Part shown: positions 1 to 64,000 of the stretch, piece by piece | Layout: each line of letters opens with the position of its first letter | Position numbering within the stretch: the stretch's first letter is position 1 | From: a virus | Virus record (IMG/VR): IMGVR_UViG_3300005613_000054 | Coordinates: 1 to 64,000 of that record | Length of the DNA stretch: 64,000 nt | Strand: one strand, 5' to 3' | Notes under the pieces: generated by a model | The model's input: the letters and a program-made list of their open reading frames with translations, nothing else | The model's database searches: none | Told to the model about the DNA's origin: nothing | Made by a program: the position numbers and the translations under genes

Positions 1-2
1 AC

Positions 3-641
3 CTAGCAAACAGCACAATCTCCGGTACTTCCCTTGGTAGCAACCTACCAACTGCAACTTTTGCAACTTCTGGTACTGGTCTAAGTGGTAGTGCAACCTA
101 CAATGGTACTGGTTCTGCTACCTTCACCGTTACATCTAACGCAACTAGCGCGAACACCGCTTCTGCAATCGTTGCTCGTGATGGTTCTGGTAACTTTAGT
201 GCAGGCACAATTACTGCGGCACTAACTGGTAACGTAACTGGTAACGTAACTGGTAACTGTACTGGTTCTTCTGGTTCCTGTACTGGTAACTCTGCAACAG
301 CAACAACTGCTACAAACCAAAGTGGTGGTACTGTTAGTGCTACAACTGGTACTTTTAGCGGCAACGTTGATATCGGTAACGCAACTAGCGATACACTAAC
401 AATCACTGCTCGTGTTGATAGCGATATCGTTCCATCCACAAACAATGCTCGCGCATTGGGTGCAGATTCGCTACGTTGGTCGAACATCTACAGTAATGAC
501 TTGGACCTATCTAACGAAGGTAGCGTGAATGATTTCGACGGCACTTGGGGTTCTTACTTGATTCAGGAAGGCGAGGAAGATCTATTCATCCTCAACCGCA
601 GAAACGGTAAGAAGTACAAGTTCGTGCTTCAAGAAGTTTGA
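3..641 (+). CDS. Tail-fibre-like structural protein, 5' truncated by window edge
   Basis: The reading frame is open from the first bases to the stop at 639-641, so about 212 C-terminal residues are visible and the start lies outside the window. The first part is low-complexity Ser/Thr/Gly/Asn sequence with the repeat LTGNVTGNVTGN, which recurs in the proteins at 51527 and 56791. The last 60 residues form a compact domain (ALGADSLRW, DGTWGSYLIQEGE, NRRNGKKYKF) of the kind seen at the C-terminus of cyanophage tail-fibre-like proteins. A perfect T4-type late promoter follows at once. Role in host adhesion is inferred from repeat type and context. Confidence 0.75.
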   Translation, partial: LANSTISGTSLGSNLPTATFATSGTGLSGSATYNGTGSATFTVTSNATSANTASAIVARDGSGNFSAGTITAALTGNVTGNVTGNCTGSSGSCTGNSATATTATNQSGGTVSATTGTFSGNVDIGNATSDTLTITARVDSDIVPSTNNARALGADSLRWSNIYSNDLDLSNEGSVNDFDGTWGSYLIQEGEEDLFILNRRNGKKYKFVLQEV

Positions 642-648
642 AGCTTAT

Positions 649-656
649 TATAAATA
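649..656 (+). promoter_or_regulatory. T4-type late promoter TATAAATA
   Basis: Exact match to the T4 late promoter octamer, 23 bp upstream of the start at 679 and just after the preceding stop. T4-like phages read this element with the gp55/gp33 late sigma system. It implies late expression of the following genes. Confidence 0.75.
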
Positions 657-678
657 TAATCACGGAGATTAACAGACA

Positions 679-1278
679 ATGGCTTTTCACGGATCAGGTT
701 CGAATATTACGAACACAACCAGTGTAGCTGCTGGTAACTATGGTTCTGCTAACGCAGTTCCATCGATTACAGTTGATGCTAACCAAAGAATTAGTGCAAT
801 CAATACCAATGCGATCACACTAACTGCTGCTATCAACGCTAACGCTTCTGTTGGCGATATTGGTACTTACGCTTTCATGCAGCAATCCTCCGGTAACACC
901 CAGTACGCACCTGGTGCTACCCTAGCGGGTTCATCCTTGCGTTATTCTGACGCTACCGGTCGTATTCACACCACGACACCTGCTGGTAACTGGCGTTGTA
1001 TGGGTTATGACTCGGGTGCTGCCCTAGTCAACACCGGTACAGGTACTGGTTCTGGTTCAGGTTCGGGTACAATCAGTGGTACCCTACAAGGCGGTAACGT
1101 TCAAGGTAACACATCCGTTCAGGGTGGTAAAGGTTCCGGTGGATATGTTCCTACCAACCACCTTGGTGTTGGTGGTAACGTCGGTGGTAATGCTACCATT
1201 AACACTGTAACTGTTAACAGCATTACAGTTAACACCACTGTTGCATACTCTGCGACACTTTGGTTGCGCTATTCTTGA
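679..1278 (+). CDS. Gly/Thr/Asn-rich virion-associated protein, unknown
   Basis: 199 residues, extremely rich in Gly, Thr, Asn and Ser, with a polar tract around residues 120-135 (TGTGTGSGSGSG) and a beta-rich C-terminus (TINTVTVNSITVNTTVAYS). No catalytic motif or signal peptide is visible. It sits directly downstream of a perfect late promoter and of a tail-fibre-like gene, and its composition matches phage tail-fibre or tip proteins. The ATG at 679 follows a GGAGATTAA ribosome-binding stretch. I do not recognise a named family; a fibre or fibre-tip role is inference. Confidence 0.65.
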   Translation: MAFHGSGSNITNTTSVAAGNYGSANAVPSITVDANQRISAINTNAITLTAAINANASVGDIGTYAFMQQSSGNTQYAPGATLAGSSLRYSDATGRIHTTTPAGNWRCMGYDSGAALVNTGTGTGSGSGSGTISGTLQGGNVQGNTSVQGGKGSGGYVPTNHLGVGGNVGGNATINTVTVNSITVNTTVAYSATLWLRYS

Positions 1279-1301
1279 TATACAAAGGAGGAAATTAAGA
1301 A

Positions 1302-1694
1302 ATGTCTCACATCGTAGCAGCCCGCAATCCAAAGTGGGCAAACCCAGAACACAACATGATCGACATCGAGGTCGATTTTGAAGGTTATCCAGAAGAGTAT
1401 CTTCCATACACCTGCTCCCCAACTGATGTTGTAGAGCACTCCCGTACTCTATATGCTCAGGCAGTAAATGGTGACTACGGCACCATTGCTGAGTATGAAG
1501 ATTGGCTAAAATGGAACCCAGTAGATAAAACTACCATTGAAGTTTCTAATGAAAGTTTGGTTCAGATCCTCCTTGAGAAAGGTGTTCTGACTGACGCAGA
1601 AGTTGATACCATCTTGGTTGAAAAGACCGAGACTGTTGGTTTCTCAAGAAGCACTACAGACGGTACCAACCGTATTTGGAACGGCGTATATTGA
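1302..1694 (+). CDS. Conserved-looking hypothetical protein near tail fibres
   Basis: 130 residues, acidic, with no signal peptide or membrane segment. A strong ribosome-binding site (AAAGGAGG) precedes the ATG. The protein begins MSHIVAARNPKW and contains a predicted helical middle (NESLVQILLEKGVLTDAEVDTI) that resembles the short helical segments of tail-fibre assembly or attachment proteins. It is co-directional with the fibre genes and was probably transcribed with them from the late promoter at 649. Function not recognised. Confidence 0.6.
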   Translation: MSHIVAARNPKWANPEHNMIDIEVDFEGYPEEYLPYTCSPTDVVEHSRTLYAQAVNGDYGTIAEYEDWLKWNPVDKTTIEVSNESLVQILLEKGVLTDAEVDTILVEKTETVGFSRSTTDGTNRIWNGVY

Positions 1695-1700
1695 TATAAA

Positions 1701-2684
1701 ATGGCTGCTGATCAATCTGATAAGTGGCATCACTCAATGTGTCGTTATCTGGGTCTCGACTCGGATAACGACTTTTTATTTGGGATTATGCCTGGTGTCT
1801 GTCGCGAAGTAGTCGGCAGACGTGATTTTATGTACACCAACCCAGAATGTTTCAATTCTAAGTTAGTTTATTCTTTCACAGAGTATCACCATAGGAAGAT
1901 AAACAAATCTAAGTTTGTGAAGTCCTATTATGGTACGATGCCCTTTATGTGGGATCTAGGACTGATGGATTTGAGTAAGCAATATAAACCAGAAGGGTCA
2001 TTGTTCTTCTTACCAAGAGATGACCAAGTAACTATTAGAGAAGACGAATATAAAATTGTACAGGAGTGGATTAATTGGGCACCACGTCCTATCACATTCC
2101 TACTACCATGGCGTGAATGCGACATCTGGAAGAACTGGGATAAACTAACGCTGCCCAAGGATAGTCTGATCGTTCAGATGAGTGATCGTGTAAATAGACA
2201 GTTCATTTTATCAGACCTATTCTTGAGGCATGATAGTGTATACATTCCTTGGCCAGGTACTGATATCTACTATGCCGAATTCTTAGAGAAGAAAATTCAT
2301 ATCTACGATAGCATCAAGAGATATAGAACCAAAACTGATGACGAAGCAGAAAGACCAAATAATCCAGTAATCAGATTTTTGAAGTGGGGATATGATTATC
2401 TAAATAATACTCAGAAAGAATTTTTTCACTGGACTGAGAAGTGGAACGACATCGATGTGAATGATCGAAGATTTCTTACAACAAAAGTTCTGGGACTTGA
2501 TGCACTCAAATCACCAGAACAGTTGCGTGAGGATATGATTAAACAAGGTTTTCTACAATCTGACCTAGAATTTCACAGCACTGGGATGTATCAACAGTCC
2601 TATGAATGGTTGAAAAAGAAAACCGAAAAATTCGTAAATTCTAGTTGTAGCAGCACTTGTGCTACTATATACGACAAACTTTAG
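1701..2684 (+). CDS. Hypothetical protein, possibly glycosyltransferase-like
   Basis: 327 residues, no signal peptide, many aromatic residues. The stretch around residues 180-205 (VYIPWPGTDIYYAEFLEKK) resembles the C-terminal nucleotide-sugar half of GT-B-type glycosyltransferases, where a D-x-x-x-A-E-type signature follows a strand. The match is weak. It begins 7 bp after the previous gene, and its stop overlaps by 4 bp the stop of the convergent sugar cassette on the other strand, so a role with surface sugars is plausible but unproven. Confidence 0.5.
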   Translation: MAADQSDKWHHSMCRYLGLDSDNDFLFGIMPGVCREVVGRRDFMYTNPECFNSKLVYSFTEYHHRKINKSKFVKSYYGTMPFMWDLGLMDLSKQYKPEGSLFFLPRDDQVTIREDEYKIVQEWINWAPRPITFLLPWRECDIWKNWDKLTLPKDSLIVQMSDRVNRQFILSDLFLRHDSVYIPWPGTDIYYAEFLEKKIHIYDSIKRYRTKTDDEAERPNNPVIRFLKWGYDYLNNTQKEFFHWTEKWNDIDVNDRRFLTTKVLGLDALKSPEQLREDMIKQGFLQSDLEFHSTGMYQQSYEWLKKKTEKFVNSSCSSTCATIYDKL

Positions 2685-3028
2685 AATTGACGAAAGAAGT
2701 CTTTATCGTTCCAACCCTTATCATCGACGTAATGCATTGCTCTAGGCTTGCCGAAGAACAGTTGATGATAAGAAACTCCCCATTCTTTCAGTTGAGTTTC
2801 TGTTAATTCTCGCATATTTTCATCTGCTACCTGCTGATTGTTCTCTGCTCCAAGCATACCACGAGCAGTCATTAGGTAAATTGTAGCGCCACGATCATAG
2901 AGTTGATTGACGATGCTGATGCGGGACTTGATTGGTTGAGCATTTTCACAGTCTCCCGCCATTTCAGTACAAATAGTTCCGTCAATGTCGAAGCAGTAGA
3001 CTTCAGCGTTCGGATCAAGATCGAGCAT
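2681..3028 (-). CDS. HAD-superfamily phosphatase of the sugar cassette
   Basis: 115 residues. HAD motif I is clear: F-D-I-D-G-T with the nucleophile Asp14 and acid/base Asp16; motif II is the Thr of LMTARG, and VDDKG near the C-terminus supplies the acidic motif. The small size without a cap fits KdsC-like and capsule-sugar phosphatases. It is the last gene of a six-gene minus-strand cassette and overlaps the SIS gene upstream by 14 bp, implying translational coupling. Likely removes a phosphate from a sugar phosphate made by its neighbours; the exact substrate is inference. Confidence 0.75.
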   Translation of the reverse strand: MLDLDPNAEVYCFDIDGTICTEMAGDCENAQPIKSRISIVNQLYDRGATIYLMTARGMLGAENNQQVADENMRELTETQLKEWGVSYHQLFFGKPRAMHYVDDKGWNDKDFFRQF

Positions 3029-3488
3029 TAGGCAGTTTTGGAAGGACTACACCATTATACTCCATAAGGCGGTAGATTGTCCATAGGGCATTGACCTCAA
3101 ACTCGTGATAGGTATCAACATCAATTACAATAGTATCAATATCTTCACTGCTCACTCGTTCAGGTGCTAATACTAATACGGGCATAGCATAAGCATAAGT
3201 ATTAAGAATATCCACCATTTCAGATTGAGCACGACATGTAATAGCGATAATCAAATCACAATGTTGTGTAGCATAATCTAACCAGGGTTCTTTCCAGCAG
3301 TCATCACCACCTACTGCAGTCAGATGTACAGCATCAGGTGCAAAACAAAACTTACCCATGTGTCTGTTAATATCAGACGCCATGTGTTGAGCAATGGATA
3401 AGTTACCACCAGTACCAATTAAACATATCCTAGATGCTTGATTGAGCATCCAAGCACCACGTTCTAGATCAGCGTTTGTTAAGTTCAT
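3015..3488 (-). CDS. SIS-domain sugar isomerase (GmhA/KdsD-like)
   Basis: 157 residues, a single SIS domain. The glycine-rich phosphosugar loop GTGGNLSIAQHMASD near residues 25-40 corresponds to the GNGGSAADAQH loop of sedoheptulose-7-phosphate isomerase (GmhA). No CBS domains, unlike full-length KdsD. It overlaps the HAD gene downstream by 14 bp and the cytidylyltransferase upstream by 20 bp. Together these suggest aldose/ketose phosphate isomerisation feeding a nucleotide-activated sugar. The precise sugar cannot be read from sequence. Confidence 0.75.
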   Translation of the reverse strand: MNLTNADLERGAWMLNQASRICLIGTGGNLSIAQHMASDINRHMGKFCFAPDAVHLTAVGGDDCWKEPWLDYATQHCDLIIAITCRAQSEMVDILNTYAYAMPVLVLAPERVSSEDIDTIVIDVDTYHEFEVNALWTIYRLMEYNGVVLPKLPNARS

Positions 3489-4179
3489 GTTCGATTTCTT
3501 GGATGTGATGAGGTCTATCTACTGCTCTTACTTTACCACATTTTAGATCATATGGAATAACTTTATATTTTCCACAGAACCCAATAGTATCTAGTCCCTT
3601 CCAATATTCTACAAAAGTCATATCAAGATTGGGAAAGTCGCAGATAACATTCTTACGGTACACATATATTCCCAACTGGACAACTACATTTCTACAGATA
3701 ATATCTGGCGTCCTTACCATATGTGTGACTACACCATTATTGATTACCATCTTGACTACATCTTCATCTTCTACTTCATTTTCTTCCAACATCCTTGCTG
3801 CCTGCACCATATCACAATCATAAGTTACACTATACCAGATTAGAGCATCCAACCACCTAGGATCAGTCAGTGGTTCATCTCCTTGAAGATTAATAATGTA
3901 ATCACTTTCCAGAGTTTCAGATACTTCCGCGACTCGATGAGTGCATGTATAGTGAGTACCTGTGATTCGGGATTGGTATCCATTTATCTCACACAATCGT
4001 CTGATAATTTCATCTTCAGTAGCAATGATGATCTCATCAATATACTGAGACTGTTTAGCAATGTCTGCTACACGCAATACCATTTCTCGACCATTGATCT
4101 TCGCTAATGGTTTACCAGGAAATCTAGAAGATTTCATCCTGGATGGGATGATGCAAGTGATCTTCTTATTGTTTAACAT
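3469..4179 (-). CDS. KdsB/NeuA-like CMP-sugar synthetase (cytidylyltransferase)
   Basis: 236 residues from the chosen ATG at 4179, whose first codons overlap the end of the carbamoyltransferase gene by 14 bp; ATG 4188 is an alternative. The N-terminal CTP-binding signature IPSRMKSSRFPGKPL (residues 11-25) and LQGDEP (98-103) are typical of 3-deoxy-manno-octulosonate cytidylyltransferases, which make CMP-Kdo. Oddity: the usual S-G-T-D-R substrate signature is replaced by CTHR near residue 79-82, so the sugar may differ from Kdo. Works with the SIS and HAD genes next to it. Confidence 0.8.
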   Translation of the reverse strand: MLNNKKITCIIPSRMKSSRFPGKPLAKINGREMVLRVADIAKQSQYIDEIIIATEDEIIRRLCEINGYQSRITGTHYTCTHRVAEVSETLESDYIINLQGDEPLTDPRWLDALIWYSVTYDCDMVQAARMLEENEVEDEDVVKMVINNGVVTHMVRTPDIICRNVVVQLGIYVYRKNVICDFPNLDMTFVEYWKGLDTIGFCGKYKVIPYDLKCGKVRAVDRPHHIQEIEHELNKR

Positions 4180-5575
4180 ATTTTTCATTCCCAAAAAATA
4201 CACAATCAAGACCATCAACCATAGCACTATTTTTGTCGGAAGCAATAGGTTTGCCTCCTACATTTAGTGATGTATTGAGAAGTATTGGTAAACCAGTCTT
4301 CTCCTCAAATTTGGAGAGTAATCTATAAAATGAACTATTTGATGCCTCAGATACTGTCTGATGCCTACAAGTTCCGTCTACATGGGTGATAGGATCAAGA
4401 CCATCCACCAATACATTAGAATTATACAACATATAAGGACTGTCGTCAATATCAAAATACTTACTTGCTGCTTCTTTGATTACTGAAGCACCGAATGGTC
4501 TCCACCATTCTCGTTTCTTTACACGTTCGTTCAATATATCCTTACCATTGGGAATGGTTGGGTTCATCAAGATACTACGATTACCTAGAGCTCGTGGTCC
4601 TAATTCACCATGTCCTTGATACCATCCAATAATATGACCTTGTGCTAATAGTTCAGCAGCTTCATCTATTGTTTGGTCTGAAGGTTCTTCTGGTGCCCAA
4701 TCATCCTGGATATATGGAAAGTTAGGTATCTCAAAATCCTTACCCACAGCATATCTCAAAGCACCAATAGATAATCCACCATCATACACATGTGGTGGGA
4801 TGTATAGTTTATATTTCTTTCTTAGTTCTGTATTGATTACTGTGTTGAGCATCACACCACCAGAGCAAGCAATTAGTTTGTCTGGGTCAAACTTACTGAA
4901 GTAATCTAATTGAATAAGTTCACATGCTTTATGAACAGTAGCAACAAAGTCTTGGAAGTCTTTGTCCTTGCTTGTTGAACCTTTCTTGATCCACGGTTCA
5001 CATAAGTCAAGGATGTTATCTTGGTTGATTTGTGATGCTAACTCAAGGTCGGGAGTTCCATACGCTTGGAGACCCATAATCTTGCCGGGAAAGTCTACCT
5101 TAAGTCCTTTGAAATTGAGACAGTGACCGACGTAAGTTAGCATCTTGCCGATACCTAACTGTTTGTACCTAATCTTCTCATCAGGTGTGACGATTAGACC
5201 TGTATATCTACTACCATTGCCTCCACTACCACGTCCATCAAATACAGCATGTTGCTCAGCATTGCATAACGTACTGTGGAGATGTGCAGTGTGGTGATCT
5301 ATGCAAACTGAATCACCTTCGATAATAACATCCTCACCATTGTATGGTTTACGGACACGCTTACCAAATCTAACTCCACCTTTATCGGTGTAGCACAATC
5401 GATCTGGTTTGTCTATTCCCCAATCCTTTAGAGTTTGTTTATACCACTCATCATACGCTCCATGATGCTTAACACCTAGATGACGTTCTGATTTTCTATA
5501 CTTGAACTCACCATCAATAAGTGCAGCAATGCTGGTGTCGTGGGTAGCATCACCAATGCCTACAAATACAGTCAT
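4166..5575 (-). CDS. NodU/CmcH-family O-carbamoyltransferase
   Basis: 469 residues from the ATG at 5575 (a TTG three codons earlier is possible). The family signatures are all present: DATHDTSIAAL at the N-terminus, the metal-binding DHHTAHLHST, GHGELGPRALGNRSIL, WWRPFGASV, and NTSLNVGGKPI near the end. Such enzymes use carbamoyl phosphate and ATP to carbamoylate a sugar hydroxyl (NodU, NovN, TobZ). In this cassette the target is presumably the activated or polymer-linked sugar, a surface modification. Known from some marine phages. Confidence 0.88.
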   Translation of the reverse strand: MTVFVGIGDATHDTSIAALIDGEFKYRKSERHLGVKHHGAYDEWYKQTLKDWGIDKPDRLCYTDKGGVRFGKRVRKPYNGEDVIIEGDSVCIDHHTAHLHSTLCNAEQHAVFDGRGSGGNGSRYTGLIVTPDEKIRYKQLGIGKMLTYVGHCLNFKGLKVDFPGKIMGLQAYGTPDLELASQINQDNILDLCEPWIKKGSTSKDKDFQDFVATVHKACELIQLDYFSKFDPDKLIACSGGVMLNTVINTELRKKYKLYIPPHVYDGGLSIGALRYAVGKDFEIPNFPYIQDDWAPEEPSDQTIDEAAELLAQGHIIGWYQGHGELGPRALGNRSILMNPTIPNGKDILNERVKKREWWRPFGASVIKEAASKYFDIDDSPYMLYNSNVLVDGLDPITHVDGTCRHQTVSEASNSSFYRLLSKFEEKTGLPILLNTSLNVGGKPIASDKNSAMVDGLDCVFFGNEKYVKQ

Positions 5576-5580
5576 ACAAT

Positions 5581-6549
5581 TCAACTTATAAGTGATGAAA
5601 TATACTCAATTTCTGCATCAGTAAGTTCTGGATACAGTGGTAATGATAGAACTTCCTTTGATAATTTAGTCGCGTTTGGAAGTGGTGCGAATGTATATGG
5701 ATAATTTATTCGAGTTGGAATATCCCATTCTTCACGCAACTTATCACGTTCTGGTGTTTGAATAACAAACTTCTGCAACGCATGTGTATCAATATCTTTG
5801 ATTAGAACTTTATATTTACTTCGTGATCTCCAATACTCAGCAATTTCTTTTCGTCTATTTTGCCATTCATCCATATATTTCGTCTTTATCATCATCAAAG
5901 CACAGTCCCATTCAGACATTTTAGAATTGGTAGCTACGCTAGTATATTGTGGGTGGTGATGGTGGCGGAAGTTCTTAACGAACTCCATAAGTTCAGGGAT
6001 CTTAGAAGATATTGCACCACCATTACCATAGCAGGGCATATTCTTCATAGGATCAAATGACTTCGTGCAAATATCACCAACGCGGTTATATTTGTTCCCA
6101 CACCAATGCTGAGCACCGTCTTCTAAAATAATTCCATTCTGGCGTTGAATTGCTGCTCCATACATTCCAACAAGAACTACGAGATCTGTACTTTCTGCAT
6201 GGGCATCTTGCATGATCCCATACTCATCTACATCAACATATTTGATCTTACATCCAACTCGCATGAAGGCATTTTTAGTTGCAATGAATGAAAAAGCAGG
6301 AAGATATACTGTGTTGTTGTACTGTTCCTTATACCATTCTGCGACGATTTCAAGTGCTTGCGTACCATTATGGCACGTCAATGTTGGTTGTTGATTAACT
6401 GTAGACAACCAATCTTCAAACTGCTTCGTGTATGGTCCGAGCATATGTTGCCCGGTCGATAACACTTCGTCTGTGACCTCTAAGATTTCTTCTCGTAGGT
6501 TTTTATACTGCCGTTGTAAACCAGTGAAGGCGATCTTTGATCCATTCAT
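5581..6549 (-). CDS. DegT/DnrJ/EryC1/StrS-family sugar aminotransferase
   Basis: 322 residues, slightly short for the family. The PLP lysine is Lys169 within KSFDPMKNM, followed by the expected GNGGAI turn; Asp144 in LEDGAQHWC is the residue that pairs with the PLP pyridine nitrogen, and CHNGT (59-63) matches the phosphate-binding loop. These enzymes transfer an amino group onto keto-sugar nucleotides. It overlaps the SDR gene upstream by 47 bp and abuts the carbamoyltransferase downstream, so the product is probably an amino sugar made from the SDR product. Confidence 0.85.
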   Translation of the reverse strand: MNGSKIAFTGLQRQYKNLREEILEVTDEVLSTGQHMLGPYTKQFEDWLSTVNQQPTLTCHNGTQALEIVAEWYKEQYNNTVYLPAFSFIATKNAFMRVGCKIKYVDVDEYGIMQDAHAESTDLVVLVGMYGAAIQRQNGIILEDGAQHWCGNKYNRVGDICTKSFDPMKNMPCYGNGGAISSKIPELMEFVKNFRHHHHPQYTSVATNSKMSEWDCALMMIKTKYMDEWQNRRKEIAEYWRSRSKYKVLIKDIDTHALQKFVIQTPERDKLREEWDIPTRINYPYTFAPLPNATKLSKEVLSLPLYPELTDAEIEYISSLIS

Positions 6550-7465
6550 GATACTTTGCTAGTCCATCTTCTAGGTTGGTGAGTGGGTTATATCTTAGGT
6601 CTAGTATTGCCTTGTCTATACACAGGGCATCACGACTTGGGAACTTGTTGTCTTTTTCTTGGACAATAATCTCACCCCCACCAACAAGATCTGTAATGAT
6701 GTTTGCTGCGTCCAGTAAGGTTCTGCCCCATCCTCGCGTTATATTATACACCTCATTTGACCCGCTGTAAAGTGCTGCTAGAACAATTCCGTTAGCAGTA
6801 TCATCAACATAGGAAAAGTCTAACTTTTCTTTTGAACCATTCACTTTCAATGGTTTGCCTGTGAGTGCGTTAATCATGAACTTAGCAATCACACGATCAC
6901 CAACATCGCATGGACCATATACTGCTGATGGGCGGATGATATTATATTTCATCCCAAAACGTCGAGCATAATCTTTTACCATATTTTCTCCAGCATATTT
7001 CATAATAGCGTAGAGACCTTTTGGATTACATTCATAAGACTCTTTTGCAGGTCCGTTGAAATCGCCGTAGACCATTGATGAAGAGATATAAACTAACTTC
7101 CTATTCTTAGATAACTCAAGCACGTTTATAAGACCTTCCATCATAGTCTTAACGCCTTCTTGTGGGTTAATATCTACAGACTTCTGGCGAGGAAATGATG
7201 CTAGGTGAATAACAACATCTGGATCAAATTCAAATGCTTTGTATAACGCACTGAAGTCACAGATGTCGATATTTACTACATCAGCACTAAATGATTGTGT
7301 CCTTTCACCAATAAGATGGTACAACTCATTTTGAGGCACTGATCCATAGGTCGTACGATTATCGACTACTAGAACTTCATGATTCAGACTTTCTAGTTGT
7401 TGAACAACTTTGTGTCCGATGAATCCACATCCACCTGTAACTAAAACTTTCATGGGGGTTGACAT
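6503..7465 (-). CDS. Extended SDR: NAD-dependent nucleotide-sugar epimerase/dehydratase
   Basis: 320 residues. The Rossmann motif GGCGFIG (residues 11-17) and catalytic Tyr152/Lys156 (YAIMK), with Ser129-130 before them, define an extended short-chain dehydrogenase of the UDP-glucose 4-epimerase/dTDP-glucose 4,6-dehydratase group. Either ATG 7465 or ATG 7453 could be the start; the conserved fold begins at the second. First gene of the minus-strand sugar cassette; the next gene to the right diverges from it. Likely supplies a keto- or epimerised sugar nucleotide to the aminotransferase. Confidence 0.85.
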   Translation of the reverse strand: MSTPMKVLVTGGCGFIGHKVVQQLESLNHEVLVVDNRTTYGSVPQNELYHLIGERTQSFSADVVNIDICDFSALYKAFEFDPDVVIHLASFPRQKSVDINPQEGVKTMMEGLINVLELSKNRKLVYISSSMVYGDFNGPAKESYECNPKGLYAIMKYAGENMVKDYARRFGMKYNIIRPSAVYGPCDVGDRVIAKFMINALTGKPLKVNGSKEKLDFSYVDDTANGIVLAALYSGSNEVYNITRGWGRTLLDAANIITDLVGGGEIIVQEKDNKFPSRDALCIDKAILDLRYNPLTNLEDGLAKYHEWIKDRLHWFTTAV

Positions 7466-7487
7466 AATGACGTATCTTATGTATGAT
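7459..7487 (+). promoter_or_regulatory. Near-consensus sigma-70 promoter TTGACA-N17-TATGAT
   Basis: TTGACA at 7459-7464 and TATGAT at 7482-7487 with a 17 bp spacer, overlapping the 5' end of the divergent SDR gene. It places transcription start near 7494, which decides the start of the next small gene in favour of ATG 7515. Unlike the neighbouring promoter family it has a full -35 and no upstream dyad. Confidence 0.7.
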
Positions 7488-7514
7488 AACTCTGTCAGCG
7501 TTCAAGGGAACACT

Positions 7515-7688
7515 ATGCCGGTTAACTTAAAGGACACAGTAACATATAAAGGTGTTACAGGAGTTGTAGATTTCATTGATAAAGATTACTTTACAATTAC
7601 TGTAAACTACGCTGATCATAGGTCATTCAATACAAGGATGCTAGTCTACTGGGACACTAATTATACTGTCCACCAAACCACCCACTGA
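7515..7688 (+). CDS. Small SH3/KOW-like hypothetical protein
   Basis: 57 residues from the ATG at 7515, chosen because AAGGGA lies just upstream and because a near-consensus promoter would start transcription downstream of the alternative ATG at 7467. The sequence (DTVTYKGVTGVVDFIDKDYFTITV) has the alternating strand pattern of a small KOW/SH3-like barrel. It lies between the sugar cassette and the CobT-like gene, whose promoter dyad falls inside its 3' end. Function unknown. Confidence 0.65.
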   Translation: MPVNLKDTVTYKGVTGVVDFIDKDYFTITVNYADHRSFNTRMLVYWDTNYTVHQTTH

Positions 7689-7707
7689 CCTAGATATGAT
7701 GTATATT
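7653..7707 (+). promoter_or_regulatory. Dyad-type promoter, copy 1 (CobT-like gene)
   Basis: Dyad GACACT-aattat-ACTGTC at 7653-7670, then 31 bp to a -10 TATATT at 7702-7707. The CAC and CCACTG tract between them matches the other copies. Inverted CCTA/TAGG flank the -10. The CobT-like gene starts 21 bp downstream of the -10. The dyad lies inside the 3' end of the preceding ORF, so coding sequence also carries the element. Confidence 0.65.
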
Positions 7708-7728
7708 AGGCACATCTGAGACGAATTG

Positions 7729-9876
7729 ATGCCTGTAAACATCGAAATCAAGGGCAATCTTGCCCGTCTGCTTGCTACTGAGAACCTTATTGTAGAGCAC
7801 AAGCAGGTTGAGACTGCTATGTTCGATGTTGATCGTCGTGTGCTTACTTTGCCTATGTGGAAGAAGGCAAGTAACACTGTCTACGATATGCTCGTAGCAC
7901 ATGAAGTTGGTCACGCATTGTTTACACCTTTCCGTGAGTGGAATCTTGAGGATGAGTATCGCAACATTCCTCCTGATTTTGTAAATGTTGTTGAGGATGC
8001 TCGTATTGAGCGTCTGATGAAGAAAAAGTTTGCTGGTTTATCCCGCGACTTCTATTCTGCTTACAGCGAACTCAATCAGGATGATTTCTTTTGTGTTGCT
8101 GATGAAGATCTCAACAACTTGAAACTCATCGACAAGATCAATCTTTACTTTAAGATTGGTGCTTTCCTGTGCATTGATTTTAATGATGAGGAACAACAAT
8201 TTGTTACTGCTATCAGCAAGGCAGAAACATTTGAAGAGGTGCTTAACATCAGTCGGGATATTGTAGATTATTGTAAGGCAAAACAACAGGATCTAAAAGA
8301 CAATCAGCAGCAGCAACAATCACCTAATTCAACTGGTGGTTCCGCAGGTAACAAATCACCTGACGGTAAAGAAGAGATTGAGGATGATGATTCTAATGGT
8401 GATCACGAGGAAGATGCTGAGACTCGGCAACAACAACCCGATCAACCAAAAGTTGATCAAGATGCTCCTCAAGATGAGTTCACCAGTGATACTCAGCGGT
8501 CATTCAATAACAATCAGGGTGACCTGATTGATCGTAGTTTATCTAGCACCAACTATGTAACTTTGCCTGAGATTGATACTGATCTTGCTATTGTTGACTT
8601 CAATACTATCAGCAAGTATCTGTCTGAATGGTATGCTGAAGAGAAAGAACGTGGGACCAGTCGTGCTAATGCTATCGAACATTTTGCTGCAGAGTATCGT
8701 AAGTTCAAGAAAGATTCAAACAAGGAAGTCAACTACCTTGTGAAAGAGTTTGAGATGAAGAAGTCTGCCGATGCTTATGCTCGTGCAACAACTTCACGCA
8801 CTGGTGTACTCAACACCAGCAAACTTCACACCTACAAGTACAACGAAGATCTGTTCAAGAAGGTAACTAACATCCCTGACGGTAAGAATCACGGTCTCAC
8901 ATTCTATCTGGATTGGAGTGGATCTATGCAGCATGTTCTGCTAGATACTATGAAGCAACTGTTCCAACTGGTTTGGTTCTGCAAGAAGGTCAACATCCCC
9001 TTTGAGGTGTATGCTTTTACTAGCGATAGTTGGTCACTCAATCAACCAGTAGAACCTGGTGCATCTCATTACACTGTGGTCGATCGTCATCAACTACACA
9101 AGAATTGGAAGGCATGTGAGTTGCATGTGGAAGGTAGTTTCCGCATGGTTGAGATACTCAACGGCACATGTAATGGTAAAGATCTTGATCAACAAATGTT
9201 GAACTTGTATCTCACTGCAGTTGCATTTACCAAGAATTACTATCGCTATCCTGGTCAATTTGGTCTGTCTGGGACACCACTGAACGAGGCAATCATTCTG
9301 TCTAAGACTATCATGGAGAAGTTTATTCGTAAGCACAAGTTGCAGAAATGTCACGCTATTGTGCTCACTGATGGTGAAGGTTATCCTCCTTCACACAATG
9401 TCGAGTGCAAGGAATCTTACTACAATAATGATAAAGGAACCAGCAGAGTTCGCCCTGGTTCTTATATCCGTCACAACGGCAGAACTTATCACATTGCTGA
9501 TGACTTTTCTGGTTTCACACAGACACTAATTCGTTGCGTCAAGGATAGTCTTCCTGGTGTATCTTTCATCGGTTTCCGTGTGCTTGAGAAAGGTGGAGTT
9601 CGTTCCTTCTGGCATCAGTATGGTGGTGATTCTAAGCAGTTCGCTAACATCGACGAGGTGAAGACTGTGCTCCAAAAGGAGAGATCAATCTGCCTCAAGT
9701 CTCCTGCCTTTGATCTATTCTTTGGTCTAGCACAGTCAGGTTTATCCGTGTCCACTGAATTGGATGTTGACGAAGGATCTAGCAAGCGGGAGGTTAGTGC
9801 ATCTTTCCGCAAAATGTTCAAGGGCAAAAAGTCTAATAAATTTGTATTGAGTACCTTTATTGAGAAAATTTCATGA
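7729..9876 (+). CDS. CobT-like metallopeptidase with C-terminal VWA domain
   Basis: 715 residues from ATG 7729 (a TTG just before is less likely). An N-terminal zincin motif HEVGH (residues 58-62) with downstream acidic residues, a Gln/Asp/Glu-rich disordered linker around 190-265, and a C-terminal von Willebrand A domain with MIDAS motif DWSGSM (395-400). The VWA plus MoxR-type ATPase pairing is a known chaperone/metal-insertase arrangement (CobT with CobS, MoxR with its VWA partners); the AAA+ partner lies at 10994. In cyanophages such genes are annotated as CobT-like or peptidase, but cobalt insertion is unproven. Confidence 0.8.
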   Translation: MPVNIEIKGNLARLLATENLIVEHKQVETAMFDVDRRVLTLPMWKKASNTVYDMLVAHEVGHALFTPFREWNLEDEYRNIPPDFVNVVEDARIERLMKKKFAGLSRDFYSAYSELNQDDFFCVADEDLNNLKLIDKINLYFKIGAFLCIDFNDEEQQFVTAISKAETFEEVLNISRDIVDYCKAKQQDLKDNQQQQQSPNSTGGSAGNKSPDGKEEIEDDDSNGDHEEDAETRQQQPDQPKVDQDAPQDEFTSDTQRSFNNNQGDLIDRSLSSTNYVTLPEIDTDLAIVDFNTISKYLSEWYAEEKERGTSRANAIEHFAAEYRKFKKDSNKEVNYLVKEFEMKKSADAYARATTSRTGVLNTSKLHTYKYNEDLFKKVTNIPDGKNHGLTFYLDWSGSMQHVLLDTMKQLFQLVWFCKKVNIPFEVYAFTSDSWSLNQPVEPGASHYTVVDRHQLHKNWKACELHVEGSFRMVEILNGTCNGKDLDQQMLNLYLTAVAFTKNYYRYPGQFGLSGTPLNEAIILSKTIMEKFIRKHKLQKCHAIVLTDGEGYPPSHNVECKESYYNNDKGTSRVRPGSYIRHNGRTYHIADDFSGFTQTLIRCVKDSLPGVSFIGFRVLEKGGVRSFWHQYGGDSKQFANIDEVKTVLQKERSICLKSPAFDLFFGLAQSGLSVSTELDVDEGSSKREVSASFRKMFKGKKSNKFVLSTFIEKIS

Positions 9877-10910
9877 AAACATATGACCTTCGATTGGAAA
9901 TAGGCAATCATTGCAATTTGCGGTGTCCTTTATGCTTGAGACAATCACCGCTTATTGATAAAAATGTACTGAATAGAGTTCATTCATCATTGAACGACGT
10001 TAAGAAATTTTTGCCTAGATTCTTTTTAACCAATCAAATTAAATCTGTACTTATAAGTGGTTCATCTTCAGAACCCACAATGAACTCAAATTTAATCAAC
10101 ATTGTAAACTATTTGATTAAGTATAATAGTAATATAATTGTTGATAGTAATGGATCAACTCGCAATATAGATTGGTGGGCAGAACTTGGTGCAACTGGTG
10201 TGCAGTGCGACTTTGCACCAGATAGTATTAAACCTAACAATAATAAGTATCGCATCAACTCAAATACTGATAAGGTTATTGAGAACATGCAAGCATTTAT
10301 TTCTGCTGGTGGTACTGCTAGATGGAAGTTTATTCCATATGCTCATAATCAAGACGAATTAGAAGAACAGCGTACTATTTCAAAAAGCATTGGTGCTACA
10401 TTTTTCGTAGCACAACCATTTACTGTTAGAAATAGAACGGAAAAAGTTGAAGACTCTGACTTATTTCCTAAAGATCATAAACTTGTAAGATATACCGAAA
10501 ATAGCACACCACATCATTATTGTAAAATACTTGGAGAAATTCAAAATTTACTTGAAATATCTGCCGAAGGTATTGTATATCCTTGTACTTTCTCTAGTAG
10601 AGAACTTTATTATGTGTATGGAGATTATTTTGTATCGGGAAATACTACCCCAAAAGTTAATTTTGAATATGTAAAAGGATGGACTGAAAAATTAGATAGT
10701 TTTATTGAAAGTTTTGTCCCACTAATTGAGGACCAAGGTGGAATCGAGACACTATCATTACACCATTATTCAATTACTGAAATTTTGAACTCCCCATTTT
10801 ATAAAAATACATTAAAACAATCATGGAGCAATAAAGAACATTTTTGTAACAAACACTGCAATCACGTCAAATATAGTGATCATTTAGAGTATGTTTTGAA
10901 TAAAAACTAG
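9873..10910 (+). CDS. Radical SAM protein, SPASM-like
   Basis: 345 residues; ATG overlaps the stop of the preceding gene (ATGA), so it is translationally coupled to it. The [4Fe-4S] motif CNLRCPLC places Cys14, Cys18 and Cys21 at the very N-terminus. Further cysteines near the C-terminus (SAEGIVYPC, HFCNKHCNH) resemble a SPASM/twitch auxiliary-cluster domain, common in enzymes that modify peptides or proteins. Base composition is clearly more AT-rich than both neighbours, and it separates two genes that normally act together, so it looks like an insertion. Substrate unknown. Confidence 0.8.
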   Translation: MKTYDLRLEIGNHCNLRCPLCLRQSPLIDKNVLNRVHSSLNDVKKFLPRFFLTNQIKSVLISGSSSEPTMNSNLINIVNYLIKYNSNIIVDSNGSTRNIDWWAELGATGVQCDFAPDSIKPNNNKYRINSNTDKVIENMQAFISAGGTARWKFIPYAHNQDELEEQRTISKSIGATFFVAQPFTVRNRTEKVEDSDLFPKDHKLVRYTENSTPHHYCKILGEIQNLLEISAEGIVYPCTFSSRELYYVYGDYFVSGNTTPKVNFEYVKGWTEKLDSFIESFVPLIEDQGGIETLSLHHYSITEILNSPFYKNTLKQSWSNKEHFCNKHCNHVKYSDHLEYVLNKN

Positions 10911-10916
10911 CAGTAG

Positions 10917-10972
10917 GACGGTCTGCGAACTGTCCACTGATCCACCACAGCAGAGTCAACCGCTGCTATATT
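10917..10972 (+). promoter_or_regulatory. Dyad-type promoter, copy 2 (CobS-like gene)
   Basis: Dyad GACGGT-ctgcga-ACTGTC at 10917-10934, 32 bp, then -10 TATATT at 10967-10972. Inner inverted repeat AGCAG (10949-10953) with CTGCT (10963-10967) abuts the -10. No -35 hexamer at the usual distance. The CobS-like gene starts 21 bp downstream, giving a leader of about 15 nt. Confidence 0.7.
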
Positions 10973-10993
10973 AACCACAGTTAAATCAATCAC

Positions 10994-12118
10994 ATGCCTC
11001 GCACGATTAACTTTCAACATCACTTCGACAGTCTTATTGATAACTTCGGCACGACGATTGATACACCTCAACTGCAAGCATATTGCAGTCATCACGGTGT
11101 AGGTTATCAGACCATTACTAAGTATCTCCAACAGTACAAAGTTGGACGTGGTAAGTGGAACCTTACTGTTGAGGAAGCAAAGCAACAACTAGAGCGTAGT
11201 GTAGATAACACTGCTGCGCTGTCTAAAACTGTTACAGTAGCACAAAACCTAGTCCCATCAAAAGATGATACCTTCGTCAGCTTTGGTAACTTTAGCAGTC
11301 TTAAAAAGGTTATCCAATCGCGCCAATTCTATCCGGTCTTCATTACTGGATTGTCCGGTAATGGTAAGACTTTCGCAGTGGAGCAAGCGTGTGCTCAACT
11401 CAATCGCGAATTGATCCGTGTGAATATCACTATTGAGACGGATGAAGATGATCTTATTGGTGGTTTTCGTCTAGTTAATGGTGAAACAGTTTGGCACAAT
11501 GGTCCTGTGATTGAAGCACTGGAGCGTGGTGCAGTTCTGCTTCTCGATGAGATTGATCTTGCGTCTAATAAGGTACTCTGTTTGCAGTCTATCTTGGAGG
11601 GCAAAGGTATCTTCTTGAAGAAGATCGGTGAGTATATCAAACCCACTGCAGGTTTCACCGTGATTGCTACTGCTAACACCAAAGGTAAGGGTAGTGATGA
11701 TGGTCGATTCATCGGCACCAATGTACTCAACGAGGCATTTCTTGAGCGCTTCCCCATCACCTTTGAGCAACAGTATCCTACTGTTTCTGTTGAGAACCGT
11801 ATCCTTGAACGTGCATGTGAAGAACTGAATGTTCCCCTGGTTGGTGAGCACAAAGACTTTATTGTTCATCTCTGCAACTGGGCAGATATTGTCCGCAAAA
11901 CATTCAACGATGGCGGCATTGATGAAGTTATCTCCACCCGCCGTTTGGTTCACATCATCCGAGCATATTCTATCTTTGGTGATAAGATGAAGGCAGTGGA
12001 GTTGTGCCTTAATCGTTTCGACGATGAGACTAAACAATCGTTCTTGGAATTGTATAGCAAACTCGATGAAACTGTTAATCTAAATGAAGGACAGTCAGAG
12101 GATGCTAACGTGCAATAA
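10994..12118 (+). CDS. cobS: MoxR/CobS-type AAA+ ATPase
   Basis: 374 residues. Walker A GLSGNGKT (119-126), Walker B VLLLDEID (181-188), sensor-type Asn in IATANT, and an arginine-finger-like FLERFP segment. About 85 N-terminal residues form a separate, helix-rich domain. This architecture matches cyanophage CobS and the MoxR ATPases that act with VWA proteins; the likely partner is the CobT-like protein at 7729. It has its own dyad-type promoter. The cobalt-chelatase name is historical; a role in protein remodelling is equally possible. Confidence 0.85.
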   Translation: MPRTINFQHHFDSLIDNFGTTIDTPQLQAYCSHHGVGYQTITKYLQQYKVGRGKWNLTVEEAKQQLERSVDNTAALSKTVTVAQNLVPSKDDTFVSFGNFSSLKKVIQSRQFYPVFITGLSGNGKTFAVEQACAQLNRELIRVNITIETDEDDLIGGFRLVNGETVWHNGPVIEALERGAVLLLDEIDLASNKVLCLQSILEGKGIFLKKIGEYIKPTAGFTVIATANTKGKGSDDGRFIGTNVLNEAFLERFPITFEQQYPTVSVENRILERACEELNVPLVGEHKDFIVHLCNWADIVRKTFNDGGIDEVISTRRLVHIIRAYSIFGDKMKAVELCLNRFDDETKQSFLELYSKLDETVNLNEGQSEDANVQ

Positions 12119-12168
12119 TCTCCTTTCTAAAACATTCATCTAAATAAATTCACATCTAATCACTTTCC

Positions 12169-12309
12169 ATGTTTCTAGAATCAACTGATCATTGTCTTGT
12201 GGATGATGTAGAACTCTTCGACAAATCATTCAATGTTGAAGAGTTTGAAGAGGATGAAGATCGTCGTTCTGATGCTTATCAGGATCTAGCAAATCGTCAT
12301 TACGCTTGA
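12169..12309 (+). CDS. Small acidic hypothetical protein
   Basis: 46 residues, strongly acidic (VEEFEEDEDRRSD), 50 bp downstream of the CobS-like gene and ending on the -35 of the next promoter. No recognisable motif. Support comes from a clean ATG-to-stop frame, tight packing and the similarity in style to the other tiny acidic genes of this block. Confidence 0.5.
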   Translation: MFLESTDHCLVDDVELFDKSFNVEEFEEDEDRRSDAYQDLANRHYA

Positions 12310-12334
12310 CGAATTACCCTAGGTAGGGTACAAT
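12306..12334 (+). promoter_or_regulatory. Sigma-70 promoter with operator-like palindrome in spacer
   Basis: TTGACG (12306-12311), 17 bp spacer, TACAAT (12329-12334). The spacer holds a perfect inverted repeat ACCCTA-gg-TAGGGT (12316-12329) that abuts the -10, as the inner repeats of the dyad-type promoters do. No upstream GAC dyad is visible here. Confidence 0.6.
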
Positions 12335-12357
12335 GTTGTTCCACTGAGTTGCCTGCC

Positions 12358-12549
12358 ATGCTTACTGAAAGAGACCTCATTTCACATGATGATTATGAGA
12401 ACTTCGCCAAGTATCTTGGCGTTGATTATGATGATTTCTGTGAACTATTTGTTCCAGAAAGTGATGTCGATGATAGCGATCTTGTCGGCATTAGTAATCA
12501 CCATGGTGGACAGTTCGACAAACTGGCACACACCCCCTTGCGAACCTGA
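12358..12549 (+). CDS. Small acidic hypothetical protein
   Basis: 63 residues from ATG 12358 (an upstream in-frame TTG is unlikely). Rich in Asp (DYDDF, SDVDDSD); no known motif, signal peptide or membrane span. It sits behind its own sigma-70-type promoter, and its 3' end carries the dyad of the next promoter copy. Function unknown. Confidence 0.6.
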   Translation: MLTERDLISHDDYENFAKYLGVDYDDFCELFVPESDVDDSDLVGISNHHGGQFDKLAHTPLRT

Positions 12550-12566
12550 CCCAAATCGGTTATATT
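12509..12566 (+). promoter_or_regulatory. Dyad-type promoter, copy 3 (upstream of two in tandem)
   Basis: Dyad GACAGT-tcgacaa-ACTGGC at 12509-12527, 33 bp, then -10 TATATT at 12561-12566. A recognisable -35 TTGCGA is also present (12538-12543, 17 bp spacer). Inner repeat AACC/GGTT spans 12543-12561. No ORF begins before the next promoter copy, so both copies probably serve the gene at 12725. Confidence 0.6.
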
Positions 12567-12608
12567 AGGTTCATCGGTGGAGGGAACACCACTCACCACC
12601 ACGGTCAA

Positions 12609-12669
12609 GACGGTTCACAAACCGTTACACCAAACTTGACCAAAGCACCAGTTCATGCTATACTGAACT
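12609..12669 (+). promoter_or_regulatory. Dyad-type promoter, copy 4, with operator over the -10
   Basis: Dyad GACGGT-tcacaa-ACCGTT at 12609-12626, 32 bp, then -10 TATACT at 12659-12664. It also has a -35 TTGACC (12636-12641, 17 bp spacer). A 6 bp inverted repeat AGTTCA/TGAACT (12650-12655 and 12664-12669) encloses the -10. Drives the gene at 12725 with a leader of about 55 nt. Confidence 0.65.
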
Positions 12670-12724
12670 CGTCCTGAATACGACGCTAAACTGTTCATTG
12701 ATCAAACTAACACTTTTTATTATC

Positions 12725-12949
12725 ATGACTGCACTCAACATCGCTGGTTCTTCCGCTATCCAATCCGTGTCCTTCGGTGATAACAACGCTGTCGGCGTTA
12801 AGTTCACTTCTAACGACACTGAGTATGGTTTCGTGGCTCAGGATCAAACCCTTGTTCGTAGTGGTCTGGAGTCTGCAATCGCTGCCGGTCGTAGTGTCGG
12901 CAAACTGATTGCTCAGTATCGCGCTGAGGGTCAACTCACCGCCGTCTGA
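12725..12949 (+). CDS. Small hypothetical protein, KTSC-like pattern
   Basis: 74 residues from ATG 12725 (the longer in-frame TTG start lacks support). The layout, beta strands followed by a helix (SVSFGDNNAVGVKF, then GRSVGKLIAQYRAEGQL), loosely resembles the small KTSC domain, but the defining residues are not all present. Two tandem dyad-type promoters precede it and a terminator-like hairpin follows, so it is a monocistronic unit and perhaps strongly expressed. Confidence 0.65.
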   Translation: MTALNIAGSSAIQSVSFGDNNAVGVKFTSNDTEYGFVAQDQTLVRSGLESAIAAGRSVGKLIAQYRAEGQLTAV

Positions 12950-12996
12950 TAGACAACTACAACTGAATAGATTGATCATTCGCTGAATATCGCAAG

Positions 12997-13036
12997 CAAT
13001 CCCGTTCTAGTTAATCTGGGGCGGGATTGTTAGTTT
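12997..13036 (+). terminator. Probable terminator after the gene at 12725
   Basis: Stem CAATCCCG (12997-13004) pairs with CGGGATTG (13022-13029) around a 17 nt loop and is followed by TTAGTTT. The U-tract is imperfect. Confidence 0.5.
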
Positions 13037-13038
13037 AA

Positions 13039-13098
13039 GTGGACAGTTGAGTAAAGTGTCCACTATTCTCCCCACAGCAGGGCAAAATGCTGTATTAT
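13039..13098 (+). promoter_or_regulatory. Dyad-type promoter, copy 5 (nuclease-like gene)
   Basis: Extended dyad GTGGACA/TGTCCAC at 13039-13063, then -10 TATTAT at 13093-13098, 32 bp after the GTC half-site. Inner repeat CAGCA (13075-13079) with TGCTG (13088-13092) abuts the -10. No -35 hexamer. Because the -10 lies downstream of an ATG at 13087, that ATG cannot be used from this promoter. Confidence 0.7.
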
Positions 13099-13115
13099 TA
13101 CAAAGTAATCAATCA

Positions 13116-13132
13116 GGGGTGTCGATCACCCC
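13116..13132 (+). promoter_or_regulatory. Leader hairpin over the ribosome-binding region
   Basis: GGGGTG-tcgat-CACCCC, a perfect 6 bp GC-rich stem in the mRNA leader, ending 8 nt before ATG 13141 and containing the only purine-rich SD-like stretch. It could lower translation of the nuclease-like gene. Confidence 0.5.
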
Positions 13133-13140
13133 ATCAAATT

Positions 13141-13881
13141 ATGTTCAAAACAGACGGTTCAGTTCATCACGGCGGCATCCAAAACGAGTTGGATACTATC
13201 GACTTTCTTAATAGCATCAAACGCTATCAACAACTCGTTGAACATCGTGGTGGAACTGGTCAAAAAGCAGATGCAGTCTGCGAGAAATACCTTAGCATCA
13301 AGCGTAAGAAAGGCATCAAGAATGGATCTTTCGACTGGTGCAACACTTCAATTTACAACGATACTTTTGGTGATCACTTCACCGAGTTTCTGGAAGATGT
13401 GAAGCAGCATCGTCAACTTCCCGTAGAACTTCGGGAGGTTGCTGTTACTTTCCTTCGTAACGATCTTAACAACTTGTGCGAGACTGCACTAGAATCGTTG
13501 TCTGCTGATCGCCTGATTGCACTGCTGAAGGATATTTTCAGCAAGCAAGAAGGATACGACATTGTTATCAACGACACTGAATCGAAGGAAGTTTTCATCT
13601 TTGCTGCTGAGCAACATCCTGTGCTCGCTGCTATCGAGCAGGGTTACATTCCTGAGTTGGTGTCTACCCGTGGTGCTAAGTCTTCCCGTAAGATTGTATT
13701 CCGCAAGGGCAACGAGACTATCAACACCGGTCTGCGTCTTCGCGTGACCAGTAACAACGGAATCAATGCTTTTCTGGGTCTGAGTGAAGCAAACAAAAAC
13801 AGTCAGATTGTTATCAAACTACAGCAAGATGCTGTCGGTCAATTAGTGATTGATACTAAGGCAGACCGATACGCTTACTGA
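13141..13881 (+). CDS. Putative restriction-endonuclease-like protein (PD-(D/E)xK-type pattern)
   Basis: 246 residues from ATG 13141; the longer frame from 13087 begins upstream of the promoter -10. Near the N-terminus HHGGIQNELD (Glu16) is followed by HRGGTGQKADAV (Asp44) and YLSIKRKKG (Lys54), which fits the acidic-x(n)-(D/E/S)xK active-site spacing of type II restriction enzymes, many of which carry a G-G-T-x-K-x-D stretch. A DNA methyltransferase gene lies next, after a terminator and with its own promoter. Nuclease function is inference from motif and neighbour; the protein could instead be an inactive relative. Confidence 0.55.
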   Translation: MFKTDGSVHHGGIQNELDTIDFLNSIKRYQQLVEHRGGTGQKADAVCEKYLSIKRKKGIKNGSFDWCNTSIYNDTFGDHFTEFLEDVKQHRQLPVELREVAVTFLRNDLNNLCETALESLSADRLIALLKDIFSKQEGYDIVINDTESKEVFIFAAEQHPVLAAIEQGYIPELVSTRGAKSSRKIVFRKGNETINTGLRLRVTSNNGINAFLGLSEANKNSQIVIKLQQDAVGQLVIDTKADRYAY

Positions 13882-13897
13882 TACATTTGAACTACTC

Positions 13898-13929
13898 AAG
13901 AACCCTGTCCACGACAGGGTTCTTTTGTT
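13898..13929 (+). terminator. Strong intrinsic terminator
   Basis: Perfect 12 bp stem AAGAACCCTGTC (13898-13909) with GACAGGGTTCTT (13913-13924), triloop cac, then TTGTT. It separates the nuclease-like gene from the methyltransferase promoter. Confidence 0.85.
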
Positions 13930-13958
13930 ATCAACAATCGATTTTTTGGTGTTTTCGC

Positions 13959-13987
13959 TGGACAGGATCCATAGGGTGTGGTAAACT
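13959..13987 (+). promoter_or_regulatory. Sigma-70-like promoter for the methyltransferase
   Basis: TGGACA (13959-13964), 17 bp spacer, TAAACT (13982-13987). No upstream dyad. Transcription would start near 13994, ahead of a GAGGA ribosome-binding site. Confidence 0.5.
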
Positions 13988-14011
13988 GTAAAAACGAGGA
14001 AAAAAACCAAA

Positions 14012-14950
14012 TTGATCACAATTCTCCAACAATCTGCTGAGCAGATGCACACCATCAGTCAGGATTTTGACCTGATTTATATGGATCCCCCCTTTGGATT
14101 GCAGCGTGATTTTAACATGCTGGAGCAGGATGGTGAGCAAAAAGGTTTCAGTGACTGGTGGGAATCGTTCGATGATTATATTCAGTGGTATGCACAGATT
14201 ATCAATGCTGGATATAAGAAACTGAAGAAGGATGGGTGGTTATATTTGCACAACAATTTCATCGGCAACGCATTAGTCTTGTCGCATGTTGATGATAACA
14301 TTAGAAACGACTTCTATACTAACATCAGTTGGAAAAGATCAGGTCCAAAGAATAACATTAAGAACGGTTGGGGTAACATTGTAGATTCTATCCTGGTTAT
14401 CAAGAAAGGCAACCCATTCTTTCAGGTTGAGTATACTGACCTTGATCCCAAATATGAGAAGAACTCCTTTAAGAATAAGGACGTAAAGGGTTACTATGCA
14501 CTAGCAAAAACCACAGGTGAGAAGTCACGACCATGCCGAAGATTTGACTTCAAAGGATATAATCCTGAGTATGGTTGGCGGATCAGTGAGGATCTATTGC
14601 ATGAACTTGCTGATGCTAATATGTTACATTACGGCAAGAATACGATCTACAAGAAGATTTACCTTGAGGACAATAAAGGTGTGCCTGTCCAGAACTTGTG
14701 GGATGACGTATACTTTATTAGCAGAAGTGAGAGCAACAAAAGAAAGTATCCCACACAAAAACCACTGAAATTGTTGGAAAGAATTATCAAGTCATCTTGC
14801 CCTCCTGGTGGTTATGTTTTTGACCCATTCTGTGGATCGGGAACAACAGCAATCGCGGCACAAGTGTTGGGTAGAAATTGTTACACAAGTGACGTTAATC
14901 CTACCGCGATTGAGTTAGTAAAAGATGCCTGTGGTGTGACTCTGTTCTAA
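14012..14950 (+). CDS. DNA methyltransferase, DPPF-type, beta-class motif order
   Basis: 312 residues if the TTG at 14012 is the start. TTG is favoured over ATG 14045 because residues 1-11 (MITILQQSAEQ) match the usual start of this family and GAGGA lies at a usable distance. The catalytic DPPF motif (DLIYMDPPFG) comes near the N-terminus and the SAM-binding motif FDPFCGSGTT near the C-terminus, the beta-class order of amino-methyltransferases (N6-adenine or N4-cytosine). Likely modifies phage DNA to block host restriction, or partners the nuclease-like protein upstream. Target site unknown. Confidence 0.85.
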   Translation: MITILQQSAEQMHTISQDFDLIYMDPPFGLQRDFNMLEQDGEQKGFSDWWESFDDYIQWYAQIINAGYKKLKKDGWLYLHNNFIGNALVLSHVDDNIRNDFYTNISWKRSGPKNNIKNGWGNIVDSILVIKKGNPFFQVEYTDLDPKYEKNSFKNKDVKGYYALAKTTGEKSRPCRRFDFKGYNPEYGWRISEDLLHELADANMLHYGKNTIYKKIYLEDNKGVPVQNLWDDVYFISRSESNKRKYPTQKPLKLLERIIKSSCPPGGYVFDPFCGSGTTAIAAQVLGRNCYTSDVNPTAIELVKDACGVTLF

Positions 14951-14992
14951 GTGTCTACTGATACCCCACAGGGCACTGAAATGCCCTATACT
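14938..14992 (+). promoter_or_regulatory. Dyad-type promoter, copy 6
   Basis: Weak dyad GACtct...aaGTGTC at 14938-14955, overlapping the methyltransferase stop, 31 bp, then -10 TATACT at 14987-14992. Inner repeat GGGCA (14971-14975) with TGCCC (14982-14986) abuts the -10, preceded by CCCCACA. Drives the gene at 15017. Confidence 0.65.
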
Positions 14993-15016
14993 AAGTTCAT
15001 CAAAGGGATTCAAACC

Positions 15017-15262
15017 ATGCCCCACATCGATCGCAACTCAGTCCGAATCATCAACGGCACTGCACTCAAAGTAATCACCGCTGATGGTATGGATCGCACT
15101 CAAATTAACACCCATTTGCACTATCTCAACGTAGAGATGGATAAACTTCGGGCAAAACAAGCGGTTTTGATTGCTCGTCGTGATGCCATAGATCATGAGT
15201 GTGAAATGCTAGAACGTGCAGACGCTGCTGAAGATCTTTTCGCTGAAATGTTCGGAGGTTGA
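15017..15262 (+). CDS. Small coiled-coil hypothetical protein
   Basis: 81 residues from ATG 15017, which follows an AAAGGGAT ribosome-binding site and lies just downstream of the promoter -10; the longer frame starts upstream of it. Residues 35-75 form a charged helix (VEMDKLRAKQAVLIARRDA) likely to be coiled coil. It heads a two-gene unit with the gene at 15266. Function not recognised. Confidence 0.65.
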   Translation: MPHIDRNSVRIINGTALKVITADGMDRTQINTHLHYLNVEMDKLRAKQAVLIARRDAIDHECEMLERADAAEDLFAEMFGG

Positions 15263-15265
15263 GTA

Positions 15266-15454
15266 ATGTCTTTAATTAAAAAAGTTTATCTCGAACAATT
15301 GACTGCCCGTGAACAACTTATGGAAGACATTGATGCAATCATTGATGGATTCTTTAATGATACTTACGAGGCACAATATCCTGAGGAACGTGATGATCTG
15401 ATTCGCATCTTATGTGATGCTGTTTGTAAGAATTGGACAATTAAGACAGTTTAA
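15266..15454 (+). CDS. Small hypothetical protein, paralogue of the one at 19081
   Basis: 62 residues; GGAGG lies 8 bp before the ATG, and the start is 3 bp after the previous stop. The segment REQLMEDIDAIIDGF followed by DDLIRILCDAVCKNW is nearly repeated in the 50-residue protein at 19081, so the two are paralogues or tandem relics. All-helical and acidic with two conserved cysteines. The stop codon lies inside the dyad of the next promoter. Confidence 0.65.
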   Translation: MSLIKKVYLEQLTAREQLMEDIDAIIDGFFNDTYEAQYPEERDDLIRILCDAVCKNWTIKTV

Positions 15455-15500
15455 GAACTGTCCACAAAACCCCCCACAGCAGGGCAAAATGCTGTATATT
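15445..15500 (+). promoter_or_regulatory. Dyad-type promoter, copy 7
   Basis: Perfect dyad GACAGT-ttaaga-ACTGTC at 15445-15462 spanning the stop of the preceding gene, 32 bp, then -10 TATATT at 15495-15500. Inner repeat CAGCA (15477-15481) with TGCTG (15490-15494) abuts the -10. Drives the gene at 15524. Confidence 0.7.
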
Positions 15501-15523
15501 GTAAAGGTGATCAACGGAGCACA

Positions 15524-15664
15524 ATGATTTCAGTCGAAACCGAGTTTCACATTGTTAGCGTTGAAAAGCGCGAATGGAAAGAAATTCAAAAGTTTTGTGA
15601 TGCTGAAGGTATCACTCCAGACTACTACTTCTGGGAGTTTGCAATGCTTGAAGATGAAGAGTAA
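15524..15664 (+). CDS. Small acidic hypothetical protein
   Basis: 46 residues, beginning MISVETEFHIVSVEKREW and ending FAMLEDEE. ACGGAG precedes the ATG. It lies 23 bp downstream of a dyad-type promoter -10. No motif recognised; the short strand-helix layout suggests a compact single domain. Confidence 0.6.
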   Translation: MISVETEFHIVSVEKREWKEIQKFCDAEGITPDYYFWEFAMLEDEE

Positions 15665-15700
15665 CTAACACTTTTACTGCACACCTTTCTTTTCACTAAC

Positions 15701-15847
15701 ATGACTACTCACATTATTGAAGTTCATCCCCAAACTGGTTATGTTTTCCGTGAGGAAATTCAACATGAAAATGTATATGTAGCGTTGCAGATTGCAAAGC
15801 AGCGTTATCCTAACGCCAAATATATTTCAAGGGTTGGGACAAAATAG
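15701..15847 (+). CDS. Small hypothetical protein
   Basis: 48 residues, basic at the C-terminus (AKQRYPNAKYISRVGTK), following the acidic gene at 15524 by 36 bp. The pattern (EVHPQTGYVFREE, then VALQIAKQRYPNA) is like the small ssDNA- or host-protein-binding peptides of phages, but no family is recognised. Its stop overlaps the next promoter dyad. Confidence 0.55.
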   Translation: MTTHIIEVHPQTGYVFREEIQHENVYVALQIAKQRYPNAKYISRVGTK

Positions 15848-15901
15848 ACAGTCCGCTAGGTGTCCACTAAATCACCACAGGGCACTCCGGTGCCCTATAA
15901 T
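15847..15901 (+). promoter_or_regulatory. Dyad-type promoter, copy 8
   Basis: Dyad GACAGT-N8-TGTC at 15847-15864, 31 bp, then -10 TATAAT at 15896-15901. Inner repeat GGGCAC (15880-15885) with GTGCCC (15890-15895) abuts the -10. Drives the gene at 15926. Confidence 0.7.
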
Positions 15902-15925
15902 TAGATCAACAAAGCAACGGAGACC

Positions 15926-16276
15926 ATGACTACAGCAATCGAGACAAACTATTCTCAGATGTGCTACGATCTTGCCGATGATCTCAACAATCGTTGGAAA
16001 GTTGATGCAATCGAAAGCAGCAACCATTTCTATCACAAACTAGAGGTCGAAGTTGCTAAGAAATATGTAAAGATTTGGGTCTCACATGTGCCCTTCAAAG
16101 GTGATAGCAAACTCCCTAGTCGTTCGATCTGGATGTTTGTAGACAAGACCAACGGTTTCTGTTACAAACCTGCTAGCACCAAAGCACCTGCTAAGGGTGT
16201 CCGATTTGGTCTCTATCAGTTGCTCGCTTATCCCGAGACTTGTGATAAGTTTGGTTCCTTTCTTTACCGTCGCTGA
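15926..16276 (+). CDS. Hypothetical protein
   Basis: 116 residues; ACGGAGACC precedes the ATG. Mixed alpha/beta with many aromatic residues (KYVKIWVSHVPF, RSIWMFVDKTNGFCYKP), no signal peptide. First gene of a two-gene unit with the exported peptidase-like gene, whose start is 6 bp after its stop. Function not recognised. Confidence 0.65.
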   Translation: MTTAIETNYSQMCYDLADDLNNRWKVDAIESSNHFYHKLEVEVAKKYVKIWVSHVPFKGDSKLPSRSIWMFVDKTNGFCYKPASTKAPAKGVRFGLYQLLAYPETCDKFGSFLYRR

Positions 16277-16282
16277 TTGATC

Positions 16283-16840
16283 ATGAACTTCAAGAAATTC
16301 TTTGCTACTGTTGTTGCTTCCGCTGCAGTATTTGCCCCAGTTGGTGTACTCGCACAAGATGCAAAAGAGCGTGCTCATCAACAACTTTGGGAGGCAGTCC
16401 AGCGGGTTGGTGTTCATGCCGTCACCAATTCTCCCAACTTTTGTGATGGTAAGCACCATGGATTTTATGCTCCTGCAGAACGTCTGATGGTCATTTGTCA
16501 AGATAATGCTAACGCTTACGACGGCAGAATGGTGCCTTGGAGTGATAATGATTTCGACACATTGCGCCACGAAGCGCATCACATTGTCCAAGATTGTTCG
16601 TTGGGTGGATTAGGCGATCAGCGAGAAACTGCCTTTATTGGTAAAGACAAAGAACTGCTGCAGTTTATTCAACATAGTGGACTCACAAAAGATCAACTTA
16701 ACTGGATCGTGGATAGTTACAAGAAACGCGGTGCAAATGATCATGTGATTAAACTTGAGTTGGAAGCATTTGCAGTTGCAGCATCAGTCAAAGCGGACAC
16801 AATTGCTGAGGCTCTGATTGCTACTTGTGGGGTCCGATAA
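16283..16840 (+). CDS. Exported zinc-metallopeptidase-like protein
   Basis: 185 residues from ATG 16283. A clear signal peptide (KKFFATVVASAAVFAPVG, probable cleavage after VLA near residue 24) precedes a mature domain with HEAHH (96-100), a match to the HExxH zinc-binding motif, and a downstream ELEAFA (159-163) that could give the third ligand as in gluzincins. Four cysteines in the mature part could form disulfides. An exported peptidase made by a phage during infection would act in the host periplasm or envelope. Activity is inferred from the motif alone. Confidence 0.7.
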   Translation: MNFKKFFATVVASAAVFAPVGVLAQDAKERAHQQLWEAVQRVGVHAVTNSPNFCDGKHHGFYAPAERLMVICQDNANAYDGRMVPWSDNDFDTLRHEAHHIVQDCSLGGLGDQRETAFIGKDKELLQFIQHSGLTKDQLNWIVDSYKKRGANDHVIKLELEAFAVAASVKADTIAEALIATCGVR

Positions 16841-16868
16841 TACCTTACAACAGACAGTAAGGTACAAT
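16841..16868 (+). promoter_or_regulatory. Perfect 8 bp inverted repeat overlapping a TACAAT
   Basis: TACCTTAC (16841-16848), 8 bp, GTAAGGTA (16857-16864), with a -10-like TACAAT at 16863-16868. No -35. Could be an operator/promoter or a hairpin at the end of the peptidase mRNA. Confidence 0.4.
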
Positions 16869-16876
16869 CTACCTGT

Positions 16877-16931
16877 GACGGTCCCCAAACCGTCCTCAAA
16901 GGGCACACAGGCACCGCAGGGGTGCTATACT
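16877..16931 (+). promoter_or_regulatory. Dyad-type promoter, copy 9
   Basis: Perfect dyad GACGGT-ccccaa-ACCGTC at 16877-16894, 31 bp, then -10 TATACT at 16926-16931. Inner repeat GCACC (16911-16915) with GGTGC (16921-16925) abuts the -10. Drives the gene at 16959. Confidence 0.7.
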
Positions 16932-16958
16932 AAGTTCATCAAACAAAGGGAGAACCCC

Positions 16959-17210
16959 ATGCAACTGACCAGCAAAGACGGTAACATGGTTGTTGATTTC
17001 TATCCCGTCAAATTTGCAACGGGTGAAGTTCACAATCGTCTGGTTCTGAAAGTTGTTACTTTCTCCAACGATGTTCAGTCTCAGCGTTACATCAACAAAA
17101 AAGATGTGCAAGGTGAGGTTGATTCCCGTGTTGCCGGTTATGGTTACAAGATCACCCGAGTTGAGTCTCCTGCCCAACTGTTAAACACTGCTCTGGGATG
17201 TGCCTGCTGA
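16959..17210 (+). CDS. Small hypothetical protein
   Basis: 83 residues from ATG 16959, which follows AAAGGGAGAA; the longer frame starts upstream of the promoter. Beta-rich (NMVVDFYPVKF, NRLVLKVVTFSND) with a short C-terminal helix and two terminal cysteines. Head of a four-gene run whose downstream starts overlap stops. No family recognised. Confidence 0.65.
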   Translation: MQLTSKDGNMVVDFYPVKFATGEVHNRLVLKVVTFSNDVQSQRYINKKDVQGEVDSRVAGYGYKITRVESPAQLLNTALGCAC

Positions 17211-17249
17211 GGCAACAGTTAGTAACACTTTCACCCCACAATTCTCATC

Positions 17250-17399
17250 ATGACTGTTATGCTCACTAAAGAAGATCATGATTTTGTTGACTTTTTGTTC
17301 GGCAAACTCATCAAACATGTTGATACTGAAATGATAGATTTGCAGGATGATGATACCTGCTGTGACCACATTCAATTCACTCAACTGGAGATTTTCTGA
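17250..17399 (+). CDS. Small acidic hypothetical protein
   Basis: 49 residues, with an acidic segment (MIDLQDDDTCCDH). Its stop TGA overlaps the ATG of the next gene by one base, so the two are translationally coupled. No motif recognised. Confidence 0.55.
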   Translation: MTVMLTKEDHDFVDFLFGKLIKHVDTEMIDLQDDDTCCDHIQFTQLEIF

Positions 17400-17587
17400 T
17401 GCAATTCCTAGTCGATCACATTGAATTTGATTTTGATGAAGAACTCACCCGCGATGAAAAGATTGATGTTCTAGATGATAACATTGGTCTGTGGGACGCT
17501 GATGATGAAGACGATCTAATTGAGGAAATTACAACATCATCCGGTTGGTGTATTAAATCTATCAACTATCGCCATTTGCTCAAATGA
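17399..17587 (+). CDS. Small very acidic hypothetical protein
   Basis: 62 residues, about a third Asp/Glu (LWDADDEDDLIEEI). Coupled upstream (TGATG) and downstream (ATGA) to its neighbours. Strongly acidic small phage proteins are often DNA mimics or host-protein binders; nothing here proves that role. Confidence 0.6.
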   Translation: MQFLVDHIEFDFDEELTRDEKIDVLDDNIGLWDADDEDDLIEEITTSSGWCIKSINYRHLLK

Positions 17588-17853
17588 CTAACAACATCAC
17601 ACAGGCAGAAAGAGAACAGTTCTGGGAGGATCCCGACATCACAAACCAACCAAACCAAAGCATCATGGACCTGGACGGATTGCGAGACAATTATGCTCAT
17701 TACATTGTTGACGGTTTGGATCTGGATTCGGTTGTAGAACTTGCTTTTGAGTATATCCGTGGGAATTTGCAAGAGTATACTGAGAAGGAGTTAATTGCCG
17801 AGATTGTAGACAATTATGATCAGGAAACGCTGGAAGGACTGACGGAACACTAA
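17584..17853 (+). CDS. Acidic helical hypothetical protein
   Basis: 89 residues, start ATGA-coupled to the previous gene. Helical and acidic (VVELAFEYIRGNLQEYTEKE). The 3' end carries the next promoter dyad. Function not recognised. Confidence 0.6.
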   Translation: MTNNITQAEREQFWEDPDITNQPNQSIMDLDGLRDNYAHYIVDGLDLDSVVELAFEYIRGNLQEYTEKELIAEIVDNYDQETLEGLTEH

Positions 17854-17895
17854 CTGGCACACAAAACAGGCACAGTGCCCCAGATGCCCTACAAT
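17841..17895 (+). promoter_or_regulatory. Dyad-type promoter, copy 10 (degenerate dyad)
   Basis: Degenerate dyad GACGGA-acacta-ACTGGC at 17841-17858, 31 bp, then -10 TACAAT at 17890-17895. Inner repeat GGCA (17869-17872) with TGCC (17885-17888). Spacing is identical to the better copies, which supports assignment to the same class. Drives the gene at 17922. Confidence 0.55.
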
Positions 17896-17921
17896 AGGAT
17901 CAACAAAGCAAAGGGAACCAA

Positions 17922-18122
17922 ATGACCACCATCATCAACAATCCTGATTTTATCAGTGCAATCGAAGGACTGCAATCCTTTATTTTTGATAGTGGTGCCG
18001 ATTGTGATATGGCGTACGATTGGGTCTGCGATCAGGCAGAATGTTCCTCTTTTGTTGAAGACAAAGCGGCATGGGATATGTTCTATGATGTTTATGATTC
18101 CACTCAAGATCTGGACGCTTGA
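17922..18122 (+). CDS. Small acidic hypothetical protein
   Basis: 66 residues, acidic, with three cysteines (GADCDMAYDWVCDQAEC) and a helical C-terminus. AAAGGGAACC precedes the ATG. It is followed closely by two more tiny genes (18150, 18334), probably in one transcript from the dyad-type promoter. No family recognised. Confidence 0.6.
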   Translation: MTTIINNPDFISAIEGLQSFIFDSGADCDMAYDWVCDQAECSSFVEDKAAWDMFYDVYDSTQDLDA

Positions 18123-18149
18123 TAACACTAACCCACACACAAAACCATC

Positions 18150-18314
18150 ATGACCAAACGCGAAGCACTGAGGATTTTTAAGAACGATCTCATGGGAGTT
18201 GTGCCTGGAGATGACATCTACACCCGCGAGAATTGGAACAATTACACCGATTTCTTGTGCAAGAAAGGTGACATCACCATGAGGCAATACGAGACTTGGG
18301 ATAACCCTTTCTGA
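18150..18314 (+). CDS. Small hypothetical protein
   Basis: 54 residues, beginning MTKREALRIFKNDL and ending YETWDNPF. The pattern of an initial helix, a TREN/W segment and RQYETW resembles small cyanophage proteins of unknown role. ATG is in the common 'acacaaaaccatcATG' style of this block. Confidence 0.55.
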   Translation: MTKREALRIFKNDLMGVVPGDDIYTRENWNNYTDFLCKKGDITMRQYETWDNPF

Positions 18315-18333
18315 TCACACACTCACTAACATC

Positions 18334-18480
18334 ATGAACCGCGAAGATTTCAATTTCCAGTTACAAGAACTCCGCACACAGTTGAAAGACAAAAGGAATG
18401 AAATCAATGCGATCAGTGATAAGATTGAAAGACTAAAGGCAGAATGGAGAATTTCAAGGATAATGCAACCAGTTCGCTAA
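18334..18480 (+). CDS. Small coiled-coil hypothetical protein
   Basis: 48 residues, almost entirely a charged amphipathic helix (RTQLKDKRNEINAISDK) with heptad-like spacing. It follows the gene at 18150 by 19 bp. Function unknown. Confidence 0.55.
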   Translation: MNREDFNFQLQELRTQLKDKRNEINAISDKIERLKAEWRISRIMQPVR

Positions 18481-18526
18481 CTGTCCATTACATAACCGCC
18501 ACTTAACCTTGATCTGCAATTATAAG
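18468..18526 (+). promoter_or_regulatory. Possible divergent copy of the dyad-type promoter
   Basis: CCAGT-tcgcta-ACTGTC (half-site sequence ends at 18485), followed by CCAT and CCGCCAC as in the family, and TATAAG at 18521-18526. The gap is 35 bp rather than 31-33, and one dyad half is altered, so this is only a candidate. It would serve the 35-residue gene at 18530. Confidence 0.35.
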
Positions 18527-18529
18527 AGC

Positions 18530-18637
18530 ATGAACCACTACCTCGCCGCTGCCCTTCTGATGGTCGTTGCTATCGGGTTCCCCATGCTGTGTGCTGCCCT
18601 AGGAATGAAAGTTGACCCTCGCCGCCCTTGGTGGTGA
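18530..18637 (+). CDS. 35-residue single-span membrane peptide
   Basis: A short ORF encoding a hydrophobic segment (YLAAALLMVVAIGFPMLCAA) followed by a basic tail MKVDPRRPWW. This is a convincing single transmembrane helix with positive residues after it. The size recalls small thylakoid or photosystem subunits, but no family is recognised. It is tightly placed between the gene at 18334 and a perfect promoter dyad that overlaps its stop. Confidence 0.5.
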   Translation: MNHYLAAALLMVVAIGFPMLCAALGMKVDPRRPWW

Positions 18638-18690
18638 CGGTCACCGAACCGTCTACTTTTCCCCCCATTGCCCCCCAAACATCCTATACT
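18636..18690 (+). promoter_or_regulatory. Dyad-type promoter, copy 11
   Basis: Perfect dyad GACGGT-caccga-ACCGTC at 18636-18653, 31 bp, then -10 TATACT at 18685-18690. The intervening DNA is very C-rich; unlike other copies no inner inverted repeat is seen. Drives the gene at 18718. Confidence 0.65.
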
Positions 18691-18717
18691 AAGATCAACA
18701 AACAAACGGAGACCACC

Positions 18718-19059
18718 ATGCGTAAGATCGAACTTCAGATGAACAAAGCAATCGAAGACAAAAAAGATTGGAGCAAGGATAACACTTCGGTGTCCTATAA
18801 TGAAGAACTCGATTGCAGCATTGTTCGTTTGTATGGTAACAAGATTGCAGAGATCTACGAGGGTAAAATTGTACTCTTCGACGGTGGGTTTCAATCAGTA
18901 ACCACCAAAAGTCGCCTGAACGCGATTATTGATGGAAACGGTGGATTTGGGTCGGAAGGTGTATTTCAAAAGGACTGGGATTGGTTTGTTCGTATCTACG
19001 ATTATGCGACCAAAACTTTCAACGTGGTAGACTTCCAAAATGGTTTAGTTCTTGCCTGA
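18718..19059 (+). CDS. Hypothetical protein
   Basis: 113 residues from ATG 18718, following ACGGAGACCACC; the longer frame begins upstream of the promoter. Mixed alpha/beta, starting with a charged helix and then strands (SIVRLYGNKIAEIYEGKIVLF). No signal peptide or catalytic motif recognised. Likely co-transcribed with 19081, 19250 and 19393. Confidence 0.65.
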   Translation: MRKIELQMNKAIEDKKDWSKDNTSVSYNEELDCSIVRLYGNKIAEIYEGKIVLFDGGFQSVTTKSRLNAIIDGNGGFGSEGVFQKDWDWFVRIYDYATKTFNVVDFQNGLVLA

Positions 19060-19080
19060 TTCATCCCCTACATTATCACT

Positions 19081-19233
19081 ATGGACCGACTTGAAATGTT
19101 ATCTCAACGTGAACAACTAATGGAGGACATTGATGCGATTGTTGAGGATTTTTGTCCGTTTGGAACGGAAGGAAATGATGAATTAGTTCGCGTCCTGTGT
19201 GATGCAGTCTGCCGTAATTTTCCCACTAACTAA
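19081..19233 (+). CDS. Small hypothetical protein, paralogue of the one at 15266
   Basis: 50 residues. REQLMEDIDAIVEDF and DELVRVLCDAVCRNF align almost residue for residue with the protein at 15266, with a few residues deleted between the two blocks. The similarity extends to the DNA. A duplicated gene in a compact phage genome suggests a useful function, which is unknown. Confidence 0.6.
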   Translation: MDRLEMLSQREQLMEDIDAIVEDFCPFGTEGNDELVRVLCDAVCRNFPTN

Positions 19234-19249
19234 CAACAACACCAACACA

Positions 19250-19393
19250 ATGAACGACAACGAACTTGACTATTCACAGGATTTCGATTACAATGGAGAC
19301 TGGACAGATCCAGATGATATTGTAACAATCCTAGACGGCAATATCCAAGAAAACTTCGACAACGAAACCAACCAACTTTTGGAGCAATTCTGA
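19250..19393 (+). CDS. Small very acidic hypothetical protein
   Basis: 47 residues from ATG 19250 with net charge strongly negative (YSQDFDYNGDWTDPDD). Its TGA overlaps the ATG of the following gene by one base. No motif recognised. Confidence 0.55.
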   Translation: MNDNELDYSQDFDYNGDWTDPDDIVTILDGNIQENFDNETNQLLEQF

Positions 19394-19692
19394 TGAACAA
19401 CTACAACACAGTTCCTGAAGTCCTAAGGGCACAGATCGAGGATTTCATTACAGATAGTTCTTCCAATGGTAGAACCAATGCAGTGAAAGATCTGCTGCAA
19501 GTTATCAAGGAAGCAGTCGAAGATACGGGTCATTATTATCAAGTTTGCAAGCACACTTGTGACCTGTATAGTGATGATCTAAAAGGGCAAGATCTCAACC
19601 CAGTGAACAACCTAGTCAAACTACGTTATGAAGAGATCACCAAAGGAATTGCTGTCAGCGATGCTAAAGACATCGCTCCAGATGAGTGTTAA
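19393..19692 (+). CDS. Hypothetical helical protein
   Basis: 99 residues, coupled to the preceding gene (TGATG). Mainly helical, with KDLLQVIKEAVEDTG and a short Cys/His-containing segment (HYYQVCKHTC) that could bind a metal or be chance. Last gene before a long non-coding stretch. Function unknown. Confidence 0.6.
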   Translation: MNNYNTVPEVLRAQIEDFITDSSSNGRTNAVKDLLQVIKEAVEDTGHYYQVCKHTCDLYSDDLKGQDLNPVNNLVKLRYEEITKGIAVSDAKDIAPDEC

Positions 19693-20056
19693 TTTACCAC
19701 TCTAAATAACAGGTTGATTGGGTACGCGCAAATAATTATAATTATTAAAATAAATGTTAATTAGTATTGTAATTGACTGTTAATCTTATTCCGTAATCTG
19801 ATGAATCGTTGATCCGAATTCGTATCAGAGTAAGCAACATTTAAGTCGTTCTAAATGCCCGCAGTCGTTGTTACCTTAGCGAGCGACCTATCATAACACA
19901 ATTCACCCCAAAAGTCAAGTCCTCCGAGACACTTTACAAACCGGCAAATTCGTGTTATAATGGGTGCAGTCTTCGGGTATAATTAGGGCAACTTCGGGAA
20001 TGACTTTGCCCGACCAAAAGACAGTCGATCTCACACACACTTTGAACCCACACATT
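19693..20056 (+). other. Non-coding, partly AT-rich intergenic region with tandem -10 sequences
   Basis: No ORF, tRNA or CRISPR is visible. The first 100 bp are very AT-rich (runs of att/aat around 19733-19790), a possible easily melted segment. The right half holds two promoters for the gene at 20057. The left half could be part of a replication origin together with the DnaA-box cluster 600 bp further on. Confidence 0.45.
19933..19961 (+). promoter_or_regulatory. Sigma-70 promoter TTTACA-N17-TATAAT
   Basis: TTTACA (19933-19938), 17 bp, TATAAT (19956-19961). A second TATAAT at 19978-19983 follows without a clear -35. CTTCGGG flanks the second box on both sides as a direct repeat. Upstream of the gene at 20057. 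Confidence 0.6.
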
Positions 20057-20212
20057 ATGAACTCTGAACTTCTCATTGGTGCTCTGCGTAAGGGACAGTC
20101 AGGCAGTGAAATCCTCAGCATTCTTGATGCTTTGGTGGGAACAGTTTCTGATGATCAGTCTCGTCCTCAGAGTAATGCTAACTGGTCGTTGGATGATGTA
20201 AGCGACTTCTGA
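20057..20212 (+). CDS. Small hypothetical protein
   Basis: 51 residues from ATG 20057. A helical N-terminus (SELLIGALRKGQSGSEILSILDAL) is followed by a Ser/Asp-rich tail. The first half resembles a short protein-protein interaction helix pair. Monocistronic, with its own promoter(s) and a terminator-like hairpin after it. No family recognised. Confidence 0.55.
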   Translation: MNSELLIGALRKGQSGSEILSILDALVGTVSDDQSRPQSNANWSLDDVSDF

Positions 20213-20240
20213 TAAGTTATACACGAAGTAACACGAAGTG

Positions 20241-20290
20241 CCTCCACAGTTATTGTCGATTTCGGCAGTGATTGTGGGGGGTTTTGTGTT
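20241..20290 (+). terminator. Probable intrinsic terminator
   Basis: CCTCCACA (20241-20248) pairs with TGTGGGGG (20273-20280, one G-U) around a 24 nt loop, followed by GTTTTGTGTT. Confidence 0.5.
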
Positions 20291-20405
20291 ACTTAGGGGG
20301 GGCGATGTAAAAACGCTTAACTACCCTAACCTACAGAGGTGACGATTCGCGAGAGTAATATAACGAAAACGAAAATTTTTTTCGCCACAAAAAATCCCCA
20401 GGGGG

Positions 20406-20481
20406 TTTTCCACAGGTTTTTCCACAGGCACATTGAGTGCCCCACTAAGATTCTATAAGTTTTTCCACAGGTTTTTCCACA
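20406..20481 (+). repeat. Four direct TTTTCCACA repeats (DnaA-box-like), candidate origin
   Basis: TTTTCCACA occurs at 20406, 20418, 20461 and 20473, as two pairs each with 12 bp periodicity. This nonamer is one mismatch from the E. coli DnaA box (TTATCCACA) and matches the form reported at cyanobacterial chromosomal origins. A GGCAC/GTGCC inverted repeat (20427-20441) and a TATAAG (20454-20459) lie between the pairs. Alternative reading: operators for the small gene at 20490. Confidence 0.55.
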
Positions 20482-20489
20482 AGTAAAAG

Positions 20490-20654
20490 ATGCAGTTTGA
20501 ACTAACCATAGAAGATTATACAATCATACTGAATGCATTGCATTATTATAAGAAGGTTGAAAAGCGTGGTAATTTTCAACAATATGATGAGAAGAAAATA
20601 AATAACCTACGAGACAAATTAACAAGGCAGTTTAGTCCATACTTCCATTCATGA
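20490..20654 (+). CDS. Small hypothetical protein coupled to SGNH-like gene
   Basis: 54 residues, helical and charged (TIEDYTIILNALHYYKKVEK, then basic). Its stop overlaps the next ATG (ATGA), which supports it being translated. It begins 8 bp after the last DnaA-box-like repeat. Function unknown. Confidence 0.55.
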   Translation: MQFELTIEDYTIILNALHYYKKVEKRGNFQQYDEKKINNLRDKLTRQFSPYFHS

Positions 20655-21277
20655 AAATATTATTCACAGGATCTTCTTTTACCATTGGTGGTGAATTGGA
20701 AAACCCAGAAGAAGAACGTTTTAGTAGATTAGTTTGTAATAAGTTGGGAGCAGAAGAAATAAATGTATCTCGTAGTGGAATGTCTAATGATTTGATATTA
20801 CATAACTTTTTAAAGTTTTCCACAACCTGTGGAAAACCCGATGTAGCAGTCATTCAGTGGAATCATATATGTATATGGCAAATGTGGGATGATAGTATAA
20901 ATGATTGGGCAACACTCAACATCAAAAACAAGTGTCAATTAAAGTTGAATGCTGCTAGATATTTTAGAAATGTCTATACAGATCAACACGGTATAGAAAA
21001 TTATTGGAAGAATGTATACCTAACAGAACGGTATTGTAAGGATAATGATATTAAGTTGATTATGATGAATGTGAAGTATGAAAAACCGGTAGTAGACTAT
21101 GTGTCTCCTTATCAGTCTTTGTGTGAGACTGGTGAAATACCTTTTATTAAAGGAGGTATGCTACCATATTCAAACAAAATGAAACCCGATGAATTGAAAG
21201 AGTATTGGATGGAGAAGTTACATCCCAATATTAAAGGGCATCAGCTGATTGCTGATCATCTCATAAAATTATTATAA
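20651..21277 (+). CDS. SGNH-hydrolase-like protein
   Basis: 208 residues. Block I GSSFTIG near residues 7-13 has the Ser in the nucleophile position, block II is the Gly of GMSND, an Asn-containing QWNH fits block III, and block V gives LHPNIKGHQLIADHL with His. The Asp that normally precedes the block V His is not evident (EKLHP). SGNH enzymes deacylate or acylate sugars and lipids. It is a divergent member of the family tandemly repeated at 22132-24223, and contains two further DnaA-box-like sequences in its coding DNA. Confidence 0.7.
   Translation: MKILFTGSSFTIGGELENPEEERFSRLVCNKLGAEEINVSRSGMSNDLILHNFLKFSTTCGKPDVAVIQWNHICIWQMWDDSINDWATLNIKNKCQLKLNAARYFRNVYTDQHGIENYWKNVYLTERYCKDNDIKLIMMNVKYEKPVVDYVSPYQSLCETGEIPFIKGGMLPYSNKMKPDELKEYWMEKLHPNIKGHQLIADHLIKLL
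20816..20836. repeat. Inverted pair of DnaA-box-like nonamers inside a gene
   Basis: TTTTCCACA (20816-20824), 3 bp, TGTGGAAAA (20828-20836): a perfect 9 bp inverted repeat. It brings the cluster to six nonamers in about 430 bp. Confidence 0.55.
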
Positions 21278-22080
21278 GTTTCTATATCCTTTTCAAGTAT
21301 TGATTCTACTTGTTCTAAATTTTTTTTCCTTACAAAATATTTCTTGGAGGAATTACTTACCTTTGGATGATAATCACTGATAGGTTGTCCAATAAACTCT
21401 TCAAGTTCTTTCTTTCTGTGTTGATGATTGATGAAGTCTGCAGTATTCAGATAAAAGATTTCATCAAATGTTGATTGATACTGGGCAATAGTATCACTAT
21501 AAAATGTTTTATGTTTCTCAGCACGTTCAATAAGTTTTTGATTATACTCTGTTAATGTTAAAGGTGTGTATCCTTTTAGGTTGAGTTTATTTCTATCTTC
21601 TCGAAATTGGTGTTCTGATAGTAGTCTTTCTACAGGGTCTCTCATGGAGAACAGTATCTTGATCTTATAGTCTGGTTCTAGAAGTTCTTTAAATTCTACC
21701 AAAGTCTCTTTTGAAAGAATAAAGTTCCGAATACTAAGGTCTACAAATAATTCTTTATCATTATCGTCCAACCAATCTTTATACCATTCTAGTTTTAATT
21801 GCTCACGTTGGTTCATTACTTTATATTCTGTATCGGTAATCTTCCACCAAGATACACGTCCTGAAGGAGTTGCTTCACGATTTTTGTGGAGTATTCCTAA
21901 ATTTCTATTCAAATATCCTACGTCGTTATTATTGATTGGTTTTTTCTGATCATAATGCATCAAGTAATTGTTTTCCTTTGTATTAAATACATCAAGACAA
22001 TCAACGTTTTCTTTAAAGATTTTATATAAGGACTCACTCGCGGTTTTATTAAACCCACCAACTAGGAGAAGGGTTTTCAT
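21256..22080 (-). CDS. Sulfotransferase-family protein
   Basis: 274 residues from ATG 22080, where the conserved fold begins; 19 extra residues are possible if translation starts at 22137. LLLVGGFNKTASESLYKIF matches the 5'-phosphosulfate loop region and ILFSMRDPVERLLSEHQF the 3'-phosphate motif (R-D-P-x-x-R-x-x-S) of PAPS-dependent sulfotransferases. Likely transfers sulfate from PAPS to a sugar or other acceptor. The 3' end overlaps the convergent SGNH-like gene by 22 bp, and it diverges from the tandem SGNH array, with which it may act in modifying glycans. Confidence 0.75.
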   Translation of the reverse strand: MKTLLLVGGFNKTASESLYKIFKENVDCLDVFNTKENNYLMHYDQKKPINNNDVGYLNRNLGILHKNREATPSGRVSWWKITDTEYKVMNQREQLKLEWYKDWLDDNDKELFVDLSIRNFILSKETLVEFKELLEPDYKIKILFSMRDPVERLLSEHQFREDRNKLNLKGYTPLTLTEYNQKLIERAEKHKTFYSDTIAQYQSTFDEIFYLNTADFINHQHRKKELEEFIGQPISDYHPKVSNSSKKYFVRKKNLEQVESILEKDIETYNNFMR

Positions 22081-22131
22081 ATTCACATTACATTTTAAGT
22101 ATATATATATATCAAAGACTCCGTTTATATC
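22081..22131. promoter_or_regulatory. AT-rich divergent promoter region
   Basis: The 51 bp between the divergent sulfotransferase and SGNH array genes include an alternating (TA) tract at about 22100-22111 that can supply -10 sequences on both strands. No precise -35 can be assigned. Confidence 0.4.
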
Positions 22132-22845
22132 ATGCATTATAATCTTTTATTCAATGGTTGTTCCTTTACCAATGGCAACGAACTTGAAGGTATTAACAAA
22201 GACTACGAATACCGGCGTACTCATCGGTTTAGTCATCTAATATCAGAACAAACTGGACTAACGTATGCTAATATTTCTATGGGTGGATTGAGTAATGATA
22301 TGATCTTAAGAACCACTGTAAATTGGTTTGAGGAAGGTAATACTTGTGATCATGCAATTATCCAATGGACAAATAGAAATCGAGTTGAATATTTCGCAGA
22401 AAACGCACTACGTAGTTATCATAACACTCCAAGATATTATGGCATATATCCAAATATAAAAGTATTAAACCAACTAGGAAAATCTATAACGGAAAGTCTT
22501 GTTAATATACAAAATAATTCTAATGATCAAAACACTGAAGATCGTTGTATGTATTGGATGGAGAAGTTGCTAAAAGATAAGTGTTCTTTTGATTATTTGA
22601 AATTACGAAAAGAAAAAGAAAAAGAAGAAGTATCTAAGGAGTATTATGAACTTGGAACTTATTATAAGCACCGCACTAAATTTCCAATAACTTATATTGA
22701 TGGGGATATCTTACCTTTAAACAATATAATTTATTATTGTAAGAATATTCCAGGATATCCAAAACTAACTGGCGGTCATCCAAGTAAACTAGGACATCGT
22801 AAAATTGCCGAATATATCATAAATAATTTTGACTACTTTCAATAA
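22132..22845 (+). CDS. SGNH-hydrolase-like protein, tandem copy 1
   Basis: 237 residues. Block I NGCSFTNG (Ser11), block II GGLSND, block III WTNRNR, block V GGHPSKLGHR. The block V catalytic Asp is absent (TGGH), so canonical hydrolase activity is doubtful. First of three tandem paralogues, each separated by the same TAAGTATG junction (2 bp between stop and start). Shares near-identical DNA patches with copies 2 and 3, in different places. Possible glycan deacylase/acyltransferase; unproven. Confidence 0.7.
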   Translation: MHYNLLFNGCSFTNGNELEGINKDYEYRRTHRFSHLISEQTGLTYANISMGGLSNDMILRTTVNWFEEGNTCDHAIIQWTNRNRVEYFAENALRSYHNTPRYYGIYPNIKVLNQLGKSITESLVNIQNNSNDQNTEDRCMYWMEKLLKDKCSFDYLKLRKEKEKEEVSKEYYELGTYYKHRTKFPITYIDGDILPLNNIIYYCKNIPGYPKLTGGHPSKLGHRKIAEYIINNFDYFQ

Positions 22846-22847
22846 GT

Positions 22848-23510
22848 ATGCACTATAATCTTTTATTCAATGGTTGTTCTTTTACCAAGGGTGCAGAACT
22901 TGAAGGATTTAATCAAAACTACGAATACCGGCGTACTCATCGGTTTAGTCATCTAATATCAGAACAAACTGGACTAACGTATGCTAATATTTCCAGAGGT
23001 GGTGCATCTAATAAATGGATCTTAAGAACCACTGCAGAATGGTTTGAAGAAGGTAATACTTGTGATCATGCTATCATCCAATGGACAAATAGGTCTAGAT
23101 TGGAAATATTCACAGATAAAGGTTATTATACCCTTAATCCAGTCAAAGCCCAGGGTTGGCAATTAGAATATTTCAAAACACAAACTGACCAGAATGATCA
23201 GGATACAGAGGATTGTTATATGTATTGGATGGAACAATTTCTAAAGGATAGATGTTCTTTTGATTATTTGAAATTACGAAAAGAAAAAGAAGTATGTAAA
23301 GAGTATTATGAACAAGGAACTTATTATAAGTATCGCACCAAATTTCCAATAACTTATATTCGTGGAGATATTTTATCGGAAAAAGGGGGCACTGAGGATT
23401 ATTGTTTCAAATACAAAAACATTAAAATGTACAATGGATCTCATCCAAGTGCTTTGGGGCATCGTAAAATTGCAGATTATATCATAAATAATTTTGACTA
23501 CTTTCAATAA
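22848..23510 (+). CDS. SGNH-hydrolase-like protein, tandem copy 2
   Basis: 220 residues. Block I NGCSFTKG (Ser11), GGASN, WTNRSR, and GSHPSALGHR in block V. It is nearly identical to copy 1 over the first 80 codons and to copy 3 over the RGDILSEKGGT region, with a divergent middle and C-terminus. Such patchwork similarity points to recombination or gene conversion after duplication. Start and stop junctions match the other copies exactly. Confidence 0.7.
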   Translation: MHYNLLFNGCSFTKGAELEGFNQNYEYRRTHRFSHLISEQTGLTYANISRGGASNKWILRTTAEWFEEGNTCDHAIIQWTNRSRLEIFTDKGYYTLNPVKAQGWQLEYFKTQTDQNDQDTEDCYMYWMEQFLKDRCSFDYLKLRKEKEVCKEYYEQGTYYKYRTKFPITYIRGDILSEKGGTEDYCFKYKNIKMYNGSHPSALGHRKIADYIINNFDYFQ

Positions 23511-23512
23511 GT

Positions 23513-24223
23513 ATGCACTATAACCTTTTATTCAATGGTGACTCGTTTACTGAAGGTGCAGAACTTGAAGGATTTAATCAAAACTATGAATATAGAGATA
23601 ATAATCGTTTCAGTCATGTAGTCGGAGAACTGACTGGACTAACGTATGCTAATATTTCCAGAGGTGGTGCATCTAATGATAGGATCTTAAGAACCACCGT
23701 AGAATGGTTTGAAGAAGGCAATACCTGCGATCATGCTATCATCCAATGGACAAATAGGTCTAGAATTGAATATTTTTCAGAAAAAATTTTAGCAGACTAT
23801 AATACCACACCAAATTATTATGACCTTTATCCAAATCTAACCATATTAAACCGCCTAGGAAAATCTATATTACAAGGTATTATTAATATACAAAATGATT
23901 CTAATGATCAACACAATGAAGATCGTTGTATGTATTGGATGGAGAAGTTGCTAAAAGATAAGTGTTCTTTTGATTATTTGAAACTAAAAAGGCAACCAAA
24001 AGTTTGTGATGAGTATTATGAAACCGGAACTTATTATAAGTATCGCACCAAATTTCCAATAACTTATATTCGTGGAGATATTTTATCGGAAAAAGGGGGC
24101 ACTGATGAGGATTATTGCTATACATACAAAAAAGTTAAATTATTGAAAGGTGGTCATCCAAGTAAACTAGGACATCGTAAAATTGCCGAATATATCATAA
24201 ATAATTTTGACTACTTTCAATAA
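23513..24223 (+). CDS. SGNH-hydrolase-like protein, tandem copy 3
   Basis: 236 residues. The only copy with the canonical GDS in block I (NGDSFTEG, Asp10-Ser11); GGASND, WTNRSR and GGHPSKLGHR follow. The C-terminal 60 residues match copy 1, while the RGDILSEKGG segment matches copy 2. Block V again lacks the Asp two or three residues before His. The same TAAGTATG junction links it to the HNH gene downstream. Confidence 0.7.
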   Translation: MHYNLLFNGDSFTEGAELEGFNQNYEYRDNNRFSHVVGELTGLTYANISRGGASNDRILRTTVEWFEEGNTCDHAIIQWTNRSRIEYFSEKILADYNTTPNYYDLYPNLTILNRLGKSILQGIINIQNDSNDQHNEDRCMYWMEKLLKDKCSFDYLKLKRQPKVCDEYYETGTYYKYRTKFPITYIRGDILSEKGGTDEDYCYTYKKVKLLKGGHPSKLGHRKIAEYIINNFDYFQ

Positions 24224-24225
24224 GT

Positions 24226-24615
24226 ATGCTCCTTTCTTCTCCAGAAGAGTACTTGCACCAGATGCAGGTAACCAACAAGGCAGATGCCGTCAGGCAATGG
24301 AGAAAAGGCATTAAGGAGGCATGGAATGACTGCTGTGCCTATTGTGGGGAAAACAAAGAACAGATGACCATTGATCATATTATCCCCCAGTCCCTAGGTG
24401 GTAATAATGAACTTACCAATGTTCTATGTTGTTGTGAGGAATGTAACAAAGATAAGTCACACGATCCCGTAGAGATCTGGTATTTCCAACAGTATTTCTT
24501 TACTCAGGAACGTTGGGATAAGATAGAAGAATGGCGAAGGGTCAAAACAGACGGTCCTAAGAAGCGATATGTTCGTGGTAAAAACGGACAACCAACCAGA
24601 AGCGTTATTCAATGA
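24226..24615 (+). CDS. HNH endonuclease
   Basis: 129 residues. CAYC (37-40) and CEEC (70-73) form the zinc-binding cysteine pairs; IDHIIPQSLGG contains the catalytic His51, and the following NxxTN and NKDKSH residues complete the HNH/beta-beta-alpha-metal fold. Free-standing HNH genes in phages act as homing endonucleases or in packaging; location beside a recombined tandem array fits a mobile or recombinogenic role. Start follows the TAAGTATG junction; the stop overlaps the next ATG (ATGA). Confidence 0.85.
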   Translation: MLLSSPEEYLHQMQVTNKADAVRQWRKGIKEAWNDCCAYCGENKEQMTIDHIIPQSLGGNNELTNVLCCCEECNKDKSHDPVEIWYFQQYFFTQERWDKIEEWRRVKTDGPKKRYVRGKNGQPTRSVIQ

Positions 24616-25844
24616 ATACTGTATTTTGCAATCGACCTTTTAAACAGGTCATGAATCTAATTGGAGAAGAATATGCTCCCTGCTGTTGGTATGAGAAGGA
24701 TAGATCTCTTGATCCTGCCTTGTATCCAACACCTCACGAAATTCTACCAATAGAAATGTTCGATAGAGAACTTTTTAGTGGTTTAAGGAAAGATATGTTA
24801 TTGGGTGAGAAGACTGAATTTCTAAAGAGTCATTGTGGTAAGTGTTGGGAGCGTGAAGAAAAGACTGGGTTCAGTCCGCGTCTAATCTTTCAAGAGTTTC
24901 CTCTTGAATTAAGAGAAATGTTTAATGATGATGGAACATATAAAAGTGGTAATTATAGGCATTTGAGATTGGAATTGAATATCTTTGGGAACTATTGTAA
25001 TCTTGAGTGTTATGAATGCATCCCTACAAATAGTACCAGTCGTATGGTTGCTAGTAAGAAATTGGATGATAAATGGTCCAAGATTCGTGGTGGACCCTCA
25101 CGCCACGTAGAACCACATCAAAATTCTGATGTAAAGAAAGTTGACCCGGAATGGTTCAGTAAGATTGTTTCCAATATTCTCGATCATGCTCATAATATTC
25201 AAGAATTATCATTTTGTGGTGGTGAACCGGCATTAATGAGATCACACTTTGAAATTCTTGATGCTCTTGTGCTTAGTGGTCATTCAAAACATATTATTTT
25301 GAATTACACGTCTAACATGACGATAATGAACCTTTCGGTTCTTAAAAAGTATATTGATCAATTCAAACGTGTTTTAATTCAATGGTCAGTAGACGGGTTG
25401 AAGGCAGAAAACTCTTGGTTACGGTATCCAACTGACTGGGACAAGATGATGGTAAATGTCCGTGAAGTAAAGAAGTATCTTGAAAAAAACAATAAAGGAA
25501 GATTACGTGCTACAATGACACCATCGTTGTTTGGTATCATGGGTTTTACTAAACTATGCAGATGGTTGTACTTGGGTGGATTTATTCCATCAATGATTGA
25601 TATTGATGTTGTCAATAACATTAACTTTAATAGTATTCTACATCAAAGGCATTTACCCAACGAACTCAAAGAGCAGATTAGTGGTGAAATTGAAAAACTT
25701 TCTCCGTCATTACATAAAGCATTATGGATGGATCGTGATGAAGAGAAATTTCAATTAGCGTTAGAGTACGCTACTGACCTAGATAATAGTCGTGGTACTA
25801 ATTGGAAAGAAGTTTTTCCAGAATTTGTTCCCTATTTAAAGTAA
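24612..25844 (+). CDS. Radical SAM protein with twitch/SPASM-like N-terminal cysteines
   Basis: 410 residues. The radical SAM motif CNLECYEC is internal (Cys129, 133, 136), preceded by a cysteine-bearing N-terminal region (PCCW at 23-26, HCGKCWE at 74-80) that resembles an auxiliary-cluster domain placed before, rather than after, the core. SFCGGEPAL is the SAM-binding GGE-type motif. Such proteins occur in cyanophages and modify peptides or other substrates. Coupled by ATGA to the HNH gene. Distinct from the shorter radical SAM at 9873. Confidence 0.82.
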   Translation: MNTVFCNRPFKQVMNLIGEEYAPCCWYEKDRSLDPALYPTPHEILPIEMFDRELFSGLRKDMLLGEKTEFLKSHCGKCWEREEKTGFSPRLIFQEFPLELREMFNDDGTYKSGNYRHLRLELNIFGNYCNLECYECIPTNSTSRMVASKKLDDKWSKIRGGPSRHVEPHQNSDVKKVDPEWFSKIVSNILDHAHNIQELSFCGGEPALMRSHFEILDALVLSGHSKHIILNYTSNMTIMNLSVLKKYIDQFKRVLIQWSVDGLKAENSWLRYPTDWDKMMVNVREVKKYLEKNNKGRLRATMTPSLFGIMGFTKLCRWLYLGGFIPSMIDIDVVNNINFNSILHQRHLPNELKEQISGEIEKLSPSLHKALWMDRDEEKFQLALEYATDLDNSRGTNWKEVFPEFVPYLK

Positions 25845-25847
25845 AGT

Positions 25848-26003
25848 ATGACTTATTCCGTTTATCTGGGCAACACTCCAGTAATAGAGAACTTGTCCAA
25901 AGAAGATGCAGAAAAAAAGGTTGAAGAATTTCGTACCATGATCTTTGCCGGTATTCAGAGTAACTATACGGCAGATCAAATCATCATTAAGAATCATGTC
26001 TAA
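25848..26003 (+). CDS. Small hypothetical protein
   Basis: 51 residues, 3 bp after the radical SAM stop. Helical centre (ENLSKEDAEKKVEEFRTMI) and a beta C-terminus. It could be a small accessory or substrate peptide of the radical SAM enzyme upstream, but no motif proves this. Confidence 0.55.
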   Translation: MTYSVYLGNTPVIENLSKEDAEKKVEEFRTMIFAGIQSNYTADQIIIKNHV

Positions 26004-26100
26004 TTTTTTATATTGGCTTCAATCGCCCATCAGATGGGTCAAGATTCAACTAAAACTAAGAAGATTGCGTCAAGAAGATCCCTATACTTACGAGGATTGA
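25996..26100 (+). CDS. Very small hypothetical protein
   Basis: 34 residues overlapping the previous gene by 8 bp. Aromatic N-terminus (NFLYWLQSPIRW) and a basic helix ending in DPYTYED. Plausible by packing and start/stop overlap only. Confidence 0.4.
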   Translation: MSNFLYWLQSPIRWVKIQLKLRRLRQEDPYTYED

Positions 26101-26117
26101 CTTTCTCTAAATACCGT

Positions 26118-26141
26118 GGTATCATACTATTGGGTGATACC
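26118..26141 (+). other. Intergenic hairpin
   Basis: GGTATCA (26118-26124) pairs with TGATACC (26135-26141) around a 10 nt loop. No U-tract follows, so it is a weak terminator at most; it may also be an operator for the gene at 26177. Confidence 0.35.
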
Positions 26142-26176
26142 CATTTACATGTAAATTAATCAATTGAAGTATATTC

Positions 26177-26941
26177 ATGGCTAAAGGTTTTAAGGTGGTC
26201 ACGACACCACCAACTGGTTCGTCTGCTGGTAATTCAGACGACTTTGATCTAGCGAAAGCAAAAGAACTAGTAAAAGGTAAGGCAATCGTATTCTGCCTAC
26301 CAGGACGAGGAGTTTCATATACATTCCTAAAGAATTTTGTCCAGATGTGTTTTGATCTGGTACAGAATGGTGCAAGTATTCAGATCAGTCAGGACTATTC
26401 CTCGATGGTCAACTTTGCACGTTGTAAGTGCCTTGGTGCTAACGTGCTACGCGGTCCCGATCAACTTCCTTGGGACGGCAAACTCAAGTATGACTATCAA
26501 CTCTGGATCGATAGCGACATCGTATTCAACGTTGATCAACTATACAAACTGATCTGGTTGGACAAAGACATCGCTTGTGGTTGGTATGCTACCGAAGACG
26601 GTCGCACGACCTCTGTTGCACATTGGTTGGAAGAAGACGACTTCAAGAACAATGGTGGCGTCATGAACCATGAAATGGTTGATGGCATCGGTAAGCGTAA
26701 GAAACCCTTCACCGTTGACTACACCGGTTTTGGTTGGACTCTAATCAAGCATGGTGTGTTTGAGCATCCTGAGATGAAGTATCCCTGGTTTGCTCCTCAG
26801 ATGCAGGTCTTCGACTCCGGCGAAGTCCAGGATATGTGTGGTGAAGACGTTTCATTCTGTCTCGATGCGATCAAGGCAGGATTTGAAATCTGGTGTGATC
26901 CTACCATGCGAGTAGGTCACGAAAAGACCCGTGTAATCTGA
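26177..26941 (+). CDS. GT-A-fold glycosyltransferase-like protein
   Basis: 254 residues. The metal/nucleotide-binding D-x-D is Asp112-Ser-Asp114 in LWIDSDIVF, after a Rossmann-like first half, and the C-terminal part (GEDVSFCLDAIKAGFEIWCD) matches the acceptor-side GEDxxFC signature of family-2-like transferases. Similar genes are common in T4-like cyanophages. Base composition returns toward that of the virion genes. Possible role in modifying virion proteins or host surface sugars. Confidence 0.75.
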   Translation: MAKGFKVVTTPPTGSSAGNSDDFDLAKAKELVKGKAIVFCLPGRGVSYTFLKNFVQMCFDLVQNGASIQISQDYSSMVNFARCKCLGANVLRGPDQLPWDGKLKYDYQLWIDSDIVFNVDQLYKLIWLDKDIACGWYATEDGRTTSVAHWLEEDDFKNNGGVMNHEMVDGIGKRKKPFTVDYTGFGWTLIKHGVFEHPEMKYPWFAPQMQVFDSGEVQDMCGEDVSFCLDAIKAGFEIWCDPTMRVGHEKTRVI

Positions 26942-26973
26942 TACACTATATAAGATATTGTCCAGAAACACTG

Positions 26974-27141
26974 ATGGAAAAATACGATATATATTGTCAG
27001 GGGAGAAAGATATATTCTTCCATTTCTGAAGAAGATATGCTTGAGGTAACTCAAGAACTTGCCGACCAGTTCTACACTGAAGGCACTCCTCATCCTGATG
27101 ATGTTCTCGTGCAATATCTTGGTTTCGACATTGATGATTAA
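26974..27141 (+). CDS. Small acidic hypothetical protein
   Basis: 55 residues, acidic (HPDDVLVQYLGFDIDD), following the glycosyltransferase by 32 bp and preceding a very basic small gene by 2 bp. Function unknown. Confidence 0.55.
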   Translation: MEKYDIYCQGRKIYSSISEEDMLEVTQELADQFYTEGTPHPDDVLVQYLGFDIDD

Positions 27142-27143
27142 TT

Positions 27144-27275
27144 ATGAAAAACAAAAAACTACTTGATATTGCATCGATTCCCAAGAAAACTCGTCAAGGT
27201 AACTCGCAATACACAAAACGTTCGGCATCTAGTCGCAACGGTGCTAAGAAGCGATACCGTGGTCAAGGAAGATAA
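27144..27275 (+). CDS. Small highly basic protein
   Basis: 43 residues, about a third Lys/Arg, ending RNGAKKRYRGQGR. Composition suggests nucleic-acid binding. It begins 2 bp after the acidic protein upstream, so the pair may interact. I believe similar peptides occur in other cyanophages, but cannot confirm by search. Confidence 0.55.
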   Translation: MKNKKLLDIASIPKKTRQGNSQYTKRSASSRNGAKKRYRGQGR

Positions 27276-27295
27276 TTCTACATTAATATTTTGAT

Positions 27296-27472
27296 TTGCA
27301 TAGATCACAACTAGTGGTTCGCAGATGGAATATATTCAATCAGATAGAATAGGTCTACAGTCTTTGTTAATGTCCATAATGGTTACATCTGCAGTGATCA
27401 AGTTAACAGAGTGCTCAGTAACAATCGATAAATTACTTTCAAATATTCAGGCACCGTAAGGTGCCTTTTTTT
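27296..27472 (+). ncRNA. Candidate structured small RNA with intrinsic terminator
   Basis: A 199 bp gap without an ORF. GATCAC (27303-27308) pairs with GTGATC (27394-27399), and inside it GCAGATG (27321-27327) pairs with CATCTGC (27386-27392), a nested two-helix fold, before a strong terminator at 27449. A weak promoter (TGGTCA, 18 bp, TAATAT ending 27289) would start the RNA near 27296. It could equally be a leader or a 3' UTR structure. Confidence 0.4.
27449..27472 (+). terminator. Strong intrinsic terminator
   Basis: AGGCACC-gtaa-GGTGCCT with a seven-base T run (27466-27472), ending 2 bp before the ATG of the first virion-block gene. It separates accessory transcription from the late block. 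Confidence 0.9.
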
Positions 27473-27474
27473 AT

Positions 27475-28185
27475 ATGTCTACGCTAATCACAAACCTCCC
27501 TGCCTATCATGTATGGGTCAGGAAGGAGTATCTAACAGATCATCAGTCTGGACATGGTGAGTTTGTCGAAGGCATCTGGGTGTCCGCTAAATCGATGCCT
27601 GGGCGTGCTTTTTACTTCGAGACATACTTGCCTGAGTATGCGGCATTGTATGATAAACTGCCCATCAGTGCATTTGTCTCAGAACCCAAAACACCAGATC
27701 CAGATCTAGATCTACCAAACCTACAATTTTGGAACTGCATGGATTATGGAGTCACCGCAATCACCAAACAGTTTATTGGAAGCATGGATTACGAGATCTA
27801 TACTCGTGATTTCGGATCTATTGGAGGAACGTACATCTGCACACTGGACAACTATCACGATAATCCAGATAGCATTGACTTCTCGACTGCTGAGACTCCT
27901 GCTGAACACAAATCCCACAATCTAATTGAGTTAAATAACTATCAGTTCGCCCTATATCCCAATAATAGGATGCGAGTTTATGATAACTCATTGACTCCTG
28001 CAGAACCAAAAATTCCCGACTTCAAAGTCTCAACTGAATACTATCAGGTAGAGAATGGGCATCGTCGCGATGGATTGGGAGACACTAACGATTACTACTA
28101 TAAGACCCAAGATGAAAGAGAAAGAATCCAAGCACAAGACTCACAACCTACAGATCCAGGAGTCATTACACTCCAAGATTCGTAA
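27475..28185 (+). CDS. Virion-block protein of unknown function
   Basis: 236 residues, acidic, aromatic-rich, no signal peptide. It is the first gene after a strong terminator and lies next to gp25, so a baseplate or virion role is likely. No match to T4 gp53 or gp5 is apparent by eye. The C-terminal 70 bp overlap a second frame that encodes a small protein (28112-28258). Confidence 0.6.
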   Translation: MSTLITNLPAYHVWVRKEYLTDHQSGHGEFVEGIWVSAKSMPGRAFYFETYLPEYAALYDKLPISAFVSEPKTPDPDLDLPNLQFWNCMDYGVTAITKQFIGSMDYEIYTRDFGSIGGTYICTLDNYHDNPDSIDFSTAETPAEHKSHNLIELNNYQFALYPNNRMRVYDNSLTPAEPKIPDFKVSTEYYQVENGHRRDGLGDTNDYYYKTQDERERIQAQDSQPTDPGVITLQDS

Positions 28186-28258
28186 TGACGAGGATTATGA
28201 TGACTGGGAGTATGGAACAGAACCCACCTATGGAGTGCCTATAAATACAGATAAATAA
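28112..28258 (+). CDS. Small acidic ORF overlapping the previous gene
   Basis: 48 residues in a different frame from the gene at 27475, sharing 74 bp with it. The sequence looks protein-like (a basic N-terminus, then EDYDDWEYGTEPTYGVP), and the stop lies in a late-promoter-like GATAAATA. Overlap of this size is unusual for the window, so it is listed with caution. Confidence 0.45.
   Translation: MKEKESKHKTHNLQIQESLHSKIRNDEDYDDWEYGTEPTYGVPINTDK
28240..28247 (+). promoter_or_regulatory. T4-type late promoter TATAAATA (gp25)
   Basis: Exact late octamer 29 bp upstream of the gp25 start. A second near-match GATAAATA follows at 28250-28257. Confidence 0.75.
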
Positions 28259-28275
28259 ACGAAGACTGTATAAAA

Positions 28276-28680
28276 GTGCCTCTTCAAAAGATTTCTAGGG
28301 GGTTCAAGGACATTTCTTTGTCTTTTCAACGACACCCAGTCACAAACGATATTATTCCCCTGACTAACGCTGACGCTATTAAGCGTGCAGTACAGAATCT
28401 TGTGAGAATTCAAGTTGGGGAGGTATTTTTTAACGATCTGATTGGTACTAGGATCAGTGGAGCACTGTTTGAATTAGCAACTGACGACTTTACTACACCA
28501 ATTCAAACAGAAATTGAAACAGTAATAACCAATTTTGAACCAAGAGTAAATTTAGAGGAAGTTGAGGTACAAATTACTCCAGATAGCAATGCTTTAGATA
28601 TTACTATTCGTTATGATATAGTTGGTTTAGCAGTCCCAGCCCAAACTATTAACTTTATTTTAGAACCAACTAGACTATAA
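28276..28680 (+). CDS. 25: Baseplate wedge protein gp25
   Basis: 134 residues with a GTG start, close to T4 gp25 (132). The lysozyme-like gp25/TssE fold is indicated by DIIPLTNADAIKRAVQNLV and GEVFFNDLIGTRISGALFE. gp25 joins the (gp6)2-gp7 wedge to the tail tube/sheath. It has a perfect late promoter and its stop overlaps the ATG of gp6 by one base. Position before gp6 is as in other T4-like marine phages. Confidence 0.88.
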   Translation: MPLQKISRGFKDISLSFQRHPVTNDIIPLTNADAIKRAVQNLVRIQVGEVFFNDLIGTRISGALFELATDDFTTPIQTEIETVITNFEPRVNLEEVEVQITPDSNALDITIRYDIVGLAVPAQTINFILEPTRL

Positions 28681-30560
28681 TGGCACTAACACAGTTCACA
28701 AATCTAAACTTTGAGGACATTAAGACCTCAATCAAGGATTATCTTAGGCAGAATTCCAATTTTACGGATTTTGACTTTGAAGGATCGAACCTGTCCGTCA
28801 TTATTAACACCCTAGCATATAACTCTTACATCACAGCCTACAACACAAACATGGTTGTGAACGAATCGTTTATCGATTCTGCTACTTTGCGAGAAAATGT
28901 AGTAGCACTTGCGCGAAATATTGGATACGTCCCCCGCTCTAGACGCGCTGCAACTGCAACAGTTGACTATAATATCAGTGGTTTTAGTACAACTACCGCT
29001 ACAATTGAGTTTAATCCTGGAATTGTAGCAAACGGAAGCGTAGATGATACTAATTTTATCTTCTCAATACCAGAAAAAGTCGTTGTAGCAGCAAACAACG
29101 GCGTATCTTTTGGTTCTTTGCAAATTTATCAGGGTCAATACTTAACAAGACAGTGGACTTATGACCCTTCACAGACAAATCAACGCTTTGTTCTGCCTAA
29201 TGATGGTATTGATACCTCAACTTTGCGCGTAAAAATTCAAAATTCTAGTGCAGATACGACAGAAACGGAATATAATCTCGTCGATAACATCATTGGCGTC
29301 ACTTCTACGTCAAATATCTACCTAATTCAAGAAACTACGGACGAAAAATACGAACTTTTGTTCGGTGATGGCGTATTTGGTAAGAAATTGCAGTCTGGAA
29401 ATATTATTAATGCGTCTTATATCACTTCAGATGGTCCAGATGGTAATGGAGTTGCGAATTTTAGGTTTGTTGCAACGCTAAAAGACGATCAAGGTGCAGC
29501 AATTACCAATGCTGATGGTGAATTTAACGCCCAGGCACCTGCTGAAAATGGTGATGAGATTGAACCAGTCGAAAGCGTAAAGTATTATGCTCCAAGATTG
29601 TACTCTTCGCAGTACAGAGCAGTCACTGCTGCGGATTATGAGGCAATTTTGCCCACAATTTACCCAAATATCGAATCTGTAAGCGCTTATGGTGGTGAAG
29701 ACCTAAATCCACCGCAATATGGACGTGTTTTTATCGCGGCAAAACCAAGAAATGGTTCATTTTTGTCGGATTTCACCAAAAAGCAACTTTTGCAGCAACT
29801 AAAGAACTACTCGGTTGCCGGAATTGTTCCAATTTTTGAAGATTTGAAATATTTGTACGTCGAAATCGACAGTTACATCTATTATAACACAAATTTCATT
29901 GGTGATCCCAATAATTTACGCTCCGATGTCGTTAATGCGATCGCACAATATGCAAATGGATCAGAATTGAACCAATTTGGTGGCAGATTCAGATATTCTA
30001 AGACCCAAGCATTGATTGATGGCGTAAATACTGCGATTACATCAAATATCACGACCGTCAGAATGAGGCGGGACATGGTTGCAGCAGTAAATCAGTTTGC
30101 ACAGTATGAATTATGCTTTGATAATGAAATGTACTACGGCAATACCCGATACAATATCAAAACAACTGGTTTCAATGTTCAAGGAATTGAAGGAACATGT
30201 TATTTTGCTGATGAAATTGTTCCTGGTTCTAATATGGGCAATTTGTTCTTATTCCAAGAAGTTAATGATGATGAAATTAATATTCTATCGACAGCGTTCG
30301 GTACAGTCAATTATAAGACCGGTGAAATCCTTATAGATACTGTAAATATTACTTCTACGTCACTACCAGAGAATATTATTGAAGTTCAGGCAATTCCATT
30401 GTCCAATGATGTCCTAGCAAGGAAAGAATTGTACTTACAACTGGATGTTGCTAAGAGTAACTTCACAATGAGGCAAGATTCTATTTCTTCCGGTGCGAAT
30501 ACTTCTGGTACAAGATATTCCGTTCAATCTAGCTACCAAAACGGTAAGAAAACACGATAA
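28680..30560 (+). CDS. 6: Baseplate wedge protein gp6
   Basis: 626 residues, near T4 gp6 (660). The N-terminus (NFEDIKTSIKDYLR, NSYITAYNTNMVVNESFI) carries the J-type baseplate pattern, in which a domain with the YxAxN-type helix and the RxxGY segment (LARNIGYVPRSRRAA) is followed by a large beta-rich part. Two gp6 copies form the clamp of each wedge. Overlaps gp25 by one base and precedes the giant gp7-like gene by 3 bp. Confidence 0.85.
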   Translation: MALTQFTNLNFEDIKTSIKDYLRQNSNFTDFDFEGSNLSVIINTLAYNSYITAYNTNMVVNESFIDSATLRENVVALARNIGYVPRSRRAATATVDYNISGFSTTTATIEFNPGIVANGSVDDTNFIFSIPEKVVVAANNGVSFGSLQIYQGQYLTRQWTYDPSQTNQRFVLPNDGIDTSTLRVKIQNSSADTTETEYNLVDNIIGVTSTSNIYLIQETTDEKYELLFGDGVFGKKLQSGNIINASYITSDGPDGNGVANFRFVATLKDDQGAAITNADGEFNAQAPAENGDEIEPVESVKYYAPRLYSSQYRAVTAADYEAILPTIYPNIESVSAYGGEDLNPPQYGRVFIAAKPRNGSFLSDFTKKQLLQQLKNYSVAGIVPIFEDLKYLYVEIDSYIYYNTNFIGDPNNLRSDVVNAIAQYANGSELNQFGGRFRYSKTQALIDGVNTAITSNITTVRMRRDMVAAVNQFAQYELCFDNEMYYGNTRYNIKTTGFNVQGIEGTCYFADEIVPGSNMGNLFLFQEVNDDEINILSTAFGTVNYKTGEILIDTVNITSTSLPENIIEVQAIPLSNDVLARKELYLQLDVAKSNFTMRQDSISSGANTSGTRYSVQSSYQNGKKTR

Positions 30561-30563
30561 GAG

Positions 30564-33500
30564 ATGATCGAAACCTCCCTGACCAAAGTCAAGATCAATG
30601 AGATCGTTCAGAGTCAAATTCCTGAATACATTGATGTTGAAAATCCACTCTTTGGCGAATTCCTACAGCAGTATTATTACTCCCAGGAATATCAGGGAGG
30701 TCCGGTAGATATTGCGGATAATCTATCGGATTATAAGAGTCTAGATTTCCTCAATGCGACCAACCTGACTGGATTTACATCATTGACCCAGTATATCACT
30801 GGTGTCGATGAAACAATCTACGTTGATTCAACAACAGGTTGGCCACAGTCTTGGGGTCTGCTAAAAATTGATAATGAGATCATCACCTACACTGGAATTG
30901 GAACAACTTCCTTTACAGGTTGTGTTCGTGGGTTCAGTGGTATTGAAGCGAACACTAAAACCAACGTTCCTGAGTATCTAACGTTCTCTTCGACGGGTAT
31001 TGCTACTCATGGTGTTGATGCACGGGTAGAAAACCTAAGCAACATCTTCCTGCGTGAATTTCTCAATAAACTGAAGGTCCAAATCCTTCCTGGTTTCCAA
31101 GACAGGTTCCTAAACGGTCAAATCGACCAATCTAACTTTATTAGACAGGCAAAAGACTTCTATAAGTCGAAAGGTACTGAAGAAGCGTTCAAAATCCTGT
31201 TCAAGGCACTGTATGGTCAAAAGGTTGAAATGATTCAACCACAGGTCTACATGATTAGACCTTCTGATGCCGATTGGGTCGTAAATGACGTTCTGGTCTG
31301 CGAATTGATTGATGGTGATCCTACAAATATCGAAGGTCAGACACTATTCCAAGATACGCGCCCAATGGAGACCAGTGGTGCTATCTATGATGTAAGATCT
31401 GCTGTAATCAACGGTAAAAAGTATTACAAGATCGCAATTTCAAAAGGAACTACAATCGGTGCGTTCCAGCAGGTTGGTAAGACTTTTGTTAACGCGAATG
31501 CTGGTATTGGTGCGACTATTCTGAACGTAGACAGCACTGTTGGATTCGGAACTACTGGTACGCTTGATTATGCTGGTCAAGAGTATGAATACACGTCTAA
31601 GAACTACACGCAGTTCCTAGGAGTTGCTACTGCAAGCAATGGATTGCTTGGTGCGATTGGAATCGGTTCTGCAGTCTGTGATGCTACACTAACGGCATAT
31701 TCATATGAAGATGGCGACCTTGAGAAACTAGTTCGTCTGAATATTCTTGGTTCTATCAGTGAGTTTGTTGGTTCCGGTCTAGATCAAGTCGTAGACACTA
31801 AACTAAACGTAACTCAACTAGGTATTGATCAGAAAGACCAAAGATTTACTTCTTGGATCTATAATACTACGGCAACCTATTCTGCAGATACCGTAGTAAG
31901 TAAAGGTTCTAATATTTACGAATATAAGTTCTTCAATACACAAGTTTTGTATGAGGACGACGAAGTTTTCGTAATCGATGAAGACGGAATCACAATTACA
32001 GGCACTATTGTCGATATTATCGATGATAAGACTATTCAGGTCAATCATGCCGCGATTGATCTTAATAAGAAGTATAAGATTCGCAGACAAATCAAAACAA
32101 GAATTTCCAATACCGCAGATGTACAAAACACTTATGCGTCGGGCTCTGACGTTTATGTTGCGTCTAACAGTTTACCAGTCGCTGGTTATTCTGTATTTGA
32201 GCCGGAAAAACGTATTAGAACATTCACTAATACCGGTATCACCACTATATCCAATACAATCAATATTGCGGATCACCATTTCAATGATGGTGAAGTAGTT
32301 GTCTATAAAGGTGATGGACTATCTGGGGTTGCAACCAATCAGGGTTACTATGTCGGTAAGATTGACGACAATAATCTACACCTAGCATTTTCTCCTGAGA
32401 ATGTCCGTAGAGGACAGTTTATTGATGTCTTCGGTGCTAGCGATATTGCTTCTCTTGGAATTAGCACTCATACCCTTACACCATCGATCGTAGGATTCAC
32501 TACTCTAGGCGCTCAAAAGATCCTTAGGAAGTTTCCACTCCCAGAGTATGGTGATACCAAAACAGAGACCTCACAGGGCAGCGTAGGACTGTTTGCGAAC
32601 GGTGTAGAGATCTATTCCTACAAGTCTACCGATAAAGTCTTCTACGGTAGCATCGAAACCGTCGATGTGCTCAACAAAGGTAGCAATTACGACGTAATCA
32701 ACCCACCAAGAATTTCTATCACCCAAGATGGTCATACTGGTACTGCTTCATCTGCTATTGCTCACGTATCCGGTACTATCCAGGAGTTCTTGGTTGATAG
32801 TGAAGGACTAGACTATACCATCATTCCATCTGTTTCGATTACTGGTGGTAACGGTTCTGCGAAGGCAGAAGCAAAGATGAAGAAGGTTGCTCATGAAGTT
32901 GAGTTCAATAGTAGTAGTGTTGGTGGTGTAGTCAATACTGCGACCGACATTTTCACTTTTGAGGCAGCACACGGGTTCAAGAATGGTGAAGAACTCATTT
33001 ACACCACTGGCGGTACTACAGAGATCGGTATCGGCACAACCCCAGGCAAACTAGTCAACTTCTCGTCATACTTTGCTATTAAGAAGAATGATTATGAGAT
33101 TGCGTTAGCAGAAACTAGAAATAGCGCACTAGCAGGTATCAACACTATTGATATCCTTACCAACGGTGGTGGTACTCATAAGTTTGCGACAAAAGAGCGC
33201 AGACTGAAGGTTGATAAGGTTCTACTAATTGAGAACGATACATTTAGCAATAAAGAAAACCGCATTCTATCTACTAAAGTCAATTTCTATACTGATCAAT
33301 TCAACGCTCCTAGACATGGTTATGAAACTGGTGATAAAGTTCTATACACAACTACAGATACTGCCCCCTCTGGTCTAACCAATAATACTGAATATTACAT
33401 CATCAAGGTTGATGACGACAACTTCAGACTATCCACTACCAAAAATAGTAGTGAATTCATTGACTTCACAACCGCAGGTGTAGGAACACATACATTCAAC

Positions 33501-36500
33501 TATCCTCCAGTCGTAGTTACTATTAGTGGTCAGCAAGGCATCACTACCGCCAATGCTACGGCAACTCCGATCATTCGAGGATCGATTGACGCAGTTCAGT
33601 TGCTAACAAAGGGTAGTGGATATGGTTCTACCGTAATCAACGATAATTTCCGCCCAGATGTCCGCATCATTGATGGATCTGATGCATCCCTAGAACCACT
33701 GATCGTCAATGGTCGATTGTCTGAGGTAATCATCAAAGGTGGTGGTAAAGACTTCTTCAGCACACCTGATATTGTTATTAGTGGTGGTGGTGGTGTTGGT
33801 GCTAAGGCAAAGGCAGTCGTTAGCAATGGTTCGATTGTCCGCGTAGACGTTATCGATCCAGGTGCGGGATATGTTACTTCTAGTACGACGATTACCGCAG
33901 TAACTCCAGGTGAAGGGTATGTCTTTGCGGCAAACTTGAAAGAATGGACCGTAAACCAAGTTGAAAGATACGCAAAATTTGGTGACGTTAGTGCAGATGA
34001 CGGTTTCTTTGAAACTGAAGTTATTGATGGATATGGTAACCCATATGTATCATACTATGTTCCAAGACAATTAAGAACATTCAAAGAAGACAGTGGTACA
34101 AGTCATTCTCCAATTCTAGGTTATGCTTACGATGGACACCCCATTTATGGTCCATATGCCTACCAGAATGCTGACGGATCTGGTGGTTTCAAATATCTAG
34201 AACCAGGATACTCAGTCATCACCGGTTCTAGAGCAGGTGGTCCTACTATTAGTCAATATCCCGCAGGTTTCTTCATTGAGGATTATACCTACCTAGAAAA
34301 CCGTGGTGATCTTGATGAACACAATGGACGCTTTGCCGTAACACCAGAATATCCAAATGGTGTATATGCGTATTATACTACGGTTCAATCATCTGTAACT
34401 AACAGTGTTGGTGATCCTTTTGATGGAACTAGAAAACCAGTATTCCCATATGTTATTGGTAATACCTATAATTCTAAACCAGATCCATTCAACTTCGAGT
34501 TCACTTCTACCCAGGATCTAGATCCAGTTAGACTGGGATGTATCAGGAATACTGATGCATATGAAATGGATGAATATGAGTTCGTTACTAATGGTCAGAA
34601 AAATACTACAACCAACGGTCAGGTCTTAAAGGTCACTAACGATACTATCGATAGCATCAATGTCGTCGAAGGTGGTCAGGCATACAATGTTGGCGACAGA
34701 GTTGTATTTGATAATTCTGGAACGGGTGGATTTGGTGCTATTGCCCAGGTATCTGATGTTGTTGGTGTAGCAATCACTGATATCACATCAACTATCACAA
34801 CATTAGAAGATGTTGATCTAGTTGTCGGTGGAAACAGCGTCACTGCTATCTCTACGGTCCCACACGGTCTTTCTAATGGTGTTTATGTAAGTATCATTGG
34901 TATCGGTTCAACTGCCTTCAATGCGGTCACAGGCACCTATCAGATCAACGTTGATACCTTCAGATCTGGTCTATCTACATCGATGACCGCAGACGGTATG
35001 ACCACATCGGTTGCTGTTCGCGATATCGTTACTAAATTTGGTGTAGATGATGTTTTACAGATTGATGACGAGCAATTCGTCGTCATGAACCTAGACATCC
35101 CAAATAACAAACTTCGTTTGCTGAGGAACTATGATGGAACGTCTGGTGCGGCACACACGAACGGTGCTGAGATTGTTCGTCTTGAAAAAAGATTTGACTA
35201 TCAGCTACCCAAGGTTGTTTCTCTTTCTTCTCCTGAAGATCGTATTCATTACTTTGATGCTGAGAAGTCTGTAGGTGTAGGTCTAACTGCTGGTGTGGGC
35301 ATTGGTACCACGATTTCCTACGTGGGTGCTGGTAATAGCACCAAGACCAAGTTCATTCCAACCAGAACCATCTACATGCCCAATAACCCGTTCATTCACG
35401 GGGAACAGGTTCATTATAGTCCTGGTGCAGGCACCTCGCTCACCGTCTCTAGCGATGGTACAAATGAGCATCCAATATTCAAAAATGTATTCATTCAGAA
35501 AATTAGCAATGAACTAGTTGGTATTGTATCTGAAAAGACTGGTATTAACTCTGAAGGAAGCAGACTATTCTTCAATGGTAATATTGGTATTGGTAATAGT
35601 CATTTCTTCAGAACCCAACGTGATGTAGTCAACTGTAACGTCAGGTCTGTTGATGTTGTTGTCGGAACTGGCGTTTCTAATCACAATCTAAGACCGAAGG
35701 ATATTGTTGATGTTACTGTGGTCTCCACAGCAACCAGTTCTGTAACAGCAACCTATAGCAGTGCTACTAGGTATGTAAGCATTGGTGCTTCAGTCAACCC
35801 AAGAATTGATGTTACTGTAGGCGACACCCTAGAGATCGACACCTCCTCTAGCACGCTCTCCAATACCACCCTACAGTTCTTCCTAGATCCCGATTTCCAG
35901 AAGGAATTTGTTGGTTCTGGTGTATCTGCTATTGAGATCACTGAGGAGTTCTCCCCAGGCATCACTTCTGCAAAGACTAGCGTAAGATTTACTCCACAGG
36001 TTCCAGAAGTCTTATATTATCAATTTGTTCCTACTAATACTGGTAAGAAGATTGAAACTAATAAGGAAATTAATGAGTACAACAAGATTGTAGTTAGCAA
36101 CAGTAAGTTCACTGGTAAATATCCTCTTACCACAACTACTGACTATACGTTCACTTATAACGTATTTGAAATCCCTGAAAGAACTGGTTACACCAGCACT
36201 TCAGATCTAAGGTATATTACCAATTCTAATAACGCTAACGGTCCTGTAGGCACTGTTGAGCTGCTTGATGGTGGTAAGCAATATACATCTCTACCAAAGG
36301 CATCTGTAGCGTCTACTACAGGTAGAGCAGCAGTTCTTAGACCATTCGGTTCTAACATTGGTTCGATTGATGCTACACAGATTTTGGAGTTTGGATATGA
36401 CTATCCATCAGACAGAACTCTGCAACCACAGGTCGGTATTCCTCAGGTAATCGTCCTAAAGAACAACTACAGCATCGATCAGGTAGGCGTCACTTCTGCT

Positions 36501-38786
36501 GGTTCAAAATATACCACAGCACCTGATCTAATTGTTTACAATTCTACCACAGATACGGTCAACACAACACCAGAACTAATTGCACAACTCAATGGTACTG
36601 GTGTTGAAAGCGTCAAGATTGTAAACCCAGGCGGCAACATGACCGTCAATGATAATAATCTACTTGCAGTCAATAATAGCAATGGTGTTGGTATTATTAG
36701 TGCTACTTACTCAGATCCTAATGTAACACTGCGTCTACAGACACCAACTACAGGTTTCACAACTAGTGACCCCCTCCCTTTCCAGATTGGGGATCAAGTA
36801 TTTGTTGAGAATGTCGGCGTTTCCACTGGTAATGGATACAACTCTGCTGATTATGAATATCAATTCTTCACAATTACCGGAGTTAATACCGCATTCGGTC
36901 TAGTCAACCAAGCAACAATCACATATCCAGTAACCAGATCTCCTGGTAATCATGATGGTCTACAGTTTGGTTCTGTTGCTAGAGAACAAGATATTGCTAA
37001 GTTTAGTCTAACATTGAAGGAAGGTGAGTTTGTATCTGGTGAAGAAGTCTATACTAAGAACGCCACATCTAAGGTTGTCTCTGGTATCAAGCAAGATACA
37101 GACATCCTAAGGGTCACTTCACTAGCGGGTATCAACACGGGTGATATCTTGACTGGTCGGATATCTGGTGCTTCTGGTGAAGTGCAAGATATTTCTGATT
37201 ACAGTGCTCACTACAATGTAAGAGCATCTGTAGAAGAGAATTATGGTTGGGAAACTAACGTTGGTTTCCTAGACGACTACTTCCAAAGAATTCAGGACAG
37301 TGATTACTATCAACAGTTCGCATACTCCCTGAAGTCTCAAGTTGGTATTTCTAGTTGGAGTGAACCAGTCGATAGTCTTGGTCACATCGCTGGTTTCAAG
37401 AAGCATTCTGATCTTCTAATTCCATCTGATAGTCTTGCTGGTCTAGGTAGTACAAGCGTATCTACTGGTATCGGTTCTCAACAAAGTACAATTATTCTAA
37501 CTAGCGATCCTACTAAACTTTATTGTAAGCATGACTGGGATCTTGTATATGAACTAACAAATGACGAAGCTACACTTAGCGACAAGATTGTATTCAATAG
37601 CAACAGATTTGGTGATGCTCTAATCTGTGAAAGCAACAGGGTTCTTGAGATTGATGATATCAGTCCTCAATTCTACGATGATCCAGATATTTCAAGAAGT
37701 CTTGAGATCGACTCTTTTGAATATCCACAAGTATCTGCAGCAAAATATTATGCTCAGGTTGTTCTTGATACTGCCTTAGGAATTACATTCAACCAAACGC
37801 AATATTGTGAATTTGTAGTATCTCATAACGGAGATATCTCATTCAACAACCAATATTCAGATATTTCTGATGCCTTTAATCTAGGCACATTTAGTACTTC
37901 TGTCACTGGTGAAGTTGTATCAGTATTGTTTACACCATACAATACAACTTTTACATATGATATTACATTCTTTAAAGAAACCATGCAAAACGCTGTTGGT
38001 GTCGGATCAACATCGTTCGGTCACGTCAAGCGTTCAGGTGTAACTTCTGCAGTCGCATCTTCAGGTTCTCCGACTGAACAAATTATCCAGTCGATCGATG
38101 CTGAGCAATTTAAGTCTGGTAGCATAATTGTTTCTGTTGCTGCAGCAACAACTACAGAAAAAAATATTGTTGAAGCTTCTTTCATTGGTGTAGGTTCAAC
38201 CGCACAATATACAATTTTTGGTGAAATGGATAGTGGGGTTGGATTGGGAACATTCAGTGTTGATATGACTGGAACAAATGATTTACAATTCAAATGGTTA
38301 CCTGCTGCTGGTATTGGAATAACAGTTTCTACCTTTGCAACATTGGTCGGTGTTGCAACAACTGTTCCTGGAACAGGAATTCCTGGAACAACTTATGAAA
38401 TTGGTGATACTGCTCTCAGATGTACTAGAACAGAAATTGCAGCATCTGGAAGTCCAACTGCAGAGACAATTGTAACGACTAGTGGAAATTCATACACTTC
38501 TTCAAAAATATTAGTTGAAATTCATAATACTACGGATAATGAGTATTCATTCTTCCATGTAGCAGCTAATGTTTATGCCGAAAATGTTAACTACATAAAA
38601 TACAACAATGTTTCTACAGCAACAACTGCAGGAAGAGACATTCAAAATACTGATATGATTTCTTCTGGGGTTGACGGTATTTTGAGGTTTACTCCACAAG
38701 AAAATAAAGCATATATTGTTAGAACATCTGAGATCTCAATTGATAGACCAGATGGCGCTCCTGAGGACCAGCTAATTCCACTATAA
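30564..38786 (+). CDS. Giant baseplate/virion protein, gp7-position
   Basis: 2740 residues, far longer than T4 gp7 (1032). Residues 1-240 (QIPEYIDVENPLFGEFLQQY, RQAKDFYKSKGTEEAFKILF) form a conserved helical wedge-like segment; the rest is a long series of beta-rich modules, many built on a GSGY/P-x-V-x-I pattern and GIGTT-like strands. Ordering directly after gp6 and before a structural gene and gp8 suggests that it takes the place of gp7, joining wedges and adding outer domains. The name gp7 rests mainly on position. Confidence 0.7.
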   Translation: MIETSLTKVKINEIVQSQIPEYIDVENPLFGEFLQQYYYSQEYQGGPVDIADNLSDYKSLDFLNATNLTGFTSLTQYITGVDETIYVDSTTGWPQSWGLLKIDNEIITYTGIGTTSFTGCVRGFSGIEANTKTNVPEYLTFSSTGIATHGVDARVENLSNIFLREFLNKLKVQILPGFQDRFLNGQIDQSNFIRQAKDFYKSKGTEEAFKILFKALYGQKVEMIQPQVYMIRPSDADWVVNDVLVCELIDGDPTNIEGQTLFQDTRPMETSGAIYDVRSAVINGKKYYKIAISKGTTIGAFQQVGKTFVNANAGIGATILNVDSTVGFGTTGTLDYAGQEYEYTSKNYTQFLGVATASNGLLGAIGIGSAVCDATLTAYSYEDGDLEKLVRLNILGSISEFVGSGLDQVVDTKLNVTQLGIDQKDQRFTSWIYNTTATYSADTVVSKGSNIYEYKFFNTQVLYEDDEVFVIDEDGITITGTIVDIIDDKTIQVNHAAIDLNKKYKIRRQIKTRISNTADVQNTYASGSDVYVASNSLPVAGYSVFEPEKRIRTFTNTGITTISNTINIADHHFNDGEVVVYKGDGLSGVATNQGYYVGKIDDNNLHLAFSPENVRRGQFIDVFGASDIASLGISTHTLTPSIVGFTTLGAQKILRKFPLPEYGDTKTETSQGSVGLFANGVEIYSYKSTDKVFYGSIETVDVLNKGSNYDVINPPRISITQDGHTGTASSAIAHVSGTIQEFLVDSEGLDYTIIPSVSITGGNGSAKAEAKMKKVAHEVEFNSSSVGGVVNTATDIFTFEAAHGFKNGEELIYTTGGTTEIGIGTTPGKLVNFSSYFAIKKNDYEIALAETRNSALAGINTIDILTNGGGTHKFATKERRLKVDKVLLIENDTFSNKENRILSTKVNFYTDQFNAPRHGYETGDKVLYTTTDTAPSGLTNNTEYYIIKVDDDNFRLSTTKNSSEFIDFTTAGVGTHTFNYPPVVVTISGQQGITTANATATPIIRGSIDAVQLLTKGSGYGSTVINDNFRPDVRIIDGSDASLEPLIVNGRLSEVIIKGGGKDFFSTPDIVISGGGGVGAKAKAVVSNGSIVRVDVIDPGAGYVTSSTTITAVTPGEGYVFAANLKEWTVNQVERYAKFGDVSADDGFFETEVIDGYGNPYVSYYVPRQLRTFKEDSGTSHSPILGYAYDGHPIYGPYAYQNADGSGGFKYLEPGYSVITGSRAGGPTISQYPAGFFIEDYTYLENRGDLDEHNGRFAVTPEYPNGVYAYYTTVQSSVTNSVGDPFDGTRKPVFPYVIGNTYNSKPDPFNFEFTSTQDLDPVRLGCIRNTDAYEMDEYEFVTNGQKNTTTNGQVLKVTNDTIDSINVVEGGQAYNVGDRVVFDNSGTGGFGAIAQVSDVVGVAITDITSTITTLEDVDLVVGGNSVTAISTVPHGLSNGVYVSIIGIGSTAFNAVTGTYQINVDTFRSGLSTSMTADGMTTSVAVRDIVTKFGVDDVLQIDDEQFVVMNLDIPNNKLRLLRNYDGTSGAAHTNGAEIVRLEKRFDYQLPKVVSLSSPEDRIHYFDAEKSVGVGLTAGVGIGTTISYVGAGNSTKTKFIPTRTIYMPNNPFIHGEQVHYSPGAGTSLTVSSDGTNEHPIFKNVFIQKISNELVGIVSEKTGINSEGSRLFFNGNIGIGNSHFFRTQRDVVNCNVRSVDVVVGTGVSNHNLRPKDIVDVTVVSTATSSVTATYSSATRYVSIGASVNPRIDVTVGDTLEIDTSSSTLSNTTLQFFLDPDFQKEFVGSGVSAIEITEEFSPGITSAKTSVRFTPQVPEVLYYQFVPTNTGKKIETNKEINEYNKIVVSNSKFTGKYPLTTTTDYTFTYNVFEIPERTGYTSTSDLRYITNSNNANGPVGTVELLDGGKQYTSLPKASVASTTGRAAVLRPFGSNIGSIDATQILEFGYDYPSDRTLQPQVGIPQVIVLKNNYSIDQVGVTSAGSKYTTAPDLIVYNSTTDTVNTTPELIAQLNGTGVESVKIVNPGGNMTVNDNNLLAVNNSNGVGIISATYSDPNVTLRLQTPTTGFTTSDPLPFQIGDQVFVENVGVSTGNGYNSADYEYQFFTITGVNTAFGLVNQATITYPVTRSPGNHDGLQFGSVAREQDIAKFSLTLKEGEFVSGEEVYTKNATSKVVSGIKQDTDILRVTSLAGINTGDILTGRISGASGEVQDISDYSAHYNVRASVEENYGWETNVGFLDDYFQRIQDSDYYQQFAYSLKSQVGISSWSEPVDSLGHIAGFKKHSDLLIPSDSLAGLGSTSVSTGIGSQQSTIILTSDPTKLYCKHDWDLVYELTNDEATLSDKIVFNSNRFGDALICESNRVLEIDDISPQFYDDPDISRSLEIDSFEYPQVSAAKYYAQVVLDTALGITFNQTQYCEFVVSHNGDISFNNQYSDISDAFNLGTFSTSVTGEVVSVLFTPYNTTFTYDITFFKETMQNAVGVGSTSFGHVKRSGVTSAVASSGSPTEQIIQSIDAEQFKSGSIIVSVAAATTTEKNIVEASFIGVGSTAQYTIFGEMDSGVGLGTFSVDMTGTNDLQFKWLPAAGIGITVSTFATLVGVATTVPGTGIPGTTYEIGDTALRCTRTEIAASGSPTAETIVTTSGNSYTSSKILVEIHNTTDNEYSFFHVAANVYAENVNYIKYNNVSTATTAGRDIQNTDMISSGVDGILRFTPQENKAYIVRTSEISIDRPDGAPEDQLIPL

Positions 38787-38790
38787 AAGA

Positions 38791-41700
38791 ATGTCACAAT
38801 TTCAGTTAGAATCTATTAACAAAATATACAATTCGGAAACTGAGACTTTCAGGCGTTCTTTTAGATTGACGCATGAAGGAGATCCAATTTTTCGCAAAGA
38901 ATTTGACGGATCAAATACAGATGACGTATTGTTGGGTGCTGATACATTTGTAATTAATAATCACTTTTATGTGACTGGAGAACCACTGAATTATGATGCT
39001 GGTCCAGGAAATACTGCTATTGGAATTAGTCCAAGTAGTCCTGGAGTTGGTGGTGCAACCACTTTACCACAAGAAGTTTATGTAATTAAAATAAGCGAAA
39101 ATAAATTCAAAGTCGCTGCTGCGGCATCTTATGCACTTTCTGGCGATAATATTGATCTAACTTCTGTTGGAGTTGGAACTACGCACTCATTTACTGCACA
39201 GAAAGAAAACACAAAGGCAATTATTGCTCTTGATAATATGATCCAGTCTCCCATTTATGAAAGGGTGGGATCAGCAACAACATTAGTAGCAATCAATTCA
39301 AGGGTACTCCAAGTTGGAGATGCTTCTATATTTAAAAATTATGATCTCATTCAAATTGATAATGAGATTATGAGAATACAAGTTGTTGGATTCAATGGTG
39401 TTGATAATCAACTTTTAGTTGATAGGGCTTGGGTAGGCACAACACAAGAATCTCATGTAGCAAACGATGAGGTGCAACTTGTATTTGGTGATTACAATAT
39501 CATTGGCGATTATATCAATTTTGCCGATGTTCCATTCGGTGGACAACGTTTAACCGTTGGAGTTTCATCAGAGCAAGTTAGTGTAGCAACCAGCAGTTTT
39601 ACCGTTTTATCTGATGTGTTTGAAACCGGTTCTGAGGTTGTTTTAAGAAGTTTAGATCCACCAGCTCCACTTGTTTCAAATGAAAACTATTTCTTGATAA
39701 AAAATGGTGCTAATAATTTTTCATTTGCAAGTACCGATGATAATGCACTAACTGGTATTGCAATTACACTTACAAGTCCTGGTATTGGAACTCACAGATT
39801 AGTCTATGTTGATGTTCAAAATGGAAGTTCTTTCCAAGGAAGAACATTTATAAGATCAAGTTACGATGGAAATATCATTCTAGATGATATTTCCCAAAAC
39901 TTCACTGGTATTGCTAAAACATTTACAATCACTAGTGCAGGCGTTAATACTACTGGTATTACTAGTGACTTTGGTGCTATTCTAGTCAATAATATTTTCC
40001 AAAAACCAGAAGTTGATTATGAATTCTTGGGTGGTCCAGTAACAGGAATCACTTCAATTGAATTTACTGGTAATAGTAATAGAACTCCAGAGGCATATAA
40101 TACATTTGATGTGAATGCTAATAGTCTGCCCAGAAAGGGTCAGATTGTTTCCATTGCTCACACTGAAGGATTTGGATATCAGATGCGAGCAGTCGGTACT
40201 GGTACTGCTGTTGTTTCTGGTTTCGGTACAATCACAGTTGCTCTTGGTTTCACAGGTACAGGATATCGTAATGGTCCTACAACTTACGAGGTCAGAGTTC
40301 TAGGTGGTAGTCCAACCACTGCAGCAGCAGGTACTTTTACAGTTGATGCTGGACATATTCAGGACGTATTCATGAATACTCCAGGTGTTGGTTACACTTG
40401 GACTGATGTTCCAAAACTACAGATTGATGAACCAATTCCATATGATGATATTCAACTAATCAGTCAATCGACTGGTGTTGGTGCTTCCGTCACTGTTGAG
40501 GTTGGATTTGGTCTGAGTATCTATAATTTCACTTTGAATAGTATTGGATTTGGTTTCACAGCACACGAGCAATTGACTATTGCTGGTATTCCAACCGTAA
40601 CTAGCATCGGTTCTACATTCCAGAATGCCATATTCACAGTTGAATCAGTTCACGATGATGAGTTTGCTGGTTGGGTCTTTGGTAAGTTGCAGGTTCTTGA
40701 TGATTTTTCTGCAGAATTTAATGGATCTAAGAGAACATTTACACTGACTGAAAATAATGTTCCTATTAGTATTGAGAAGAAAATTGGTTCTCCAATTAGT
40801 CTAGATGATGTCCTACTAATCTTCATTAATGATATTCTGCAGCAACCTGAAGTTGCGTACACGTTTGAAGGAGGAACTCAACTCACATTTACCGAACCAC
40901 CAGTAGCAGGTTCTACATTACAAATTTTGTTCTATCGTGGTACAGATTCTGATATCTCTACAGAGACAGCATTAGCAACTATCAAACCTGGTGATGATGT
41001 TAAGATTTTACGCAACCCCGCTAATATTATTCCAGTAGAGCAAGATCCGCGAGTTGTTCGTGCAATTATTTCTAGGGATACTATTCAGACCGTTAATTAT
41101 ACTGGTCCTGGTATTACTGCTCAGACTTCACCACTTCGCCCAATTGTATGGTGTAAGCAGCAAGAAGACAAGTTCGTCAATGGCGTCAAGGTCAGTAAGT
41201 CTAGACCGGAGGATACGTCAAGAGTATTCCCCGCTACAAGACTTATTAGTGATATAAGCACCACTGATACTGAATTCTATACGGTTGGCGGCACACTTAT
41301 CTTTAGTACAACTGAAGAACCTGATGATACTGATTTTGGTGTAAATATTTGGGATACTCGTGATGAAGTTGGTTTCGGCACAACTACGTTCCAGTTCCCA
41401 TTAGAAAAAATTGCAGACGGCGTTTCTGTAACTGGTGACTATGGTATCATCGCAGGTATTGGCTCTACTGCGACGGCAATGCAACTAGAGTTCTTCATTC
41501 CACTAGATAGTCCTCTACGTGAAAATGAGTTTGGTGGACTAACTAAGACTGGTATTGCTACAGGTGACTTCTTCACATTGTCCAGAACTTATTTTGATAA
41601 CGGTGCAACAAATGGTCCATTTGCCCTAAATCAAGACCGATCTTCCGTCATTGGAACCTGTACCAATGATAGTATTGACTGTGTTTATCAAGTTTCTCAC

Positions 41701-41943
41701 ATCGAAGATGTTGGTGTAAATACTGTAAGAGTGCATACCAACCTACAAACAGGTCATGGATTGAACTTTACAGGTCTTGGTTCTGGTGTCGGTAATTACT
41801 ATGGTGTTTATAGTTGGGCAAAGTTCACTACAGGTTCTAGAACCGGTTTAGCATTCACTTGTGATCGTGGTCAAGGTTTAGCGGGAATTGAAACCGGTCC
41901 TCAGATTATCCGTAAAGAAAAACTATCAATTGAATACTCATAA
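38791..41943 (+). CDS. Large virion structural protein between gp7-like and gp8
   Basis: 1050 residues, almost wholly beta-rich with repeated G-V-G-T-T-like strands and GYTWTDVPKLQI, as in its neighbours. No catalytic motif. Located 4 bp after the gp7-like gene and 25 bp before gp8, so it belongs to the baseplate block; it has no obvious single T4 counterpart and may be an outer baseplate or fibre-attachment protein. Confidence 0.7.
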   Translation: MSQFQLESINKIYNSETETFRRSFRLTHEGDPIFRKEFDGSNTDDVLLGADTFVINNHFYVTGEPLNYDAGPGNTAIGISPSSPGVGGATTLPQEVYVIKISENKFKVAAAASYALSGDNIDLTSVGVGTTHSFTAQKENTKAIIALDNMIQSPIYERVGSATTLVAINSRVLQVGDASIFKNYDLIQIDNEIMRIQVVGFNGVDNQLLVDRAWVGTTQESHVANDEVQLVFGDYNIIGDYINFADVPFGGQRLTVGVSSEQVSVATSSFTVLSDVFETGSEVVLRSLDPPAPLVSNENYFLIKNGANNFSFASTDDNALTGIAITLTSPGIGTHRLVYVDVQNGSSFQGRTFIRSSYDGNIILDDISQNFTGIAKTFTITSAGVNTTGITSDFGAILVNNIFQKPEVDYEFLGGPVTGITSIEFTGNSNRTPEAYNTFDVNANSLPRKGQIVSIAHTEGFGYQMRAVGTGTAVVSGFGTITVALGFTGTGYRNGPTTYEVRVLGGSPTTAAAGTFTVDAGHIQDVFMNTPGVGYTWTDVPKLQIDEPIPYDDIQLISQSTGVGASVTVEVGFGLSIYNFTLNSIGFGFTAHEQLTIAGIPTVTSIGSTFQNAIFTVESVHDDEFAGWVFGKLQVLDDFSAEFNGSKRTFTLTENNVPISIEKKIGSPISLDDVLLIFINDILQQPEVAYTFEGGTQLTFTEPPVAGSTLQILFYRGTDSDISTETALATIKPGDDVKILRNPANIIPVEQDPRVVRAIISRDTIQTVNYTGPGITAQTSPLRPIVWCKQQEDKFVNGVKVSKSRPEDTSRVFPATRLISDISTTDTEFYTVGGTLIFSTTEEPDDTDFGVNIWDTRDEVGFGTTTFQFPLEKIADGVSVTGDYGIIAGIGSTATAMQLEFFIPLDSPLRENEFGGLTKTGIATGDFFTLSRTYFDNGATNGPFALNQDRSSVIGTCTNDSIDCVYQVSHIEDVGVNTVRVHTNLQTGHGLNFTGLGSGVGNYYGVYSWAKFTTGSRTGLAFTCDRGQGLAGIETGPQIIRKEKLSIEYS

Positions 41944-41946
41944 ATA
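41939..41946 (+). promoter_or_regulatory. Late-promoter-like CATAAATA (gp8)
   Basis: One mismatch from TATAAATA, 22 bp before the gp8 start, overlapping the preceding stop. Confidence 0.5.
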
Positions 41947-41968
41947 ACTCCAAAAGTTTAAAAGTATA

Positions 41969-43507
41969 ATGCCAGCGATCATTACTGATCAAATCAGAAT
42001 ATTGAATGCCAACAATTTTGTTAGTGGTATTTCGACGACTGATAATAGTTACTACGTGTTCATTGGTCTTCCCAATGCATCCGAGATTGATGCTGACTGG
42101 AATACGAACACGCCGTATCCGATTGATAGTATTGATCAATACAATGATATGTACGACACGGTGATCTCCGCCAAGAAGGTCACTTCATCTGATGTACTAA
42201 AAGTTGTAAGAAAAGTTGATTGGGAATCCGGTACAATCTACGAGATGTACCGTCAAGATTATTCTATTAATAGAACTGCTCCACAGACTGGTGCGACAAG
42301 TCTTTATCGAGCAAACTATTATATCATGAACTCAGACTATAGAGTTTATGAATGTATTTACAATGGTGCTTCCCCATCTAACAGTGGTAAGGGTATTGTA
42401 TCGCTAGAAGAACCAACACATACAGATCTACAACCTAGAACTGAAAGTGATGGTTATATTTGGAAGTATCTGTACTCAATCAGACCAAGCGACATTATTA
42501 AATTTGATAGTGTCGAGTACATTCCTGTTCCTGCAGATTGGGCAACTAACACAAACACTGCTGCTGTAAGAAATGCTGCAGTAGACGGTAAAATTGAAGT
42601 AGTAACTATTGAAGATGTTACTTCTGCGAGTTATCAGTTCAGTGGAACCAAAAATAACGTCCCAATCAAAGGTGATGGGCAAGATGCACTAGCATCTGTA
42701 ACATTTGTAAACGGAAAACCAACAACTGCTACTGTTACTAACGGCGGTACAGGTTACACGTTTGGTACAGTTGATTTGGACAGTGTTGTAACTGGTTCTG
42801 GTGCTAGTTTTTCAGTTATCATTCCACCTCCAGGTGGTCATGGTTTTGATATCGATCGTGAGTTGGGTGCGAACCGTGTTCTCATTTATTCTCGCATCGA
42901 GAATACTGATGTAACGAACCCAGATTTCCCAACTGGTAATCAATTTGCTCGTATTGGTGTCCTAAAGAACCCAACTGTCTTTGGTTCTACTACAATCCAA
43001 ACAGCATCTAGTGTCGCTGGTACATATGGTCTAAGATTGACTGGTGCAGCAGCGACAACAATGTCTGTCGAAATCGATGGTGAAGTAACACAGACCATCG
43101 GCGTTGGTTCTACTGCTGTTGGTAAGATTATTTCTTACGATCCACTAACTAAAGTTCTGAAGTACTGGCAAGATCGTGACCTTGCTACAGATAGTGCTAC
43201 TGGTTCAGTTCCCACCTACGGATACCGTCTAAATAAATTTACTAGCACCCCCGGAACTGGTGGTAATGTGAATGTGGTTGTAACTACAACTACTGGTACT
43301 GAAACTGTAGGTATCGACACTGTTTTCACTGGTGTTTCGACAACCATTAACAACAGAACATACTATTTCGGTCAAACGTTTAACAATGGTCTAGCAAATC
43401 CAGAAATTGAGAAGTATTCTGGAGATATGATTTACGTGGACAACAGACCTGAAGTTACAAGGGCAGCTAACCAACGAGAAGATATCAAAATCGTCTTAGA
43501 ATTCTGA
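41969..43507 (+). CDS. 8: Baseplate wedge protein gp8
   Basis: 512 residues, longer than T4 gp8 (334). Diagnostic segments align with T4: YRVYECIYNG then ESDGYIWKYLYSIRPSDI and EYIPVPADW, matching T4 YRCL, GDGYVWEYLF and NEYIVVP. The extra length is a C-terminal beta part with GGTGYTFGTVDL-type repeats shared with neighbouring virion proteins. gp8 is part of each baseplate wedge. Own late-promoter-like element upstream. Confidence 0.85.
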   Translation: MPAIITDQIRILNANNFVSGISTTDNSYYVFIGLPNASEIDADWNTNTPYPIDSIDQYNDMYDTVISAKKVTSSDVLKVVRKVDWESGTIYEMYRQDYSINRTAPQTGATSLYRANYYIMNSDYRVYECIYNGASPSNSGKGIVSLEEPTHTDLQPRTESDGYIWKYLYSIRPSDIIKFDSVEYIPVPADWATNTNTAAVRNAAVDGKIEVVTIEDVTSASYQFSGTKNNVPIKGDGQDALASVTFVNGKPTTATVTNGGTGYTFGTVDLDSVVTGSGASFSVIIPPPGGHGFDIDRELGANRVLIYSRIENTDVTNPDFPTGNQFARIGVLKNPTVFGSTTIQTASSVAGTYGLRLTGAAATTMSVEIDGEVTQTIGVGSTAVGKIISYDPLTKVLKYWQDRDLATDSATGSVPTYGYRLNKFTSTPGTGGNVNVVVTTTTGTETVGIDTVFTGVSTTINNRTYYFGQTFNNGLANPEIEKYSGDMIYVDNRPEVTRAANQREDIKIVLEF

Positions 43508-43511
43508 TAAA

Positions 43512-46500
43512 ATGCCACAGAACACCAACCTAAACGTCAGCCCTTACTACGACGATTTTGATCCGTCAAAGAACTACAAGCGAGTTCTTTTTAAACCTGG
43601 TGTGCCTGTACAGGCAAGAGAACTAACGACTTTACAGTCTATTCTCCAGGATCAGATTGAAAAGTTTGGCGAACACTTCTTCAAAGAAGGTTCGATGGTC
43701 ATTCCTGGTTCAATCGCTTACGACAGCAATTACTATGCCGTCAAGATTGAGCCAACGTTTTTTGGTGTTGACGTTGAGAACTATACCGACAAACTAATCG
43801 GTCTAACCATTCAAGGTAAGACTTCAGGTATCACTGCAGTTGTAAAGCAGGTACTTGTAAGAAATAGGTCTACCGAGAACGCAACCACACTATACATCAA
43901 GTATCAGAAGTCCTCTACAGAGAACTTTAGTACAGATGAGTTCTTAGACGGTGAAAACCTTGTTACACTATCTGATTTTACATACGGTAGTACTACCATT
44001 TCTGCTGGTTCTGACTTTGCTACCTGCTTCCAATCGAATGCTACAGCAACTGGTTCTGCGTTCGGTATTGATTCCGGGGTCTATTTCGCAAGAGGCGAAT
44101 TCATCGAGGTCTCCAGTGAAACAATTGTTCTGGACCAGTATGATAACACGCCTTCTTACCGCGTCGGTTTCTTTGTAAATGAGCAGATCATCACTGCTGT
44201 AGATGATCCTACCCTATACGACAACGCACAAGGTTTCTCCAACTATACTGCTCCTGGTGCTGATAGACTGAAGATTAGTCTATCACTAATCAAGAAGTCT
44301 CTTGATGACTTCCAGGATGAGAACTTCATCGAACTGTTCCGTGTTCGTAACGGTGAAGTCAAGAAGATTGTTCAAAGAACAGTCTATAGCGAAATTGCTA
44401 AAGAACTTGCTAGACGTACTTTCGACGAAAGTGGTGACTACTACGTTGATAAGTTCGATCTAAACACAAAAGAAAGTCTCAACGACAGATATTCTACTTT
44501 TGGTGTCTTCTTCCCAGAAGAACTGACTGATCAGGGCAATACACCATCGAAGGATTTGATGGAAATCCAGGTAGGTCCTGGTAAGGCATACGTCAAGGGT
44601 TATGAAGTTGAAACCTTTGGTTCTACTTTCCTAGACGTTGAAAAACCAAGAACTACGCTATCTATTGAAGGTGCTGGTATCCCATTCCAGGCAGGTAACC
44701 TAGTTCGCGTCAATAACATCTATGGTAGTGCAAGTGTTGGTCTTGCTACCACTGGTTCTGTTGATCTTCGTAGCGAAAGACTAGGTAGTGACCTAGACGC
44801 TGCTACTGGTCAAAGCATCGGTAGAGCAAGGGTCTATGACTACAAGGCAACCAACAGTGGTTATGTAGATCAGACCTCCCAGTTTGATTTGTATCTGTAT
44901 GATATCCAGACAGATACTGAAATTACCCTAAACCAAGAACTTGCTCTTAGTGCTCCTGCCTTGATTGAAGGCAAGAACTCTGGTGCTCGTGGTTATCTAA
45001 GAGTACAGACAGGCAATATTCTAACACTACACCAGACTTCTGGTGACTTCATCGTTGACGAGGCAATCCTAGTCAATGGTATTGAAAATGGTCGTGTTAT
45101 CACCAAGGTAACCGAATTCGATGTATCCGATATCAAGTCGGTTCGTTCTGAAATCGGTATTGTAACCTTCAGTGCTGATGCTGTTCTAGAACCTAAGATC
45201 AACTACGGTGGTCAAGGTTTTGTGGTCAGTAGTTCATCTGGTTCTCCTGCGATTTCTACAATCACCTCCACAGGTCCAGGATGGACTGTTGGTATCAAGT
45301 CTGGTGATATTGTATCCTACGCTAGAACGGACGTTCAGGGAACTATTTACAACCGTGTCGTTACCGTTGTACCAACCAATCAAAGTCTGACTATTGAAGC
45401 AGTCGAAGACGTAACTGACGTTGCTACTGGTAGTCTTCCAGGATTTACTGCTCAGGTTTCTGGTCTACAGATTGTTGCACCAAGACTACGCAACTCCCAA
45501 TCTGGTTTCCTATATGCTGAGTTCCCCAATCAAAACATTGAAAGCGTTGATCTAACCACATCGGATGTCTTCATCAGACGTGAATATCGTGATAGAAGCA
45601 CATCTGCCCAAAGCGAACTAGATCTACCATCACTATCTGGTACAGACTTTGTATATGCTCCTTTCGATGAGGAAAGATACACTGTATCCTACAAGGATGG
45701 TACTGTAGAAGCACTAACCAGTGACCAGTTCGTTCTAACCAACGGTGCTAAGGGTGCTACCATTTCTGGTCTAACCAAGGCAAGTGAAACAGGTGTAATT
45801 GCTGTTACTACTCAGCAGAAGTCTAAGGTTACATCCAAGACTAAGATCCTAAATCGTGCTGCTAGCATTACAGTCACCGGTTCCAAGTACAACTATTCCG
45901 GCGTCTCCACTGCAGTCAATGACGGTCTAACATTCAATACTGCATATGGTACTCGTGTTCAGGACAGCGAGATCTCGCTGAACGTTCCTGATGTCGTCAA
46001 TGTTCACGCAGTATTTGAAAGTTCTACTAATGCTGCACCTACTGTTCCCAAGATTACCCTATCTTCGCTGAATGGTCCTAACTCCAATAACACTGACCTA
46101 ATCGTTGGCGAAATCCTTATTGGTAGTGAAAGTGGCGCTTCTGCAATGGTCTTGGGTAAGACCGGCACTACAGAAATTTTCTACGTTGCTAAGAACACTG
46201 AGAACTTCATCGAAACTGAAGAAGTTGTGTTCCAGGAAAGCGGCGTCAAAGGTAACATTTCCCAGATTGACTTGGGTGATGCTGATATTCTTCGTAACTA
46301 TAGTTTCGATACTGGTCAAAGACTAGAGTATTATGACTTCGGCAGACTGATCAGAAACATCGGTAGTCAAGAACCATCTGGTCAACTACGTGTATTCTTC
46401 GATCATTATACCATCAACTCTTCGGATAATGGTGAAATTATCACTACTAACAGTTATCCAAGTTACGATCAAGACGTTCCAAGTTTCAACAATATCAGAA

Positions 46501-49500
46501 ACACTGATGTAATTGATTTTAGACCAAGAGTTGCGAATTATAGTGGTAGTCTGTCGCCATTTGAATTTGAAAGCAGAAATTTTGGATCTTCTGGTCAAAC
46601 TGTTCCTAACGTCATCGTATCTGACGAGAACATTGTTCTAGACTACAACTACTACGTCGGCAGAAGAGACAGACTGTTCTTGAACCAGGACAGCACATTT
46701 ACAATTGTAAGAGGAACTCCAGCAGAAGTTCCTGTTCTGCCTGATACTATCGATGATTCATTTGAACTAGCACGTATTGATTATCGTCCATATGTCTATG
46801 ATGTAAACGCAGATGTAACTATTGACTTCCGTGCTAATAAGCGTTACACAATGCGTGATATCGGTTTGTTGGAAGACAGACTAGAGAACCTAGAATACTA
46901 CACCAGTCTATCGCTACTAGAAACCAAGACTGAAGGTCTGGTTATTCAAGATCCAGACACTGGTTTAGACAAGTTCAAGTCTGGTTTTGTTGTTGATAAC
47001 TTCAGCACATTCGATGTAGCAGATAAGTCTGTACCTATCCTCAAGTACGATATCCGTGACGAGGAGATGGTCGCAAGAACTTACTTCGACGACATTGACC
47101 TCCTAGTCGGTTCTGAAAGTCTGATCGGTACAAATGGTACTCCAGACCTAAGTGTTGACGTAAGATATGCTACTGACCTTGGTTCTCCCAACATCAAGAA
47201 GGGTAAGAACCTAGTAACATTGAACTATGCTCAAGTTGAGCAAGGAACTCAGACCTTCGCTAGCAGGGTAGTCAATATCAACCCATTTGATGTTGTTACA
47301 TGGCGTGGTCGTATGTCGCTAAACCCAGAGACTGATGTTTGGGTTGAGCGTAGGTTCAACACTGTGAATGGTGGTTGGGGAAGCACACAGGTCATTTCTA
47401 CCGCTACTGCTATTCCTAATATGCGTGCTCAGAACATTGAGTTCGTTGCTACAAGACTGAAGCCTGGAACTGAGTTTTACAGTTTCTTCTCCAGAACAGA
47501 TATGTCCGACAATCGGTCATTGACTGTTCCTAAACTGCTAGAAGTTACTCCTGTTCAGGGTGCATTCCAGATTGGTGAAACTGTTGTTGGTAGACTACTC
47601 AACAACCAGAACACCACATCTAATCCAGAAATCAGGTTCAGACTTGCTGCTCCTGACCACAAGGATGGTCCTTATGATGCTCCTACATTCAAGTATGCTA
47701 ATAACCCATACTCCAATGTTGGTCTAAGTTCCTTCTATAGTGAGACCACTGAAGTTCTAAACATCGACACTGGTTCGCTGAACCAAAAGTCTGACGAAAG
47801 GTTCTTCGGTTATGTCGTCAAGGATATGCGTTTGGTTGGTGAGACCAGTAATGCTGAAGCAATCGTCAAGGAAGTTCGCCTAGTAAGTGATAACAATGGC
47901 GTCCTGGTCGGTAGCGTCAATATCCCAGGTTCTAACCCAACCTTTGCTAACGGCACTAACAACCTTGAGGTATCTGCAGAGAAGACACCAAACACCACTC
48001 CTGGTGTAGTCGTTAGTGGTGCTGACGCTAACTTCTTCTCCCAAGGCACGATTATTACTCAAACGACAATCATTAGAAGAGCACGTCCAGCTCCACCACC
48101 ACCAAGATTTATTGACCCTATCGCACAATCGTTCTTCGTTGAAGAAAACCCAGGTTGCTTCTTCACTTCTGTAGATTGCTATTTCTACAGCAAGAGTGCA
48201 ACAATTCCAGTAGAACTGAGAATTGTTACCGTAGAAAACGGTGTTCCTACACAGAATCTTGTTCCTGGTGCTTCTGTTGTTCTAGATCCAGGCAGCGTCA
48301 ATGTTTCTGATGATGCTTCGGCAGCAACAACATTCACTTTTGACGATGTGGTGTATTGTCCAACCGGAGAATACGCATTCGTTCTACTTGCTGATACGGA
48401 TGCTTATAACGTTTGGATTTCTCGTGTCGGTGAGGAAGATATCTCCACTAAGGACCTACCTGAAATCCAAAAGATCATTATCAACAAGCAACCTTCTCTA
48501 GGTTCCCTATTCAAGTCTCAGAACGCATCTACTTGGACTGCTTCTCAACTTGAAGACCTCAAGTTCGTTGCTAGAAAGGCAGAATTCACCCTTGATAGTG
48601 GTACTTTCAGGTTCTACAACCCAGAACTACAGACATACAACACCAGAAATAAACTGGAAACAAATGCAATTGAAGTCTTCTCTAAAAAGACAACAATTGG
48701 TCTATCCTCTGCTATCACTGCTGAAGGTATCGTAGTTGGTTCTCAGATCAGACAGGACAATGTTTCTGCTTCTGGTTTTGTTGAAAGTCTCCGTGGTGCA
48801 ATCGGTCTAGCAAACACTGGTCTAAACCTAACCAATGCAGGCGTAGGTTATTCTAACTCTACTTACAATGATGTAAGTTTCACCACCCTAACTGGTAGTG
48901 GTTCTGGTGCTGCTGGTATCGTCACTGTAACTGGTGGAACAATCGATAACGTCTGTGTTACTAACTCTGGTTTCGGTTACGCTGTAGGTGATACCCTGAC
49001 GGCAACCCTTGGTAGCAATACTCTTGGTGCAAACCTACTATTCACAGTCGGTGTTGTTACATCCATCAATACATTTGCACTAACCAATGTAACTGGTGCT
49101 CCATTCAATACCAGTGATCAAATTCAGTATGTTCCAACTGATGGTCCAGGTGTTGGTATCGGATCCACCTTGTTCTCCATCGTTCCAACCACAGTAACAG
49201 ACAATACCGATCAGTTTGACGGAACCTATTTTAAGGTCAATCAAGCAAACCACGGTATGCACGCTGATAACAATCTGGTCAAGATTGAAGGTGCATCTGG
49301 TGATACAGTTCCCACCACAATTCAGGTTGGCTATGCTGTAAGTTCTATCGAGAACATTAGTATCGGTAACAGCACAAACTTCAATATGTTTGAAGGTGCT
49401 CAAGTTACCAACACAAATCCAGGTTTCGCACTTGTCGGTGATGAGATCATTGCATATACTGGTGTCGGTAATAACCTACTCACTGGTATCACTACTCGTG

Positions 49501-50516
49501 GTATCGATGGTACAACTCCAAGAACATATGCAGTCAATACTCCTATTCAGAAGTATGAGGTTGCTGGTGTATCCTTGAGAAAAATCAATACTACACACAA
49601 TTTGGTCAATGCATCCAACACAATTGAAGATAAAGTCAACCTCGATCACTATCACGTCAAGATTACTGGGAATAAGAATTTTAACGCTAGTAAGCTTGCT
49701 GGCGGCACCAATGCTACCGCAACTGGAAACATCCAGTTCGATCGCATCGTTCCATCAATCAATCACACAACCCCTAACGGAACTAATATTGCTGCACAAG
49801 TAAGAACAGTTTCCGCTACCAGCGTTGATGGTACTGAAATCTCCTTCCAGGATAAAGGTTATGAATCAGTTTCTCTAGAAGGTGAAACTAAGTTCACTGA
49901 TCCAAGAATGGTTGCTTCTAGGGTCAATGAGGAAAGCAAATTGCTTGCTCTACCTGGTGCTAAGTCGTTCACTTTTGAACTATCACTTTCTACAACCAAT
50001 AAAGACGTTTCTCCTGTAGTCAATGCATTTGAAAGTTTCATTGTAACAGAAAGTAACCGTACCAACAGTCCTATTGCTAACTATGTGACCGACAGAAGAT
50101 CCAATCTTTTGGTTCAGGATCCACACGACTTCTCTTATGTGACTAAGATTATCAGTCTAGAGAACCCTGCTACCTCTTTGAAAGTAATCTTTGACGCATT
50201 CAGACCTGCTGCTGCAGACATCCGTGTTCTATACCGCCTGTTCCGTGTCGATGGATCTGAAATCGATCGTGTATTTGAATTGATGCCTGGTTTCGATAAC
50301 CTAGATAACAACGGACAGGTTATTAATCCTAAGAACAATAGCGGTAGATCTGATAGACAAGTTTCGGCAAGTCTAGAGAACCAGTTCCTAGAATACACAT
50401 TCACAGGAAATAATCTACCACAGTTCAGTGCATATCAGATCAAGGTAGAATGCACAACCATTAACCAAGCACAGTCTCCACGGATCAAGAACTTCCGTGG
50501 TATCGCACTAGCATAA
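43512..50516 (+). CDS. Giant structural protein, DUF4815-like, gp10 position
   Basis: 2334 residues. The N-terminus (NVSPYYDDFDPSKNYKRVLF, PVQARELTTLQSILQDQI, FKEGSMVIPG) is the hallmark of large cyanophage virion proteins with the domain I know as DUF4815. Downstream are long beta-rich regions; residues 1500-1530 hold a Pro-rich turn (RPAPPPPRFIDPIAQSFFV) seen in fibre/pin proteins. Position after gp8 suggests a counterpart of gp10, the wedge protein that carries the tail pins. Start 2 bp after the gp8 stop region. Confidence 0.72.
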   Translation: MPQNTNLNVSPYYDDFDPSKNYKRVLFKPGVPVQARELTTLQSILQDQIEKFGEHFFKEGSMVIPGSIAYDSNYYAVKIEPTFFGVDVENYTDKLIGLTIQGKTSGITAVVKQVLVRNRSTENATTLYIKYQKSSTENFSTDEFLDGENLVTLSDFTYGSTTISAGSDFATCFQSNATATGSAFGIDSGVYFARGEFIEVSSETIVLDQYDNTPSYRVGFFVNEQIITAVDDPTLYDNAQGFSNYTAPGADRLKISLSLIKKSLDDFQDENFIELFRVRNGEVKKIVQRTVYSEIAKELARRTFDESGDYYVDKFDLNTKESLNDRYSTFGVFFPEELTDQGNTPSKDLMEIQVGPGKAYVKGYEVETFGSTFLDVEKPRTTLSIEGAGIPFQAGNLVRVNNIYGSASVGLATTGSVDLRSERLGSDLDAATGQSIGRARVYDYKATNSGYVDQTSQFDLYLYDIQTDTEITLNQELALSAPALIEGKNSGARGYLRVQTGNILTLHQTSGDFIVDEAILVNGIENGRVITKVTEFDVSDIKSVRSEIGIVTFSADAVLEPKINYGGQGFVVSSSSGSPAISTITSTGPGWTVGIKSGDIVSYARTDVQGTIYNRVVTVVPTNQSLTIEAVEDVTDVATGSLPGFTAQVSGLQIVAPRLRNSQSGFLYAEFPNQNIESVDLTTSDVFIRREYRDRSTSAQSELDLPSLSGTDFVYAPFDEERYTVSYKDGTVEALTSDQFVLTNGAKGATISGLTKASETGVIAVTTQQKSKVTSKTKILNRAASITVTGSKYNYSGVSTAVNDGLTFNTAYGTRVQDSEISLNVPDVVNVHAVFESSTNAAPTVPKITLSSLNGPNSNNTDLIVGEILIGSESGASAMVLGKTGTTEIFYVAKNTENFIETEEVVFQESGVKGNISQIDLGDADILRNYSFDTGQRLEYYDFGRLIRNIGSQEPSGQLRVFFDHYTINSSDNGEIITTNSYPSYDQDVPSFNNIRNTDVIDFRPRVANYSGSLSPFEFESRNFGSSGQTVPNVIVSDENIVLDYNYYVGRRDRLFLNQDSTFTIVRGTPAEVPVLPDTIDDSFELARIDYRPYVYDVNADVTIDFRANKRYTMRDIGLLEDRLENLEYYTSLSLLETKTEGLVIQDPDTGLDKFKSGFVVDNFSTFDVADKSVPILKYDIRDEEMVARTYFDDIDLLVGSESLIGTNGTPDLSVDVRYATDLGSPNIKKGKNLVTLNYAQVEQGTQTFASRVVNINPFDVVTWRGRMSLNPETDVWVERRFNTVNGGWGSTQVISTATAIPNMRAQNIEFVATRLKPGTEFYSFFSRTDMSDNRSLTVPKLLEVTPVQGAFQIGETVVGRLLNNQNTTSNPEIRFRLAAPDHKDGPYDAPTFKYANNPYSNVGLSSFYSETTEVLNIDTGSLNQKSDERFFGYVVKDMRLVGETSNAEAIVKEVRLVSDNNGVLVGSVNIPGSNPTFANGTNNLEVSAEKTPNTTPGVVVSGADANFFSQGTIITQTTIIRRARPAPPPPRFIDPIAQSFFVEENPGCFFTSVDCYFYSKSATIPVELRIVTVENGVPTQNLVPGASVVLDPGSVNVSDDASAATTFTFDDVVYCPTGEYAFVLLADTDAYNVWISRVGEEDISTKDLPEIQKIIINKQPSLGSLFKSQNASTWTASQLEDLKFVARKAEFTLDSGTFRFYNPELQTYNTRNKLETNAIEVFSKKTTIGLSSAITAEGIVVGSQIRQDNVSASGFVESLRGAIGLANTGLNLTNAGVGYSNSTYNDVSFTTLTGSGSGAAGIVTVTGGTIDNVCVTNSGFGYAVGDTLTATLGSNTLGANLLFTVGVVTSINTFALTNVTGAPFNTSDQIQYVPTDGPGVGIGSTLFSIVPTTVTDNTDQFDGTYFKVNQANHGMHADNNLVKIEGASGDTVPTTIQVGYAVSSIENISIGNSTNFNMFEGAQVTNTNPGFALVGDEIIAYTGVGNNLLTGITTRGIDGTTPRTYAVNTPIQKYEVAGVSLRKINTTHNLVNASNTIEDKVNLDHYHVKITGNKNFNASKLAGGTNATATGNIQFDRIVPSINHTTPNGTNIAAQVRTVSATSVDGTEISFQDKGYESVSLEGETKFTDPRMVASRVNEESKLLALPGAKSFTFELSLSTTNKDVSPVVNAFESFIVTESNRTNSPIANYVTDRRSNLLVQDPHDFSYVTKIISLENPATSLKVIFDAFRPAAADIRVLYRLFRVDGSEIDRVFELMPGFDNLDNNGQVINPKNNSGRSDRQVSASLENQFLEYTFTGNNLPQFSAYQIKVECTTINQAQSPRIKNFRGIALA

Positions 50517-50623
50517 TGGCTTGGATGTTTGTTTACGAGTATTATTATGAAAAGGGCAAAGGTAGAGGACCACTCCAATCTGGAAAGAGATCTGGAAACG
50601 GGAGCGATCCTCAACGTCGATAA
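50516..50623 (+). CDS. Possible 35-residue ORF overlapping the next gene
   Basis: ATG overlaps the preceding stop (taATG). The short peptide is aromatic then basic (FVYEYYYEKGKGRGP). It shares 77 bp with the better-supported gene at 50547 in another frame. Only one may be functional. Confidence 0.3.
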   Translation: MAWMFVYEYYYEKGKGRGPLQSGKRSGNGSDPQRR

Positions 50624-50738
50624 GACGGCATATGAACGATATCTTGCTGAAAAAGAAGTTAGATTACGTCAACAAAGAGAAATAGAAGAACTAAGAGCAG
50701 AAATTGCGACACTTAAAGCAATGATGCTCAATAAATAA
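50547..50738 (+). CDS. Small coiled-coil protein of the virion block
   Basis: 63 residues from ATG 50547. The C-terminal half is a clear coiled coil (RLRQQREIEELRAEIATLK). The N-terminal half (NLERDLETGAILNVDKTAYE) resembles small conserved proteins of T4-like cyanophages located among structural genes. The last codons AAT AAA TAA also form a late-promoter-like octamer. A chaperone or minor virion role is inference. Confidence 0.6.
   Translation: MKRAKVEDHSNLERDLETGAILNVDKTAYERYLAEKEVRLRQQREIEELRAEIATLKAMMLNK
50730..50737 (+). promoter_or_regulatory. Late-promoter-like AATAAATA
   Basis: One mismatch from TATAAATA, embedded in the final codons of the coiled-coil gene, 21 bp before the next start at 50759. 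Confidence 0.4.
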
Positions 50739-50758
50739 CAGTAAGATGGTATTAGGAA

Positions 50759-51100
50759 ATGACAGTTCCAACAGTAAACCTGGTAATTGAGCAGGCAACT
50801 GATTTTGCAAGAACCTTTTCTCTAAAAAGGTCTGATGGAGCTCCTTTGAATTTGACTAATTATACTTTCGATGCAAAGATGCGAAAGTGGAGCAATTCTG
50901 CTAATTCAATTAGTTTTGGTACTACATATAATTCTGATCCTACTCAGGGAAGACTAACTATTTCGATGGGTAGCTCTGTAACTGGTATTATTACTGAAGG
51001 TCGATATAATTATGATATTGTTGTTACTAATACAGAATCTTCCGACATCAAAACAAAAGTTATTACTGGGCAGATCACTGTAAACTCGACCATTTCTTAA
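50759..51100 (+). CDS. Small virion-block protein, Ig/BppU-like pattern
   Basis: 113 residues. VNLVIEQATDFARTFSLKRSDGAPLNLT then FDAKMRK resembles the N-terminal beta-sandwich found in some phage baseplate upper proteins and fibre-associated proteins, in which a membrane of Q-G-x-D/T-F strands leads. Followed 1 bp later by another small structural-like gene. Probably a minor tail or fibre-base component. Confidence 0.6.
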   Translation: MTVPTVNLVIEQATDFARTFSLKRSDGAPLNLTNYTFDAKMRKWSNSANSISFGTTYNSDPTQGRLTISMGSSVTGIITEGRYNYDIVVTNTESSDIKTKVITGQITVNSTIS

Positions 51101-51101
51101 A

Positions 51102-51476
51102 ATGCCAGACGATATTGTAGTTCAATTATCAGATGGTGGATTTTCAGCAGATCCAAACATTGGCAGTGATGTAGTAGTAGTTCAATCAACCGCAGGAGGA
51201 GATGTGGCAAATCTCGGAGATATTTTAGATGTTGATACATCAAATCTAGATTCTTCCACAAACAAATTTGTAATGATTTATGATTCAGTAACACGTAAAT
51301 ATAAGTTTGTAAATCCAGATGATGTTCTTGATGCGTCTGCTGGAGTATCTACGGATAGATCTACTAATCCAGATCCATTACCTTTAGGTATGACGGATCA
51401 AACTTTAGATTATCTTGAAGATGAATTAGACGTTAGGTTGGATAATAAGATTGATGTTGATGCTGGTACTTTTTGA
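51102..51476 (+). CDS. Small acidic virion-block protein
   Basis: 124 residues, acidic. Motifs such as SSTNKFVMIYDSVTRKYKFV and the C-terminal DDELDVRLDNKIDVDAGTF are of the kind seen in fibre-associated cyanophage proteins: a Y-x-x-x-x-x-K-Y-x-F strand pair, as in other fibre domains here. The final DAGTF recalls the IDGGTF end of the 1640-residue protein next to it, which hints at a shared C-terminal assembly signal. Confidence 0.6.
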   Translation: MPDDIVVQLSDGGFSADPNIGSDVVVVQSTAGGDVANLGDILDVDTSNLDSSTNKFVMIYDSVTRKYKFVNPDDVLDASAGVSTDRSTNPDPLPLGMTDQTLDYLEDELDVRLDNKIDVDAGTF

Positions 51477-51526
51477 AGAACTCAAATTATTCTAAATATT
51501 TGAGTATGTAAAATTATACCACATCA

Positions 51527-54500
51527 ATGGCTGCTCCAGTAATTCAGTTTAAGCGGGGTCAATTTGCCAATCTACCAGGACTTCGTGCGGGCGAACCTGG
51601 TTTCACAACGGACAAATATGACCTCTACGTTGGTTTAAACTCAACATCCAACGGCAACAAATTCTTCGGTTCACACAGATATTGGACTAAAGAAACTACT
51701 ACCGAAGGTTCTGCGGTAAGAATCGTAGAAGGTAGTGATAACGGCGAAAACTATATCGAACTAAAGGCACCTGCTGCTCTAGCAAGTAACCTAACCCTAA
51801 CATTCCCAAATGAAATCGTTACAGATGGTTACCTTAAGGTAGCTGCTGACGGTACTCTAACTTGGGATGATACCCTAGACGCAACAAACGTCAACGCTAC
51901 TGGTGTTGGTACAGTTGCATTTCTACAATCGACAACAGTTAACGTTTCCGCAGGCACTACTGTCGGTGGTGCTCTAGACGTAAATGGCGGCGCAGATATT
52001 TCTGGTGGTGAAACCACCCTTTCATCCGCAACAGTTTCTGACCTAACAGCAGGTCGTGTTCTTCTAGCGGGTACTTCTGGTGCCCTAGAAGACAGCGCTA
52101 ACTTGACCTTCGGTGCTAATGGTCTAACAGTTACCGGTGAGGCAACAGTCTCTGCTGGTATGACTGTAACCGGTGCTCTAAATGTAGACGGTACATCCAC
52201 TTTCAATGATACCGTACAAGTCAGCGCTGGAAATTCAATTGGTATTGGTACAGACTCACCAGAAGGGTCGTTCTTGCATATTCACAGTGCAACTGAAAGG
52301 ACAATTAATGTTGACGGCGCTGCAGACTTAAGTAAGGCATTTATTAGACTTTCTGGAGAAGGTGGTGGTGGTCCCGGTGAAGGGATGAGCAGTCTATACC
52401 TTGATCCCAACCAAGTTATTACTGATGATGATACTCTACTCTTTGGCGTAACCCATGCTCCACAAGGACCAGGTTATGTTAGATCAATTAGATTTGGTGG
52501 CGGAAACGGCGCAACCAATATTGATTATGATCAGATGTGGCTGAATACAGTCAACGGCACTCTTCACGTTGCTGGTATCGCTAGCGTAGGTGGTCTTGAT
52601 GTTATTGGTGTTACTACTTCCACAGGTGGTTTTTCTGGTGATCTAACTGGTAACGTAACTGGTAACGTAACCGGTAACGTAACTTCGACCGGAAGCAACT
52701 CCTTCGGACAAGTATCTGTCTCGGGTGTAACAACCTCCACGGGCGGATTCGTTGGTGACCTAACTGGTAACGTAACTGGTGATCTAACTGGTGTTGCTTC
52801 CACAGCAACTAAACTAGAGACTGCTCGTAACTTCAGTGCTTCTGGCGATGCAACTGCTCCTGCAGTTTCCTTCGACGGTACAGGCAACGTTGACCTAGCA
52901 CTAACCCTAGCGAACTCTGGTGTATCTGCTGCAACTTACGGTTCACAAACTGAAGTTCCAGTTATCACGGTTGACGCAAAAGGTCGCATCACATCTGCTA
53001 CCACCGCTGCCGTTGGTACTGCACTAACCGTAACTGGTGACTCTGGTTCTGAGCAGATTAATCTTCTAACCGAAGCACTATCGATCACTGGTGGTACAAA
53101 CGTAACCACAAGTGCTGCTTCTAATGGTGTTGAAGTTGCTCTTGATGCAGACATTTCTGTAACAAGCGTCAACTCTTCCACAGTTAACGTTTCTGCTGGT
53201 GCTACTATTGGTGGTGCTGCTGATCTAAACGGTACTCTTGATGTTGCTGCTGAGGCAACTCTTGCTTCTGCTATCGTTTCTGACCTAACTAATGGTCGTG
53301 TTGTTCTAGCGGGTACATCTGGTGCTATCGAAGATAGCGCTGACTTGACTTTCGGTGCTAACGGTCTAACAGTTGGTGGTCAACTAAGCGTTTCTGGTGT
53401 TACTACCTCCACAGGTGGTTTCGTTGGTGATCTAACTGGTAACGTAACCGGCAATGTAACCGGCAATGTAACTGGTGACCTAACTGGTAACGTAACCGGC
53501 AATGTAACTGGTGATGTAACTGGTAACATCAACTCTACTGGTGTTTCCACGATTGCTCAACTAGAAGCATCGACAGTTAATGCAACTGGTATCGTAAGTG
53601 CTACTTCCTTCGCAACTGGAGCCGAAGGCAGTGCTCTAATCGTAACCAGCAATAGCATTACTGGTCCTTCTTCCTTCTTCCTTGATCCTGCTGGTGTTGG
53701 CGACAACACAGGTCGCGTCATCATCAAAGGTGACCTACAGGTTGACGGTACTCAAACGATTGTTAATTCGACAACCGTTACTGTTGCCGATAAGAACGTA
53801 ATGCTTGCCGATGGCGCTGCGAATGATGCAGCTGCTGATGGCGGCGGTATCACAGTTCAGTCTGGCGACGGCAACAAGACCTTCCAGTTTGAAGCAACTG
53901 GTGATAACTTCGGTTCTTCCGAGAACATCAACCTAGCAACCGGCAAGGTCCTCAAGGTTAACAACACTGAGGTTCTAAGTGCAACTGCTCTAAGCAGCAG
54001 CGTTGTTGTTAATGTTGCTTCTCTAGACATCGATGGTGCTAGTGAAACAGCAGCACTTGCAGACGCAGACCTATTCGTCATTGACGACGGTGGTGCTGGT
54101 ACAAACCAAAAACTAACTGCCGCAAACCTTAAGTCTTATGTCCTTGGTGGTGGTGCTGGCGCTACCTTTGAGGCAATCAAGGTAACGGGTATTGCAACTC
54201 TAACTCAGACTCAGACCAACGACATCATTGTTTCTGCTGGTGCTACTGTAACCGGTGCTCTAGACGTTGATGGTGGTGCTGATATCAGCGGTGGTGAAAC
54301 AACACTATCTTCTGCAACAGTTTCTGACCTAACAAACGGTCGTATCGTCCTAGCAGGTGCATCTGGTGCTCTTCAAGATAGTGCAAACCTAACCTTCGGA
54401 GATAACGGTCTATTCACTGCTGGTGATGTAAATGTTTCCGGCATTGTAACCGCTTCTTCTGGTTTCGTTGGTGCTCTAACTGGTAATGTAACTGGTGATG

Positions 54501-56449
54501 TAACCGGTGACGTAACTGGTGATCTAACTGGTGATGTTTCTGGTAACATCAGCGGTGCTGCTGGTACATTCTCTTCTTATGTACACGCTGCAGACTTCCG
54601 CGACACAGATGGTTCACTAGTTCCACTAGTTGGTGTTTCTTCTGCTTCTGCTCACACAGGTCTAGTTACCGCGTTCAAGTTCGTTGGTACTGGTCTTGAA
54701 GAGTACAAGGTTGAGAACGAAGTTGCAACCATCCGCGTTTCCGGTGTTGCTGCTTCTACCTACACCACTTCATCCACATTCACTGCAACTGACGCTCAGA
54801 CAACATTTACGTTTGTTCCTGGTTATACAGAAGGATTCGTTGATGTATACCTCAACGGTATTCGCCTAATTACGGGCACTGACTTCACTGCAAACGACGA
54901 ATCTACCGTTGTTCTTGCTTCTGGTGCAACTGCTGGTGATGAAGTTGAAATCGTTTCCTTCAAGGAACTCGGCGACCTCATTCACGTTCAGTCGCTCAAG
55001 TCTGTTGATAACCTAACTGCTGGTATCGTAACAGCAACTTCGACAAACTTCAGCACACTAACTGCTGGAATCTCCACTATCGGCAACATGGTTGTCGGTA
55101 CTGGTTCTACTGATGTTATCGTCAATGGCGACTTCCAGGCAACTGGTACTGTTAAGATTGGTGATTCCACAATCACACTTGATGGTAATACCGACATCAT
55201 CACTGCTGCTGGCGTCAACCTAAGCGGTGTTACTACTTCCACAGGTGGTTTCGTTGGTGATCTAACTGGTAACTCTGATAGCGCAACTCAACTTCAGACT
55301 GCTCGCAACTTCTCCGCAAGTGGTGATGCAACCGCTTCTGCAGTTTCCTTCAACGGCACAGATGGTGTTGACCTAGCACTAACCCTAGCAACCGTCAATA
55401 GCGACACTGGTTCTTTCGGTTCACAAACCCAGATTCCAGTCGTCACTGTTAACGCTAAGGGTCTTGTTACTGCAGTAACTACCGCAAGCGTTGGTACTGC
55501 ACTAACGGTTTCTGGTGATACCGGTTCTGAGGATATCAACCTCCTAACTGAAACACTAACAATCAGCGGTGGTACAAACGTAACCACAAGTGCTTCTTCC
55601 AACTCTATTTCGGTTGATCTAGATTCCGACATTAGCCTAACAAGCGTCAACGCTACAACAGTTAACGTTTCCGCAGGCACTACTGTCGGTGGTGCTCTAG
55701 ACGTAAACGGTGGTGCAGACATCTCCGGCGGCGAGACAACACTTTCTTCCGCTACAGTATCTGATCTAACCTCCGGTCGCGTCGTTCTCGCAGGTACTTC
55801 CGGTGCCCTAGAAGACAGCGCTAACCTAACCTTCAACGGCACAATCCTAAGTGCTCCTCAGGTAAGCGCTACAACGTCTGCTACGCTTGCTTCCGCAGCG
55901 ATCTCCGATCTAACTGATGGTCGCATCGTTCTCGCTGGTGCAAGTGGCGAACTAGAAGACAGCGCTAACTTGACCTTCGGTGCTAACGGTCTAACCGTAA
56001 CCGGTGGTTCGATTGTTTCTGCTGCTTCTACCTTCAGCGACAACCTAGACGTTGGTGGAAACGTAATCGTTACCGGTGATCTAACCGTCAACGGTACGAC
56101 CACCCAACTAAACACCACTCAAACAACTGTTGAAGACGTTCTTCTAGAACTCCAGGTTGTTGATGGTTCTGCTCCTGTTTCTGATACCAACAAGGACGTT
56201 GGTATCGTCATGAACTACTTCAGTGGTTCTGCTAAGAAGGCAGCAGTATACTGGGACGACAGTGCAGCACGCTTCGCACTATCCGACGATGCTTCTGAAA
56301 CCGGTGGTGTTCTAACCGCTTCTTCTTACAGTGGTCTAGAAATCGGTTCCTTGTTCTTGAACGACTGTGCTGGCGCTTCGCAGGTCATCTCCTGCAGCGG
56401 CACCACCCGCTCGCTAGAGAACATCAGCATCGACGGCGGTACATTCTGA
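51527..56449 (+). CDS. Large repetitive tail-fibre-like protein
   Basis: 1640 residues. The N-terminal QFKRGQFANLPGLRAGEPGF is the typical attachment-end segment of phage fibre proteins. The body consists of long internal repeats: TVNVSAGTTVGGALDVNG, ADISGGETTLSSATVSDL, GRVVLAGTSGALEDSANL and LTGNVTGNVTGD each recur, with exact DNA copies (for example near 51939 and 55661). A non-repetitive C-terminus ends IDGGTF. Likely a trimeric fibre contacting the host; repeat number can probably change by recombination. A terminator follows directly. Confidence 0.8.
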   Translation: MAAPVIQFKRGQFANLPGLRAGEPGFTTDKYDLYVGLNSTSNGNKFFGSHRYWTKETTTEGSAVRIVEGSDNGENYIELKAPAALASNLTLTFPNEIVTDGYLKVAADGTLTWDDTLDATNVNATGVGTVAFLQSTTVNVSAGTTVGGALDVNGGADISGGETTLSSATVSDLTAGRVLLAGTSGALEDSANLTFGANGLTVTGEATVSAGMTVTGALNVDGTSTFNDTVQVSAGNSIGIGTDSPEGSFLHIHSATERTINVDGAADLSKAFIRLSGEGGGGPGEGMSSLYLDPNQVITDDDTLLFGVTHAPQGPGYVRSIRFGGGNGATNIDYDQMWLNTVNGTLHVAGIASVGGLDVIGVTTSTGGFSGDLTGNVTGNVTGNVTSTGSNSFGQVSVSGVTTSTGGFVGDLTGNVTGDLTGVASTATKLETARNFSASGDATAPAVSFDGTGNVDLALTLANSGVSAATYGSQTEVPVITVDAKGRITSATTAAVGTALTVTGDSGSEQINLLTEALSITGGTNVTTSAASNGVEVALDADISVTSVNSSTVNVSAGATIGGAADLNGTLDVAAEATLASAIVSDLTNGRVVLAGTSGAIEDSADLTFGANGLTVGGQLSVSGVTTSTGGFVGDLTGNVTGNVTGNVTGDLTGNVTGNVTGDVTGNINSTGVSTIAQLEASTVNATGIVSATSFATGAEGSALIVTSNSITGPSSFFLDPAGVGDNTGRVIIKGDLQVDGTQTIVNSTTVTVADKNVMLADGAANDAAADGGGITVQSGDGNKTFQFEATGDNFGSSENINLATGKVLKVNNTEVLSATALSSSVVVNVASLDIDGASETAALADADLFVIDDGGAGTNQKLTAANLKSYVLGGGAGATFEAIKVTGIATLTQTQTNDIIVSAGATVTGALDVDGGADISGGETTLSSATVSDLTNGRIVLAGASGALQDSANLTFGDNGLFTAGDVNVSGIVTASSGFVGALTGNVTGDVTGDVTGDLTGDVSGNISGAAGTFSSYVHAADFRDTDGSLVPLVGVSSASAHTGLVTAFKFVGTGLEEYKVENEVATIRVSGVAASTYTTSSTFTATDAQTTFTFVPGYTEGFVDVYLNGIRLITGTDFTANDESTVVLASGATAGDEVEIVSFKELGDLIHVQSLKSVDNLTAGIVTATSTNFSTLTAGISTIGNMVVGTGSTDVIVNGDFQATGTVKIGDSTITLDGNTDIITAAGVNLSGVTTSTGGFVGDLTGNSDSATQLQTARNFSASGDATASAVSFNGTDGVDLALTLATVNSDTGSFGSQTQIPVVTVNAKGLVTAVTTASVGTALTVSGDTGSEDINLLTETLTISGGTNVTTSASSNSISVDLDSDISLTSVNATTVNVSAGTTVGGALDVNGGADISGGETTLSSATVSDLTSGRVVLAGTSGALEDSANLTFNGTILSAPQVSATTSATLASAAISDLTDGRIVLAGASGELEDSANLTFGANGLTVTGGSIVSAASTFSDNLDVGGNVIVTGDLTVNGTTTQLNTTQTTVEDVLLELQVVDGSAPVSDTNKDVGIVMNYFSGSAKKAAVYWDDSAARFALSDDASETGGVLTASSYSGLEIGSLFLNDCAGASQVISCSGTTRSLENISIDGGTF
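52636..54540 (+). repeat. Clusters of LTGN-V-TGD/TGN coding repeats
   Basis: Short DNA units of the form ctaactggtaacgtaac occur in clusters at about 52636-52690, 53430-53530 and 54478-54540, and elsewhere in the window at about 225-262 and 57230-57300. They are identical or nearly so across three different genes. Confidence 0.65.
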
Positions 56450-56467
56450 TAAGGTTCACTAAAACCT

Positions 56468-56475
56468 AATAAATA
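56468..56475 (+). promoter_or_regulatory. Late-promoter-like AATAAATA
   Basis: One mismatch from TATAAATA, immediately upstream of the terminator stem and 30 bp before the gene at 56505; transcription would start inside the terminator hairpin region. Confidence 0.35.
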
Positions 56476-56504
56476 GGGGGGCAACAAACGCCCCCCTTTT
56501 TTTT
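56476..56504 (+). terminator. Strong intrinsic terminator
   Basis: GGGGGGC (56476-56482), loop aacaaac, GCCCCCC (56490-56496), then a run of eight T. It ends at the base before the next ATG. Confidence 0.9.
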
Positions 56505-56747
56505 ATGAACGACCAACTGACTCTTGATGACGCAGCTGTTCTAATTCAAGTATATCAAAAACGTTTGACGGATGCTCAAGCACAATGTATTGCGCTTGAA
56601 GCAAGAACAATTAGACAGCAACAACAACTGAATGCTTCTGCTGAGGTTATAAATAATCTACAACAACAGTTGCAGAATACTGATCAAAAAACCCAGACTG
56701 CTAAAAGGGTAAATACCAAAAAGGCAGTCGATAGTGGCGAATTTTGA
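56505..56747 (+). CDS. Small coiled-coil protein
   Basis: 80 residues, a Gln-rich continuous helix (YQKRLTDAQAQCIALEARTI, NLQQQLQNTDQ) then a basic tail. The ATG directly follows a terminator T run, so expression may need antitermination, a promoter overlapping the terminator, or readthrough. Probably a fibre chaperone or minor protein; not recognised. Confidence 0.6.
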   Translation: MNDQLTLDDAAVLIQVYQKRLTDAQAQCIALEARTIRQQQQLNASAEVINNLQQQLQNTDQKTQTAKRVNTKKAVDSGEF

Positions 56748-56790
56748 TTAGGAAAATAACTGCTACATAGCAGATTTTTGTTCGTTTTAA

Positions 56791-57654
56791 ATGTCATCAC
56801 CATTAATCAGAATTAAAAGGTCAGCAGTTGCTGGCAAGGTTCCTCACTATCCTTCGCAAATTGACCTAGGTGAATTTGCGATCAACACCGCTGACGGCAA
56901 AGTTTTTATTGCCGCAGGAACAGAAGGTGTTGGTGTAGGAACTACTGTAATTGAAGTAGGTATCTCGACAGAAAACCTACTTACAGGTATTGTAACATCT
57001 ACCACGATTAATACCACTAATTTGACGGTTACGAACCAGATTAGTGGTATTTCTTCTGGTGCTGCAAAGGTTGAAACTGCGACGGATGCAGGTAATCAGT
57101 GGCATCATGTTGGTTTTCTAGATCATAGAACAGGATATCAAAAATTAAAAACAAATGGATTGACCTACAACCCAAGTACCGGAAAATTATACGCTGGTAT
57201 TGGTAGTTTTGGTACAATCACTGGTGCTCTAACAGGTAATGTTACTGGTAATGTTACTGGTAATGTAACGGGTGATGTAACTGGTAATATTAGTGGTGAA
57301 GTAACTGCTTCTCAACTATCTGTTACTGGTATTGCAACCATTTCTGGTTTAACTTTTCCATCTTCTGATGGTAATTTAAATCAAGTTCTTACCACAAATG
57401 GAAATGGGATACTAAGTTTTGCTGATCAAAGTGGTGGTGGTTCAAAACCAACCGAAGAAACTTTTACTGCGACTGCAGGGCAGACAGTTTTTACTACTAG
57501 TTCTGGATTTGGAGATGCAAATTTCCTATTTGTATTTGTTAATGGTGTAAAAATGCGTTTAACTAGTGATTACAGTAAAAATTCAAGTAATAATACGATC
57601 ACATTTACCAGTGGACTGAATGTTGGTGATGAAGTAGATATCGTTATCACCTGA
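56791..57654 (+). CDS. Tail-fibre-like protein with LTGNVTGN repeats
   Basis: 287 residues. The N-terminal IRIKRSAVAGKVPHYPSQIDLGEFAIN parallels the fibre attachment segment of the 1640-residue protein, residues 145-170 carry LTGNVTGNVTGNVTGDV, and the C-terminus (EETFTATAGQTVFTTSSGF then FVNGVKM) is a receptor-side beta domain also found at about residues 1085-1120 of the larger protein. Probably a short fibre sharing modules with the long one. Followed by a late-promoter-like element and gp13. Confidence 0.72.
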   Translation: MSSPLIRIKRSAVAGKVPHYPSQIDLGEFAINTADGKVFIAAGTEGVGVGTTVIEVGISTENLLTGIVTSTTINTTNLTVTNQISGISSGAAKVETATDAGNQWHHVGFLDHRTGYQKLKTNGLTYNPSTGKLYAGIGSFGTITGALTGNVTGNVTGNVTGDVTGNISGEVTASQLSVTGIATISGLTFPSSDGNLNQVLTTNGNGILSFADQSGGGSKPTEETFTATAGQTVFTTSSGFGDANFLFVFVNGVKMRLTSDYSKNSSNNTITFTSGLNVGDEVDIVIT

Positions 57655-57660
57655 TAAATA
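57653..57660 (+). promoter_or_regulatory. Late-promoter-like GATAAATA (gp13)
   Basis: One mismatch from TATAAATA, 19 bp before the gp13 start, overlapping the previous stop. Confidence 0.5.
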
Positions 57661-57679
57661 AAGAAAAGTAATTATAGAT

Positions 57680-58528
57680 ATGGCGAACCCTGCTTCCAGA
57701 CAAGATCTAATCGATTACGCAAAAAGGCAGCTGGGTTATCCTGTATTGGAAATCAACCTTGCGGATGAGCAGATTGATGATCTGATGGATGACGCTATTC
57801 AGGTATATCAAAACCGCCACATGGATGGTGTCGAGTTGATGTATCTGAAACATAAGATTACGCAGAACTTTATTGACGCCATTGAAGCAAGAGGTGATGA
57901 TAAGACTATCGGCATCACCACCACTACTGCTACTGCTAACATCACAGGCATTGGTACAACGACATTTAGTTACGAAGAGAACCAGAACTTCATTCAAGTT
58001 CCTGATTCAGTAATTGGTGTAGAAAAAATCTATAAGATTGATAATCGTGTTATTTCAACCACGATGTTCAACAACTTGAACTATCAATTCTTTATGAGTG
58101 ACTTCTTCTACTTCACTGGGTTTGAGATGCTCACCTATGCGATGACTAGAAGTTATCTTGCTGATGTTGATTTTCTACTAAATCCATCTAAGCAAATTAG
58201 ATATAACAGACGACAGAATAGACTATATCTTGATACGGATGCTCAAAGTTTGACTGCAGGAGATTATCTACTCATTCAATGCTATAGAGTTCTAAACCCG
58301 AATGACTTTACTAAAGTCTATAACGATCCATTTCTAAAGAGATACTTCACTGCTCTGATGAAGCGACAGTGGGGACAGAACCTGATCAAGTTCCGTGGGG
58401 TCAAACTACCTGGTGGTATTGAACTCAACGGTCGTGAGATCTATGAGGATGCTCAGCAAGAACTGAAAGAACTGACTGAGCGTATGCCTTGGGATTATGA
58501 ACTTCCACCAATGGATATGATTGGCTGA
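57680..58528 (+). CDS. 13: Neck protein gp13
   Basis: 282 residues (T4 gp13: 309). The N-terminus (RQDLIDYAKRQLGYPVLEIN, DEQIDDLMDDAIQVYQNRH) is the conserved gp13 start of T4-like phages. gp13 and gp14 form the neck that seals the filled head and joins it to the tail. Its stop lies just before the gp14 ATG. Confidence 0.88.
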   Translation: MANPASRQDLIDYAKRQLGYPVLEINLADEQIDDLMDDAIQVYQNRHMDGVELMYLKHKITQNFIDAIEARGDDKTIGITTTTATANITGIGTTTFSYEENQNFIQVPDSVIGVEKIYKIDNRVISTTMFNNLNYQFFMSDFFYFTGFEMLTYAMTRSYLADVDFLLNPSKQIRYNRRQNRLYLDTDAQSLTAGDYLLIQCYRVLNPNDFTKVYNDPFLKRYFTALMKRQWGQNLIKFRGVKLPGGIELNGREIYEDAQQELKELTERMPWDYELPPMDMIG

Positions 58529-58529
58529 T

Positions 58530-59936
58530 ATGCTAAATCCATTCTTTACACAAGGCACTGGTAACGAGCAAACGCTTGTTCAGAATTTGATTGACGAGCA
58601 TATCAAAATGCACGGCATTGAATTCACATATTTGCCGCGCCAATTCGTCAATGTAAAGACGATTATGCGGGAGGTCACTACTTCCAAATTTACAATGTCT
58701 TGCCCCATTGAAGGGTACATTCAAAACTATGATGGTTTTGGGGATAACCACAATATTCTGACGAAGTTTGGTGTGCGTTCTACTGCAGAGATGGAGATTG
58801 TTATCTCCCAAAGACGTTTTGAAGATAGTATTACTGGTCTTTTACAAGATGGATATACAAAATTGGAAAATAGTCCAGTAGATCTCACCAACTACCCCAA
58901 CAGACCAATGGAAGGGGATTTGCTTTATTTTCCACTGGGAGATATGTTATTTGAGATTAAATATGTCGATCATGAGCAACCATCATTCTATCAGTTGCAG
59001 AACAATTACACATACTTACTGAAGTGTGAGTTGTTTGAATATGAGGATGAAGTTATCTCTACTGGTATTGAGAATATTGATAACAATTTTGAAGAGACTG
59101 GATACAACGCAACACTTACTTTGCTGGGTATTGGTTCTACTGCGACGGCAATCACATCAATTGTCGATGGCGCAGTTCATGTAATCAGACTAGTCAATGA
59201 AGGTGAAGGATACACTGGCGATCCAATCGTCAGGATTCAACCACCTACAACTGGTGTTGGTGCTCAGGCTGTTGCTATTACCACAGCAAATCAGGGTGGT
59301 ACAAGATCTCTACAAGAAATCTATATCACAAATGTTGGTTCTGGTTATACCTTCATTCCTAATGTTCAGATTGAATCTACTGATGGTAAGGGTTCTGGTG
59401 CTATTGTTCAAGCAGGTATTGGTACAACCGGGTCTGTTGGTGTAGTTACTGTATCTTACAGTGGTAGAAACTATGCTGTTACACCAACAGTAACATTTAG
59501 TGCTCCTCCTGCAGGCGGTGTTACTGCAATCGGCACTGCTGTTCTCAATAATTTTAATGAGGTTGCGGAGATCAGGGTTCTCAATGCTGGTTATGGATAC
59601 ACTGAGGCACCTACCATTACAGTCGCTGCAGCGGGTACAATTGGTGTGGGTACTTATAGGTACGGAGACTACATTAGAGGCGTCTCTACGGGCACCACAG
59701 CGTTCGTAAACAAGTGGGATCAACCTACCCTAACACTAAATGCACGCAACCTAACAGGGCGCTTTGCAGTCGGTGAGGTCATTGTTGGTAGGGGCACCAC
59801 TAGCAGTAGTGTCGCTTACACACTAAATAGCATTAACTATCTGGATGATGATCCTTACGATAGCGCTGAAGACTTCCAAACTGAAGGTGCAGAAATTTTA
59901 GACTTCAGTGAGGAAAACCCATTCGGGGAGGTTTAA
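58530..59936 (+). CDS. 14: Neck protein gp14 with beta-repeat insertion
   Basis: 468 residues from ATG 58530; T4 gp14 has 256. Residues 1-170 align with the T4 pattern (MHGIEFTYLPRQFVNVKTIM). The extra length, about residues 200-400, is a run of G-x-G-Y-T-x-x-P-x-V-x-I units (GEGYTGDPIVRI, GSGYTFIPNVQI, GYGYTEAPTITV) shared with the baseplate proteins. The insertion presumably decorates the neck surface. Starts 1 bp after the gp13 stop. Confidence 0.85.
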   Translation: MLNPFFTQGTGNEQTLVQNLIDEHIKMHGIEFTYLPRQFVNVKTIMREVTTSKFTMSCPIEGYIQNYDGFGDNHNILTKFGVRSTAEMEIVISQRRFEDSITGLLQDGYTKLENSPVDLTNYPNRPMEGDLLYFPLGDMLFEIKYVDHEQPSFYQLQNNYTYLLKCELFEYEDEVISTGIENIDNNFEETGYNATLTLLGIGSTATAITSIVDGAVHVIRLVNEGEGYTGDPIVRIQPPTTGVGAQAVAITTANQGGTRSLQEIYITNVGSGYTFIPNVQIESTDGKGSGAIVQAGIGTTGSVGVVTVSYSGRNYAVTPTVTFSAPPAGGVTAIGTAVLNNFNEVAEIRVLNAGYGYTEAPTITVAAAGTIGVGTYRYGDYIRGVSTGTTAFVNKWDQPTLTLNARNLTGRFAVGEVIVGRGTTSSSVAYTLNSINYLDDDPYDSAEDFQTEGAEILDFSEENPFGEV

Positions 59937-59939
59937 TTT

Positions 59940-60980
59940 ATGTTTGGAACATACTTTTATCACGAAATTATTCGTAAAATCGTAATTGCTTTCGGTACGA
60001 TGTTTAACAACATCGAAGTCCGCCATAAAGCAGACGACAATAATGATACTCTAAGTAGTCTCAAGGTACCCATTGCATATGGTCCTATACAGAAATTTCT
60101 GGCTAGGATTGAGCAGCAACCTGATTTCGATAAGAACGTTGCTATTACACTACCTAGATTGTCGTTTGAGATCATTTCGTATCAATATGATCCCAGCAGA
60201 AAAATTGCACCTATCACCAAGTTCTGTGCGGTAGAAGGCAACACCATCAAGAAGATGTTTATGCCTGTCCCATACAACATTGGGTTTAGGTTGAGTTTTG
60301 CTGCTAAGTTGCAGGATGATGTTCTTCAAATCCTAGAACAGATCCTACCAGTATTTGCACCTTGCTTCACACTTACTGTAAATCTCATTCCAGAAATCAA
60401 TGAGAAGCGTGATATTCCATTCTGCCTGAATGATATCTCTTTTAAAGATGACTATGAAGGCGACTTCAGCACTAGAAGGTTTATTGTCTATGAGATAACC
60501 TTTACTGCTAAGACATATTTCTACAACGAACTACCTACAGACGAAGCAGGTGGTCTCATCAAAAAGGTTCAGGTCGATTACTCTGCTGGTATCAGAGCAC
60601 CAAGAGAAGTTCGTTATACAGTTACACCTGCTGCTACCAAAGACTACAACGACGACGAGACAACAAATATTACTGCTACACTTGAAAAAGGTAAGACCTT
60701 GATGAAGGTTGCAAGTAGTGCTTCACTTCAACTACGAACCTTTATTCAGGTCAACGATGAAGTTATGCGTATTGAAGGCATCAGTAACACTGATATTATT
60801 GTTGCCCGCGCTCAATATGGTACAACCGAGGCAGAACATTACAATGGAGATAAAGTTAATATCATCAATACTGCAGATGATAATCTAATTCAACCAATGG
60901 ACGACTTTGGTTTCAATGAGGATACTGAATTCTTTACAGACTTTAAGACTTATAGTCCAAGTCAAGGGATCGATGTCTAA
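59940..60980 (+). CDS. 15: Tail terminator / sheath stabiliser gp15
   Basis: 346 residues (T4 gp15: 272). The start MFGTYFYHEIIRKIVIAF, KVPIAYGP, and LQILEQILPVFAPCFTLTV match T4 MFGYFYNSS, RVPITYAS and IVEQILPYFQPHF. It caps the tail tube and sheath for joining to the neck. The extra C-terminal 90 residues contain an EVMRIEGISNTDIIVARAQY beta unit also seen in the gp7-like and 1050-residue proteins. Stop overlaps the gp16 ATG by one base. Confidence 0.87.
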   Translation: MFGTYFYHEIIRKIVIAFGTMFNNIEVRHKADDNNDTLSSLKVPIAYGPIQKFLARIEQQPDFDKNVAITLPRLSFEIISYQYDPSRKIAPITKFCAVEGNTIKKMFMPVPYNIGFRLSFAAKLQDDVLQILEQILPVFAPCFTLTVNLIPEINEKRDIPFCLNDISFKDDYEGDFSTRRFIVYEITFTAKTYFYNELPTDEAGGLIKKVQVDYSAGIRAPREVRYTVTPAATKDYNDDETTNITATLEKGKTLMKVASSASLQLRTFIQVNDEVMRIEGISNTDIIVARAQYGTTEAEHYNGDKVNIINTADDNLIQPMDDFGFNEDTEFFTDFKTYSPSQGIDV

Positions 60981-61387
60981 TGGAAAAGCAGTTCGATGCT
61001 ATCGACAAGGCACTTGACGTAAAGGCGGAGATCGTTGAAGGTACGAAAAAAGAGAATATTGTAAGGGAAGTTCCAGACGATCCACAAAAAGATTATGAAT
61101 ATAGTAGGGCACAACTTTATAATTTAATCGAAAAAGGTCAAGAAGCAGTTAGTGGTATTCTTGACCTAGCACAAGATAGTCAGCATCCTAGAGCATTTGA
61201 AGTTGCCGGTCAGTTAATTAAATCTGTAGGTGATGTAACGGATAAACTCCTAGATCTTCAGAAGAAAATGAAAGACATGGAGAAACCTCAAGGTGGTCCG
61301 AAGACCGTTAATAACGCACTATTCGTTGGTAGCACTGCAGAATTGCAGAAACTTTTGAAGGAAGGTTTGCTAAATAATGACAAGTAA
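60980..61387 (+). CDS. 16: Terminase small subunit gp16
   Basis: 135 residues (T4 gp16: 164). The central helix pair (DSQHPRAFEVAGQLIKSVGD) and C-terminal NNALFVGSTAELQKLLKEGL match T4 gp16 (PRAYEVVAQLIKTV, NNSIFVGSTAELQKML). gp16 regulates gp17 and recognises DNA for packaging. Unusually, two extra genes separate it from gp17 here. Confidence 0.88.
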   Translation: MEKQFDAIDKALDVKAEIVEGTKKENIVREVPDDPQKDYEYSRAQLYNLIEKGQEAVSGILDLAQDSQHPRAFEVAGQLIKSVGDVTDKLLDLQKKMKDMEKPQGGPKTVNNALFVGSTAELQKLLKEGLLNNDK

Positions 61388-61401
61388 TACGAACTTTCAA
61401 G

Positions 61402-63168
61402 GTGAAGAAGTGCCCTGCAGGTCAATACTACTGTTTTGACGACAAAAAATGCAAGAAGATTCCTAATGGTTACCATGTAGGTGCTAGGGGTCGCTTGGAG
61501 CAGGACGAAGATGAGGAAACCGAAACTAACGGAAACGGTAATGGTAACGGTGGAGATGGTGGTTCTATGGGCGAAGAATTGAAGTTAGAAGATCTTCGTA
61601 AGTGGTTTGGTAAAGGTAAGGAAGGTGGTGCTGGTGGTGGCGGTTGGGATCGCTACAACACTAAAGGTGAGCGTATGGGCAAATGTGCTCGTGAACCTGG
61701 CGAACCTAAACCAAAATGCCTATCTAAAGAAAAAGCAGCAAAAATGAGCAAGTCAGAAATTGCTTCTGCAGTTCGTAGGAAGCGTGAGCAAGATCCTGTT
61801 GCAGATAGATCTGGTAAAGGGGGAGCACCAAAAATGGTTTCTAATAAAATTGATGAAAGAACTCTTACTAAAGGTGAGGAGAAAACCAAAGAAAAGTATG
61901 TAAAGGGTATGAAGAAGTCTGCTAAGGACTTCAAAGCACGTTATGGTGAACGTGCTAAAGAAGTAATGTATGCTACTGCTACTAAAATGGCGAAAGAAGA
62001 GAACATTGAAGAGATCGCACCTGCGGTTGCCGGTGCTCTAGCTGTTGGTAAAATGGCAGCAAAAGCAGCAGCGAAGAAAGGTCTTCAGTCAGTAGGAAAG
62101 GCAGTCGCTGCTGATGCTACTAAAGCTATGGTTGGTGGTACAGTTAACAAGGGACCAGTTGCTGCTGCATCCAAACCTGTAGCAAAAACTGCAAGTCCAT
62201 CAACAACTGCTATTACCAAACCCCAACCTGGGATGCAGTCTATGAAAGCACCCAGCATTCCCAGTACTCCCAAAAAAATTCCACCAAAGTCTGTTGTAAA
62301 AGGACCAGCTTCTGTTGCAAAACCTGCAGACACTACTCAAAAACCAACTGCAAAACCTTTTAAACCAACAACTTCTGAACCAACAAAACCAGAATCTAAT
62401 ACTACTACAAAAAGAAAATCTGGAGAAAAAAGAGAACTAGCTAAGAAAGGTCTTGAAAAAGCAAAGTCTGCAGTTAGTCAGTATTCTTCTATGTTTGGTA
62501 CGACAGAGCAAGTAGAATACCTAGACGAAAAGAACGTTCCTACTAATCCGTCGCTTTGGTCTAAAGCCAAATCTATGGCTAGATCAAAGTTCGACGTATA
62601 TCCATCCGCTTATGCTAATGGATGGGCTGCTAAGTGGTACAAATCCAAAGGCGGCGGATGGAAGAAATCTGCAAAGGAAAGTTATGAGCAGGAAAGACAA
62701 CTACCTACTTTTAGTCAGTTTAGGGAGGCTGCTACTTATAGCGAACTTAATGAGATGATTTCCACAACGGGAGTCAGAAAAGCAGATCCTGATAACCCTT
62801 CATCATATAAAAAAAGACCTGAGGAGAAACCAAAACGCAAAGCAACAATTTCCACCAAGGGTGTTAGATTTTTCGATAAGAAGGGTACAGGTTACATCAA
62901 AGGAGGAGTAAAGACTTATGAATCCGCAGCATGGACAAGAAAAGCAGGAAAAAGTGAAGAAGGAGGACTCAACGAGAAAGGCAGAAAATCTTACGAACGC
63001 GAAAATCCTGGAAGCGACCTTAAAGCACCAAGCAAAAAGGTTGGAAATCCCAGAAGGAAATCGTTTTGCGCTAGAATGAAGGGTATGAAGGCAAAACTTA
63101 CTAGCAAGAAGACTGCAAACGATCCTGATAGCAGAATCAACAAATCACTAAGAGCTTGGAATTGCTAA
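61402..63168 (+). CDS. Large basic protein with conserved small domains, between terminase subunits
   Basis: 588 residues with a GTG start (no in-frame ATG upstream before a stop). Cys-containing N-terminus (KKCPAGQYYCFDDKKCKKIP), then GGWDRYNTKGERMGKC, a Pro/Lys/Thr-rich linker near 270-350, and a C-terminus GLNEKGRKSYERENPGSDLK...PRRKSFCARMKGMK. I associate the two conserved segments with domains of unknown function common in T4-like marine phages (DUF5872- and DUF6321-like), recalled rather than searched. Strongly basic; a DNA- or capsid-associated role is inference. Confidence 0.7.
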   Translation: MKKCPAGQYYCFDDKKCKKIPNGYHVGARGRLEQDEDEETETNGNGNGNGGDGGSMGEELKLEDLRKWFGKGKEGGAGGGGWDRYNTKGERMGKCAREPGEPKPKCLSKEKAAKMSKSEIASAVRRKREQDPVADRSGKGGAPKMVSNKIDERTLTKGEEKTKEKYVKGMKKSAKDFKARYGERAKEVMYATATKMAKEENIEEIAPAVAGALAVGKMAAKAAAKKGLQSVGKAVAADATKAMVGGTVNKGPVAAASKPVAKTASPSTTAITKPQPGMQSMKAPSIPSTPKKIPPKSVVKGPASVAKPADTTQKPTAKPFKPTTSEPTKPESNTTTKRKSGEKRELAKKGLEKAKSAVSQYSSMFGTTEQVEYLDEKNVPTNPSLWSKAKSMARSKFDVYPSAYANGWAAKWYKSKGGGWKKSAKESYEQERQLPTFSQFREAATYSELNEMISTTGVRKADPDNPSSYKKRPEEKPKRKATISTKGVRFFDKKGTGYIKGGVKTYESAAWTRKAGKSEEGGLNEKGRKSYERENPGSDLKAPSKKVGNPRRKSFCARMKGMKAKLTSKKTANDPDSRINKSLRAWNC

Positions 63169-63175
63169 AAATCAA

Positions 63176-63712
63176 ATGATTTTATTTAATGGTGACTCTT
63201 GGTGTTGGGGGTTCAATCTTAAAAATAGAGAAGATAGATATGTTGTGAAAGTTGCAAACAAATGCAATTCCAAATATACGGATTTATCTTTACATGGGTG
63301 CAGTAATCGCAAAATAGTTAGAACTACTCTTGAACACGATATTACTAAGTATGATCTTGGTATTATTTGTATGACTTATAAGAATCGTACAGAATTTCAT
63401 CTGAACGGTAAGTGGGAAAATATAAATCCGGGTAGAGGTAATAGATTAAAATTTTTAGATTATTATAAAAATTATTATTCTGAAGAATATGGTAACTCAG
63501 ATGAATTTATTTTTAGACAAGCAATAATTGATCACTTTAAAGCAAATAATGTACCACTATTGCTTTTGACTGTGGCTAAAGCATCAAAATATAATTATGA
63601 TTTGAAATTAAATACACCAGATATTCCTTTAGGATCTACTCTACATCCCACTGAAGAAGGACATTCTATTTTAGCAGATAGAATTTATGAAAAAATTTTA
63701 AAATTTAGATAA
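63176..63712 (+). CDS. SGNH-hydrolase-like protein, fifth member
   Basis: 178 residues, AT-rich. Block I NGDSWCWG has the canonical G-D-S, block II GCSNRK, and block V GSTLHPTEEGHSILADRI carries His but no Asp before it. It lies 7 bp after the basic protein and 2 bp before gp17, so it interrupts the terminase genes. Related in pattern to the array at 20651-24223 but clearly diverged. Could be a mobile passenger or a virion-glycan enzyme. Confidence 0.65.
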   Translation: MILFNGDSWCWGFNLKNREDRYVVKVANKCNSKYTDLSLHGCSNRKIVRTTLEHDITKYDLGIICMTYKNRTEFHLNGKWENINPGRGNRLKFLDYYKNYYSEEYGNSDEFIFRQAIIDHFKANNVPLLLLTVAKASKYNYDLKLNTPDIPLGSTLHPTEEGHSILADRIYEKILKFR

Positions 63713-63714
63713 TT

Positions 63715-64000
63715 ATGTCTGGCGAAATTTATCTTGGTAATCCTAATCTAAAAAAAGCAAATACACCCATTCAATTTACTCAAGAACAAATTCTTGAGTT
63801 TATGAAGTGTAAGGACGATCCTGTCTATTTTGCTAGAAATTACATCAAAATTGTTTCTCTTGATCATGGTCTTGTACCATTTAACATGTATCCTTTTCAA
63901 GAGAAGTTGATTCAAAACTTCCATGATAATAGATTTAATATCTGTAAGATGCCTCGTCAGACTGGTAAGTCCACGACTTGTGTGTCTTATCTTCTACACT
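63715..64000 (+). CDS. 17: Terminase large subunit gp17, 3' truncated by window edge
   Basis: About 95 N-terminal residues are visible. DPVYFARNYIKIVSLDHGLV and FNMYPFQEKLIQNFHDNRF are the hallmark start of T4-like gp17, and PRQTGKST (80-87) is its Walker A. gp17 is the packaging motor ATPase and headful nuclease. The reading frame runs to the end of the window. Confidence 0.93.
   Translation, partial: MSGEIYLGNPNLKKANTPIQFTQEQILEFMKCKDDPVYFARNYIKIVSLDHGLVPFNMYPFQEKLIQNFHDNRFNICKMPRQTGKSTTCVSYLLH

Follow-up and report, generated by a model that had tools for sequence, protein, structure and literature searches.

A palindrome at fixed distance from the -10 box marks a putative activator-dependent promoter class of cyanophages

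T4-like cyanophages take over transcription without MotA and AsiA; cyanomyoviruses carry no homologues of motA and asi (PMC2984593). The window analysed here is the whole stretch of 64,000 nucleotides taken from the record of a virus of marine cyanobacteria (IMG/VR IMGVR_UViG_3300005613_000054, positions 1 to 64,000), in which an initial annotation had described eleven promoters with an upstream dyad of the form GAC(G/A)GT-N6-AC(C/T)GTC, and had attributed their control to a phage-specific activator or repressor. The question is whether these dyads define a single promoter class and what they would do.

All eleven dyads are present, each followed at 31-33 bp by a hexamer of the TAtAnT type, and two further sites exist, a weak one at 18468-18485 and one at 19928-19945, giving 13 in the window. 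The copy at 14938 is poor (9 of 12 arm positions), and those at 12509 and 13042 need a 19-bp form. The sites are the following:

7653..7670, + strand: dyad of site 1; CobT-like peptidase gene 7729-9876; gap of 31 to the -10
7702..7707, + strand: -10 of site 1, TATATT; predicted +1 at 7714
10917..10934, + strand: dyad of site 2; cobS 10994-12118; promoter model R1, E=2.7e-7
10967..10972, + strand: -10 of site 2, TATATT; predicted +1 at 10979
12509..12527, + strand: dyad of site 3, 19-bp form, in tandem with site 4; gap 33
12561..12566, + strand: -10 of site 3, TATATT; predicted +1 at 12573
12609..12626, + strand: dyad of site 4; gene 12725-12949; TTGACC in the spacer; model match
12659..12664, + strand: -10 of site 4, TATACT; predicted +1 at 12671
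13042..13060, + strand: dyad of site 5, 19-bp form; model E=2.2e-6
13093..13098, + strand: -10 of site 5, TATTAT; predicted +1 at 13105
14938..14955, + strand: dyad of site 6, weak arms; stop codon of a methyltransferase gene inside
14987..14992, + strand: -10 of site 6, TATACT; predicted +1 at 14999
15445..15462, + strand: dyad of site 7, perfect 7-bp arms; upstream stop codon inside; model E=3.1e-9
15495..15500, + strand: -10 of site 7, TATATT; predicted +1 at 15507
15847..15864, + strand: dyad of site 8; gene 15926-16276; model match
15896..15901, + strand: -10 of site 8, TATAAT; predicted +1 at 15908
16877..16894, + strand: dyad of site 9; gene 16959-17210; model match
16926..16931, + strand: -10 of site 9, TATACT; predicted +1 at 16938
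17841..17858, + strand: dyad of site 10; gene 17922-18122; upstream stop codon inside
17890..17895, + strand: -10 of site 10, TACAAT; predicted +1 at 17902
18468..18485, + strand: weak dyad of site 11, additional; gap 32; model E=0.0024
18518..18523, + strand: weak -10 of site 11, AATTAT; predicted +1 at 18530
18636..18653, + strand: dyad of site 12; gene 18718-19059 (Pfam Kyano_Gp96); model match
18685..18690, + strand: -10 of site 12, TATACT; predicted +1 at 18697
19928..19945, + strand: dyad of site 13, additional; gap 32; model E=7.1e-7
19978..19983, + strand: -10 of site 13, TATAAT; predicted +1 at 19990

When at least 10 of 12 arm positions and a fair -10 at a gap of 31-33 bp are demanded, the + strand of the window contains 11 such dyads, whereas 60 dinucleotide shuffles of the window average 0.32 and never exceed 2; other gap windows of 3 bp give only 0-3 dyad/-10 pairs each in the real sequence. 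The dyad of 18-19 bp forms the inner part of a longer palindrome, TGTGnCAnTT-N4-AAnTGnCACA, whose overall size is about 18-24 bases. The dyad extends from about -62 to -45 relative to the predicted +1 and its centre falls at about -53.5, close to the -52 originally estimated. The predicted +1, which is the seventh base after the -10 hexamer, is a purine at all 13 window sites, and leaders counted from it are mostly 14-21 nt long. At 6 of the 13 sites the upstream stop codon lies inside the dyad or at its edge.

A matrix trained on cobS loci was then applied to held-out cyanophage contigs. On the gene strand, and on no other, gaps of 31, 32 and 33 stood out with 75, 201 and 72 sites, while other gaps gave 0-25; in the contigs of the cobS loci gap 32 accounted for 73 sites and other gaps mostly for 0-10. 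The scan that had been proposed as a check on the spacing thus came out in its favour in the window and beyond it. The consensus reads TGTG(A/C)CA(G/C)TT-N4-AA(C/G)TG(T/G)CACA, 32 bp, TATAAT, 6 bp and a purine start, and the predicted +1 is a purine in 315 of 349 sites of relatives, although that base was not used in choosing the sites. Site 13 (19928-19945) also gives a model match on the - strand (E=1.9e-4); general bidirectionality of the dyad was rejected, since no gap peak is found on the - strand of the held-out contigs.

Concerning its distribution, the element stands upstream of cobS in 70 of 78 cyanophage loci and in none of the 75 cobS loci of HTVC008M-like pelagiphages. Complete genomes, searched on both strands so that a single dyad can score twice, gave 10 model matches in Syn9, 18 in S-PM2, 21 in P-SSM2, 15 in P-SSM4, 27 in S-CRM01, 8 in S-TIM5, 19 in S-SKS1 and 13 in P-TIM40. 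In Syn9 and P-TIM40 the matches precede small genes, and in Syn9 also cobS; the Syn9 dyads include those at 44777, 48561, 49081, 52999 and 127495. S-TIM5, a cyanophage that is not T4-like, carries the element too, and it was not found in T7-like and small siphoviral cyanophages. As far as can be judged from sequence, the proposal of one promoter class serving the CobT-like and CobS genes and the small-gene block extends to held-out relatives and complete genomes. On the host side, the full promoter model found weak matches at E<=0.05 in 5 of 201 Cyanobiaceae genomes, which is not above chance, and the dyad alone, searched in 5 and then in 201 of these genomes, did not exceed a reversed-pattern control. 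Host genomes with multiple matches, when inspected, had no regulon in common. A regulon of a host transcription factor was rejected, the motif not being enriched in the 201 genomes. The promoter type recurs in two lineages of picocyanobacterial viruses, and is not detectably present in their SAR11-infecting cousins or in host chromosomes. Promoter sequence alone thus separates picocyanobacterial phages from SAR11-infecting relatives (70/78 vs 0/75 at cobS), and promoters of this type can be annotated in any cyanophage genome.

The spacer between dyad and -10 has features of its own. The (C)CCACAG-like tract pointed out earlier contains or adjoins one arm, the 5' one, of a further, local stem. 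At 6 of the 13 window sites the 3' arm of that stem runs right up to the -10, where 0.3 such sites are expected and 500 shuffles gave at most 4:

10949..10967, + strand: local stem abutting the -10 of site 2
13074..13093, + strand: local stem ACAGCA/TGCTGT abutting the -10 of site 5
14970..14987, + strand: local stem AGGGCA/TGCCCT abutting the -10 of site 6
15476..15495, + strand: local stem ACAGCA/TGCTGT abutting the -10 of site 7
15879..15896, + strand: local stem AGGGCAC/GTGCCCT abutting the -10 of site 8
16910..16926, + strand: local stem GCACC/GGTGC abutting the -10 of site 9

Arm sequences of these stems vary among most window sites, and the window stems are without T-runs; no known RNA family was found in window positions 6000-22000. 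Among relatives, spacer stems of at least 6 bp occur at 88 of 344 sites (9 expected) and mostly end 6-10 bases before the -10, and about 16% of 173 sites have a folded hairpin with a T-run in the spacer. Most sites lack a -35, as first reported; TTGACC is present at 12609, however, and among relatives TTGACA is matched in at least 5 of 6 positions at 32 of 173 sites (about 6 expected). Because this -35-like sequence is present there, the dyad may be dispensable in some relatives.

We put at about 0.7 the probability that these elements form a class of sigma-70-type promoters, in T4-like cyanophages and S-TIM5, in which a dimeric activator binds the dyad and the spacer has room for a stem. The genes served are CobT/CobS and small non-structural genes, very probably of the early class. 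Mutual information between the arms is not significant for any symmetric pair of dyad positions (p>=0.06 throughout, 173 sites); since the arms do not co-vary while their sequence is conserved, the dyad is kept at the level of sequence and not for pairing, and a dimeric protein therefore probably reads it as double-stranded DNA. The main dyad as a hairpin was rejected on the same 173 sites. We suggest that the dimer would sit on the palindrome at about -62 to -45, upstream of RNA polymerase and, given the fixed distance, on a fixed face of the helix relative to it; there it could contact the polymerase in place of a weak or missing -35, and the polymerase would then initiate at the purine 7 bases past the -10. 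The spacer would accommodate a stem, often the intrinsic terminator of the upstream gene, so that each unit may be a cassette of 60-70 bp joining the end of one gene to the start of the following one. The fixed spacing, the purine at +1, the usual lack of a -35 and arms that do not co-vary all agree with an activator in contact with RNA polymerase, and the activating half of the original proposal is consistent with them.

Class I and II promoters of the CRP-FNR type likewise have a dimer on a palindrome activating a sigma-70 promoter with a poor -35. Unlike these, however, the cyanophage consensus has no TGTGA-N6-TCACA, and the cyanobacterial NtcA site GTA-N8-TAC is absent from it as well. The dyad lies between the usual class I and class II positions. 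Classic CRP positions are -41.5 and -61.5; the centre at -53.5 matches neither, an observation that counts against an activator.

Alternatively, a phage-made repressor might use the dyad as its operator and turn early genes off later, with the -10 and sigma-70 alone driving early expression. Repressors typically act on palindromic operators, the element is restricted to phages and early genes need switching off; however, a centre at -53.5 lies outside the core promoter, the exact spacing of 32 bp and the frequent absence of a -35 are hard to account for, and neither the carrier comparison nor the scans of small Syn9 proteins described below found a candidate. From the position of the dyad, we consider a repressor, which the initial annotation had left as an alternative, unlikely.

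Another explanation is that the elements are mobile promoter-terminator cassettes acting mainly as recombination seams, with the dyad as their structural hairpin. Such cassettes would resemble PeSLs, the promoter-early stem-loop cassettes of T4-type phages, as outlined in the passages of PMC4503421 that cite Arbiol 2010 and Comeau 2014; the same source gives S-PM2 far fewer PeSLs than other T4-like phages. Both are compact combinations of promoter and terminator between small genes of variable regions, and the stem-loop terminator joined to an early promoter is found again in the spacer stems of relatives, many of them with T-runs. A strong sigma-70-like promoter with -35 and -10 belongs to PeSLs, whereas the -35 is absent here at most sites; the cyanophage element also adds an upstream palindrome at fixed distance and has its terminator inside the promoter, between dyad and -10. 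The terminator stems, the stop codon adjoining the dyad and the location among variable small genes speak for such seams, but arms without covariation, whose sequence is kept across otherwise differing sites, make them quite improbable as the main explanation. A cassette role and an activator role can coexist.

MotA boxes are non-palindromic and centre on about -30. T4 middle promoters likewise keep the -10 and replace the -35 with an upstream activator site, and in both systems a bound upstream protein would replace or help a weak -35. A MotA-like system with a phage activator in place of the -35, as in T4, is nevertheless very improbable, as the cyanophage palindrome is centred at about -53.5, nothing near -30 is conserved to a comparable degree, and cyanomyoviruses lack motA and asi homologues (PMC2984593). 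Some window promoters have flanks in common (e.g. 13042 and 15445), which might point to chance likeness between promoters rich in A and T, or to an intergenic segment duplicated recently. The window shuffle and gap controls and the prediction of held-out contigs from the matrix refute this reading, and the divergence of the sequences that separate dyad and -10 across hundreds of sites also speaks against it.

Returning to the dimeric activator, we searched for the protein itself. A phage DNA-binding protein had been suggested, but BLAST and profile comparison of 7 carriers with 5 non-carriers found none common to all carriers, and on this point the proposed phage specificity of the activator is not borne out. 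This comparison covered S-CRM01, P-SSM4 and S-PM2 up to their last 2.5, 2.2 and 0.8 kb, respectively. Presence and absence left a glutaredoxin, a tail fibre and a number of small proteins, holin-like ones among them; no recognisable DNA-binder occurred in all carriers, and S-CRM01 has none of the best small candidates. Among the matches listed for 98 small Syn9 proteins against Pfam and NCBIfam (25 of 39 Pfam families) there was no HTH or RHH repressor or activator family. One small Syn9 protein matched the sigma-70 family, as expected from gp55. Since the element tracks the picocyanobacterial host in two lineages and host chromosomes are without it, a host factor and a phage factor are both still alive. 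More tentatively, the two unrelated lineages (T4-like Kyanoviridae/S-SKS1 and S-TIM5) could share a palindromic activator site, built into a promoter-terminator cassette and read by a novel factor. This might be a host protein diverted to sites that only phages have, or else an activator that evolves fast, passes between the lineages and perhaps enters with the virion. The early-type promoter is precise, predictable genome-wide and has a defined putative protein site, which makes dyad DNA a bait for this factor.

For the early genes of two cyanophages, Syn9 and P-TIM40, Doron et al. 2016 (ISME J 10:1437) reportedly described a novel regulatory element. These phages belong to the same group and each carry at least 10 matches here, and the dyad promoter is probably that early-gene element. 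Because both phages carry it, the promoter is probably not new as a class, and the first impression that no description existed was probably mistaken.

The T4-like late promoters (TATAAATA, gp55/gp33) of the same phages differ in having another box, no dyad and other genes. Among the structural genes of the window no dyad-promoter sites were found; boxes of this late type are located there at 28240 and 56648.

All eleven dyads claimed in the initial annotation, each with its own -10, were confirmed, a TAtAnT box lying 31-33 bp downstream of every one of them. Over the whole window, the number of dyads with arms matching at 10 or more of 12 positions and followed by such a -10 at 31-33 bp was 11, against a mean of 0.32 and a maximum of 2 after shuffling, and gap windows of equal width at other distances gave 0-3. 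Two additional dyad promoters were found, at 18468 (weak) and 19928. All the sites fall within 7.6-20 kb and none among the structural genes, where late-type boxes (TATAAATA) are present instead of dyads, at 28240 and 56648. At six of the thirteen sites the upstream stop codon is within the dyad or at its edge, and the leader measures 14-21 nt at most of them.

Judging from gene content, the phage, whose full record comprises 67,891 bases, is grouped with the T4-like cyanophages, because it carries gp6-, neck- and gp15-like structural genes, a CobS-like ATPase, a CobT-like peptidase and a Kyano_Gp96 protein. Its CobS has homologues at 60-80% identity in 443 phage records, the best-scoring ones all from cyanophages or unclassified marine viruses. 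Other genes in the neighborhood are:

4166-6549, minus strand: reverse cluster with carbamoyltransferase and DegT/DnrJ aminotransferase genes, probably with a role in sugar modification
9873-10910: radical SAM protein gene, flanked by the CobT-like and CobS genes
14012-14950: N4/N6 DNA methyltransferase gene within the block of small genes, its end falling inside a dyad

The element was then sought in related phages. In 80 contigs chosen by CobS similarity, from which the matrix was derived, a gap of precisely 32 bp accounted for 73 sites and most other gaps for 0-10. Scanning further relatives with this matrix bore out the spacing: in 98 other contigs, gaps of 31, 32 and 33 bp held 75, 201 and 72 sites and any gap outside this range 0-25, the opposite strand lacked a peak of this kind, and complete genomes showed the same pattern. 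A sequence-only covariance model, whose counts include some matches to the reverse side of palindromes, gave 10 matches in Syn9, 18 in S-PM2, 21 in P-SSM2, 15 in P-SSM4, 27 in the freshwater phage S-CRM01, 19 in S-SKS1, 8 in S-TIM5 and 13 in P-TIM40.

The consensus is the palindrome TGTG(A/C)CA(G/C)TT-N4-AA(C/G)TG(T/G)CACA, with TATAAT 31-33 bp from its inner 18-bp dyad. Among 349 sites, chosen without using either base, the 7th base after the -10 hexamer is a purine in 315 and the preceding one a pyrimidine in 229, and this pattern is what a start site should show; the predicted +1 would be this 7th base, placing the dyad at about -62 to -45. Since no symmetric pair of the palindrome covaries significantly (p>=0.06), a putative dimer probably recognises it in double-stranded form, and it would not be preserved for hairpin formation. 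On the best reading, a dimeric activator would bind upstream of the host RNA polymerase, at exact spacing, where promoters combine a good -10 with a poor -35; this is suggested by the constant 32-bp gap, the lack of a -35 and the signature at +1.

The spacer has a structure of its own. Of 344 sites, 88 have a perfectly paired stem of 6 bp or more there (9 expected); in most of them it stops 6-10 bases short of the -10, and a T-run often comes after it. Some have TTGACA in or near the loop. These stems resemble terminators belonging to the upstream gene, set inside the promoter. In the window, stems without a T-run directly abut the -10 at 6 of 13 sites (0.3 expected); the six spacers lie within 10949-16931, with the 3' arm touching the -10 and arm sequences mostly different, and a degenerate terminator and a second protein site are candidate readings.

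In a matched comparison at a single gene, with a matrix trained partly on the cyanophage set, 70 of 78 cyanophage cobS loci had the element no more than 250 bp upstream of the gene. The corresponding count was 0 of 75 for relatives of the SAR11 phage HTVC008M, the hosts of this second set being inferred from that similarity; HTVC008M itself is classified in Kyanoviridae. The model search found no element in T4, phiM12, Microcystis phage Ma-LMM01, Nodularia phage 2AV2, the T7-like P-SSP7 and Syn5, or the siphoviruses P-SS2 and S-CBS2/3/4. S-SKS1, recorded elsewhere as a siphovirus, shares the T4 core genes and was therefore counted with the T4-like group. S-TIM5 (L365), which by profile search lacks most T4-like core proteins, carries a series of about ten dyad promoters within its final 10 kb; several are nearly leaderless, the start codon being about at the predicted transcription start (TATACTAGACTCATG).

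The protein reading the dyad could belong to the host or to the phage. A host regulon would make the dyad or the full promoter recur in host genomes; the dyad was rarer than its reversed control in five of them, and neither dyad nor full promoter exceeded chance in 201 Cyanobiaceae genomes. A phage-made reader would be common to all carriers, and the comparison with non-carriers revealed no recognisable DNA-binding protein shared by all of them, although small, fast-evolving ones could escape. A distribution that tracks the host points to a host factor used at phage sites only; the lack of sites in host genomes points to a phage factor, and we prefer neither. A phage-like palindrome, GTGnCA-N10-TGnCAC, was seen upstream of a two-gene operon in two Cyanobiaceae genomes (scores 21 and 25; matrix background 0.023 per kb; genomes inspected L468, L463, L474, L476, L478 and L487), with a weaker copy in a similar place at two further loci. 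It has no -10 at 32 bp; the operon, toxin-antitoxin-like by appearance, encodes proteins of about 120 and 170 aa with no Pfam match.

Doron et al. in 2016 reportedly described, in Syn9 and P-TIM40, a new regulatory element of early genes. Both phages carry the window-type element, which has therefore probably been reported already in kind, and the earlier statement that no description was known is probably wrong. Judging from their kind and from what Doron et al. reportedly found, the genes under the element would be early. The additions made here would be the palindrome and its spacing, the apparent built-in terminator, the S-TIM5 copies, the contrast with pelagiphages and the lack of the element in hosts. 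According to a review (PMC2984593), cyanomyoviruses have none of alt, modA, modB, motA and asi, and their early and middle transcription is unclear; the promoter search of Sullivan et al. was limited to sigma-70, T4 late, Pho and NtcA types (PMC3037559).

The dyad at 19928, in the region 19887-19990, sits in a stretch without clear genes, about 19693-20080. On the plus strand it has TATAAT at 32 bp; the promoter model also matches the minus strand (E=1.9e-4), with TATGAT at 32 bp by eye, and a divergent promoter pair or a small RNA is possible.
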